The notes under the pieces: model-generated
What the model was told of the DNA's origin: nothing
Seen by the model: only the letters and a program-made list of their open reading frames with translations
Databases searched by the model: none
Assembly (NCBI GenBank): GCA_028821785.1
Contig: JAPKFC010000008.1
Location: forward strand, 1 to 41,382
DNA: 41,382 bases
Source of the DNA: Candidatus Poseidoniaceae archaeon
Lineage (GTDB): Archaea; Thermoplasmatota; Poseidoniia; Poseidoniales; Poseidoniaceae
Reading direction: 5' to 3'
Position numbers and translations under genes: made by a program
Shown: one piece after another, positions 1 through 41,382 of the stretch
Layout of the letters: each line of letters opens with the position of its first letter
Position numbering within the stretch: the first letter of the stretch is position 1

Positions 1-366
1 TTTGATTTCATAGGTTCTTCGAAGATGGTACTGGCAATAGCTCCATTATGGATCGCAGCAATCGTTTCAGGATTGCCATTCATTTATAATTTCTATCTCA
101 ATCCGGAATATTCTTGGCAAGTGGCTCAACATTGGTGGCAGACAAGATTCCTTCTAATCTCACTAGCATTGCTGCTTGTCCACGAGTTAGTATTGTGGAG
201 AGGTCAACTAGGTTTGGTCAACCGTGGAGCGATTAGAAACAGCCCGAGAAGGATTATTATTACAATCTTCAAAGTGAGAAGACTAACCTTTAGTTGGTCT
301 ATTGCATTATGGCAGGGAATTCTGTTGGGACTTTCCGATGCGATTCGCGGTAAAAACGGTCATTGA
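1..366 (+). CDS. C-terminal fragment of a membrane protein, possibly a membrane glycosyltransferase
   Basis: The reading frame is open from the first base of the window, so the gene begins outside it and only about 121 C-terminal residues are seen. Two hydrophobic segments are visible (LAIAPLWIAAIVSGLPFIY and FLLISLALLLVHELVLW), followed by a basic region and the tail WQGILLGLSDAIRGKNGH. Tails of the form 'G.L.G..D.IRGK' after two or three TM helices are common at the end of family-2 membrane glycosyltransferases, which is the best guess. The catalytic domain is not in the window, so this is weak. It converges tail-to-tail with the TPM-domain gene, with 4 nt between the stops. The internal ATG at 25 is probably not a start. 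Confidence 0.5.
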   Translation, partial: FDFIGSSKMVLAIAPLWIAAIVSGLPFIYNFYLNPEYSWQVAQHWWQTRFLLISLALLLVHELVLWRGQLGLVNRGAIRNSPRRIIITIFKVRRLTFSWSIALWQGILLGLSDAIRGKNGH

Positions 367-370
367 AGAT

Positions 371-1525
371 TCAACGGCGTCTTCCGCCGCCGCCACGAGA
401 ACCGCCGCCACCACGAGAGCCACCGCCACCACGAGAACTTCCACCACGAGAACTTCCACCACGAGAACTTCCACCGCCACGAGAACTTCCGCCACGAGGA
501 CTTCTGCCACTAGATTTCCTACTAGGCGCAGGTGGAGAATGAGATTGACCATGATCATCATGGTGTCCATGGTGTCCATTATTGTATCCGTATCCACCCC
601 GGCCCCATCTGTTGTACCAGCCACCGCCACCGCCACCATAATATCCGCCGCCACCGCCACCGCGACCTACTAGTAATGCTATCAATAAAACGAATCCACC
701 AACTGCTAAGCACCCGATGACAGGAATAATATCTCCATCCCACTCCACATTTTCATAATTCGTAGAGCCGGTATTACTTTGATCTCCAGGTGGGTAAACA
801 TAGCCATCATTTTCATACCAGAATTCATCAACAGCAGTGACGAGATCATCTGTAATGGTGAGAAGTAATTCTGTCCAATCACCAGCATCGTTACTGGCAT
901 CAGAGGTTGCTCCAACGCTATTAAAAACCCAATATTCTATCCAAAAATCACCCGTTATAAACCACCAGTTTGAATCATCACTGGATTGATTAATTGAGAG
1001 AACAACCAATATTCCATCTTGCCATTCTTGGTCTCCCACTCTCCATTCATCGAATAATGCCTCTGAGAATTCTTTTAGTTCCATCATTGGTTCATCCATA
1101 GTTTCGTTGTTTGTTTCATTACTAGTGCCGTTAGTATTGTTATTACTACTAGTATTATTGCCACTAGTATTATTGCCACTAGTATTATTGCCACTAGTAT
1201 TATTGCCACTAGAATTATTATCGGACGTTTGATTAGAAGTATCGTTAGTAGTATTTCCTGAAGTATCATCACTTGATTGATAATGAGCCGTAGATTCGAT
1301 GACTACAACCACAATATCGGTGCCCCATTCTTCCGCTAACCATTCTAGGTCTTCGGTCAATAGATCCTCATCAGCTTGACTCAAAACACCTGCTTCATCA
1401 ATAACGAATTGTTTGGTATCTGTAGGTAATATTAATTCAGAACTAGCCGCACTAGGCAACATTAATGCTAATATCATACAACTGACAATAATAATTTTGA
1501 CTGAAGAATTCATTTCTTTCAACAT
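371..1525 (-). CDS. Secreted, membrane-anchored TPM-domain protein with low-complexity insertion
   Basis: 384 residues. An N-terminal hydrophobic signal (about residues 9-28, ending in SAASS) is followed by a segment typical of TPM domains (YgcG/Psb32 type): 'FVIDEAGVLSQADEDLL' and then the strand 'TDIVVVVIES'. The second half of the domain is recognisable in 'LFDEWRVGDQEWQDGILVVL'. Between the two halves sits an Asn/Thr/Ser/Gly insertion of about 60 residues containing exact SGNNT repeats. A TM helix (VIPVIGCLAVGGFVLLIALLV) is followed by a Gly/Tyr-rich and then Arg-Gly-Ser-rich tail. TPM domains in other organisms act in membrane-protein turnover or as phosphatase-like modules; no function is assignable here. 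A GGTG motif lies directly before the chosen ATG; the ATG at codon 5 is an alternative. Confidence 0.75.
   Translation of the reverse strand: MLKEMNSSVKIIIVSCMILALMLPSAASSELILPTDTKQFVIDEAGVLSQADEDLLTEDLEWLAEEWGTDIVVVVIESTAHYQSSDDTSGNTTNDTSNQTSDNNSSGNNTSGNNTSGNNTSGNNTSSNNNTNGTSNETNNETMDEPMMELKEFSEALFDEWRVGDQEWQDGILVVLSINQSSDDSNWWFITGDFWIEYWVFNSVGATSDASNDAGDWTELLLTITDDLVTAVDEFWYENDGYVYPPGDQSNTGSTNYENVEWDGDIIPVIGCLAVGGFVLLIALLVGRGGGGGGYYGGGGGGWYNRWGRGGYGYNNGHHGHHDDHGQSHSPPAPSRKSSGRSPRGGSSRGGGSSRGGSSRGGSSRGGGGSRGGGGSRGGGGRRR
372..508 (-). repeat. Short tandem repeats encoding a Ser-Arg-Gly-Gly tail
   Basis: On the + strand 15-bp units of the type GAACTTCCACCACGA repeat, with exact copies around 435-480 and decayed ones on both sides. 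On the coding strand they give SSRGG/GGSRG units at the C-terminus of the TPM-domain protein. Arg-Gly-rich tails can bind nucleic acids or polyanions; here the tail follows a TM segment, so it is probably cytoplasmic. That topology is inferred. Confidence 0.7.
1148..1220 (-). repeat. 15-bp tandem repeat encoding SGNNT units
   Basis: Four exact copies of ACTAGTATTATTGCC (starting at 1148, 1163, 1178 and 1193) and a fifth decayed copy reaching 1220. The unit is in frame and encodes five residues, so copy number can change without a frameshift. Each unit contains an N-x-T sequon, the acceptor for AglB-type N-glycosylation, in an extracellular region of the protein. Confidence 0.9.
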
Positions 1526-1667
1526 CTCACCAAATGTCTGTAGTGATATGGACCGCTTAAAGTTGTGCGATAATAAGTACTGATTTAATCATAAATCAAC
1601 GGGAACCAGTCTTCACCGGTAACACTTAGGTGATATTCTATACACCAAAATAGATTGGAGTTTCAAC

Positions 1668-2234
1668 TCAGTCTAGGTTGTCTTCGCCTTCAGGTACACG
1701 GGAAGCATGATTCAATGCGAATCCAAAAGCGATCAATGCAATACTTACTGAATAGACACCAGGGTCCATCCATCCCATATTATTAATTCCAAAATAGATG
1801 TAGAAAACGAATCCAAGCAATGTAGACCAAGCAGCAAGAGTACGTTGGATGCCACCTTCTTCAATTGAAGCAAGTGCAGGCCAAGTATCATTTACAAATA
1901 ATCCCATGAAAAATCCTGCAACTCCATCTTCAGTTTTTGCATATGCTTTGAATCCTAAGGACATGAATAGTGAACAAATGGCGATGAAAACTGCATCCGA
2001 TGCAACAAATTGTGCAGAATCTGATTTCGCTTCATAAGCAAGATTTGTCATTTCAAAAGAAAATAATCCGCCCCAAGAGTAATGGTAACTAGGATGAACA
2101 CATCCCAAAATGTTGAGAATTGCTAAGAGAATTCCCCACATTGAAAGACCGATGAACCAATTAGCGGTACATTTTGAAGGGTCAGTAATCATGGAAATAA
2201 TTCCACTTTGTTTGTCACCTAGTTCACTGCTCAT
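1668..2234 (-). CDS. Conserved-looking multi-pass membrane protein of unknown function
   Basis: 188 residues from the chosen ATG. About five hydrophobic stretches are visible: 'WFIGLSMWGILLAILNIL', 'DAVFIAICSLFMSLGF', 'GVAGFFMGLFV', 'WSTLLGFVFYIYFGI' and 'YSVSIALIAFGFAL'. The tail is acidic (VPEGEDNLD). No catalytic motif or family is recognised. The ATG at 2234 is preferred because GGTAGGTGG lies 6-7 nt before it; a GTG at 2246 in the same frame is the alternative and overlaps that motif. It lies downstream of the Orc1/Cdc6 gene on the same strand, with about 104 nt between them, so co-transcription is possible but unproven. Confidence 0.7.
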   Translation of the reverse strand: MSSELGDKQSGIISMITDPSKCTANWFIGLSMWGILLAILNILGCVHPSYHYSWGGLFSFEMTNLAYEAKSDSAQFVASDAVFIAICSLFMSLGFKAYAKTEDGVAGFFMGLFVNDTWPALASIEEGGIQRTLAAWSTLLGFVFYIYFGINNMGWMDPGVYSVSIALIAFGFALNHASRVPEGEDNLD

Positions 2235-2338
2235 GTCTGTGGCCACCTACCATGCGGATATAAGCACACCGAATCGCAAATGAGAATATTCTGCAACAAA
2301 TAAACAATCGTTACAGGTGGAAACAGCCGGTGACGAAA

Positions 2339-3580
2339 TCACAGACGGCTTTGGTGGCGATAATTTTTATCAAAGATTCCGACCATTTCTGGTTCGGCCT
2401 CACCCATGATAGTCATTGGTTCAACATTAGAGGGAATACATGAATTAATTTCCTTTGTCCGACCCATTCTGCCACGACTTATTACACGGGCAGTAATTAG
2501 CCCGAGCATATCTAGATTCGAGATGAGCATCCTTACTCTTCTTTGAGTTAGTGCATTTTGCCCGACCGATAAACATACTTGCGCATAGATGTCTTGAACT
2601 TGACCAGTTTCAATATTTTTCAAACCATATTTTTCATTGATTAGTATAGCGGACAGAACTAGTTTTTGTTGTTTTGGAAGTGATGAGATAACAGGTGTAA
2701 TTTGGTCTGCTTCAATTTGAGATTGAGCGACGCGTACGTGCTTTATCATGACAGAATTTTTACCTTCTTCATCAGCCTTTTCAGTTGAAACCCTCAACAA
2801 TTCAAGAGCACAACGTGCATCGCCATGTTCTTGAGCTGCTAGCGCAGAACATAATTGGATAACACCATCGTTCAGAACACCTTCTTTAATTGAAGTTGCA
2901 GAACGTTGACGCAGAATATCTTGTAATTGAGATGCATCATATGGATTGAAGATGACATCTAATTGTCCTAGGCGAGAACGAACGCGAGGGTCAAGGAATT
3001 CGGTAAATTTCAAATCATTTGAAATCCCGATGACACAAGATCTGGAATTATTCAAAGATTGATTGAGATTTGTTAAATTGTACAATAGATCATCTCCTGC
3101 CTTTTTGACAAGATGGTCGATTTCATCGAGTACGATGATAAACACTCCACCCTTTGAATCCATTCTTTTCACCAATTCACTGAATACTCTATCCACTGGC
3201 CAACCAGTGAATGGGATTTCATCGATTTCGTATGATTCAGATAGAGAATTTCCAATGTGAGCCAAGACTCTATATTGGGTATCAATTTGCCTACAGTTTA
3301 CCATAATTGTATTGACATTCCGGCCGATTCTAGACCCCTTGGTTTCCAATTGATTACAAACATAAGATGCAACTGCAGTTTTACCTGCTCCAGTCACTCC
3401 ATATAGGGTCATGTTGGATGGAATATTTCCATTTAGAGCTTCTACTAAATTCATAGAAAGTGCTTTGATTTCTTTGGTGCGATGAGGTAGTTCACTAGGA
3501 GTATGATTGTCTCTCAACAAATCTTTATTTACGAATAGAGTTTTTCTGTTGATAATATCGTCGAAGATATTGTCAGACAT
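2339..3580 (-). CDS. cdc6: Orc1/Cdc6 family replication initiator (AAA+ ATPase)
   Basis: 413 residues, the usual length for archaeal Orc1/Cdc6. It binds origin DNA and loads the MCM helicase. Visible features are the typical N-terminal entry 'PHRTKEIKAL', Walker A GVTGAGKT (61-68), Walker B 'FIIVLDEIDHL' (about 147-157) with the acidic pair D152/E153, a sensor-1 region 'CVIGISNDLKF' (about 190-200) with a sensor-2/arginine region after it ('DPRVRSRLG'), and a C-terminal winged-helix region (about 290-400) for origin recognition. The gene sits beside a 355-bp AT-rich non-coding stretch with repeats. This is the classic arrangement of an archaeal origin next to its initiator gene. Confidence 0.95.
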   Translation of the reverse strand: MSDNIFDDIINRKTLFVNKDLLRDNHTPSELPHRTKEIKALSMNLVEALNGNIPSNMTLYGVTGAGKTAVASYVCNQLETKGSRIGRNVNTIMVNCRQIDTQYRVLAHIGNSLSESYEIDEIPFTGWPVDRVFSELVKRMDSKGGVFIIVLDEIDHLVKKAGDDLLYNLTNLNQSLNNSRSCVIGISNDLKFTEFLDPRVRSRLGQLDVIFNPYDASQLQDILRQRSATSIKEGVLNDGVIQLCSALAAQEHGDARCALELLRVSTEKADEEGKNSVMIKHVRVAQSQIEADQITPVISSLPKQQKLVLSAILINEKYGLKNIETGQVQDIYAQVCLSVGQNALTQRRVRMLISNLDMLGLITARVISRGRMGRTKEINSCIPSNVEPMTIMGEAEPEMVGIFDKNYRHQSRL

Positions 3581-3935
3581 TTTTGTATCTCCTATTCATA
3601 TTCGTGCCTTTTGCCGGGGGGGCAGATGCGCGATATAATTCGTGAGTCCGAGGCCCCCTTATAGGCCTGCCCACGAATGCGATAATTATTGCCGGATTTG
3701 GATATCAAATAGAATTTAATTTTAGTATATTAACTCCCAATTGAAATCACCCGTTTTCGGAAAAAATAACACAATTTTATTTCCGGTTTCCAGTAAAATC
3801 GCCGCGTTAATTTTTTTCATCCGAAAATAATAGTTGAAATAAAATAGTTTAATTTTTCAGTATATTTTTTACACCATCAGTTCCACTCTAGAAAATAATT
3901 TACAATTTTTTTCATCATGGAATAATCACGAAAGA
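3581..3935. other. Candidate replication origin (AT-rich non-coding region next to cdc6)
   Basis: The largest gene-free stretch in the window. The cdc6-proximal part (3600-3680) has a run of seven G (3616-3622), a C5 run (3654-3658) and three copies of ATTCGTG in both orientations. The rest is strongly AT-rich, suited to duplex unwinding. Two sites resemble the core of archaeal origin recognition boxes (TTCCA-GTGGAA type): GGTTTCCAGTAAAA at 3785-3798 and GTTCCACTCTAGAAAA at 3880-3895. The 13-bp sequence AATTTTTTTCATC occurs exactly twice (3809-3821 and 3904-3916). The cdc6 promoter must also lie here. The origin call rests on context and these partial motifs. Confidence 0.5.
3600..3678. repeat. 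ATTCGTG repeat cluster with inverted G/C-rich arms
   Basis: ATTCGTG occurs directly at 3600-3606 and 3638-3644, and as its complement CACGAAT at 3672-3678. Inside this frame GCC-G7 (3613-3622) faces GGC-C5 (3652-3658), and GGCAG (3621-3625) faces CTGCC (3667-3671). The arrangement could form a stem in RNA or a cruciform, or be a cluster of protein-binding sites upstream of cdc6. Confidence 0.6.
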
Positions 3936-4718
3936 TCAATTCCAATTATTACCGTCCCAGATTAAACAGATCCCATCATGGGCGTGAGTGACATTGCTAG
4001 AAAATTCAGGGTATTCGTTACTCATCAATACCTCATATTGTGAATCCTTCATATCGAGATATGTGTGCGTTAGTAGTAATTTGGTATTAGGGACTTGATG
4101 CGATAGTGCCTCGATATGCGATGGTTTGTGATGTTCTTCACTCTGGACCCATTCAGGAATCCCCATTTCAATAATTGCAATACTAGAGCGCTCTATTGCA
4201 CGATAAAGATTATCGCAAGGCCCAGTATCGCCACTATGGACTAGATTTGCACCCGATGAATGCTCTAGGCGATAGCCGTATGGATCAACAGATGCATCAT
4301 GGTGCACTCTAAATCTCTCAAATGTCCAATCATTAACAGTTCCCGTATTTTCTTCAACCCAATTAATTGTTTGAAAGATTTCTTCTAGAGAGCCCGGATA
4401 TGCTAATTGGCAAAGTTGCCATAATCTCTCCTTGACCAATTTCGAGCCAACAATAGTCAACGGTTTGACCATCTCTCTATCTGAAATATATCTCCGTTCT
4501 AATAATAGGAAAGGGAAACCAAATACATGATCTCCATGAACATGTGTTACGAATATCGTTTCAATTTCTGAAATGGCGATTCCAGCTCTTCTCAAACTAG
4601 CCAGAGCGGTAGGCGGTGCATCGACGATATGTTTCCGATCGATGCAACAAAATGAGTGATGGCGGCCATGTGGCAAGAATGCATTGCCTGTGCCAAGCAT
4701 CAAAATCTCATGCGCCAT
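3936..4718 (-). CDS. Metallo-beta-lactamase-fold hydrolase, RNase Z-like
   Basis: 260 residues. The N-terminal 'MLGTGNAFLPHGRHHS' and the zinc motif HVHGDH (H59, H61, D63, H64) are typical of the RNase Z/ElaC branch of the metallo-beta-lactamase superfamily. Further ligands are likely in 'RVHHDAS', 'LVHSGDTGPC' (Asp of motif III) and 'KLLLTHTYLD' (final His). The protein is shorter than a canonical tRNA 3' endonuclease (about 300 residues) and I see no clear exosite arm, so it may be another phosphodiesterase or hydrolase of the same fold. The ATG is preceded by a weak AGAGGTTTT. It lies downstream of the oxidoreductase gene on the same strand with a 50-nt gap. Confidence 0.8.
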   Translation of the reverse strand: MAHEILMLGTGNAFLPHGRHHSFCCIDRKHIVDAPPTALASLRRAGIAISEIETIFVTHVHGDHVFGFPFLLLERRYISDREMVKPLTIVGSKLVKERLWQLCQLAYPGSLEEIFQTINWVEENTGTVNDWTFERFRVHHDASVDPYGYRLEHSSGANLVHSGDTGPCDNLYRAIERSSIAIIEMGIPEWVQSEEHHKPSHIEALSHQVPNTKLLLTHTYLDMKDSQYEVLMSNEYPEFSSNVTHAHDGICLIWDGNNWN

Positions 4719-4768
4719 AAAACCTCTAACTACAACTCTCGCTTGAAGTCATTGGACAATATTGTTGG

Positions 4769-5995
4769 TCAATATACATCACGTAGGTAACGCTTCTGCT
4801 CTCTCATCATAGTTTTCTCAATGAAGAAGGTAGCATCCTCTTCAGACATACCACCATGTTCCATTGCGATTTCAATCAAAGCGCGATGAACACTCTTTGC
4901 CATTCTTTGTTTGTCGCCACAAATGTAGAAATAAGCACCTTCTTCAAACCATTGCCAAACCTCGGCACCATTTTCTTTTAGGCGGTTTTGTACGTATATC
5001 TTCTCGGCTTGGTCTCTGGACCATGCGGTTGTGAATTTGTAGAGTTCTCCTCCGTTTAACCAAGATTCAATTTGCTCCTTGTAATAGAACTCAGTTTTTT
5101 CGGATTGGTCTCCAAAGAAGAGCCAATTTTTCCCTGTACTTTTATCGTGGACTCTTTGTTCCATGAAAGCACGGAAAGGTGCGATACCAGTTCCTGGTCC
5201 CACCATGATGATATTAACAGATTTATCTTGTGGGAGAATAAATGATTTTGTCGGTGACATAAATACTCCAATTTCTTTTCCAGTCATGTCGACTTCATCT
5301 GCTAAGTACAGTGTGCACATTCCTCCACGAGCCCTGTCGTGGTATGTGAAACGGACAATTGCTACAGTTAATTCGACCTTGCCAGGGTGGGCATCATGTG
5401 AAGATGCAATCGAGTATAGGCGAGGCTTCAATCGGTCAGTGATATTCAAAAATTCGGCTGCAGAATAACTAACATTAAATTCACGCATAATGTCAACATA
5501 ATCTCTTGTCCATAGATAATCTGCTATTGCATCTGCATCCGATGTGATAGCGGTTACTTTTGAAACAGGGTCGTCTGAGGTAGAACTAGAAGGTAGAGTA
5601 TTGGGAATTTCTTGACCATTTCTGGTTCTTGAAATAATATTAAGAGAAATTTTAATTCCAGTGGACACAATTTTTTCAGTTAACGAATTGACAAATTTCT
5701 TATTGGCCATATGCACTTCAAAATCTTTCTTCAATGCAGAATATAAGTCTCTTTCACCATTATGGGTGGCGACGATTTCATCTCTGTCCCATCCTTGTAT
5801 CTCAATAAGTTCTTCAACGATATGCGGGGGATTTTCTGCAATAACTCCTAGAGCATCGCCCACCTTGTATTCAAGGCCAGAATCGCCTAATTCAAAAACG
5901 ACGTGGCGGGTCTCTTTCCGAGACCCTTCTCCATTGAGAATATAGTTCTCTGAAATAGTAGTCATATACGGGTTTTTTAGAGACCAATTGGGCAT
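4769..5995 (-). CDS. Diflavin-reductase-type FAD/NADPH oxidoreductase without flavodoxin domain
   Basis: 408 residues from the chosen start. It matches the FAD-binding and NADPH-binding half of sulfite reductase alpha subunit (CysJ) and NADPH-cytochrome P450 reductase: an FAD-domain entry 'YKVGDALGVIAENPP', FAD motif RLYSIASS (about 192-199), flavin contact region 'GGMCTLYLAD', NADPH motif GPGTGIAPFRAF (about 266-277), 'YFYICGDKQRMAKSV', and the C-terminal RYLRDVY whose last aromatic residue stacks on the flavin. The FMN-binding flavodoxin domain usually found in front is absent, so electrons probably pass to a separate flavodoxin, ferredoxin or enzyme. Start chosen at 5995 because GGTGGTGG lies just before that ATG; the frame stays open to 6034. 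Confidence 0.88.
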   Translation of the reverse strand: MPNWSLKNPYMTTISENYILNGEGSRKETRHVVFELGDSGLEYKVGDALGVIAENPPHIVEELIEIQGWDRDEIVATHNGERDLYSALKKDFEVHMANKKFVNSLTEKIVSTGIKISLNIISRTRNGQEIPNTLPSSSTSDDPVSKVTAITSDADAIADYLWTRDYVDIMREFNVSYSAAEFLNITDRLKPRLYSIASSHDAHPGKVELTVAIVRFTYHDRARGGMCTLYLADEVDMTGKEIGVFMSPTKSFILPQDKSVNIIMVGPGTGIAPFRAFMEQRVHDKSTGKNWLFFGDQSEKTEFYYKEQIESWLNGGELYKFTTAWSRDQAEKIYVQNRLKENGAEVWQWFEEGAYFYICGDKQRMAKSVHRALIEIAMEHGGMSEEDATFFIEKTMMREQKRYLRDVY

Positions 5996-6100
5996 AATAC
6001 CACCACCAGCCAAGGCTGATATTGAAAGCCACAAGCCGTTTGTTTATCATCATTCGCTCAAACCGTCTTTGAGAGATATTGGCAAACTAAATATTATTGT

Positions 6101-6622
6101 TCATTCTGCAAAAACTGGAATAGGAATACTTGCTACTGGAATGCCTTGGGCTCGAGCAATTCCTTCCATGCGCTTAGTCCAAACTGAATCAGGCCCTGGG
6201 AATGAAAGCATATGTGTTGCTCTTTTCAACATTTTCTTTGCAAGGCTGGTATCCGCTTCAGGTCGTCCAGTATCACTTGATTTGTTTGGTCTTGGTGTTG
6301 CCCAAGCTTCTCTGAATACTGCAATTGGAATGTTGTTATTGTCAGCCCATCTTTCGGCGATAAAATCGACTCCGCTCGCTCCACCCAATATTACTAGATC
6401 TGGGTATTCATTCTTCTGGACCCAGTTTTCTAATTGCTCCTCTAGCCATGAATAATCATAAAACTTAGAATTACCACATATTACAAGATTTACTACAAGT
6501 CCACTCCTGTTCAAATCCTTTCCTGCTAATTCGTCGAGGACCTCTGCCCCTGTTTTATTGACTCGCACCATAAACATACAGCAATCTACTAGTAAAAAAA
6601 CATTACTGTGTTTTTGCATCAT
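6101..6622 (-). CDS. DUF2493/SLOG-superfamily protein (YspA/YpsA-like)
   Basis: 173 residues from the chosen start. 'LVICGNSKFYDYSWLE' and 'DLVILGGASGVDFIAERWA' form the Rossmann-like nucleotide or ligand loop of the SLOG fold, followed by 'IAVFREAWATPRPN' and 'MLSFPGPDSVWTKRMEGIA'. These are standard DUF2493 features. SLOG proteins bind nucleotide-derived ligands; the precise ligand is unknown. The frame stays open to 6727, but the domain begins only at about residue 40 of this version, and ATG 6622 is preceded by GGGTGAAA, so the shorter start is preferred. It is transcribed divergently from the biotin carboxylase gene. Confidence 0.75.
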   Translation of the reverse strand: MMQKHSNVFLLVDCCMFMVRVNKTGAEVLDELAGKDLNRSGLVVNLVICGNSKFYDYSWLEEQLENWVQKNEYPDLVILGGASGVDFIAERWADNNNIPIAVFREAWATPRPNKSSDTGRPEADTSLAKKMLKRATHMLSFPGPDSVWTKRMEGIARAQGIPVASIPIPVFAE

Positions 6623-6752
6623 TTTCACCCATTTTCGGATGTTTATTATCACATAATTGACGCTAATGGCAAATGTGCCATTCGCAACAAACCGCTTGTG
6701 GTGTAATTTCACAACCGTTGGCATCATAGGATAGATTCACTTCGGGAGGATT
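6623..6752. promoter_or_regulatory. Divergent promoter region with palindromes
   Basis: A 130-bp spacer between the divergent SLOG and biotin carboxylase genes. It contains the palindrome TGGCA-AATG-TGCCA (6667-6680) and a second inverted repeat TTGTG (6696-6700) / CACAA (6710-6714). Such dyads in a shared divergent region are candidates for a common operator. GGGAGG lies just before the biotin carboxylase ATG. I could not confidently place TATA boxes. Confidence 0.4.
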
Positions 6753-8093
6753 ATGGGATTCAAACGTGTTCTCATTGCGAATCGCGGTGAAATAGCGTTG
6801 CGCATATTACGAGCGCTAAGAGATATGGGAATTGAAGTAGCAATTATCCATGGTAAAGAAGACCGATTATCCCTCCCAGTTCGTCTTTCAGATTTCGCTT
6901 ATCCCAATTACAAAAGTAACCCTCTAGATTCTTATCTCAATATTGAAGATGTAATCACTGCCGCCAAAGAATTGCAATGCGATGCAATTCACCCAGGTTA
7001 TGGATTCCTAGCAGAGAATGCAGCATTCGTAGCGCGTTGTGCTGAAGAAGGAATTACATTCATTGGCCCTAGTGCTGAAGTCATCACATTATTGGGTGAT
7101 AAAATTGAGGCTAGAGCAGCGATGGAGGCTGCGGGACTACCTACTGCAAAGGGTTCTTCTGAGCCAATATCTTCTGCTGCTGTTGCTAGTACATTGGCTA
7201 CAGAGATTGGTTATCCAGTTATTATCAAAGCAGCTGCTGGTGGCGGTGGAATCGGAATGCAAATCGTATCCAAATCTGATGAGTTCGAGAACGCATTAAA
7301 ATTATGCCAATCCCGTGCAAAATCTGCATTTGGTGATGAAAGGGTTTTCGTTGAAAAATATATTCAAGGAGCTCAGCATATTGAGTTCCAAGTTCTAGCG
7401 GATGGAAAAACTGCAATTCACTTTGGAGAGAGATTTTGTTCTATTCAACGACGACACCAAAAATTGGTTGAAGAGGGGCCGTGGTTAGATGAAAAGACGC
7501 GAGCAGAGATCGGAGAATTAGTTTGCCGCGGTGCAGAATCGGTTGGCTACAAAGGCCTTGCAACATTTGAATTTTTACGAGATGCAAAGGGTGATTTTTA
7601 CTTCCTTGAAGTGAACCCTAGAGTGCAAGTAGAACACACGGTTACAGAATTGATAACCGGTTATAATTTGGTTGAACTTGGAATCAGAGTCGCACAAGGT
7701 GAAAAATTGCCACTCACTCAAGAAGATATTGTGATTCGAGGTCATGCAATACAGTGTAGAATTAATGCCGAAGATCCAAAAGATTTCATTCCAAGTCCAG
7801 GCCGACTATGGGAGTGTCATTTCCCTTCAGGATTCGGCGTTAGATGCGATACTCATGCTTACCCAGGTTACGAAATGCCGGGATGTTTTGATTCACTATT
7901 AGCCAAATTATTGGTTTGGGGGCGAGACCGAGAAGACGCTATTAGTAGAATGAAAACAGCCCTCGATGAAACAATCATCACTGGAGTTGAGCATCTAATT
8001 CCATTGCACAGAAGAATAATGGATGAAGAGGACTTTGCTAATAGAAACATCACAATACAATATATTGAGATGCACAGTGATTTACTCGGATGA
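6753..8093 (+). CDS. accC: Biotin carboxylase subunit of acyl-CoA carboxylase
   Basis: 446 residues, full length for AccC. It carboxylates biotin on a carrier protein using ATP and bicarbonate, the first half-reaction of acetyl/propionyl-CoA carboxylase. Motifs in order: 'FKRVLIANRGEIALRILRA', 'HPGYGFLAENAAFV', 'GDKIEARAAMEAAG', the ATP-grasp glycine loop 'IIKAAAGGGGIGM', 'FGERFCSIQRRHQKLVEE', and the catalytic 'FLEVNPRVQVEHTVTE'. No biotin carrier or carboxyltransferase gene is next to it, so its partners must be encoded elsewhere. The product, malonyl-CoA or methylmalonyl-CoA, would feed the malonyl-type AT of the synthase at 23.9 kb. That link is inference. Start ATG with GGGAGG 3 nt upstream. 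Confidence 0.95.
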   Translation: MGFKRVLIANRGEIALRILRALRDMGIEVAIIHGKEDRLSLPVRLSDFAYPNYKSNPLDSYLNIEDVITAAKELQCDAIHPGYGFLAENAAFVARCAEEGITFIGPSAEVITLLGDKIEARAAMEAAGLPTAKGSSEPISSAAVASTLATEIGYPVIIKAAAGGGGIGMQIVSKSDEFENALKLCQSRAKSAFGDERVFVEKYIQGAQHIEFQVLADGKTAIHFGERFCSIQRRHQKLVEEGPWLDEKTRAEIGELVCRGAESVGYKGLATFEFLRDAKGDFYFLEVNPRVQVEHTVTELITGYNLVELGIRVAQGEKLPLTQEDIVIRGHAIQCRINAEDPKDFIPSPGRLWECHFPSGFGVRCDTHAYPGYEMPGCFDSLLAKLLVWGRDREDAISRMKTALDETIITGVEHLIPLHRRIMDEEDFANRNITIQYIEMHSDLLG

Positions 8094-8154
8094 TCACTTT
8101 TAACATTCACTCCCTAAGCGATTGTATCAAGAAGGCGCGTCAAGTCGGCGTTTC

Positions 8155-9174
8155 ATGTCTGTTCTCAATATAGCGATGTTCGGCTCGGATGAGTTGGCTA
8201 AAGAAATTGCTAAAGCAACTGACCAGCGCGATGTTCACACCTATGTTCACAAGGAAGCAGATGCTGATGGGCCGAGAATATTATCGATTATTCGTCCTGC
8301 TAAATTCCCCGAAAGATTGAGGCCTTTCCTCAATGCATTATCTGCGGCGGTAGTTGGCATGGTTGAGATCACAAAAATAGATGCTACATTAGGCGAGGTC
8401 GTAGTTGCATTTGCCAGTGCTGGAATTGACAAAGGATTGGTAATAATCAATCCACCACAAGGCGAATGGGTTGACGAAGACCAAGTAAAAATGATATTCA
8501 AACAAGCAGGTTTAGGCAACTGGTCATTTGAAGGAAACGATGGAATTAATTTACGTGCAAAACTGTATGATCTGATGGACCAAGTCTCCGCCGATTTGAA
8601 AGCGATTCAACAGGCACCACTCGTCCTCCCAGTTGACCAACATTTCAATGTCAAAGGAATCGGATTGGTTGCTATTGGTTATGTTCAATCCGGAACGGTA
8701 AATATTCATGATGATTTAGTTCTACTTCCTGCAAACGGTACAGGCAATGCAAAATCACTACAGGTGATGGATGATGATGTGCCAGCAGCAGTTGCGGGTG
8801 ATAGAGTTGGACTCGCTCTTCGTAATGCTAAGGAAGACCATTTGGGCAGTGGTACCATTTTAGTTCGCCCTGCAACAGAGGATAAAAAATCAGGAATTAG
8901 CCTTCCTCTTGCCGTTGTTCAACATAATTCCTCAAAAATGACTTTGACGCGCTCACCATTCCAAAAGAGAGATTTAGCGGTTGGAGATATTATTCATGCC
9001 AGCGCAGATTTACAATTCGTAGTTGGGCGTATCGAATCAATCGATGGAGTAGATTCAGTAGTAAATTGGGAATCACCGTTATTCATTCGAAGAGAAAACC
9101 CCCAACCTACTTTGATTGCCCAATTGGATTCTAAGCCAAGAATAATGGGCAATGCGATATTGGAATTAAATTAA
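8155..9174 (+). CDS. SelB/EF-Tu-like protein with degenerate GTPase domain
   Basis: 339 residues from ATG 8155 (a TTG at 8122 in the same frame is less likely). The C-terminal half resembles EF-Tu domain 2 of SelB-type factors: 'QHFNVKGIGLVAIGYVQSG', 'LVLLPANGTGNAKSLQVMD', 'AVAGDRVGLALRNA', 'LGSGTILVRP'. The N-terminal part keeps the outline of a translational G domain ('LNIAMFGSDELAKEIA', 'VVGMVEITKIDATLGEVV'), but the P-loop GK[ST] is missing and no NKxD is visible, so GTP hydrolysis is unlikely. Similar proteins annotated as EF-Tu domain 2 or SelB-like occur in euryarchaea without an established role. The gene follows accC with a 61-nt gap. Confidence 0.75.
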   Translation: MSVLNIAMFGSDELAKEIAKATDQRDVHTYVHKEADADGPRILSIIRPAKFPERLRPFLNALSAAVVGMVEITKIDATLGEVVVAFASAGIDKGLVIINPPQGEWVDEDQVKMIFKQAGLGNWSFEGNDGINLRAKLYDLMDQVSADLKAIQQAPLVLPVDQHFNVKGIGLVAIGYVQSGTVNIHDDLVLLPANGTGNAKSLQVMDDDVPAAVAGDRVGLALRNAKEDHLGSGTILVRPATEDKKSGISLPLAVVQHNSSKMTLTRSPFQKRDLAVGDIIHASADLQFVVGRIESIDGVDSVVNWESPLFIRRENPQPTLIAQLDSKPRIMGNAILELN

Positions 9175-9190
9175 TCACCTACGGTGGTTA
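9172..9190 (+). terminator. Hairpin at the end of the SelB-like gene
   Basis: TAATCACC (9172-9179), loop TAC, GGTGGTTA (9183-9190) form an 8-bp stem with one G-U pair that includes the stop codon. An A-rich stretch follows rather than a T-run; a T-rich stretch (CTAACTTTTAG) comes about 20 nt later. It could be a terminator or an RNA 3'-end structure. Low certainty. Confidence 0.3.
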
Positions 9191-9272
9191 AAAAAGGGTC
9201 TAACTTTTAGCCTCTAAAACTGGTCAATCATCGGTGGATTGATAACCCCTGCCATTCGCTTGTCCTATTGGG

Positions 9273-11099
9273 ATGCAATCGATTGGACATGTAAATAGTC
9301 CAACGAGTGGGGAGAACTTAGAGGTTCTCGGTTCACTTACGTTGGATGGGACTGCAGGCAAAGTCTTGGCAGTTCTTGATGAGCGCATGCTGTCCTTTGA
9401 ATCAAAAGCAGGTCATATTACTAGTATCAGTTTGTCCGAAATTCTCCACACACATCACCACAATTCACGACTTGCACCATTTTGGGTCGCATTCCTGGGT
9501 GTGATATTTGTATGGTTTGGATATCGCATTATCGATCCACTAAATTTCAGACTTGTCGCAATGGTCCTCGGTGGGCTTTTCATAAGTACGTGGATTCTCA
9601 CAGGTAAACCCACATTGACGATTGAGACAAAAGACAATGTATGTTTTGCGGTCATGGGTAACGATGCAAGGCTAATGAGGATGAATCATTTAGTTCAAAG
9701 GATGAATCAAGGAATGACTCTCAAAGAAGCAAGGGATGGGTTGGAATTACTTGAGAGAGATACCGATTATCCTGGAGTTACCATCCTTGAAGAATCATTG
9801 GACATGCTTCCGATTGTAAATATTGAAACTCCAACATCCATTACCACATTCCTTGGTAATGCTGTGGAAGAAAGTCCAATGGCAATGTTTGATTCAGCCA
9901 TGTTTTCTTCAGATGAAGAGCAAGTATTGGAACCAGAACCTGTATATGAAGCAGAAATAGGCTTGCCAGATTGGTTTGCAGATGATGAGCCAGAATTAGA
10001 TACCGGTCTACTGCCAAGTTTTTCAGCGGACGGATTGATTCAAAGAGCCAATGGTAATATCGAAACAAGAAGACATAATGAACAAGGTCAGTATCAATAT
10101 GGGGCGCAATCAAATCCAGTCCACAATCCGCCAATTCCTTCTCAAATGTCTTATCAAGAGCAATTTGGTGCGCAACAAAACTACAATAATTCTCCTCAAA
10201 TGCATCAGGTTCCAGTAAATAACCAGCAACCAGTATACAACCAGATTGGAACTCCTAATCAAATGCCAATGCAACAAAATATGAATTTACCAATGGCTGG
10301 TGATTCTTCAATAAGGCCTTTACAGAATAATTCAGAATCACATTTGAAACGCGAAGCTGGTGAAAGTCAATTACCTGATTCGCTACCTAATTTTTGGAAT
10401 AAAGATGGGCCGTATGTGGCTCAAACCGATCAAACACAACAACAAATGGATTCGATGGATTCCTTCAATGTCCCAGATTCGTTATCCAACTCATTGTTAG
10501 GAACTGGTCAGAAATCAATTATTGCAAATGCCCGTTCCAGTAATGAAGTGGCAACACCACATCCAAATTATAATCAAGAGAATCAAAGGCAAGGCATGGC
10601 TGAGAAGTATCCAAATTTGAAGAAGAGGGATAGTAGTGTAAATAATCATTCCAGATTGAAAGTTCAAAGCAGAACTCCAATGCGGAGACGTGGAGTGGTC
10701 GGCAGACTCGTTCATTTATCTCTTAGTGCCGGTGCAAGAAAGGCTACAAGTGTCGCTAAATCTGCTTCTAGGGCCGCAACAAATGCAACTAGAACAGTTC
10801 TAGGTAGGGAATCAGGTTACGATATTAGTGAATCGACTGAATCGCTTCGTGTACGTACAAATCAGAATCTGAGGGAGGAGGCGCTTTCTAGCATTCAAAA
10901 CCTATCAGAAAATAATGGGGGCAATTTACCTCAACACGAAGTAGATAGAATGCATCAACACATTAGTCGTACAAATTCACTAATCGAGCAACGGCAACAG
11001 AATGAATTAGAATCAATATCATTTGATGATCTAGTTGATAGTGAAGCACATATCTCAACCAAAGCAGGAAAAAGCGGTCTTCCACGATTAGATTCCTAA
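9273..11099 (+). CDS. Two-TM membrane protein with Gln/Asn-rich linker, function unknown
   Basis: 608 residues, not recognised as a known family. The N-terminus reads like a small beta-rich, PH-like module (about 15-55), then two TM helices ('FWVAFLGVIFVWFGYRI' and 'LVAMVLGGLFISTWIL') separated by a short turn, then 'LTIETKDNVCFAVMGND' and a helix 'MNHLVQRMNQGMTLKEA'. The acidic region (about 185-250) is followed by a low-complexity Gln/Asn/Met/Pro-rich stretch (about 270-400). A strongly basic, Ala/Arg-rich segment ('RRRGVVGRLVHLSLSAGARK' onward, about 470-515) precedes a helical Gln/Glu/Asn tail. The large C-terminal part is probably cytoplasmic and could bind polyanions. It ends 5 nt before the convergent PfkB-family kinase gene. 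Confidence 0.7.
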   Translation: MQSIGHVNSPTSGENLEVLGSLTLDGTAGKVLAVLDERMLSFESKAGHITSISLSEILHTHHHNSRLAPFWVAFLGVIFVWFGYRIIDPLNFRLVAMVLGGLFISTWILTGKPTLTIETKDNVCFAVMGNDARLMRMNHLVQRMNQGMTLKEARDGLELLERDTDYPGVTILEESLDMLPIVNIETPTSITTFLGNAVEESPMAMFDSAMFSSDEEQVLEPEPVYEAEIGLPDWFADDEPELDTGLLPSFSADGLIQRANGNIETRRHNEQGQYQYGAQSNPVHNPPIPSQMSYQEQFGAQQNYNNSPQMHQVPVNNQQPVYNQIGTPNQMPMQQNMNLPMAGDSSIRPLQNNSESHLKREAGESQLPDSLPNFWNKDGPYVAQTDQTQQQMDSMDSFNVPDSLSNSLLGTGQKSIIANARSSNEVATPHPNYNQENQRQGMAEKYPNLKKRDSSVNNHSRLKVQSRTPMRRRGVVGRLVHLSLSAGARKATSVAKSASRAATNATRTVLGRESGYDISESTESLRVRTNQNLREEALSSIQNLSENNGGNLPQHEVDRMHQHISRTNSLIEQRQQNELESISFDDLVDSEAHISTKAGKSGLPRLDS

Positions 11100-11104
11100 T
11101 GGCA

Positions 11105-12031
11105 TCAAGAAGTGCTAGTGATTAAACGGTACTTTTTCAGTCTCGTTTCATATTCGGAAATTTCTAAATTGCGAATTTTATTTGTGCCAAAAGTTTGCAA
11201 GGTAAATGAAGCAGTAACCGTTGCATTAACTAACCCTTCAGCCAATTCTTGTTTCGAAATGGTTCCATCACCTTGTGCTAAAAACGTCGCTAATGCACCT
11301 GCAAAAGTATCACCGCAACCAGTTGGGTCAACGATGTCCATTACTGGATATGCGGGCATAGAAATTAAACCATCAGGGTGCAAGGCCAAAACTCCATGTT
11401 CACCTCTCTTGACAACCAGTATTGCTCCATTGGCCATTTCCTGCACTTTGTGGGATGCTCTGACTAGATTATCATCATCAGCGAGCATTCTAACTTCACC
11501 GTCGTTGAGAACTACCAAGTCAACTTGCTTAATGACTTCCAGTAATCCATCTCTAGCTATCTCTATCCATAGATTCATTGAATCCAATATTGAGATTCTA
11601 GTTGGTTTTGATTGTTGGATGGCCGCCATTTGTAGTGCAGGATGCAAATTGGCACAAAACAGTACCTTTGGTGAGCGATAATCTTCAGGTATCTTTGGTT
11701 GGAAATGTTCGAAGACATTCAAATGAGTTTCATGAGTTTCAGCTTGTGACATATCTCCATGATAGGAACCCTTCCATCGAAAAGTTCCACCATTTGCGGT
11801 TTCTATCCCCCTAATGTCAAGGCCCGCCTTGACTAATTTATCGGTGTCAGCGGGGAGAAAATCATCACCAACAACTCCTACAAGAGCAACGGTTCCACCG
11901 TTTAATCTCTTAGCATGAAATGAAGATGAAAAGCCTCCATAAGTTGCAGAACCTCCTAATTCGTCATCGGATTGACCACTTGGAGTTGACAGCGAATCAT
12001 ATGCGATACTGCCAACGATTACTACATCCAT
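11105..12031 (-). CDS. PfkB-family sugar/nucleoside kinase
   Basis: 308 residues, normal for ribokinase-like kinases. N-terminal 'DVVIVGSIAYDSL' and the substrate-side motif 'GGSATYGGF' (26-34), 'VALVGVVGDDF', and the C-terminal PfkB signature 'DPTGCGDTFAGALATF' (235-250) with D241 as the expected catalytic base and the GCGD anion hole. 'DLVVLNDGEVRML' and 'GAILVVKRGEHGVL' are the usual preceding strands. The substrate cannot be read from the sequence: sugar, nucleoside or sugar phosphate are all possible. Convergent with the upstream + strand gene. Confidence 0.9.
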   Translation of the reverse strand: MDVVIVGSIAYDSLSTPSGQSDDELGGSATYGGFSSSFHAKRLNGGTVALVGVVGDDFLPADTDKLVKAGLDIRGIETANGGTFRWKGSYHGDMSQAETHETHLNVFEHFQPKIPEDYRSPKVLFCANLHPALQMAAIQQSKPTRISILDSMNLWIEIARDGLLEVIKQVDLVVLNDGEVRMLADDDNLVRASHKVQEMANGAILVVKRGEHGVLALHPDGLISMPAYPVMDIVDPTGCGDTFAGALATFLAQGDGTISKQELAEGLVNATVTASFTLQTFGTNKIRNLEISEYETRLKKYRLITSTS

Positions 12032-12129
12032 GACTGTGGCTAATTATCAATGGTTTATGGAACTGACGACGCAGTATCAGTTACATTTCTGTAGCGCAAG
12101 TGGATGATAAGTTACAAATAATTGCAACA

Positions 12130-12594
12130 TCATTCCTTACTATCGAGCATATGTTGGCGAATCGCCAATGCAGCATCATATTCAATTTGTTCTTCATCAT
12201 TTTCAACAACAAATTGCGGAATTGGAATCGGACGCATCATCGAATCAATTGCTACGAAGAAAAAATAACCTTCACAAATCTTCTTCTTTTTCCAATCGGA
12301 TTTGTTCAAAGTAAATGCGGTTACCTTAGTACATGCAGTGTGAAAACTTGTAAACACTACCTGGCCAGTAACCTCCAGAAGATCCCCTTGATGCGCAGGA
12401 GCGATGAATTTCAGAGTGTCTATTGAAATCGTTACAAATTCTCGGTGAGCGAATTTAGCACAAGCGATTCCTCCGGCCTTATCCATTAAAGACAAAAGAC
12501 GGCCACCGAATAGGGTATTGTATGAGTTTGTATCTTGAGGAAATACTTCTTCAATAAGGGTAACAGGTTCCTTAGTATATGGCTCCATAGTCAT
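12130..12594 (-). CDS. Hotdog-fold acyl-CoA thioesterase (YciA/BFIT type)
   Basis: 154 residues from the chosen start. The single hotdog domain shows the acyl-CoA thioesterase signature 'FPQDTNSYNTLFGGRLLSLMDKAGGIAC' region (about 18-45), with the N-x-x-x-GG loop and Asp38 as probable catalytic residue, then 'VTISIDTLKFIAPAHQGDLL'. It hydrolyses acyl-CoA to free acid. ATG 12594 is chosen because AAGGAG lies upstream and because the frame's longer version (to 12750) would overlap the divergent ThiI-like gene. It could release products of the synthase at 23.9 kb or act in general acyl-CoA turnover; only the second is a default expectation. Confidence 0.88.
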   Translation of the reverse strand: MTMEPYTKEPVTLIEEVFPQDTNSYNTLFGGRLLSLMDKAGGIACAKFAHREFVTISIDTLKFIAPAHQGDLLEVTGQVVFTSFHTACTKVTAFTLNKSDWKKKKICEGYFFFVAIDSMMRPIPIPQFVVENDEEQIEYDAALAIRQHMLDSKE

Positions 12595-12679
12595 TGGGAT
12601 ATCTTTCTCCTTCAAGAAGCCATGTAACAAAGCAAGGGGCAAGGGGTGGTTTGATGACACCCTTGCGTGTCGACGGGTT

Positions 12680-13351
12680 ATGAGCGGTGACAAAGTCTGC
12701 ATAGGCTTGGTGTCTGGTGGCATTGATTCACCGGTTGCAGTTGCTCGCATGCTGATAAAAGGATGGAAAGTACATCCCTTGCATTGTAGTCAAGAGGAGA
12801 TAACAGGTCCAGCCGCCGAACAGAAAACGGTTGCACTATTACGCCATTTTTTACAGATGGAAGGTCCTATTGGTGATGCGGCGAGAGAGAATTTATCTCG
12901 GAAATTAATTGTAGTGCCAGTCGCTGAACAATTATCTCTATTTACTGAGCAATGGAATCATACAGAGTATTTTATTCATATGAAGAGGATGTTTAACAGA
13001 TTAGCGGATAGAGCGGCGCTTGAGATTCCGGCAACTCATGTATTAACCGGTGAAAACTTAGGTCAAGTTTCAAGCCAAACATTGGGTAATTTGGGTTCTA
13101 TTGAGCAGGCTACTAAGTTGCATCCACTTCGCCCATTATTGGGTTTTGACAAAACTACAATCATGCATATCGCTGCAGAAATCGGAACCTTTGAGATAAG
13201 TAAAGGGCCTGAAGTTTGTGATGCTTTAGGGCCAAACCACCCCACCACTGTGGGCAATAAAGAATGGTTGGAAAAGAGCGAAGAGCGTGTCGGTGGCATG
13301 GATAATATTTGTGATGCAGCTTGGAAACTAAGGACTTATGTCGATTTGTGA
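12680..13351 (+). CDS. ThiI-type PP-loop ATPase domain without THUMP region
   Basis: 223 residues. PP-loop motif SGGIDSPVA (12-20) and 'LTGENLGQVSSQTLGNL' followed by 'LHPLRPLLGFDKTTIMHIA' match the adenylating C-terminal half of ThiI, the 4-thiouridine synthase of tRNA. 'PEVCDALGPNHPTT' supplies a conserved Cys. The N-terminal ferredoxin-like and THUMP RNA-binding parts of full ThiI (about 170 residues) are absent, so tRNA recognition would need a partner or the substrate differs. Divergent from the thioesterase gene, with 85 nt between starts. No ribosome-binding motif is visible before the ATG, so the transcript may be leaderless. Confidence 0.82.
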   Translation: MSGDKVCIGLVSGGIDSPVAVARMLIKGWKVHPLHCSQEEITGPAAEQKTVALLRHFLQMEGPIGDAARENLSRKLIVVPVAEQLSLFTEQWNHTEYFIHMKRMFNRLADRAALEIPATHVLTGENLGQVSSQTLGNLGSIEQATKLHPLRPLLGFDKTTIMHIAAEIGTFEISKGPEVCDALGPNHPTTVGNKEWLEKSEERVGGMDNICDAAWKLRTYVDL

Positions 13352-13387
13352 TTTTTATTACCCGATACAAATTAAAAAACGCTTATT

Positions 13388-13439
13388 CTAGTGAAAATCA
13401 ATGATTTTAACCCTCCGTAGGAGGGTGCTAGTGAAAATC
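13388..13439. promoter_or_regulatory. Hairpin flanked by 12-bp direct repeats
   Basis: CTAGTGAAAATC occurs exactly at 13388-13399 and 13428-13439, a period of 40 bp. Between the copies lies a perfect 7-bp hairpin: ACCCTCC (13410-13416), loop GTA, GGAGGGT (13420-13426). It sits 68-119 bp upstream of the giant surface-protein start. It may be an operator, or the hairpin may terminate the ThiI-like transcript. Confidence 0.5.
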
Positions 13440-13506
13440 TCTAATTGACAATGATGCGACTAAGTTTTAGGTGGTTTCTACTTCGCAAGGGACAGCAGGT
13501 GATTTT

Positions 13507-16500
13507 ATGACACAACAGAATAGAAAAATTAGTACATCAATGTTCTTGGTAGCATTGATGTTATTTGCGCCACTAGCGGCATCATCAACAGTAACTACAT
13601 TCGCAAACGGCGAATCAGAAGTAGATATTGAATTGAGAGACGGATCGGCATATTCGAACCTAGTTGACGGATTAGTCGACATACCTGCGGGAGAGACTGT
13701 AACCGGTGCATCTTTGAAGATTGCAACCAATATGATTGAGCATTCATCTCAGGCTAGAATTGATGTTGATACAATTCCACGTGTTTGGAATCCTGCCTAC
13801 AATAATCAATTGACAACCTTCTCCAATATTGATGATTTCCAAATCGAAGATGGTTCTCAAGCAACACCTGTTAGTTTGAAGTCCGACGGATTCCTAACGG
13901 ACTTTGAAGGCACAGAAGCCGGATTCATGGACATGACTATGCCACCACCACAAAGTGGAATTGGTTGGGAACATGGTTCATTATTCGGTGGTACGATTAC
14001 AAATTCTAATTGTGCATCAGGGGATGACTGCTGGGGTACAAATGTCTACGATGACAATTACACCGATGACAACAATGCTCAACCATTTCAACTAAATATG
14101 AATTCTGCTGAAATATTCGTCAGCCCTCAGTTGAAAACTCACACTGCACACTTCGCATCATGGCACAACCTGGAATACTTTGGAAACTCAGGAACCACGG
14201 TTCAAAAGAGAATGATGGACTGCGCATATGTGGAGATTCGTTCATCTTTAACAGGGAATTTCGACCCAATCTCCTCTGTAGGTTTTGATTTTATTCCAAT
14301 CGATATTGCGAACTCTAGTGGAGTAAGTTATTCAAATGGATACTGGCAAAAGAGTAATTCCGGTGCAAATAACAAGATCTCATACCAATGTGGTGGAATT
14401 GCTGACACCGAGTATGGTCTTGCGGGCAAATCTACATCTGCATCTAATCCAAATGGCTGGGCAGATATAGCCTTAGATTTGAAAGACTATGTTGGAAAAT
14501 ATATTCAACTTCGTTTCGTAATGGAGCATCAAGGATACAACCCCCCTGCTGGATGGTCTGCACAAGATTTTAACACATCAGGATGGTATATTGATAACTT
14601 CAGATTGGGCGACCTATTGCCACAAACTAGTGAAATGACAATTCGTGGCTTCTTACCTTCCACACTCGGTGGAGAAAATCATCCGAATGGATTCGGAATC
14701 CTTAATTTGGAATCCGAGATTACCGCCAGCGCAACAATTGAAGTCGATATTATTGATTCAACCAATGGTCAAATTGTAATTGACAATGATGGCAATGCTA
14801 TGTCTGGACTTTCAGGTAAAATCATTGAATTATGGGATGTTAACTCAACAACTTATCCAAGTATTAACTTGAAATTTAGATTTGATTCAGGGGCAAGTCG
14901 TCTAAGCACGCCGACATTACACGGTTTAGGTATGGGAACTCGTGTCGGTACTGGATTTAACCAAACATCAGTTGGAATGAATACTATTGCCAATGGAGTA
15001 TGGCAATCGAGTGGCATGGGAGAGCCGATGATGTACTCCCCGAGTCTTGTAGATACATCATTCACTGTTGCAGTAGATAGACAAAAATTCAATCGCCCAA
15101 TTACAAGTATTACTCCACTGATTCAAGATGATTGCTCAGAAGACCCAGTCATCGATGTTTCCTACACGGGTGTAGCGGGTGTTGAGACTCTGTCAAATAA
15201 TGTCACTACAAATATGACTGAACCGGTATTCGGATTCAATGTAATTCTTTCCTACATCAACTCATGTAACATTGGTGGTATGTGGTTCGACCTCGGATTT
15301 GGTCACCACGCTGAAAGAATTCAGATAGATGTCGCCAATGATGGTGATACTGATTGGGGATTTGATGAACCTGCGTTTGGTTATTTTGGTAGACAAACAA
15401 CTCTTTGGAATAATAAGGCAGACGGTATCAATTATGGAGCAGACAGCAAAGTAATGACCACCGACTTATCAGGAACGGCAATTGGTGGGCATTTCATGCT
15501 ACCTAAGGACTCGGTTGTCAGAGCTGCAGATGTAGCATTTGACGATGTTACAATTCATTCTAACTCCGATCAGATAGAAGGATTTGACCTCTATCTTGTT
15601 TCAGGTTCACAAGAGTATAGTCTTGGTAGCATCGATAATACTTCTATTATCATCACTGAAGGACTTCCAGATGTACTCGGCCTCACGGACGCATTGAACT
15701 CATTATTGACAAATCCAATGGTCCCACATAGTCATGATGATGCATATGGCAATAAGTGGATGACTTTCTTCTTCAAGGCAACCTCTCCAAATGCTAGCAC
15801 AGGTGCTTCAATGACCGTTAAGGGATTAGATATTATTTACAACTATTCGACTGTAATAAATAACGGCGATGGACTTGATTCGGAATTAAACCAAGGTGTT
15901 GCACTTTGGGATGGAGGAGGAGCAACTGCTAGCGTACCAATTGCAGTTAGTTCTACAACAGGTGGTGGAGTAACACTATCGGACCTTTCAATCTCAACAA
16001 GCACTGGATATGCCAACACTATCACAATGAGTGGTAATCCGGTTGGACTATACCCTAACGGCGATATCTATGAAGTTGTAACAACCCACACTGTTGACCC
16101 ATTGACTGGTTCTTCACTTGCGGAAGCAACACTCTCCTTTGAGTCAGATACAGGTAATGTAATTTTGTCATATTCTGATTTCTTAGGATTTTCAGAAGCA
16201 AGTGATGAAGATAATTTAATCACTCTTGAATCGTCAACATATACTGATATTACCAATGGTAAAGAAGTAACATGGAGATTTAGAGTGAATCCTAATTGGG
16301 AAGATACTGAAACAGTTAGGATCTATTCTGGCTTGATCGCTGGTAATGGTGTAAACGGTCTCCCAGATGCACTACTGATGGCTCCTATTGGAGGCAATGC
16401 AGTTGAAAATGATGCAGGAATAACAAGTTTCACACTACAGAACAGTATTGGAACTATTCAAGATTTAGATGATGGAATGTCTAATCAAGAAATCAGATTA

Positions 16501-19362
16501 GTAGGTTCAATCCGACTACAAGACCTTGATGCATCACCTGACCCGACTAGTTACTACATGGCCTTGGAATTGTTCCATCTCAACAATACAGAGGGCAATG
16601 TGACTACTGAATGGGAAGAAGTTGCAAATCAATCCGGTGTAATTGGCGGTGATTTCGATTGGAATATTGACCTAGGCTCAACTGCGGCTGGAGAAGAAAC
16701 ATATCGATTCAAGATAGATGGCTACCAAGGTGGAGAGACTCTATGTCCAGACCCTTCACTTCGCCCTGATGCTGATTGTGCAATTCCATTTAATTTGACT
16801 ATTGATACATATGACCCGAATTTAATGAATTTGCAAGTATTGAACGGTCAAGTGGATGCAAATGTAGATAGCAATTGGAGAACACTAATAGACGATACAT
16901 GGGTTGTTCCTTCAGCAAATCAGAAGATTAGAATGCAAGCACAAGATTTGCCAAACCCACCTGCAACTTTGGAATTATACATTTGGGTTCAACACGATCA
17001 CGATGCAGATGAAGACGGATTTGCAACAGCTGACGAATATGTTAGTATCACATTATTCAGTGATGGGGAAGTACCAAATTCAAACTACTCCGGAGAATAC
17101 AACGATTATGCCAATGAGGGTCAAGACCCAGTTGGAAAGGTTAGTTTGTGGATTGAAGGGTTTGACCTAGCGGGCAACCCAATCGATGGTGGTGCACCTG
17201 GATTTGACAATGACCATGTAACATATGTTTCAATGTCATCAAAGAATCCAGTAATTCGAAACTTCTTCATCGATGATTTAAGTGATAATCGATTTATCAA
17301 TTCTAACCAACAACAATGGCAAGGTGATTGGAACCAAACAATGTATGCTGGAAATGAATATCACCTAATCGTAGAGGCTGGTGACGATAATGGATGGCGT
17401 GATGTCGATTACATTAGAATCGATTTAGATGACTCACGTGAGGACATGACGCTGTGGTATTTCCCACGTAATGAGACCGCTTGGACAAACAGCCAATGGA
17501 TAGATATCGTCGCAGAAAGCGATGACAACGAAGGTCCACGTCTGTTGAGAATGGATGGTGGTCATTTGGTTAACACCTTTGAATCTAACTTCTACCTTGA
17601 CTTACCTATTAGAATTGATTGGGGTGTAATGGGTGAAGGAAATACATTGAATTCTCCAGTTCTCTATATGCAAGATTTGGATAATCCACGTTATAGAATG
17701 CTGCCAGTTTCTGGCCGCCACATCCAATCTTGGTTTTACAGCGACGGAATCCAATTAGATTTCAGAACTGATGAAGTGAATGATTTGATGGTTACTCCAG
17801 TCTTTGCAGATGAGAGTGAACCATTTACCGCTGATGTTAGAAAAGGATTCGTTTACCCTGGTGATATAGTTTCATTTGCCGGACAATACGCATACATTGA
17901 CGGAATTTATGACAGCGTTTACATCAAGCCTGAAATTGAAATGACTCTGAAGGTCACACGTGAAGATGGTATGATGGATGGTTCCAAAGGATATATTGCA
18001 TATCCAGGTGAAACATTCTATCACAACTTCACAGGTGGTGAATTCAGCATTAACATTACAGCACCTCCAGTAACAAACGATTACAGATATACATTTGAGT
18101 TGATAGATTTACCAAATGGTGCGATCGATACTACCTCTGGACTTTGTTCGAGTACCTCTTCCTTTGGATGTGCTTCCTTTAACATAAAGGTAGACAGCAA
18201 TTCTCCACGTGTTGCAACCAATTCTTGGACTGCAAAGAAAGGAGTAACAGGAGAAATACTTGAAGGGTTTATTTCTACAGCGAACTATCACTGTATTGAT
18301 GTTGAAGTAATTATCGAAGAGCAAGAAGCGCTGTTCCCAGGCGATGTACAAGTTGCTTGGAAGTTCTTTGATGACCCAGCCAATGATATCACATGGGGTA
18401 GTTACAGGTCTACACATGGAAGCGAACCAATGAAGGCAACTCTAGACTTATTGCCGACAGGCGGTTCATATTTCGCTACAGGTGATTGTATCGACTTGTG
18501 GCCACTTGAAGAAGGCCAATTCGACCCATCACCTGAGGATATTAGCGGTGTTGAAGTGATTTTCTGGATTGAAGGTGTTGATTCAGCCGGTTCTCAAATT
18601 ATACTTGGCGGTGGATTACAAGAAGATGGTTCAGTCGGTCATATGGTTTCGGGAGAAGTTTCTCACAAGTCAATTTATAATTTCATCCATGAAGAAGCAA
18701 AGTTCGACATATTAAATGTGAGGATGAATCCTTCTAAACCTACTGTTGGACAAAAAATGACACTTGAAGTTGAATTGAGAAATACAGGTACAATGGCTGG
18801 TGAAGCAAGTCTTATTGTGAAGTCAGTAATCAATGATGGAATTCCATCAAAGGTTGGAACCATTGAAACTGATGAGATGGCTATTGGGCAATCCGCTTGG
18901 TACACTATTGAACTTGAAGCGTTCCCAAGTGCTACCACTGGAATGTATTACATGATTATTGACAATTCCTCAAGCGACCTCAAGTACGATGGTTCGCTAG
19001 TAGGCGATCAATTCAATGTCAAGGTTCAAGAAGAATCCGATGACAGTAATGCAACATTATTACTAGCGATTGTTGGTATTATTGCTGCAGTATTAGCAGT
19101 TCTTGTTATTGTATTATTCAAGCGCGGCCAAGATAACGATAAATCACCTAACCTCTTTAGTGATGGGGAATATGAAGATGAGGAAGATGGCAAGGTCTAT
19201 GCTGAATTGCCAACTCACAATTCTTCTCCTCCAGCAAATGTGGATCCGGAAATGGCTAGAGCAATTGCTACATTCCCTCAATGGAATCAAGCAGAAATCC
19301 AAGGTTACTTTGACCAAGGATGGAGTATTGAAGCTTTACAAGATTGGGTAAAAAACCAGTGA
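13507..19362 (+). CDS. Giant secreted single-pass surface protein
   Basis: 1,951 residues. The ATG at 13507 is chosen because GGTG ends 5 nt before it; the frame is open from a GTG at 13471. A signal peptide follows ('SMFLVALMLFAPLAASS'). The extracellular part is Asp/Asn/Gly-rich with several beta-sandwich-like stretches; phrases such as 'TSGWYIDNFRLGD' resemble MAM/jelly-roll domains of archaeal exoproteins. A CARDB-like domain is likely near the end ('KPTVGQKMTLEVELRNTGTM'). A TM helix at about residues 1847-1872 ('LLLAIVGIIAAVLAVLVIVL') is followed by a short acidic cytoplasmic tail ending in a helical 'FPQWNQAEIQGYFDQGW' motif. No catalytic motif is seen. Probable S-layer, adhesin or substrate-binding role. 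Confidence 0.85.
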   Translation: MTQQNRKISTSMFLVALMLFAPLAASSTVTTFANGESEVDIELRDGSAYSNLVDGLVDIPAGETVTGASLKIATNMIEHSSQARIDVDTIPRVWNPAYNNQLTTFSNIDDFQIEDGSQATPVSLKSDGFLTDFEGTEAGFMDMTMPPPQSGIGWEHGSLFGGTITNSNCASGDDCWGTNVYDDNYTDDNNAQPFQLNMNSAEIFVSPQLKTHTAHFASWHNLEYFGNSGTTVQKRMMDCAYVEIRSSLTGNFDPISSVGFDFIPIDIANSSGVSYSNGYWQKSNSGANNKISYQCGGIADTEYGLAGKSTSASNPNGWADIALDLKDYVGKYIQLRFVMEHQGYNPPAGWSAQDFNTSGWYIDNFRLGDLLPQTSEMTIRGFLPSTLGGENHPNGFGILNLESEITASATIEVDIIDSTNGQIVIDNDGNAMSGLSGKIIELWDVNSTTYPSINLKFRFDSGASRLSTPTLHGLGMGTRVGTGFNQTSVGMNTIANGVWQSSGMGEPMMYSPSLVDTSFTVAVDRQKFNRPITSITPLIQDDCSEDPVIDVSYTGVAGVETLSNNVTTNMTEPVFGFNVILSYINSCNIGGMWFDLGFGHHAERIQIDVANDGDTDWGFDEPAFGYFGRQTTLWNNKADGINYGADSKVMTTDLSGTAIGGHFMLPKDSVVRAADVAFDDVTIHSNSDQIEGFDLYLVSGSQEYSLGSIDNTSIIITEGLPDVLGLTDALNSLLTNPMVPHSHDDAYGNKWMTFFFKATSPNASTGASMTVKGLDIIYNYSTVINNGDGLDSELNQGVALWDGGGATASVPIAVSSTTGGGVTLSDLSISTSTGYANTITMSGNPVGLYPNGDIYEVVTTHTVDPLTGSSLAEATLSFESDTGNVILSYSDFLGFSEASDEDNLITLESSTYTDITNGKEVTWRFRVNPNWEDTETVRIYSGLIAGNGVNGLPDALLMAPIGGNAVENDAGITSFTLQNSIGTIQDLDDGMSNQEIRLVGSIRLQDLDASPDPTSYYMALELFHLNNTEGNVTTEWEEVANQSGVIGGDFDWNIDLGSTAAGEETYRFKIDGYQGGETLCPDPSLRPDADCAIPFNLTIDTYDPNLMNLQVLNGQVDANVDSNWRTLIDDTWVVPSANQKIRMQAQDLPNPPATLELYIWVQHDHDADEDGFATADEYVSITLFSDGEVPNSNYSGEYNDYANEGQDPVGKVSLWIEGFDLAGNPIDGGAPGFDNDHVTYVSMSSKNPVIRNFFIDDLSDNRFINSNQQQWQGDWNQTMYAGNEYHLIVEAGDDNGWRDVDYIRIDLDDSREDMTLWYFPRNETAWTNSQWIDIVAESDDNEGPRLLRMDGGHLVNTFESNFYLDLPIRIDWGVMGEGNTLNSPVLYMQDLDNPRYRMLPVSGRHIQSWFYSDGIQLDFRTDEVNDLMVTPVFADESEPFTADVRKGFVYPGDIVSFAGQYAYIDGIYDSVYIKPEIEMTLKVTREDGMMDGSKGYIAYPGETFYHNFTGGEFSINITAPPVTNDYRYTFELIDLPNGAIDTTSGLCSSTSSFGCASFNIKVDSNSPRVATNSWTAKKGVTGEILEGFISTANYHCIDVEVIIEEQEALFPGDVQVAWKFFDDPANDITWGSYRSTHGSEPMKATLDLLPTGGSYFATGDCIDLWPLEEGQFDPSPEDISGVEVIFWIEGVDSAGSQIILGGGLQEDGSVGHMVSGEVSHKSIYNFIHEEAKFDILNVRMNPSKPTVGQKMTLEVELRNTGTMAGEASLIVKSVINDGIPSKVGTIETDEMAIGQSAWYTIELEAFPSATTGMYYMIIDNSSSDLKYDGSLVGDQFNVKVQEESDDSNATLLLAIVGIIAAVLAVLVIVLFKRGQDNDKSPNLFSDGEYEDEEDGKVYAELPTHNSSPPANVDPEMARAIATFPQWNQAEIQGYFDQGWSIEALQDWVKNQ

Positions 19363-19372
19363 AGGTGAAATC

Positions 19373-20179
19373 TTGCAACCGATTCTATCATGGGGGGACC
19401 TTGTTTGGTCTGACCCAGATGGCGGAAAAATAATCCTCCATGGTACATTACCTACGGTTATCTTTCCTCTAAAAATGAGGCCAAGAGAATCATGGCATGG
19501 AATCGCTTTGCTCGAATCGGCAGATGTGGTTGATTTGTGGGAACAGGAAGAGATAGATGAAGCAGAGTCACCTGGAGTCAATCTCAATTACAGTCTTATT
19601 TCCGGTGGCGGATTGGCAATTTATCTTGATGATGTAACGGAATTGGAAGGGGTCGTTTCAGGAAGATTCCCTGACCCCGAGCCGCGTAGGTTACATCGCA
19701 ATGCTGTGCGTCACGAAAGACCAGTATATTTCATTGAACCTACAGCCGATGATGAGGAATGGTATGAGCATCTAAGTAAGGAAGCAAAAGCCGCATCCCA
19801 TTGGAGAAAATTACTAGGGATGATCAGCCTTGGTGGAAAGTGGCGCAAAAGAATGAAGAATAATATTTCCAAAGCAAGAGAACCACCGAAAGGCGTCACA
19901 AAAAACATGGCTTCAGCAAGCGTATTAGCACTGACTTGGTGGCAACTTTCTGAATGGCTAATAAACGAATCAATCTCTTCATCAAGAGATAATCGTTTTG
20001 CAGCAAGATTACGCGGTGCATTAGCGGATTTACGAGTCCAACATGGTGATGATGCTACACTGATTTTACCAATGCATATGCCATGGAGAAATGCAATTTA
20101 TTCAGCGTTGAATGGGCAAAAGAAGGTTGAGGAGATTTCTTCATCCCCCCCCGACTCGGATGACACAGAGGAGGAGTGA
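19373..20179 (+). CDS. Uncharacterised protein upstream of TBP-like gene
   Basis: 268 residues, family not recognised. No signal peptide or clear TM. The first 110 residues look beta-rich ('KIILHGTLPTVIFPLKM', 'GGGLAIYLDDVTEL'), the middle is basic and helical ('WRKLLGMISLGGKWRKRMK'), and the last third is helical with 'LALTWWQLSEWLI' and an acidic end (DSDDTEEE). Start TTG at 19373 with AGGTGA 5 nt before it, only 10 nt after the giant surface-protein gene. It is followed immediately by the TBP-like gene (2-nt gap), so the two are probably co-translated and may work together. Confidence 0.75.
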   Translation: MQPILSWGDLVWSDPDGGKIILHGTLPTVIFPLKMRPRESWHGIALLESADVVDLWEQEEIDEAESPGVNLNYSLISGGGLAIYLDDVTELEGVVSGRFPDPEPRRLHRNAVRHERPVYFIEPTADDEEWYEHLSKEAKAASHWRKLLGMISLGGKWRKRMKNNISKAREPPKGVTKNMASASVLALTWWQLSEWLINESISSSRDNRFAARLRGALADLRVQHGDDATLILPMHMPWRNAIYSALNGQKKVEEISSSPPDSDDTEEE

Positions 20180-20181
20180 TT

Positions 20182-20724
20182 ATGGCGCCAAAAGGTATCG
20201 ATGTACGAGTTGAAAATCATCTTGTTCGTTTTATTTCACCAACACCGGTTGACCAAGATGCAGTTGTTGCACAACTTGGTGGAACTGCAACTGGTGGAGT
20301 TGTAATCAAAGTCTTAGATGCTCCTCGTGCAACAATCGTTATCGACGCAGATGGGAAGATAGTAGTTCATGGAACTCAGCGTGTTGAAACTGCACGTGCA
20401 GCTGCAAAGGAGTTTCTTTTACAGATGGGCCTAGATGATTCTGGACTTACTACTGAATTAGGCCCGATGGTCGCTTCATTTGATTTTGAAGAAACGATCG
20501 CTGTCGAGTCAATAACTGGAGATGTTGGCGCAGGAGAAGCGCAATATGATGCTCGGCTCGGTTGCACTATCGTCGCGGATTCAAGACACGACATAACCCT
20601 CAACATTTGGCCAAACGGTCGCTGTATTGCAATTGGAGCGCACTCCCCTAATATGGTTGCAATGGCTGCAGTATATTGGAAAAACAAATTCGCTGAAAAC
20701 GGATATTTCATCCAAAGAGTTTGA
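20182..20724 (+). CDS. Divergent TATA-binding-protein-like protein
   Basis: 180 residues, the size of archaeal TBP, with two imperfect halves as in the TBP saddle. The first half holds 'PRATIVIDADGKIVVHGTQR' and a following helix, matching the strand-loop-strand 'ATALIF.SGKIV.TGAK' of TBP. The second half holds 'DITLNIWPNGRCIAIGAHS'. The Phe that normally intercalates into the TATA minor groove just before 'SGK' is not conserved: Asp stands there in the first half and Trp in the second (my alignment by eye). It may therefore be a TBP paralogue with altered DNA contact. ATG 20182 follows GGAG and the upstream stop by 2 nt. Confidence 0.7.
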   Translation: MAPKGIDVRVENHLVRFISPTPVDQDAVVAQLGGTATGGVVIKVLDAPRATIVIDADGKIVVHGTQRVETARAAAKEFLLQMGLDDSGLTTELGPMVASFDFEETIAVESITGDVGAGEAQYDARLGCTIVADSRHDITLNIWPNGRCIAIGAHSPNMVAMAAVYWKNKFAENGYFIQRV

Positions 20725-20789
20725 TTGTAGCGTTGGTTTTAGCACAAGAGAGAATAGCCATAACCCTGTAGCAATAATAGGTGAACACT

Positions 20790-21683
20790 GTGAGTGAATT
20801 ATCCAAATTGTGGGATGGGCCGGTTACCGACAACCATTTTCATCTAAATCGTAAAGGTTTATTTCTTGAGGCTGCTCGTGATTTTGAGAGGTTTGGGGGG
20901 ACGGATTTAGTCCTTGTACATTGTCCAGATTTTGCATCACCACCGACTTCCAAAAAAGGTCATAGCGATACATATGCGGATACTATTTCCATGGCTGAAG
21001 CAGTGCGCAAGGAAGTCGGATTAGGAGTTAGAGTCGTATTAGGGCCTCATCCTGCTGCATTTGCGCATCAATTAGATAATGCAATTCAAAGTGAAAACGA
21101 ACAAGGTATTGAAAATGCTGCCAATAATTATCGCGATAGCATTGATGCTGCATTAGAGTTTGTCCATGAAGGAAAAGCGCACGCTATTGGAGAAGTCGGT
21201 AGACCGCACTGGCCAGTATCAAAGCAAGTGTGGGATATGTCCAATGAGTTATTATTGGAAACAATGCATTTGGCTAGTCAAGAAGGTATTACCTTGCAGT
21301 TGCACGTAGAAGGGGAATTGGAATCTACATATTCGGATTTATCACAAATGGCGATAAAGTCTGGAATGGATTGTAAGAAAATAGTAAGGCACTATGCTCC
21401 AGCAAATATAGATGCAGAAATTACCAAAGGAATAACTCCAAGTGTACTGATTGGCAAAGGGGCTATTGAGGAATTGATGGAGAATATAGCAAAATCAAGT
21501 CATGGATTTTTACTAGAGACTGATTATATGGATGATCCAAAACGTCCAGGTGCAGTATTGGGTCCCAAAACAGTTCCAAAAAGAACGAAACAACTGTTGG
21601 AACTTGGAGTCGATGAGGAAATACTGTGGAAAACCCACCAAGATTTGCCAAATCTGCTATATGGCGATACAGTACGAGCATAG
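20790..21683 (+). CDS. TatD-like metal-dependent hydrolase (TIM-barrel)
   Basis: 297 residues. 'VTDNHFHLNRKGLFLEA' provides the HxH metal motif, 'AIGEVGRPHW' the bridging Glu, 'ITLQLHVEG' and 'KKIVRHYAPAN' the next His ligands, and 'GFLLETDYMDDPKRPGA' the final Asp. This is the order seen in TatD-family DNases and related archaeal amidohydrolase-like proteins. The substrate is not readable. Start GTG 20790 is chosen because GGTGA lies 5 nt before it; GTG 20781 would overlap that motif. It lies 65 nt after the TBP-like gene on the same strand. Confidence 0.82.
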   Translation: MSELSKLWDGPVTDNHFHLNRKGLFLEAARDFERFGGTDLVLVHCPDFASPPTSKKGHSDTYADTISMAEAVRKEVGLGVRVVLGPHPAAFAHQLDNAIQSENEQGIENAANNYRDSIDAALEFVHEGKAHAIGEVGRPHWPVSKQVWDMSNELLLETMHLASQEGITLQLHVEGELESTYSDLSQMAIKSGMDCKKIVRHYAPANIDAEITKGITPSVLIGKGAIEELMENIAKSSHGFLLETDYMDDPKRPGAVLGPKTVPKRTKQLLELGVDEEILWKTHQDLPNLLYGDTVRA

Positions 21684-21750
21684 GTGTTTTGTGGCTCTGT
21701 TATCCATTACATTGATGAAAGAGTGCTTCAACCCACAACCGGTGAGAGAT

Positions 21751-22839
21751 ATGCGGAAGAGTCAGATTCTAACTTTTGCACTGGCATTTTTTATGCTTCC
21801 AGCATTGTCGGTGATGACTTCGGCTCAGGATATACCAGCGGGACCTGGCGTTGAGATCGATTGTGGTACTGACCCGGTGATGAATGTCCACCCATCATAC
21901 TACGAGTCAGTTGAATTGACTTGCATAGTAAGTAATCCCTCGTCACTTGCGGAGACAATTTCAGTTGAAAAAGAGTGGGATGCAAATAATGTAGAGATGA
22001 TTCTGTCAGAAGATTCGTTCGAAATAGACGCAGGTGAAGAAGAGGAATTCACCATTACCTTTTCAGGTCCGACAAAGTTATCAGCAGATACCAGTTATTC
22101 ATTTACACTGAACGCTCAAGTTGATACATGGGCCAACTTCATCCCATTGGATCAATTGAATGTAAACGCATCATACGAAGGCGATTTCACAGTTTCCACA
22201 TATGGAATGGTTGAATTAGAGATGAGTGATAAAAGTGTTAGAACTTTAGAGTTGGATGAGCAGAGAGTCGTATCATTTCAATTTTCCAACTATGGTAATG
22301 ATGAAGATAAAATTAGAGTCTCTATCGCCAATGAAGCAGAACTACTTGAAAGTGGATTCAGTTTCCCATTGGGCTCATTTGTCGCAGAAGACGTAGCATC
22401 AGGAGGAGTTTCTTCAATCCGTGACCTTACAGTAAGCGCGCCTTCAGAAGTCACTAAAGAAATAAGAGTTCAGATGGTAATACGTGCAGAAAGTACCAAT
22501 GACGATAACGCAGAATTCAGTGAAATAGTAATCACTCTATTAGTAGAAAAGCCTAGTGAAATTTCTGGATTGGGCGGCCTTGATGAAATGAGTACTGGGG
22601 ATATGAAGAAATATGGAGCAATTCTTGGCGCTGGTATTCTTGGAGTATTCATTCTGGTATTGATTCTGAAAGTAGTGGGCAGGAGATCTTCAGAAGGAGC
22701 AACAGTGCGTACAATAGAACTCCCTGAGGCCGAAGAAGCGACTAAACCTGATGTAGAAGATTTGGATGAATTCGATGATATGTTCGACGACTTAAGTGAT
22801 GAAGAAGATGATTTAGATTCATTCCTAAATGACCTGTAA
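21751..22839 (+). CDS. Secreted single-pass surface protein with acidic cytoplasmic tail
   Basis: 362 residues. The ATG at 21751 follows GGTGAGAGAT, and a signal peptide comes directly after it ('ILTFALAFFMLPALSVMTSA'). The ectodomain is beta-rich with repeated patterns of conjugate/COG1361-like domains ('YYESVELTCIVSNPSS', 'VVSFQFSNYGNDEDKIRVS'). A TM helix near residues 287-306 ('YGAILGAGILGVFILVLILK') precedes a short basic stop-transfer and a very acidic tail (FDDMFDDLSDEEDDLDSFL). The frame stays open upstream to 21532, but that would overlap the TatD-like gene and hide the signal peptide. Confidence 0.82.
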   Translation: MRKSQILTFALAFFMLPALSVMTSAQDIPAGPGVEIDCGTDPVMNVHPSYYESVELTCIVSNPSSLAETISVEKEWDANNVEMILSEDSFEIDAGEEEEFTITFSGPTKLSADTSYSFTLNAQVDTWANFIPLDQLNVNASYEGDFTVSTYGMVELEMSDKSVRTLELDEQRVVSFQFSNYGNDEDKIRVSIANEAELLESGFSFPLGSFVAEDVASGGVSSIRDLTVSAPSEVTKEIRVQMVIRAESTNDDNAEFSEIVITLLVEKPSEISGLGGLDEMSTGDMKKYGAILGAGILGVFILVLILKVVGRRSSEGATVRTIELPEAEEATKPDVEDLDEFDDMFDDLSDEEDDLDSFLNDL

Positions 22840-23064
22840 ATATTTAGTTCATAGATGCGCGATTACTGTCGCACTAATATTTTTCTGCACTATTACAAAG
22901 CGGTGTTTTGAACGCATCAAATAAGATGCACATTTAACACGGAATTCGTGGTGCTTCGGCCTATTTGTAAAGGTATTAAAAACTCCATATTGTGTTGTTA
23001 ATCTATGGTAACAGTCAAAGGGCTGGTGTAGCGGGCAACACCTACCCAATGAATCGGTGTTGTT
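22840..23064 (+). promoter_or_regulatory. Promoter and leader of the fabI-synthase-PPTase genes
   Basis: 225 bp before fabI without an ORF. TATTAAAAA (22974-22982) is the best TATA-like element; start of transcription would then be near 23003. In the resulting leader CAACACC (23036-23042) is perfectly complementary to GGTGTTG (23056-23062), which contains the GGTG ribosome-binding motif of fabI and ends 2 nt before the ATG. The same ACACC can instead pair with an upstream GGTGT (23025-23029). The two pairings exclude each other, which would allow control of translation. Structural inference only. Confidence 0.4.
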
Positions 23065-23859
23065 ATGCTCGGACTGCAAGGAAAAACCGCATTTGTTTTT
23101 GGCGTAGCAAGTGAAGATTCAATCGCTTGGGCGATATGCCAACATTTGGCTGCGTCAGGTGTCACGCTATACCTCGGTTATCAGAAGAGATTTATGAGCC
23201 GCGTATTCCAATTAAAAGACAAATTACCACAGATAGAGGGTTTCTATCCACTCGATGTTGCAACCGATGCAGAAACCAAAGAATTCTTTGATGCATTTTC
23301 CGCCGAGAACCCAGGTCTAAAAGCAGATATTTTGATTCATGCAATCGGTTTCGCACCACGCTCATGTTTTGACCGGCCGATATTATTCGTTGAAGATCAA
23401 GATATCAACACCGCGATGACAATATCTGCAAATTCATTACAAAGATGTTTAAAATTTGCATTACCTCATCTAAATGAAAATTCATCAACAATTACTCTGA
23501 CCTATGCTGCAGCAAATCGTTTCGTTCCAAATTACGGAATAATGTCAATGGCCAAAGCGGCATTGGAATGCTGGACCCGTGAACTCGCTTGCCACTTGGG
23601 GCCAGATGGTCACAGAATCAATGCAATTTCATCTGGCCCGATTCCAACTCTAGCTGCTGGAGGGATTCCTGGCTTTGATAAAATTCTTGACCATGTAGAG
23701 GCAAATGCACCTCTGCGCCGCAATGTCACTCAATCCGATGTCGCCGGCGCAGCAATTTGGCTGGCAAGCCCTCTTTCAAGCGGTGTAACCGGCCAATGCA
23801 TCTATGTCGATGCTGGCTACTCAATTACGATGGTGCCACAAAGTATTATGGACAACTAA
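23065..23859 (+). CDS. fabI: Enoyl-[acyl carrier protein] reductase, FabI type
   Basis: 264 residues, standard FabI length. It reduces trans-2-enoyl-ACP, the last step of the elongation cycle, using NAD(P)H. The FabI-specific cofactor loop is 'GVASEDSIAWAI' (13-24), and 'HAIGFAP' (92-98) is conserved. The catalytic set is Y147, Y157 and K164, in the same spacing as E. coli FabI Y146/Y156/K163 ('LTYAAANRFVPNYGIMSMAKA'). 'NAISSGPIPTLAAGGIPGF' and 'VTGQCIYVDAGYSI' complete the signature. GGTG lies 5 nt before the ATG. The gene ends 11 nt before the synthase, which has no enoyl reductase domain of its own, so FabI is the obvious trans-acting partner. A bacterial-type enzyme, unusual in archaea. 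Confidence 0.95.
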   Translation: MLGLQGKTAFVFGVASEDSIAWAICQHLAASGVTLYLGYQKRFMSRVFQLKDKLPQIEGFYPLDVATDAETKEFFDAFSAENPGLKADILIHAIGFAPRSCFDRPILFVEDQDINTAMTISANSLQRCLKFALPHLNENSSTITLTYAAANRFVPNYGIMSMAKAALECWTRELACHLGPDGHRINAISSGPIPTLAAGGIPGFDKILDHVEANAPLRRNVTQSDVAGAAIWLASPLSSGVTGQCIYVDAGYSITMVPQSIMDN

Positions 23860-23870
23860 GTGGTGTTTCT

Positions 23871-26800
23871 ATGTCTCTTACTACTGCAGATGGAAAGGAA
23901 TGCGAAGGTCTTGAACAAGGCCCCTTTGAACCGATTGCAGTAATCGGTCTGGCTGCTATAATGCCAGACGCAGAAAATGCGAGTCAATTCTGGCAGAATA
24001 TCATCGATGCTAAAGTCAGCATCAAACAAATTCCAGAAGGCAGATGGCCGGGACCTTCAAACAATTTCTGGAGACAAGGTGGTCCAGGAGCTGTAGAGGA
24101 AGGCTTTACCTATTCCAAAATCGGTGCATTGGTTGACGGATATGAATTTGATTGGAGGAGATGGAGACAACCGCCAGGAACTCTTCCCCAGATTGATATC
24201 TGCCAGCAGTGGGCAGTCGCAGTATCAGCAGATGCAATAGAAGATGCAGGTTTTGATGGAGAATCAAAAGATATCGACCGAGTTAGAACCGGAGTTGTTT
24301 TTGCAAATGCATTAGGTGGAGAAAATCGTAATATGTCAAATATTCGTGTTTGGTCAAACCATACCAAACAATTGGCATCCCAACACGGATTACCCGATTC
24401 AAACATGGATTCATTCATTGAAGATGTAGTACGAGGTACGCCGAGAATCGATGAAGATACCATGCCAGGTGAATTGGCTAACGTTGTATCTGGAAGGGTT
24501 GCCAATCTGTTGGATTTACAAGGGCCTAATCATGCAATGGATGCTGCTTGTGCATCGTCTATGGCTGCGCTATTGGATGCTTGCAGATTGCTGCAAACAA
24601 GACAGGTTGATACAATGCTGGCGGGAGCCAGTGACCGAACAATGGACCCTGCTACATTTGCCAAGTTCAGTGCTATAGGTGCATTATCAGCCACACATTC
24701 CACTCCCTTTGATGCTAAGGCAAACGGGTTCGTAATGGGTGAAGGCGCAGGTGTATTACTTCTCAAGCGCCTAGGGGATGCAATCCGTGATGGTGATGAG
24801 ATTAAGGCGGTAATCAGAGGGATCGGTGGTTCATCAGATGGCCGAGGTAAGGGTATTACTGCTCCAAGTCAAAGAGGACAGGTACAAGCGATGGCACGCG
24901 CCTACAATCAAGCGGGATATGATGCATCCAGTGTTCAGTTGGTTGAAGCTCATGGAACCTCGACCAAAGTCGGTGATGCTACAGAATTATCAACACTCTC
25001 GCGCTTATGGACTGGATTTGATGGCGGCGATCATATTGCAGTCGGTTCAATAAAATCACAAATTGGACATCTAAAGGCCGCAGCAGGAATTGCAGGAATA
25101 ATGAAATCGATTCTTGCATTACACCACAGAACAATTCCTCCGAGTGCAGGATTTGAAACACCAAATCCAACCGTTGATTGGGGGAGCATACCATTTTTCG
25201 TACCAACTCAAGCAATGGAATGGCCTAGGCCGGAGTCAAACCCGAGAAGAGCCGGTGTTTCCGCATTCGGTTTTGGTGGTACTAATTTCCACGTCGCTCT
25301 CGAAGGATATGAACCGGATTATCACGCACCACTCGCACAACAGTGGCAACATCGATGGGATGCATATTCTCAACCTCTAGATGGTTCCTCAACTAAACAA
25401 ACAGGTGAGGCGGTTGCAGCCTCAATCCTGGATTCCACGGCAACACCTTCAATGACCCATCAACAATTAAAACAAATTGAAGGTGGAATGTTATTGCTTT
25501 CAGGCAGTGATATTGACCAAATAAAGCAACAACTACAATCTATTTCTTTCCAAGGTCCTAATTTTGATGAGGACCCAAGAGGACTTCGACTTTCACAAGC
25601 ACTCGAATCCATCAGTGGAGATTATTCATCATCTGACAATATTAGAATGGCGCTTATTGCAACATCGTGGGCCGAATTCAACAAACGTTGCGCCCTTGCA
25701 ATGAAAGCGATGGATGATAAAGAGAAATGGGGATTCTTACAAGCGCAAGGAATTCTATTGAGCGATGATGCAGCGCTACCTCCACAAGCCAAGGTTGCCC
25801 ATATGTATCCTGGTCAAGGTAGTCAGTATGTTGGGATGACACACGATCTTTGGCAGAGATATACTTCTGTCCAAGAAGTGTGGAAGCAATCCGATGTAAC
25901 TATGACCGAAGTCTTGAACGGTGAAAGTTTGTCATCATTCATTCTTCGTTCAGGATTGAGCAAACAACAATTGGCCGAAGCGGAACATAAATTGAAGCAA
26001 ACAGAATACACTCAACCTGCGATGTTAACAGCAGATCTAGCAATTGAAAGAGCACTGAGTGACCACGGCCACAAACCAGATATGGTTGCAGGACACTCTT
26101 TGGGAGAATATGCAGCGTTGATGGCGGCGGGTATTCTCGATATGGATGGTGCACTACGTGCAGCAGCAGCTAGAGGCACTGAAATGGGTGCAGTGGAGGT
26201 TGCTGACAAAGGATTGATGGCTAGTGTTAGCGCACCATACGATGATGTTGCAGCAATTATTGAACAGGTAGATGGATATGTTATCGCAGCCAATAAGAAC
26301 TCGCCAAAGATGACAGTCATCGCTGGTGAAACCGAACCGGTAAAGGCGGCCATGGCCGAATTTGAAAGTCGTGGATTCCAATCCGTAGCCTTAGCCACAA
26401 GTCATGCATTCCATTCCAAGATAGTAGCGCCTGCTAATGAACCACTACGCCGATTCTTGGAAGGGCTTGAGATACGATGGCCAACTATTCCAATCACTGC
26501 AAATGTAGATGGCCAATTTTATCCAATGTCTGGAGATGGAGATGCCAAGCAATCAATACTTGCTCAATTAGCACCTCAAATGGCATCTGCAGTCGAGTGG
26601 ACAACACAAATTCAAACAATGTATTCAGCAGGTGCACGAGTATTCGTTGAAGTCGGACCTAAGCGAGCATTGAGCATGTTTGCAACTCAAATTCTTGAGG
26701 ACCAACCATCGTTACCGATAATGACCAATCATCCAAAGCAAGGAGGAATTGCCTCTTTCATTTCCGCTTTAGGTATGCTTGCTCTTGCAGGTAGGATGCC

Positions 26801-29800
26801 ACAATGGCCAACAGGAGATTCTCCGGTATTGACCGAAGCGTTCCGCGCTGGCCCTATTGAAGCCTATCAAGCAAGCACAATTTCAACCTCACAAACAAGT
26901 TCTTCTTTGGAAGATTTGCGCACAGCGGCTCGTCCACTTCCAAGTGGTGCAGCACAACCTGCCGTTACAACTGTGATACAAACTACAACAGTTTCCACGC
27001 AAAAAGATCCTGAGCAAATTGCTGCTGAAGCAAAGAATGCTTACCTTGGAGACCGTATTTCAGCACTATGCGGTTATCCAGCAAGATTCTGTAATGGATT
27101 GGTCAATCTTCGTCTCGGACTTGGTTTATCTGATGCCGCCATTGGTAATCTGTTGCAAACCATTGCCAATGAATGTCAAACCGATTCAGAAGTAGATGTC
27201 AACAACGCACAAACTGCGGAAGATATTACGCATTGGATTGTATCAGTTCCTTCACAATGGTCTGCTAAGACCAATTTAACAAAATTGTCTAATGCAAATA
27301 TTTCACAGCAAGGCGCTACAGTCGTCAATACTGAGAAAGATGCCATGTCAAACCGTAGGGCAGACCCGTATGTCATCACAGGCATTTCCCTTGGCCTTCC
27401 AGGTGGAGAGAAAGTATTCGATGAGGATACCTTTGAACGCCTTGTTCGCGGTGAGACTTGTATTAGTGAAGTTTCAGATGAATACAAACAAAGGTTGCTT
27501 GACAAGAACTTAGTTCGCCTAATCAAAGGAAGAGATGGTTCAGTCAATATGGAGAAAGCGACTGAATTTAGCGACATTCCTCAATTGGCGGGTCTCAAAT
27601 CCGCCTTTGATATATCTGAAGAATTCGGTATAGACCCGAAGGTAGTATTGGCATGGGATATTTCTACACAGTTGGCCGTAGCAGCCGGTTTACTAGCCCT
27701 ACGTGATGCAGCCATACCACTGACTCCAGTTGAGCAAGTTGGCAAAGGTGGACTCAGGTTGATCAGAAGCTGGCAAATCCCTCAAGTGCAGAGAGACCGA
27801 ACTGGAATTGTATTCTCCTCTTGTTTCCCTGGAATGCAGATGGCCAAGAAACATGCCAAGAATAATGGCGATGATGGTGATGGACAATTTGACCGCAGAT
27901 ATCTATTCCAAACCCTCAATATGGGTCATTCACAATTTGCACAATATACTGGTATTCGTGGTCCGAATACAACAATTAATCTCGCCTGCGCATCAGCCAC
28001 AGCAGCGTTTGGTGTTGCTGAAGATTGGCTTGCAGCAGACCGTGTAGACCGAGTTGTAATTATCTCTGGTGACGATGTTACAGGCGATGATATGTGGGAA
28101 TGGATTGGAGCTGGGTTCGCAGCCTCAGGTGCAGCAGCAACCGGCAATGTAGTCGAACAAACAGCACTACCGTTCGACCGCCGACGCAACGGGCTCATCT
28201 TAGGAATGGGTGCTGCTGCTTTCGTAGTAGAGAGAAGTTCTGAAGCGGCTAGTCGTGGAGTTCAACCGATTGCAGAATTATTAGGTTCTACTACTGCAAA
28301 CTCAGCATTCCATGGGACTCGCTTAGATGTTGAACACGTCGCAGGAGTTGTCAATGATTTCGTTGGAGATATGGAAAAGCGTTGGGGAATCGACCGACAT
28401 GAGTTTGCAGCAGATACGGCTTTCTTTAGTCATGAAACATTCACTCCAGCCCGAGGAGGAAGTGCTCAATCCGAGGTAAAAGCATTACGTGATACATTTG
28501 GCCATAGTACTGATTCACTGGTTATTTCCAATACCAAGGGATTCACTGGACATCCGATGGCAGTTGGAATTGAAGATGCAAGTATGCTATACGGAATGAA
28601 GACAGGAAGAATTCCTCCTATTGCTAATCACAAGGAAAAAGATCCTGAATTAGGAGATTTGAATCTGTCCACCGGTGGAGATTATCCAAATCTACGCTAT
28701 GGACTTCGCTTTGCAGCAGGATTTGGTTCACAAATTGCCCTTTCACTAGTGAAGAGAACTCCATTTGTGGGTGAAAGAATTGATGGTGCTAAATTCCTTG
28801 CGTGGAATAGGGAATTAGCAGGAACTGATGATATAGTCTTCCGAATTTTACAGAATAAATTAGTCTGTTATGTTGATGCTGATGACAAATTACACGGCGG
28901 AGTTCAAGGAGAAAGTTGGTCTGTTACTGCAGATTATGAAGGAAAACCAAATCCTATCGCTGCGGTTGTAAAGGCCGAAGTTGCCCCTGTACCTGTTCCA
29001 ATGCCAGCCCCAGAACCTGTCGTTCAACAAAGCAAACTGGTTTCAGTTGCCGCTACAACCGCTTCTGGTGATGTTGTAACAACAGTCATCGAGGTAGTGG
29101 TAAATCATACAGGATATCCAGCAGACTTTGTTGAATTAGACCAAGATCTAGAAGGTGAATTGGGTATTGATACGGTTAAGCAAGCGGAGATTATGGCGGA
29201 TATTCGTGAAAAATTCTCTCTTCCAATCGATGATGATTTCGTTCTTTCAGATTATCCAACGTTGAATCATATGATTGGATATATTAACAAAATGACTGGA
29301 GGGGCTGCAACTGTAGTTGCCGCACCTGTAGTGGCTGCAATAGAGGTAGTAGAACAACCACAACCAACAGTCCAAGCCAGTAAGCCACAATCATCTGATA
29401 AATTATTGGTTGACTTGTCGACATCAGAAATAACTCCAATCGTTGTAGAAGTTGTAGTCGCTCATACCGGCTATCCTGCAGATTTTATTGAATTAGACCA
29501 AGACTTAGAAGGTGAATTAGGAATTGATACGGTTAAGCAAGCGGAGATTATGGCAGATATCCGTGAAAAGTTTTCCTTACCTGTTGACGATGATTTTGTT
29601 TTATCTGATTATCCAACATTGAATCATATGATTACCTATATCGCTAAGATGACCGGTGGTGAAGTGGCTACACAAGCTCCAATAATAGTTGCAACTCCAC
29701 AACCAGTGGAGGAGATAGTTGAGGCTAAACCCGCCTCAGTCCCTTCTTCTTCCGGTTCAGCAAATATTGAGGAGAAATTAGTTGAAGTCGTAGTCAGCCA

Positions 29801-32717
29801 TACCGGCTACCCTGCTGATTTCATTGAAATGGATCAAGACCTAGAAGGTGAATTGGGAATTGATACGGTCAAGCAAGCAGAAATCATGGGAGAGATTAGA
29901 GAAATTTTCGCACTCCCAGTGGACGATGATTTCGTACTCAGCGATCATCCGACTTTGAATCACTTTAGCGCCTACATCGCCAAGATGGTGGGTGGAGATA
30001 GTGTTGTTGAATCAGTAGTTAGTGATGTTCAGATACCACCACCAAAGGTTGAGGAGACAACAATAGAGAAACCCAGCAGCGATATTGTTTCAACAACGAG
30101 AAGATGGCAAATAGAAATTGAAGAATGTCTTGGAACTAGCCAACCTATCTCTCTTGACGGTACAGTAGTCATCACAGTTGATGGTTGGGGAATCTCCGAA
30201 GCATTCGCTCAAAGAATGGAGCAACGTGGATTGAAAACGGTATTGATTGGCTTTGAATCTGCAATCAGAGATATGTCCACTCAGGAAGAATCTGGAAGAA
30301 TTGTTTACAGGTGTGACCCAGAGAATTCACAACATCTTGAGGATGTATGTGAGCAGTTAAATCAACATAATGTTACAGCAGTCATCCATATGGCCTCCTT
30401 GAAACTGGCCAGTGAGTCTTGGTCGGATGACACATATCCTTCAAGTCAAATTGCTATGTCTGCACATGGCTTCTTTTCATTGTTGAAAGGATTGGATAGT
30501 AAACTTGCAGGTCAATCAACTGGAATAGTCGCTTCAATCAGTGCTATGGATGGTCGACACGGAAATCGCGGGGAGAGATTCAACTCATTGCAAAGTGCGG
30601 CAACTGGCGTTACCAAATCATATTCATTTGAACAACCACACTTACGATGTAGAGCCTTTGACCTACACCCGGAATTAATACTGCAAGCACAACAAGCAGC
30701 TCAAATTATTGACGAGGATTTGTTTGAACTGGGTGGGGATATTGAAATTGGAATCGATCGAGATTTGAGAAGATGGACTCTAGTCGCATTTGCTGAAGAT
30801 TTAGAATCGCAAAGAGAGCCACTAACAAATAAGGATACTTGGATTGTATCCGGTGGCGGGTCTGGGGTTACAGCAGCATCTGTAATCGGTGTTTCTAAGG
30901 CAAGTCCAGATGCTGGCGCACACTTTGTTTTGCTTGGCCGTTCCAGTCTAATCGAAGAGTGCCAATCATGGATTAATTGGACAGAACAGCAACTAACTGA
31001 TGAGAAAATGACATTGCGACAAACCATGACCGATGCCAGTGAAGAAGCAAAAGTCACAATGGTAGAATGGAATAAGGAGTGGCAAAAATATACTCGTTCT
31101 CTTGATATTTACAATACAATTCAGCAGATTACTGACACCGGAAATTCGGCACAGTATTGCTCGGTCAATGTGACAGATGCAGAAGGTTTGGCAGAACTAG
31201 GTGCTAACCTCGGAAGGAAGATAACCGGTATTCTTCACGGCGCAGGCCTTGAGGATTCAAAATTAGTCAATGATAAATCTCATGAAATTTTCAACAATGT
31301 AGTTCGCGTCAAGGTCGATGGTTGGAGGGCCTTATTGGGCGCAGTCCACGCAAGTGGTAGTGATAATCCTAGATTTGCTTGTTGCTTCACCAGTGTAGCA
31401 GGCCGCTTTGGAAACGGTGGTCAAACTGATTATGCAGCGGCTAATTGTGTCCTAGATAGTGAAATGACACGCTTGACAGCAAGTGGAACCTGCCGTGCGG
31501 TTGCAATTGGTTGGACAGGCTGGAGAGATGTTGGTATGGCTACAAGAGGTTCAATAGAGTCGGTCTTTGAAGCAGCAGGAATCGATACATTGTCTGTTGA
31601 AGAAGGAGTATCTATCTTTGTTGATGAAGCACTATCCGGTGGTAAAAGGAGAGTAATCGGTTGTGGTAGTCTTGGTATAATGAATCGCTTTGATGTGTTC
31701 AGAGATGCACCATTACGCCTGCCTGCAAAAATGGCGGCACTAATAGCAGACCCCGCCCGATTTCCATTCATTGACAAAGTCAACAAGATAGACGAAGGTC
31801 AAACCCTGACTACACAATCCACTCTTAGTGCAGCAGATCATCCATTCTTAATCGACCATGCAATAGAAGGAGTTCCATATCACCCAGGGGTAATGGCACT
31901 GGAAATGTTTGCGGAAAATGCACTATTATTGCGCCCTCAAACCTGTTTAGCAGGATTTGAAGATGTACAATTCGGATTGCCGATAAAGTTACTAAAGGGT
32001 GAGATGACCGTTAGAGTCGAATCTACCTTAGACAAACAAGATGGCCAATTATCTTGGGTAAAATGCCGATTAGTAAGTGATTTGACGAATTCAAAGGGAG
32101 AGGTGTTCGGCGAAAGAGAACATCATCAAGCAACAGTTCGCTTAGTTGAAAAATGCGATGACATTTGCCCATTCCTTGAAGCAGAGGTTGGAATGATTCC
32201 AGCGATTGGAACTCCGCCTATGGGTGACTTACTGCATACGTCAGCATTCATCTATCTGCGATATTTCCATGGCCCTAGATTCCAATCACATGGCGGAATT
32301 ATTAGGGGCGTTGGTGATGATTCAATGCCTGGTGTAGATGGAATTGCATTGATGCGACACCAACTACCACAAAGCGACCAATGGGCGGTAGAATCGCAAG
32401 GAGAGTCAATTCTCTTAGAAGCACTACCGATGTTGATCGAGGCAGGATTCCAAAACGCAGGATTGGTTGCAATGGAAAGTGAAAACTTCTCTTCCCTACC
32501 AGTTGGCATCGACTGGACTTGCAATCTGCGGGTGCCAGAAAAAGATGAAATCTTGAGATTGCGTAGTATTCGTACCGCAGTTGAAGATGATGGAGTTACA
32601 GTTCACGATGTCGTTATTGTAGGTGATGATGATGCACCGGTAATGGCATTGAAAGGGCTACGTCTGAAGGCGATGGCTCCAGTACCTGAATACCAACAAT
32701 TCACTTTGCCAAGATAA
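23871..32717 (+). CDS. Multidomain iterative fatty acid/polyketide synthase (KS-AT-dACP-KS-ACP3-KR-DH)
   Basis: 2,948 residues; ATG 23871 follows GGTGTTTCT. KS1 (about 18-480) has C227 (DAACASS), H361 (EAHGTSTK) and H400 (KSQIGHLKAAAG). AT (about 640-960) has GHSLGE with S743 and SHAFHS (H845), the malonyl-type signature. An ACP-like segment at about 1055-1105 has GYPARF but no Ser or Thr at the attachment position (D1088). KS2 (about 1160-1640) has C1373 (LACASA), H1521, K1556 and H1561, so it looks active. Three tandem ACPs carry LGIDTVKQAE with Thr at 1768, 1887 and 1999. KR (about 2080-2600) has GGGSGVTAAS, S2508 and Y2521 (YAAAN). DH (about 2620-2940) has H2663-x3-G-x4-P. No ER, thioesterase or chain-length-factor domain is seen. 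It resembles PfaA-like (PUFA/Hgl-type) secondary lipid synthases more than modular PKSs. Confidence 0.93.
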   Translation: MSLTTADGKECEGLEQGPFEPIAVIGLAAIMPDAENASQFWQNIIDAKVSIKQIPEGRWPGPSNNFWRQGGPGAVEEGFTYSKIGALVDGYEFDWRRWRQPPGTLPQIDICQQWAVAVSADAIEDAGFDGESKDIDRVRTGVVFANALGGENRNMSNIRVWSNHTKQLASQHGLPDSNMDSFIEDVVRGTPRIDEDTMPGELANVVSGRVANLLDLQGPNHAMDAACASSMAALLDACRLLQTRQVDTMLAGASDRTMDPATFAKFSAIGALSATHSTPFDAKANGFVMGEGAGVLLLKRLGDAIRDGDEIKAVIRGIGGSSDGRGKGITAPSQRGQVQAMARAYNQAGYDASSVQLVEAHGTSTKVGDATELSTLSRLWTGFDGGDHIAVGSIKSQIGHLKAAAGIAGIMKSILALHHRTIPPSAGFETPNPTVDWGSIPFFVPTQAMEWPRPESNPRRAGVSAFGFGGTNFHVALEGYEPDYHAPLAQQWQHRWDAYSQPLDGSSTKQTGEAVAASILDSTATPSMTHQQLKQIEGGMLLLSGSDIDQIKQQLQSISFQGPNFDEDPRGLRLSQALESISGDYSSSDNIRMALIATSWAEFNKRCALAMKAMDDKEKWGFLQAQGILLSDDAALPPQAKVAHMYPGQGSQYVGMTHDLWQRYTSVQEVWKQSDVTMTEVLNGESLSSFILRSGLSKQQLAEAEHKLKQTEYTQPAMLTADLAIERALSDHGHKPDMVAGHSLGEYAALMAAGILDMDGALRAAAARGTEMGAVEVADKGLMASVSAPYDDVAAIIEQVDGYVIAANKNSPKMTVIAGETEPVKAAMAEFESRGFQSVALATSHAFHSKIVAPANEPLRRFLEGLEIRWPTIPITANVDGQFYPMSGDGDAKQSILAQLAPQMASAVEWTTQIQTMYSAGARVFVEVGPKRALSMFATQILEDQPSLPIMTNHPKQGGIASFISALGMLALAGRMPQWPTGDSPVLTEAFRAGPIEAYQASTISTSQTSSSLEDLRTAARPLPSGAAQPAVTTVIQTTTVSTQKDPEQIAAEAKNAYLGDRISALCGYPARFCNGLVNLRLGLGLSDAAIGNLLQTIANECQTDSEVDVNNAQTAEDITHWIVSVPSQWSAKTNLTKLSNANISQQGATVVNTEKDAMSNRRADPYVITGISLGLPGGEKVFDEDTFERLVRGETCISEVSDEYKQRLLDKNLVRLIKGRDGSVNMEKATEFSDIPQLAGLKSAFDISEEFGIDPKVVLAWDISTQLAVAAGLLALRDAAIPLTPVEQVGKGGLRLIRSWQIPQVQRDRTGIVFSSCFPGMQMAKKHAKNNGDDGDGQFDRRYLFQTLNMGHSQFAQYTGIRGPNTTINLACASATAAFGVAEDWLAADRVDRVVIISGDDVTGDDMWEWIGAGFAASGAAATGNVVEQTALPFDRRRNGLILGMGAAAFVVERSSEAASRGVQPIAELLGSTTANSAFHGTRLDVEHVAGVVNDFVGDMEKRWGIDRHEFAADTAFFSHETFTPARGGSAQSEVKALRDTFGHSTDSLVISNTKGFTGHPMAVGIEDASMLYGMKTGRIPPIANHKEKDPELGDLNLSTGGDYPNLRYGLRFAAGFGSQIALSLVKRTPFVGERIDGAKFLAWNRELAGTDDIVFRILQNKLVCYVDADDKLHGGVQGESWSVTADYEGKPNPIAAVVKAEVAPVPVPMPAPEPVVQQSKLVSVAATTASGDVVTTVIEVVVNHTGYPADFVELDQDLEGELGIDTVKQAEIMADIREKFSLPIDDDFVLSDYPTLNHMIGYINKMTGGAATVVAAPVVAAIEVVEQPQPTVQASKPQSSDKLLVDLSTSEITPIVVEVVVAHTGYPADFIELDQDLEGELGIDTVKQAEIMADIREKFSLPVDDDFVLSDYPTLNHMITYIAKMTGGEVATQAPIIVATPQPVEEIVEAKPASVPSSSGSANIEEKLVEVVVSHTGYPADFIEMDQDLEGELGIDTVKQAEIMGEIREIFALPVDDDFVLSDHPTLNHFSAYIAKMVGGDSVVESVVSDVQIPPPKVEETTIEKPSSDIVSTTRRWQIEIEECLGTSQPISLDGTVVITVDGWGISEAFAQRMEQRGLKTVLIGFESAIRDMSTQEESGRIVYRCDPENSQHLEDVCEQLNQHNVTAVIHMASLKLASESWSDDTYPSSQIAMSAHGFFSLLKGLDSKLAGQSTGIVASISAMDGRHGNRGERFNSLQSAATGVTKSYSFEQPHLRCRAFDLHPELILQAQQAAQIIDEDLFELGGDIEIGIDRDLRRWTLVAFAEDLESQREPLTNKDTWIVSGGGSGVTAASVIGVSKASPDAGAHFVLLGRSSLIEECQSWINWTEQQLTDEKMTLRQTMTDASEEAKVTMVEWNKEWQKYTRSLDIYNTIQQITDTGNSAQYCSVNVTDAEGLAELGANLGRKITGILHGAGLEDSKLVNDKSHEIFNNVVRVKVDGWRALLGAVHASGSDNPRFACCFTSVAGRFGNGGQTDYAAANCVLDSEMTRLTASGTCRAVAIGWTGWRDVGMATRGSIESVFEAAGIDTLSVEEGVSIFVDEALSGGKRRVIGCGSLGIMNRFDVFRDAPLRLPAKMAALIADPARFPFIDKVNKIDEGQTLTTQSTLSAADHPFLIDHAIEGVPYHPGVMALEMFAENALLLRPQTCLAGFEDVQFGLPIKLLKGEMTVRVESTLDKQDGQLSWVKCRLVSDLTNSKGEVFGEREHHQATVRLVEKCDDICPFLEAEVGMIPAIGTPPMGDLLHTSAFIYLRYFHGPRFQSHGGIIRGVGDDSMPGVDGIALMRHQLPQSDQWAVESQGESILLEALPMLIEAGFQNAGLVAMESENFSSLPVGIDWTCNLRVPEKDEILRLRSIRTAVEDDGVTVHDVVIVGDDDAPVMALKGLRLKAMAPVPEYQQFTLPR
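29080..29990 (+). repeat. Three tandem ACP-coding repeats
   Basis: Three in-frame copies of an about 75-residue ACP module separated by 30-45-residue Pro/Ala/Val/Glu-rich linkers; attachment positions lie 119 and 112 codons apart. Copies 1 and 2 share an exact 32-nt identity (29166-29197 and 29523-29554), pointing to recent duplication or gene conversion. Copy 3 is more diverged (MGEIREIF, LSDHPTLNHF). Confidence 0.9.
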
Positions 32718-32744
32718 TCTGAGGCATGGGTTGAATTGATTAGG

Positions 32745-33530
32745 ATGAGTGGACTAATTATGCAGCCAAAGGTAGAGGTGCTCACACCACCTCAATTACC
32801 AGATACTCCAGTTATTGCATGTTATAGATGCGAGGTGCAAGATTTTGCACTAGAGGATATTATATTCGCTGATGCTGACGAAGTATCTTCCTTTGTAACG
32901 GATAAGAGGCGAATGGAGCATTTGAGTGGGCGTTGGTTGCTACAATACTCTCTAATTCAATGGGGTGTCGAATCAATCGAGGAGATTGAAGTTAGGCGCA
33001 ATCAGCTACGAGCGCCGAGCCTAGAATTCATTCATGGAATCTGGAGGAATGAACCATTGCCTAGTATTTCTATTGGCCACGGTAATGGTTGGGCCTATGT
33101 TGCGCTGATTGAATCCAATTGGACCATCGGAATCGATGCTGAACCAAGTGATAGAGGAATTGCCGATAATGCGTTAGATCTAATGGCAAGCGGTGATGAA
33201 TTACAACAAATTCGCAAAAACCCTGAAATGGCAATTCGCAGTTGGACTGCTAAAGAATCAGTGCAAAAAGCAATGCGCATGGGGATGAAATTAAACCCAC
33301 GTGAAATTGAAATTCCTATTGGAAAAGAAATATGTGATATTTCAATTGAAAAATCAATTTTGCAATTGAGAAATTGGCTACATAATGAAGTTCATATCAG
33401 CCTCTCATGGCTAAGGGGGAATGGCCAAATTCGTAGTGAAGAAGACGAAATTTTAGATGCTACAAGAGAAGCGATGAGTTCTGGGCAAGAATGGCAAATC
33501 GGCTGCAATTCAACGAGGAATCCTCGTTGA
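32745..33530 (+). CDS. Sfp-type 4'-phosphopantetheinyl transferase
   Basis: 261 residues from ATG 32745 (TTG 32736 and ATG 32760 are alternatives; no strong ribosome-binding motif decides). It transfers the phosphopantetheine arm of CoA to carrier proteins. Sfp-family motifs are present: 'LPSISIGHGNGWAYVAL', the Mg-binding GIDAE (D131, E133 in this numbering) and WTAKESVQKAM (W167, K170, E171). Upstream 'KRRMEHLSGRWLLQYSL' matches the N-terminal R-x-x-G helix of the family. It starts 27 nt after the synthase stop and is surely meant for its ACPs. Whether it modifies Thr, given that all three ACPs lack Ser at the acceptor position, is an open question. Confidence 0.92.
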   Translation: MSGLIMQPKVEVLTPPQLPDTPVIACYRCEVQDFALEDIIFADADEVSSFVTDKRRMEHLSGRWLLQYSLIQWGVESIEEIEVRRNQLRAPSLEFIHGIWRNEPLPSISIGHGNGWAYVALIESNWTIGIDAEPSDRGIADNALDLMASGDELQQIRKNPEMAIRSWTAKESVQKAMRMGMKLNPREIEIPIGKEICDISIEKSILQLRNWLHNEVHISLSWLRGNGQIRSEEDEILDATREAMSSGQEWQIGCNSTRNPR

Positions 33531-33533
33531 ATA

Positions 33534-33992
33534 CTATTTTGTCCAAAAGCGACTTTCTTGCCAAGGTAATCCTAGGAGGATTCCAATTTCTGTTAAAATC
33601 ACATAATTGAATACAAGATATAGCAAATATGATGAAATCAAAACAGTAAGTGAAATATTGATGATTCTCTTTCTCTCTCGTTTTGCTTGCTCAATACTGC
33701 AAACTCCTTTGGAGCGGAAGTATAGAACCAATCCACTGATTATTAGAATTAAAGATAATGCAGATAAGGCCGGTCTGAACCATTGGTAGCCATCAAGTCC
33801 CCAATACAAGTTATCGGAGATTGCAGCAGCAGAAGAGACACTAGCAAGTCCGAATAGTAGCAACACTACTGAAGGAAGGCAGCACATTGATGCGAGTATG
33901 GCTGAACCAGAAATTAACTTCCACATTGATTTTGATTCATCAAGAAGTGTTTGTTCTGAGTGTGAAGATGACTTTTCTTCAGAGTCGGACAT
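33534..33992 (-). CDS. Small four-TM membrane protein with CCxP motif, MerT-like
   Basis: 152 residues. A hydrophilic N-terminus (about 25 residues) is followed by TM1 'ISGSAILASMCCLPSVVLLL' with a Cys-Cys-x-Pro motif inside the helix, TM2/3 'ALSALSLILIISGLVLYF' with a following 'GVCS', and TM4 'ISLTVLISSYLLYLVFNYV'. A CC pair in the first helix and a Cys after a later helix are reminiscent of MerT/MerF metal-transport proteins, but overall similarity by eye is modest. It could also be another small metal- or redox-related membrane protein. It converges with the PPTase gene with 3 nt between the stops. Confidence 0.55.
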   Translation of the reverse strand: MSDSEEKSSSHSEQTLLDESKSMWKLISGSAILASMCCLPSVVLLLFGLASVSSAAAISDNLYWGLDGYQWFRPALSALSLILIISGLVLYFRSKGVCSIEQAKRERKRIINISLTVLISSYLLYLVFNYVILTEIGILLGLPWQESRFWTK

Positions 33993-34020
33993 ATTCTCAT
34001 CTTCCCTGGTATAGATTAAG

Positions 34021-35427
34021 TCAAAGATCTACATTGCGTACTTCAGGTGTTTGGTCGGCCAATAAGAATTCAAGCATTGCAGCCCACATTACAAACTCCA
34101 TACTCTGTTCCAACTCCTGTTGGCCACCTACTTCTGCCACCATGTTGTCTAGAGTATCTGAAGGGGAATGGTATGCATCATAATCTGCATCGTAAGCACC
34201 TAGGTGGAAGATTGTTTGAGCACCTAGGTTACGGAATGTAACGTGGTCTGAACGACCAAAGGTATCTTCGTGAACGTCCATTACTAAATTGTCGTGTTCA
34301 TCCCAATGCTGGTCACAACCTGCACCATATGAACCATCAATGGTCAGGTTTCTAGGTGCCTTTAGAATGTTGAAGTGGACATCATCAAGAATAGTTGTAA
34401 TGGCGACATCTTGTACCTCAGGATCAGCATCAGGCCCCGACCATGCATGGTAAGGGAATGGGTCTCCGTTTGACTTGTGTGCAGGCCAAGACATTCCCAT
34501 CATATCCATATTGATGTAGAATTCAAGCTCTTTGTCATGAGGAAGACAGTAGTCACAATCGTTGTTGGCGAATGCACTGGAACCACGAAGACCTTCTTCT
34601 TCGCTGGACCATAATGCTAGGAAGGTGTCACATTCGAAAGTTAAGTCTACAAAAGCACGAGCGAATAGCATCACAGAAACAGTACCTGCTGTATTGTCGT
34701 AAGCACCTTCGTATGTGCCACCGCCAGGTGGGCCGCCGGGTGGTGCGATATCCATGTGGGCACCCATTCCTTGAACGCAGTTATCGTTACGTCCTTGTTT
34801 CCAAGCAATGACATTCAGACTCTCTGGTTCTGTAGGGTTACCGTGATCGGTAACTCTGAGGATATGGGTGTCATATCCAAGTCCTTCGAAGTGACCTTGG
34901 AAGAAGGATGCCGCTCTTTCGAATGCAGGATTAGGGCTTCCCATCCAACGATTGACATATCCACCACATTCAGTGGAATCGGTACAAATACTTGTGATGA
35001 ATTCCATCTTATCGAACCAGTCTTCACCGTTTACAATAGGTATGGCTTCTTCAATTTCAAGAATTACTCTGCTAGAAGTTCCATCTGGATGAATTAGGGT
35101 TAGGTTTGCATCGGTAGTGTATGGGGTCGTGAGTAGTTTTGCATTGATGATATCATCGCCTATTACCTCAATCATACCATCTAATATCACGCTTCCATTA
35201 ACGAATAAAAGAATGTCTCTAGGTGCCTGTAAACGGTAGCCATCACCGTCTAGTAAGATGTCATGCCATTGCCCAGTCTTGATAGTAACTTCACCTGGAG
35301 CAAGGTAGTCAATTAGAATAATTTCCTTCAAATCAACATTGGGAGTTTCGTTATCGCCAAAACATCCAGCCAGAGGTGCCAAGAAGATAATTGCGATAAT
35401 TGCAAAGGATTTGACTGACTTTGACAT
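34021..35427 (-). CDS. M28-family zinc aminopeptidase lipoprotein
   Basis: 468 residues; ATG 35427 is preferred because GGTG lies 6 nt before it (ATG 35439 overlaps the motif). A signal peptide ends in the lipobox LAGC, so the protein is probably lipid-anchored on the outer face. An N-terminal Ig-like region (about 30-140) precedes the M28 catalytic domain: 'GMGAHMDIAPPGGPPGGG' (zinc His/Asp), 'GAYDNTAGTVS' (bridging Asp), 'LWSSEEEGLRGSSAF' (catalytic Glu pair), 'FYINMDMMG' (Asp) and 'YHSPSDTLDNM' (last His). 'GRSDHVTF' is also typical. It would release N-terminal amino acids from peptides outside the cell, fitting the protein-degrading lifestyle suggested by the neighbouring giant subtilase. 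Confidence 0.92.
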   Translation of the reverse strand: MSKSVKSFAIIAIIFLAPLAGCFGDNETPNVDLKEIILIDYLAPGEVTIKTGQWHDILLDGDGYRLQAPRDILLFVNGSVILDGMIEVIGDDIINAKLLTTPYTTDANLTLIHPDGTSSRVILEIEEAIPIVNGEDWFDKMEFITSICTDSTECGGYVNRWMGSPNPAFERAASFFQGHFEGLGYDTHILRVTDHGNPTEPESLNVIAWKQGRNDNCVQGMGAHMDIAPPGGPPGGGTYEGAYDNTAGTVSVMLFARAFVDLTFECDTFLALWSSEEEGLRGSSAFANNDCDYCLPHDKELEFYINMDMMGMSWPAHKSNGDPFPYHAWSGPDADPEVQDVAITTILDDVHFNILKAPRNLTIDGSYGAGCDQHWDEHDNLVMDVHEDTFGRSDHVTFRNLGAQTIFHLGAYDADYDAYHSPSDTLDNMVAEVGGQQELEQSMEFVMWAAMLEFLLADQTPEVRNVDL

Positions 35428-35511
35428 GATGCTCACCATTTGCGGGCTTATTTACTACTTGATATGGTTTCTTATTCGATGCGAGAAATTCACCTAGAAT
35501 TAGATTAAGGT

Positions 35512-35581
35512 GCGGATAGGGGGAGTCGAACCCCCGGCAAAAGGTTGGAAACCTCCTATGATACCACTTCACCATATCCGC
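35512..35581 (-). tRNA. tRNA-Gly (anticodon UCC)
   Basis: A 70-nt cloverleaf on the minus strand: acceptor GCGGATA/TATCCGC (7 perfect pairs), D-arm GTGA-AGTGGTA-TCAT, anticodon stem GGAGG/CCTTT (two G-U pairs) with loop TTTCCAA giving anticodon TCC, and T-arm GGGGG-TTCGACT-CCCCC. No intron. The 3' CCA is not encoded (ACCT follows the acceptor stem). Confidence 0.95.
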
Positions 35582-35663
35582 TGGTAATCCGTTCCAAAAG
35601 CCACTCCTCTTTGAGTGATTCGGTTTTGTTATTACCTATGCAATAAGCAACTGGTTTAGTGAA

Positions 35664-38600
35664 TCACTGGTTTTGTGGAGGTGGTGGTGGTAAATGTCCA
35701 GCCAAACCGAAATTCTTTCTCGTTGGATGGTTCATTCCATTCTCTATTCTGGCACGAACTAACTGCTCTGCTCGTAGTTGTCTATTGGCGGTTTCCTTTA
35801 GTCTGTTTGACTTACCACGAATAATTAATAATCCCATCAGGAAGAATAGAACTAAAGCGCCAATAGCTGCTTGGACGAGTGAATTATTGAGGACTTCCTG
35901 AAGGTAACTATTATCATTTGATTCAGAAGGTTCTGCATAAATGCTGGAATCGATTGCATTCAAACTAATTGTAACCGTATCAAGTGCAACATCAGAACCA
36001 GGTTCAGTTGCTTTCAAAACCAGTATGTGCGTGCCGTAGAAATTTGCTTCACCAGTGAAGACAACTGTTTGTGTTTGTCCAGATGTTGCAGAAAAACTGA
36101 CAATTTGAACACGAGATGCAGCGTTGATTGCAGTCATTGCTTGCCATTCTACTCGTACCGCGAAATCACCAATCATATCGGTGGTCACAGTACAGGAGAA
36201 GGTGAAGTAATCTCCACCAACTATGTCCAATTCAATTGAATCTGGATCACAGGTCATTTCCGCTTCACCAGCATTTCTTGCTGGGTCATCTGGATAATGA
36301 TCTGGTTTGAATGAACCCGCACTTTGGTTATCGCCCCAGCCATCACCGTCACTGTCCGACCACTGACTTTCTTCACCTGGGAAGGCATCATCGTCATCAG
36401 CGTAGCCATCGCCATCAGCATCAGGACATCCTTTCATCACACCTTGGGTTGCAGTACCAAATTGTTGAGGGCAATAATCACCATTAGTGCCAGCGACTAA
36501 ATCGCCAAATGTGTCATTGTCGGAATCAAAGTATTGTGAATTATCTCCCAACCATAAATCATTCAAATCGCTTGCTCCATCACCATCTTCATCAGGGCAG
36601 CCATATCGGTCTATTGTTGAAATTCCAACGATTAGAATACAGGAATCGGGAGTCGAACCATTCGGATTATCACCATAGCCATCACCATCGGTATCATTCC
36701 ACTGTGTGTCATCATCAGGGAATGCATCACCACCTTGTGAGACACCATCGTTATCACCATCAGGGCAACCAAACGTACCAATATTGGAATATCCTTCTTC
36801 AGTAGGACAATCATCACCTTGGAATCCACCCAGTTCATCACCATAGCCATCACCATCGGTATCATTCCATTGGCTTGGTTCAGTTGGGAATGCGTCTGCA
36901 CCATCAGAGATATTCCAACCAGTTTCATTACCTACTGCAATTGTTACATCGGAGTAACCGTCAGCATCAGTATCTGGACAAGCGAACCTATCCTCTGTAG
37001 AATTTCCAGCAGCAAAGCGACAATCATCCTCGAGGTCATCAAAGCCATCGCCATCAGAATCTTGTGAACGTGTAGGGTCGTCAGGGAATGCATCATTATC
37101 ATCGGACAATCCATCTCCATCAGTATCAGGGCAACCATATCCGGCTATTGTTGAGTTACCGAAAACACCAGGACAAGCATCAGGGAATATACCACTAGCG
37201 TTGTCACCATAGCCATCACCATCTTGGTCTAGCCATTGACTTGGAGTGGATGGTAATTGGTCGATAACATCATCCCATCCATCGCCATCACTATCTGGGC
37301 AACCAAGTCTATTTCCTTGGGTTGAATTACCCCAAAGTCCTGTACAGGCATCTGGAGTAGTTCCTCCAGCATTATCACCATAGCCATCGCCATCAATGTC
37401 ATGCCATTGAGTGATATCATACGGGAATGAATCTTGGTGGTTTGCCCAACCGTCCAGGTCATAATCTGGGCAACCCAATGTACTGTTTTGCCATGACTCA
37501 CCGGCTATTCCTGGGCAGTAATCGCCGAGGTTTCCGCTTGAATTATCACCATATCCATCACCGTCACCATCCGACCATTGAGTGGGGTCAGTCTTGAATG
37601 CATCAGCTCCATCAGAAGTATTCCATCCGGAATCAACATCAGAGTAACCATCGCCATCAGTATCAGGGCAACCGATTCTATCAATCGTGGAATTACCGTA
37701 AACGGTTGGACACATGTCATCAATCTGATCATCTATTCCATCTCCATCAGAATCACTCCATCGTGCAGGATCTATTGGATATGCATCAGCACCATCGACA
37801 ACCCCCCAACCTAACTCTGGGTTAGAATATCCATCTCCATCTCCATCGAGACAACCCTGTCTGTCAACAGTTGAATTTCCACTAACACTCGGACAATCAT
37901 CTCCATTAGTTCCAGAGGGATTATCTCCATAGCCATCACCATCAGAATCCGCCCATTGTGTTACATCAGCAGGCCACACGTCAGCGCCATCTGCAACATT
38001 CCACACAGGACCATTAGTTCCAGAGGTATCTGCATCACTCGCTCCATCGCCATCAGCATCAGGGCATCCAAATCTATCTCTCCAAGAATCACCTGCTACC
38101 GATGGACACATATCCGGTTCATTTCCAGTAATATTATCGCCAAATCCATCAGCATCAGTATCATTCCATTGTGACTTTTCATTAGGGAATAAGTCATCAA
38201 TATCAGCATAACCATCTCCATCGATATCAGAGCAACCTAATCTTCCAGCCTCGGTTGAATTTCCGAAAATCAAAGGACAAGCATCTGGATTTACTCCTGT
38301 TGAATTATCACCATAGCCATCACTATCTCCATCTGACCATTGGCTCGGTTCAATAGGGAATGCATCAGCACCATCTCCAATAGTCCAGCCCAAATCTTCA
38401 TCAGAATATCCGTCACCATCGGTATCAGGACAACCAAATCGATCTAGGGTTGAAGACCCTGCAATAGAGGCACAAGAGTCCCCTTCAGTTGCAGGTGGTG
38501 GATTGTCTCCATAACCATCGCCATCAGTATCTATCCATTGTGTAATGTCATTAGGATAAGCGTCAGCACCTGCGGCAATAGTCCATCCCAAATCAGCATC

Positions 38601-41288
38601 AGAGTAGTTGTCCCCATCTGAATCGGGACAGCCATTCCTATCAGCGGAACTTGTTCCAGAAACGGCATTACAAGCATCCGCACCTTGCGACACTGTCCAA
38701 AATATTTCCTCATCAGAATATCCATCACCATCACTATCAATGCAACCATATCTGTCAAGTGTTGAATTACCAATTACCGTAGTACAAGCATCAGGAGTAG
38801 TTCCAGAAGGATTATCCCCATAGCCATCAAAGTCTGCGTCTGCCCATTGGCTAATATCCGCAGGGAATGCATCAGCACCATTGTTTACAGTCCATGAAGA
38901 ATCAGGATTGGAATAGCCGTCAGCATCGGTATCAGGGCATCCAACTCTATCCTGTGTTGAAGTTCCAAATGTATTTACACAATCATCAAGATCGTCTTGT
39001 ACTCCATCGAAATCAGCATCTTGTGTCAAATTGGTTAAAGAATAATTTGCATCGATAGCCAGTGCAAAGGCTTGAGGCCCAGTAGGAACATTTGTTCCAT
39101 TGACATGTACTTCCCAAAGTCCTTGTCCAGGATTTAAGAATGTTAGTCCACGTAGATTATCAACATTGTTTGAAAGATTAGTCCATGACCCACTAGGATC
39201 TTTTACAGATAGGTCAAGGTCATTGACTAAATTGGTCGATGCTGATGGAGTTGATTTAGGGTCTGTCCACGACAAAGCGATTGTGAAGTCGGCTGCAGAA
39301 CTTGGTACAATGAACGACCATCCTCTACCATCGCCAGTGGATACAGTTTCACCGTCAACCCAACTAGCATCTTTAGCAGACCACATGTCTACTAAACCCC
39401 ATCCTTCGTGGTTATTGGGAGCAGTTTCTCCAGCACCATTGGTAGCACTGCCATATTGTCCAGTCATATCATGAGCACTCGCTGTAAAGATAGCCTTGAC
39501 AAGAGCAGATGATGGAGCTGAATGGCCTCTGTTAACCATTAGGTGTTCAAGCATTAATGCAGTAGCACCAGCAGTTAGTGGAGTCGACATACTAGTTCCA
39601 CCCATGTAGGTATAAGATGAGTTGAATGAAGCCCATCCTGTACTGGTTGTACTTCTTGATTTGGTTGAAAGAATAAATGAACCTGGTGCTGAAATATCAG
39701 GTTTTAATCTTCCATCATCCGTAGGTCCGCGACTAGAAAACGCAGACATTCCTTCTGTGTTATTGGCTGTTTTATCACCGGCTACGGGATTGGCAGGGTA
39801 CTTACTAGACCATAGCTCACCCCAAGTGTCTTGCCACCCATTGTGATTATACACTATAGTTGGGCGGTTATTTTCAGATGCACCAACAGTTAATACGTTC
39901 TTGGCAGTTCCAGGACTTCCAATACTATCAAGGTCAATTTCACCATCTGAGTCACTATCAATACCTTTGTTTCCCGCAGAAAATAGGATGACAAGTTCAT
40001 CATATGTTCTCGCACTATCATCGGCTTGCATCGAACTGGTAGTATATGCTCCATAAACCGGACTACCCCAAGAATTGGTGTGAACTCTTGAACCATTTTC
40101 CCAAGCTAATTTGAACATATCATCTAAATCATTTGGAATGCCTGTTAATAATTCCGAGCCACTAACAGTAGTAGCAATCGAGTGGACTAACAGTTGTGCT
40201 TCAGGAGCAGTACCGATAATTGAACCATTACTGTCCGTACCGTCTCCTAGGACAGACCCAGCAACATGTGTTCCGTGGCCATAGAAATCTTCTGCACCAT
40301 CATCACAATTTCCAGTCATTCCATATGATGCACATGTTGAAGCCGGCATAGGCCAAGAAAAAATCCCTTTGATATGGTCTCTAAAATCAGGATGCATATT
40401 GGTATTATTTACTCCATTATCCAATCCGGTATCTGCTACTGTAACAATAATTCCACTACCATCAACATCGCCCCATGCAGAATTCGCACCACTCATTAGA
40501 GTAGGGTCTCTTAGGTCATCAGCATTCATTATTTGTGAACTAACATTATTTAGGACAACAAAGAATGGTTTTTCCTCAATCCATTCTACTTCATCCTGTT
40601 GTGCGAGCCACGACAAAGCACTAGCCTCGATCGCTAAGGTGGCATATCTTGTAGAGTGGGAGTCGATTTCAATATCGTCTCTTTGATATATCCCTTCAGG
40701 TAATTCATTACCTGATAGAACGATATTTACCAATGCACCAACTTCATTGACGTAAGGGTTGAAGAAATCCATTTCTTGACCATTTAATCCAATTGCCAGT
40801 TGGTCGCGAATTTTATCAGTTGGATCTAATTGCATGATGCCTTCAACTTCAAGATTTTCTAAACTACTTACTTTGTGTCCATTCAATTTACAATTAAATG
40901 AAGTTGGAGGGAGGAATGATTGGCACTCAATTCCAGCATCGGCAAGTTGGCCAAACCATTCGCTTGGAACTGGATAGGAATGGCTTAGAACATGCCAGCC
41001 AGAAATAGTAGAAGAGCCACTTACTGAGGTCCAATCATCAACGGAGATAAGGTTTGCATCTCGATACAATAAATTGACTTGCCCAGATGCGAACTCATCT
41101 ACGACCCAGCCGTTCTCAACAAGGCCACTAGGGTTAATTCCTAACGTATTAAGTGATGTTAAATCTGCATTTGTGACGATTTCAGAATTGAGTGGAGGGC
41201 TGACTAAGGAACTCGCTAATGGTGCAGTTGTTTGAATTAGTAATAGAACCAAAAGGGCGAGTGGTAATTTGGCCTTCGCGTCGTGCAT
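35664..41288 (-). CDS. Giant membrane-anchored subtilisin-like protease with TSP3-like repeats
   Basis: 1,874 residues from ATG 41288, which begins a good signal peptide ('LPLALLVLLLIQTTAPLASS'); the frame is open to a TTG at 41342. A propeptide region (about 30-250) precedes the S8 peptidase domain with the catalytic triad D286 (VTVADTGLD), H338 (GHGTHVAG) and S566 (GGTSMSTP); 'NSWGSP' carries the oxyanion Asn. A P-domain/jelly-roll segment follows ('FTIALSWTDPKSTPS...' to about 740). About 15 thrombospondin-type-3-like Asp-rich units occupy roughly 755-1650. A beta domain, a TM helix near 1810-1830 ('VQAAIGALVLFFLMGLLII') and a basic cytoplasmic tail ending PPPPPQNQ close the protein. Probable extracellular protein degrader held off the cell by a calcium-stiffened stalk. 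Confidence 0.93.
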   Translation of the reverse strand: MHDAKAKLPLALLVLLLIQTTAPLASSLVSPPLNSEIVTNADLTSLNTLGINPSGLVENGWVVDEFASGQVNLLYRDANLISVDDWTSVSGSSTISGWHVLSHSYPVPSEWFGQLADAGIECQSFLPPTSFNCKLNGHKVSSLENLEVEGIMQLDPTDKIRDQLAIGLNGQEMDFFNPYVNEVGALVNIVLSGNELPEGIYQRDDIEIDSHSTRYATLAIEASALSWLAQQDEVEWIEEKPFFVVLNNVSSQIMNADDLRDPTLMSGANSAWGDVDGSGIIVTVADTGLDNGVNNTNMHPDFRDHIKGIFSWPMPASTCASYGMTGNCDDGAEDFYGHGTHVAGSVLGDGTDSNGSIIGTAPEAQLLVHSIATTVSGSELLTGIPNDLDDMFKLAWENGSRVHTNSWGSPVYGAYTTSSMQADDSARTYDELVILFSAGNKGIDSDSDGEIDLDSIGSPGTAKNVLTVGASENNRPTIVYNHNGWQDTWGELWSSKYPANPVAGDKTANNTEGMSAFSSRGPTDDGRLKPDISAPGSFILSTKSRSTTSTGWASFNSSYTYMGGTSMSTPLTAGATALMLEHLMVNRGHSAPSSALVKAIFTASAHDMTGQYGSATNGAGETAPNNHEGWGLVDMWSAKDASWVDGETVSTGDGRGWSFIVPSSAADFTIALSWTDPKSTPSASTNLVNDLDLSVKDPSGSWTNLSNNVDNLRGLTFLNPGQGLWEVHVNGTNVPTGPQAFALAIDANYSLTNLTQDADFDGVQDDLDDCVNTFGTSTQDRVGCPDTDADGYSNPDSSWTVNNGADAFPADISQWADADFDGYGDNPSGTTPDACTTVIGNSTLDRYGCIDSDGDGYSDEEIFWTVSQGADACNAVSGTSSADRNGCPDSDGDNYSDADLGWTIAAGADAYPNDITQWIDTDGDGYGDNPPPATEGDSCASIAGSSTLDRFGCPDTDGDGYSDEDLGWTIGDGADAFPIEPSQWSDGDSDGYGDNSTGVNPDACPLIFGNSTEAGRLGCSDIDGDGYADIDDLFPNEKSQWNDTDADGFGDNITGNEPDMCPSVAGDSWRDRFGCPDADGDGASDADTSGTNGPVWNVADGADVWPADVTQWADSDGDGYGDNPSGTNGDDCPSVSGNSTVDRQGCLDGDGDGYSNPELGWGVVDGADAYPIDPARWSDSDGDGIDDQIDDMCPTVYGNSTIDRIGCPDTDGDGYSDVDSGWNTSDGADAFKTDPTQWSDGDGDGYGDNSSGNLGDYCPGIAGESWQNSTLGCPDYDLDGWANHQDSFPYDITQWHDIDGDGYGDNAGGTTPDACTGLWGNSTQGNRLGCPDSDGDGWDDVIDQLPSTPSQWLDQDGDGYGDNASGIFPDACPGVFGNSTIAGYGCPDTDGDGLSDDNDAFPDDPTRSQDSDGDGFDDLEDDCRFAAGNSTEDRFACPDTDADGYSDVTIAVGNETGWNISDGADAFPTEPSQWNDTDGDGYGDELGGFQGDDCPTEEGYSNIGTFGCPDGDNDGVSQGGDAFPDDDTQWNDTDGDGYGDNPNGSTPDSCILIVGISTIDRYGCPDEDGDGASDLNDLWLGDNSQYFDSDNDTFGDLVAGTNGDYCPQQFGTATQGVMKGCPDADGDGYADDDDAFPGEESQWSDSDGDGWGDNQSAGSFKPDHYPDDPARNAGEAEMTCDPDSIELDIVGGDYFTFSCTVTTDMIGDFAVRVEWQAMTAINAASRVQIVSFSATSGQTQTVVFTGEANFYGTHILVLKATEPGSDVALDTVTISLNAIDSSIYAEPSESNDNSYLQEVLNNSLVQAAIGALVLFFLMGLLIIRGKSNRLKETANRQLRAEQLVRARIENGMNHPTRKNFGLAGHLPPPPPQNQ
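36340..39015 (-). repeat. Array of about 15 TSP3-like calcium-binding units
   Basis: Each full unit follows the plan 'DAC...GNST.DR.GCPD.DGDGYSD...GADAFP..P.QW.D.DGDGYGDN', about 55-65 residues, with paired DxDGDG calcium loops, two conserved Cys and a frequent N-S-T sequon. I count 15 'GCPD'-type starts. Several units are shortened, lacking the 'W...GADAFP' part. At the DNA level the + strand shows the imperfect repeat CCATAGCCATCACCATC. Confidence 0.9.
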
Positions 41289-41382
41289 AGCCTCTACTAA
41301 CAGCGGTACCACATGAAAGATTTGGTTAGGTGTCAAGTTCAATTGTCAAAGCCGAGGGTTGAAATGTTAGCGAGAGTGGCCG

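Follow-up and report, generated by a model that had tools for sequence, protein, structure and literature searches.

The 41,382-nt window analyzed here (the whole stretch of DNA, from a Candidatus Poseidoniaceae genome) encompasses an operon for what, in our judgment, is probably an iterative type I synthase of fatty acids or lipids, native to Candidatus Poseidoniales (Marine Group II), passed down vertically and akin to the bacterial Type R secondary-lipid synthases. An inherited synthase of the fatty-acid type with threonine carriers would not have been expected, either from archaeal lipids or from the chemistry of carrier proteins. According to passages of a review on archaeal lipids (PMC3533463), fatty-acid synthesis in archaea has been proposed to proceed without any acyl carrier protein (ACP), and ACP occurs only in a few unrelated archaeal species, via transfer from bacteria; no description of an archaeal synthase of this kind was found in the open PMC literature. 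Here, an abundant order of marine archaea stably inherits a synthase that is ACP-based and complete, so that the question of whether Marine Group II has fatty-acyl or mixed membranes can be tested gene by gene.

Organization of the operon and its catalytic domains

Three genes on the forward strand (as are all features described below) encode a FabI-type enoyl-ACP reductase (23065..23859; PF13561, 230 bits), a 2948-aa megasynthase with the domain order KS1-AT-KS2-ACP3-KR-DH (23871..32717; Pfam and TIGR02813, PfaA) and an Sfp-type 4'-phosphopantetheinyl transferase (PPTase; 32745..33530). This gene set, initially recognized in a sequence-only reading of the window, indeed forms one operon, and the order FabI, synthase, PPTase holds in 44 of the 48 loci with a full-length synthase gene (ordered by start coordinates). 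The same reading described the set as self-contained, which needs a caveat because the operon includes no release enzyme or carboxylase; that neither a thioesterase nor a carboxylase was found within it is counted against our preferred explanation.

The catalytic residues of the megasynthase are retained. Both ketosynthase domains, KS1 (23928..25328) and KS2 (27348..28790), keep the Cys, both His and the Lys in 13/13 aligned sequences, as do the acyltransferase (AT; 25803..26699; PF00698, 116.5 bits) its Ser and His, and the ketoreductase (KR, with an N-terminal subdomain; 30162..31529; PF08659 and PF00106) its Lys, Ser, Tyr and Asn. The AT motifs GHSLG and HAFH, which we take to denote a preference for malonyl-CoA, suggest that this is the substrate. 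The double-hotdog dehydratase (DH; 31638..32714; PF21089, 33 bits), with a predicted model of pLDDT 78.9, has PKS DH matches (best E 8e-13); its HxxxGxxxxP motif and a Glu replacing the usual Asp, both presumably catalytic, occupy columns that are invariant in the alignment. FabI does not reach the cut-off of any of the NCBIfam FabI equivalogs shown, although the Tyr and Lys catalytic residues are present; its best PDB match is 1ulu (E 2e-54), with which the Tyr, Tyr and Lys that we assume to be catalytic align.

Comparison with one homologue (L079) gives dN/dS of about 0.07 for the synthase, 0.13 for the ACP region and 0.10 for the PPTase; both genes are under purifying selection. Of five regions set against one homologue, KS1 not being among them, KS2 has the lowest dN. 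Further PF00109 matches in this genome cover the domain only in part (19-31 bits); three of the four exceed the cut-off.

Threonine carriers and the PPTase

Phosphopantetheine is normally attached to serine, the criterion of a carrier protein, and PPTases act poorly on some ACP mutants in which Thr replaces this Ser, which counts against the preferred explanation. The window ACPs (29085..29285, 29442..29642 and 29772..29978) match PF00550 above its cut-off despite carrying threonine at the attachment site in all three cases (motif LGIDTVKQ; codon ACG at 29172-29174, 29529-29531 and 29865-29867, respectively). Threonine at this site is a new feature, and no report of a threonine-loaded carrier was found in the open PMC literature, which likewise counts against the preferred explanation; the portions of PMC11744666 and PMC12664062 that mention threonines do not state that these are the attachment residue. 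Threonine was found in 311 of the 321 archaeal carrier domains counted, and this form is common to the Thermoplasmatota homologues at 35-38% identity. The remaining ten archaeal ACPs, which come from two genera of family f2 and one of another family, have serine, and are counted against the preferred explanation. All 23 carriers counted from related bacterial plasmid proteins contain serine, and one Nonomuraea homologue has a threonine carrier. The Poseidoniales loci compared contain one to four motif-bearing ACPs, with fewer than three in some. PP-binding matches occur in 36 of the 59 genomes of relatives, always on the synthase-holding contig (compared by eye), and therefore no other carrier was detected: these 59 draft assemblies yielded neither a carrier domain nor a stand-alone ACP, the criterion of bacterial type II FAS, outside the synthase contigs. 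If loaded, the threonine carriers would break the textbook rule and would offer a natural Ser/Thr switch for studies of PPTase specificity. The sequence-only reading noted neither these carriers nor the affinity to Type R, nor the fused homologues found in other members of the phylum.

The PPTase shows the Sfp-type two-subdomain fold and metal/catalytic motif residues, which are invariant in 24 aligned sequences; its sequence search of PDB gave no match at E 1. Its family is present in 36 of the 38 synthase-bearing relatives and in none of the 21 others (Fisher p 5e-14, uncorrected for kinship), and FabI (E 1e-30) in 35 of the 38 and, again, none of the 21, that is, the three genes are inherited together. 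In the Thermoplasmatota homologues L062 and L065, a PPTase domain is fused within the megasynthase. Two observations are counted against the preferred explanation: the g2 PPTase is below the Pfam threshold in both genomes searched, and in the L068 PPTase, the usual KE pair has Ile in the lysine position.

We infer that this PPTase loads the ACPs, moving phosphopantetheine from CoA to the threonine of each tandem domain. Malonyl units would be loaded by AT and condensed by KS1, probably paired with KS2; KR and DH would perform ketoreduction and dehydration, and FabI, acting in trans, enoyl reduction, yielding mostly saturated straight chains. The synthase would thus operate iteratively, making mostly reduced acyl chains, and the acyl group would then be released, or passed to a putative acceptor, by an enzyme encoded outside the operon. 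Passages of a lipid survey of Marine Group II-dominated water (PMC6962369) report no unusual polar lipids at high abundance, which is counted against this explanation. Somewhat better than an even bet, in our estimate, is a broader scenario: a widespread Marine Group II megasynthase lineage with threonine-anchored arms, a dedicated PPTase with no other in the same cell, true ACP-dependent fatty-acid synthesis, and a single later reversion to serine (g2/g9), linked to a change from Val to Ile and to divergence of the PPTase.

Relationship to known synthases

The closest known system is the bacterial Type R secondary-lipid synthases, described from Acidobacteria, Elusimicrobia and Chloroflexi (Shulse & Allen 2011; PMC3098273). 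As far as the relevant sections of that paper go, the Type R protein has the order KS-MAT-CLF(KS2)-ACP(3-6)-KR and is followed by a PPTase gene; the window shares this order, with three ACPs, and likewise has the PPTase gene directly downstream. By eye, the Type R PPTase motif P1b' (hShxH) is present in the window PPTase as ISIGH, whereas at P1a the latter seems to have Asn versus G/D in those sections. The window differs in being archaeal and in the extra upstream FabI gene and C-terminal DH, neither of which is given there for Type R; KS2 occupies the Type R CLF position and yet keeps its Cys. In a tree with long branches, KS2 lies apart from the PfaC KS and CLF domains.

The PUFA synthase PfaA (TIGR02813; E 1e-265) shares KS, AT, tandem ACPs and KR, but the score of 885 bits is below the cut-off of 1010.1, so that the protein does not qualify as PfaA, and the ACP motif is LGIDTVKQ in the window versus LGIDSIKR in a Persicobacter relative. 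A Nonomuraea gerenzanensis protein (L159:11998-19665) has the same KS-AT-KS-ACP-KR-DH order, a KS2 with 46% identity across 64% of the query and an ACP with threonine (LGVDTVKQ), but only a single ACP, and it is preceded by an acyl-CoA dehydrogenase-type gene and followed by a carboxylase fusion. In fungal type I FAS, as in L062 and L065, the megasynthase includes a PPTase domain, but the fungal domain order is different, and the likeness is an analogy only.

Distribution, inheritance and alternative explanations

The synthase was detected in 38 of the 59 relatives, and homologues were found in 103 of the 389 genomes of the phylum (E 1e-60). It is found in a one-contig 2.06-Mb genome (G073), a closed MG-II chromosome counted as one genome with CM001443.1, and in AG-404-K16 and AG-461-G23, assemblies without a MAG label, the names of which look like those of single cells. 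The upstream neighbours, a TBP-fold protein and TatD (20176..21683), serve as synteny markers of the site: the same genes flank the operon in both Poseidoniales families and are kept in all seven operon-less regions fetched. In the KS1-AT tree (25 rows, not counting those of Azospirillum, Rhodococcus and two Streptomyces records, which were left out on account of their short matches), the two families separate; the remaining bacterial rows are long-branched, as flagged by a program warning, and the tree does not resolve a donor phylum. The synthase was not found in 16 of the 24 f2 genomes, or in five genomes of the window genus (G007, G013, G019, G020, G025); the latter absences are at least partly assembly gaps because G019 and G020 also lack TatD and the other three genomes are 57-69% complete. 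Scans of viral contigs detected no relative, a single motif match (L178) being a chance 31-residue frame.

Bacterial-type enzymes and a homologue in an actinobacterium would fit bacterial DNA placed in an archaeal genome by an assembly or binning error, but we give this practically no credence. The shared synteny, the one-contig genome, the AG-series assemblies and the host-like codon use (correlation of 0.89 with the flanks versus -0.26 for the Nonomuraea homologue) make a chimera very unlikely, and the conservation of the flanking genes across Poseidoniales even without the operon speaks against bacterial flanks; the suspected archaeal residence of the gene set holds. Another explanation, which we regard as improbable, is that the threonine carriers cannot be loaded, the synthase being a relic or working without a pantetheine arm. 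The replacement of serine in all three ACPs and the poor loading of Ser-to-Thr mutants elsewhere are compatible with this possibility, but the low dN/dS, the retained catalytic residues, the adjoining PPTase gene with its invariant motifs, and the recurrence of the threonine form in Thermoplasmatota and Nonomuraea homologues argue against it.

A less likely but more serious contender to the preferred explanation of a synthase of mostly reduced chains is that FabI, acting in trans, skips some rounds, so that the product is an unsaturated or specialized secondary lipid, such as a polyene, a hydrocarbon precursor or a lipid tail. The best NCBIfam match to PfaA, the resemblance of the architecture to Type R in the sections of PMC3098273 cited above, and the dispensability of the synthase, which was not found in 16 f2 genomes, all of them retaining a PlsC-family gene, are in line with this possibility. 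Nevertheless, FabI is encoded within the operon and shows good conservation, with 62-89% identity across 13 loci, which favours routine enoyl reduction, and no PfaC-type protein is present among the window neighbours scanned with Pfam.

A co-occurrence with plsC, suggested as a check in the sequence-only reading, does not hold in general: PlsC-family acyltransferases are present in 58 of the 59 relatives, regardless of the synthase, which rules out such enzymes as a class of partners. One 532-aa PlsC-family protein (L175:4562-6160:-) tracks the synthase in part: at E < 1e-100, it was found in five of the eight f2 genomes with the synthase, being missing in both g2 genomes and G054, and in none of the 16 without it, an association uncorrected for kinship, the synthase-less f2 genomes being mostly smaller. 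It is also present in four f1 genomes in which no synthase was detected (G007, G019, G020, G025) and, as a candidate partner of the synthase, is a lead only.

Archaeal residence and inheritance of the operon

The sequence-only reading had placed the gene set for FabI (23065..23859), the 2948-aa synthase (23871..32717) and the Sfp-type PPTase (32745..33530), all on the plus strand, in an apparently archaeal genome; archaeal matches, a one-contig MG-II chromosome and phylum-wide synthase matches bear this out. The window corresponds to contig 44 of a genome of 1.82 Mb. Among at least 583 confirmed genome-scan matches (at least 586 stretches), the best 80 all come from archaeal records, with lower-ranked relatives, possibly bacterial, falling outside these 80. 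The 80 include CM001443.1, an MG-II chromosome of 2,064,136 bases (equal in length to the single-contig assembly G073 and therefore counted with it as one genome), and two AG-series assemblies, which, from their names, we take to be single cells. Synthase matches were detected in 38 of the 59 relatives searched (E 0.001) and in 103 of the 389 genomes of the phylum (E 1e-60). One relative, G009 (5% contamination), contains two synthase copies, on contigs C66 and C79, and may comprise two strains.

Comparison of 64 loci longer than 15 kb (59 from Poseidoniales and 5 remote homologues) yielded matches to FabI in 59, to the PPTase, TatD and the TBP-fold gene in 55 each, and to a MerT-like gene in 49. 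The order TBP-TatD-FabI-synthase is found in family f1 and in genera g5, g7 and g9 of family f2, and none of these upstream neighbours was found within the fetched stretches of the two g2 loci (L068 and L072). TatD is present in 10 of the 12 searched genomes without the synthase, and all seven regions fetched from these ten retain the TBP and TatD genes with the operon unmatched (more than 5 kb past TatD is visible in six; the contig of the seventh, L168, stops 0.5 kb past it). In the KS1-AT tree, which has long outgroup branches and drew a program warning, support is 100/100 for the 16 Poseidoniales rows, 97/97 for f2 and 91/83 for f1. Together, the synteny, the operon-free regions and this tree fit the presence of the synthase in the common ancestor and later losses in f2.

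Codon use of the synthase correlates with that of the pooled flanking genes at 0.89, compared to 0.70-0.93 when each of eight flank genes is set against the others, and -0.26 for the Nonomuraea homologue; FabI and the PPTase, both short genes, are slightly under the flank range (0.68 and 0.67). Compared with a single homologue, L079, the synthase gives a dN/dS of 0.064/0.954 (2,059 codons), KS2 0.014/0.923, the ACP region 0.102/0.793 and the PPTase 0.116/1.14, with synonymous sites near saturation. Of the five regions compared, KS2 shows the lowest dN; the comparison includes just 78 codons of AT and none of KS1.

Threonine carriers and the PPTase

All three ACPs in the window contain LGIDTVKQAE, with Thr encoded by ACG. 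Across 110 distinct arrays (loci L007-L158), the attachment residue is Thr in 311 carriers vs Ser in 10, counted with the pattern L[GS][IVL]D(x)[IVL]KQ[AV]E, which misses ACPs lacking KQ[AV]E; duplicate removal was limited to identical arrays, and partial arrays were counted. A pattern based on other context, with duplicates kept, gave 417 Thr vs 9 Ser in 149 sequences. The Ser carriers belong to g2 and g9 (LGIDSIKQ), together one clade in the KS1-AT tree (96/97), and to one of the four ACPs of L065, from another Thermoplasmatota family (f11). The simplest reading is an ancestral Thr that reverted to Ser once, in f2. The Thr-bearing ACP query matched 11 plasmid-collection records: the single ACP of the Nonomuraea homologue has Thr, and of the ten others eight were fetched, seven of them with motif-bearing carriers (Ser in 23 of 23) and one, L164, with no carrier-motif match.

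The PPTase family was detected in 36 of the 59 relatives, every one with the synthase, and the two synthase holders without a PPTase match are both g2 genomes. Divergent PPTase-like ORFs adjoin the g2 synthase in L072 and L068, the latter with Ile at the lysine of the usual KE pair. PP-binding domains likewise occur in 36 of the 59 genomes, always on the synthase-bearing contig (lists compared by eye); G034 and G038, with synthase fragments, gave no PP-binding match. As far as the draft genomes show, the only carriers available to the sole PPTase are those of the synthase, Thr-bearing outside g2 and g9. Primarily because no other carriers were detected in these drafts, we infer, indirectly, that Thr is loaded with phosphopantetheine by the PPTase. 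FabI (E 1e-30) is present in 35 of the 38 genomes with the synthase and in none of the 21 without; in the three exceptions (G008, G015, G033), the synthase itself is matched only in part.

PPTases of the Ser-type clade (L067, L078, L072) have Ser in three of three aligned sequences where Thr-type ones have Gln in 10 of 10 (KEAxQK), possibly mere kinship, with one clade only. In L141 a second PPTase match lies on the opposite strand, about 6 kb past the synthase, and the neighbouring genes run in inverted order, perhaps as an assembly effect.

Relation to known synthases

Homologues from other Thermoplasmatota families (L062-L066) show 35-38% identity to the window synthase and mostly Thr carriers. 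In the two of these five scanned with Pfam, L062 (2206-13602) and L065 (819-10745), a single protein combines a barrel-like N-terminus, KS-AT-KS2-ACPn-KR-DH and a C-terminally fused PPTase. The N-terminal stretch, with a weak PF02581 match in L062, resembles part of a TIM barrel in L062, L065 and L066, perhaps a PfaD-like reductase.

The nearest architecture is the Type R of Shulse & Allen 2011 (KS-MAT-CLF-ACP3-6-KR plus PPTase); the main text of that paper contains neither the word archaea nor the word threonine. In the KS2 tree, the domain groups by itself, separate from PfaC KS and CLF domains (100/100; very long branch, program warning). The fatty-acid potential of MGII is already known: earlier papers state a putative fatty-acid pathway with PlsC homologues (PMC6962369), G3P dehydrogenase (PMC6461757) and bacterial-like fatty-acid genes (PMC7852524). 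No synthase of this kind is described in the consulted passages of PMC6336850, PMC9723583, PMC6741140 and PMC7838436, and the sought terms are absent from PMC8473941; within these sources, no earlier description of the MGII synthase, its inheritance or its Thr carriers was found.

Putative product, partners and neighbouring genes

The operon probably encodes an iterative lipid synthase, with pantetheine arms attached to Thr and FabI acting in trans. For chain release, a 4HBT thioesterase gene lies about 10 kb upstream, but this gene, like the biotin carboxylase gene, is kept in 7 of 7 operon-free regions. The synthase has a weak candidate partner in a PlsC-family protein encoded elsewhere in the genome. 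The 532-aa PlsC-family acyltransferase (L175, 4562-6160, minus strand) adjoins molybdopterin-oxidoreductase-type genes and a subtilase; its distribution partly matches that of the synthase in f2.

Upstream of the operon, the window encodes on the plus strand a 350-aa protein with EF-Tu domain 2 as the sole Pfam family reported (8122-9174), a 1963-aa ORF without a Pfam match at E 0.001 (13471-19362), a homologue of which precedes the operon in 49 of the 64 loci, and a 182-aa protein with a single TBP match (20176-20724; PF00352, residues 98-165) that adjoins TatD in Poseidoniales even without the operon. A 1892-aa subtilase-family protein (35664-41342, minus strand) adjoins a tRNA-Gly gene, and S8 matches occur in 26 of the 64 loci.
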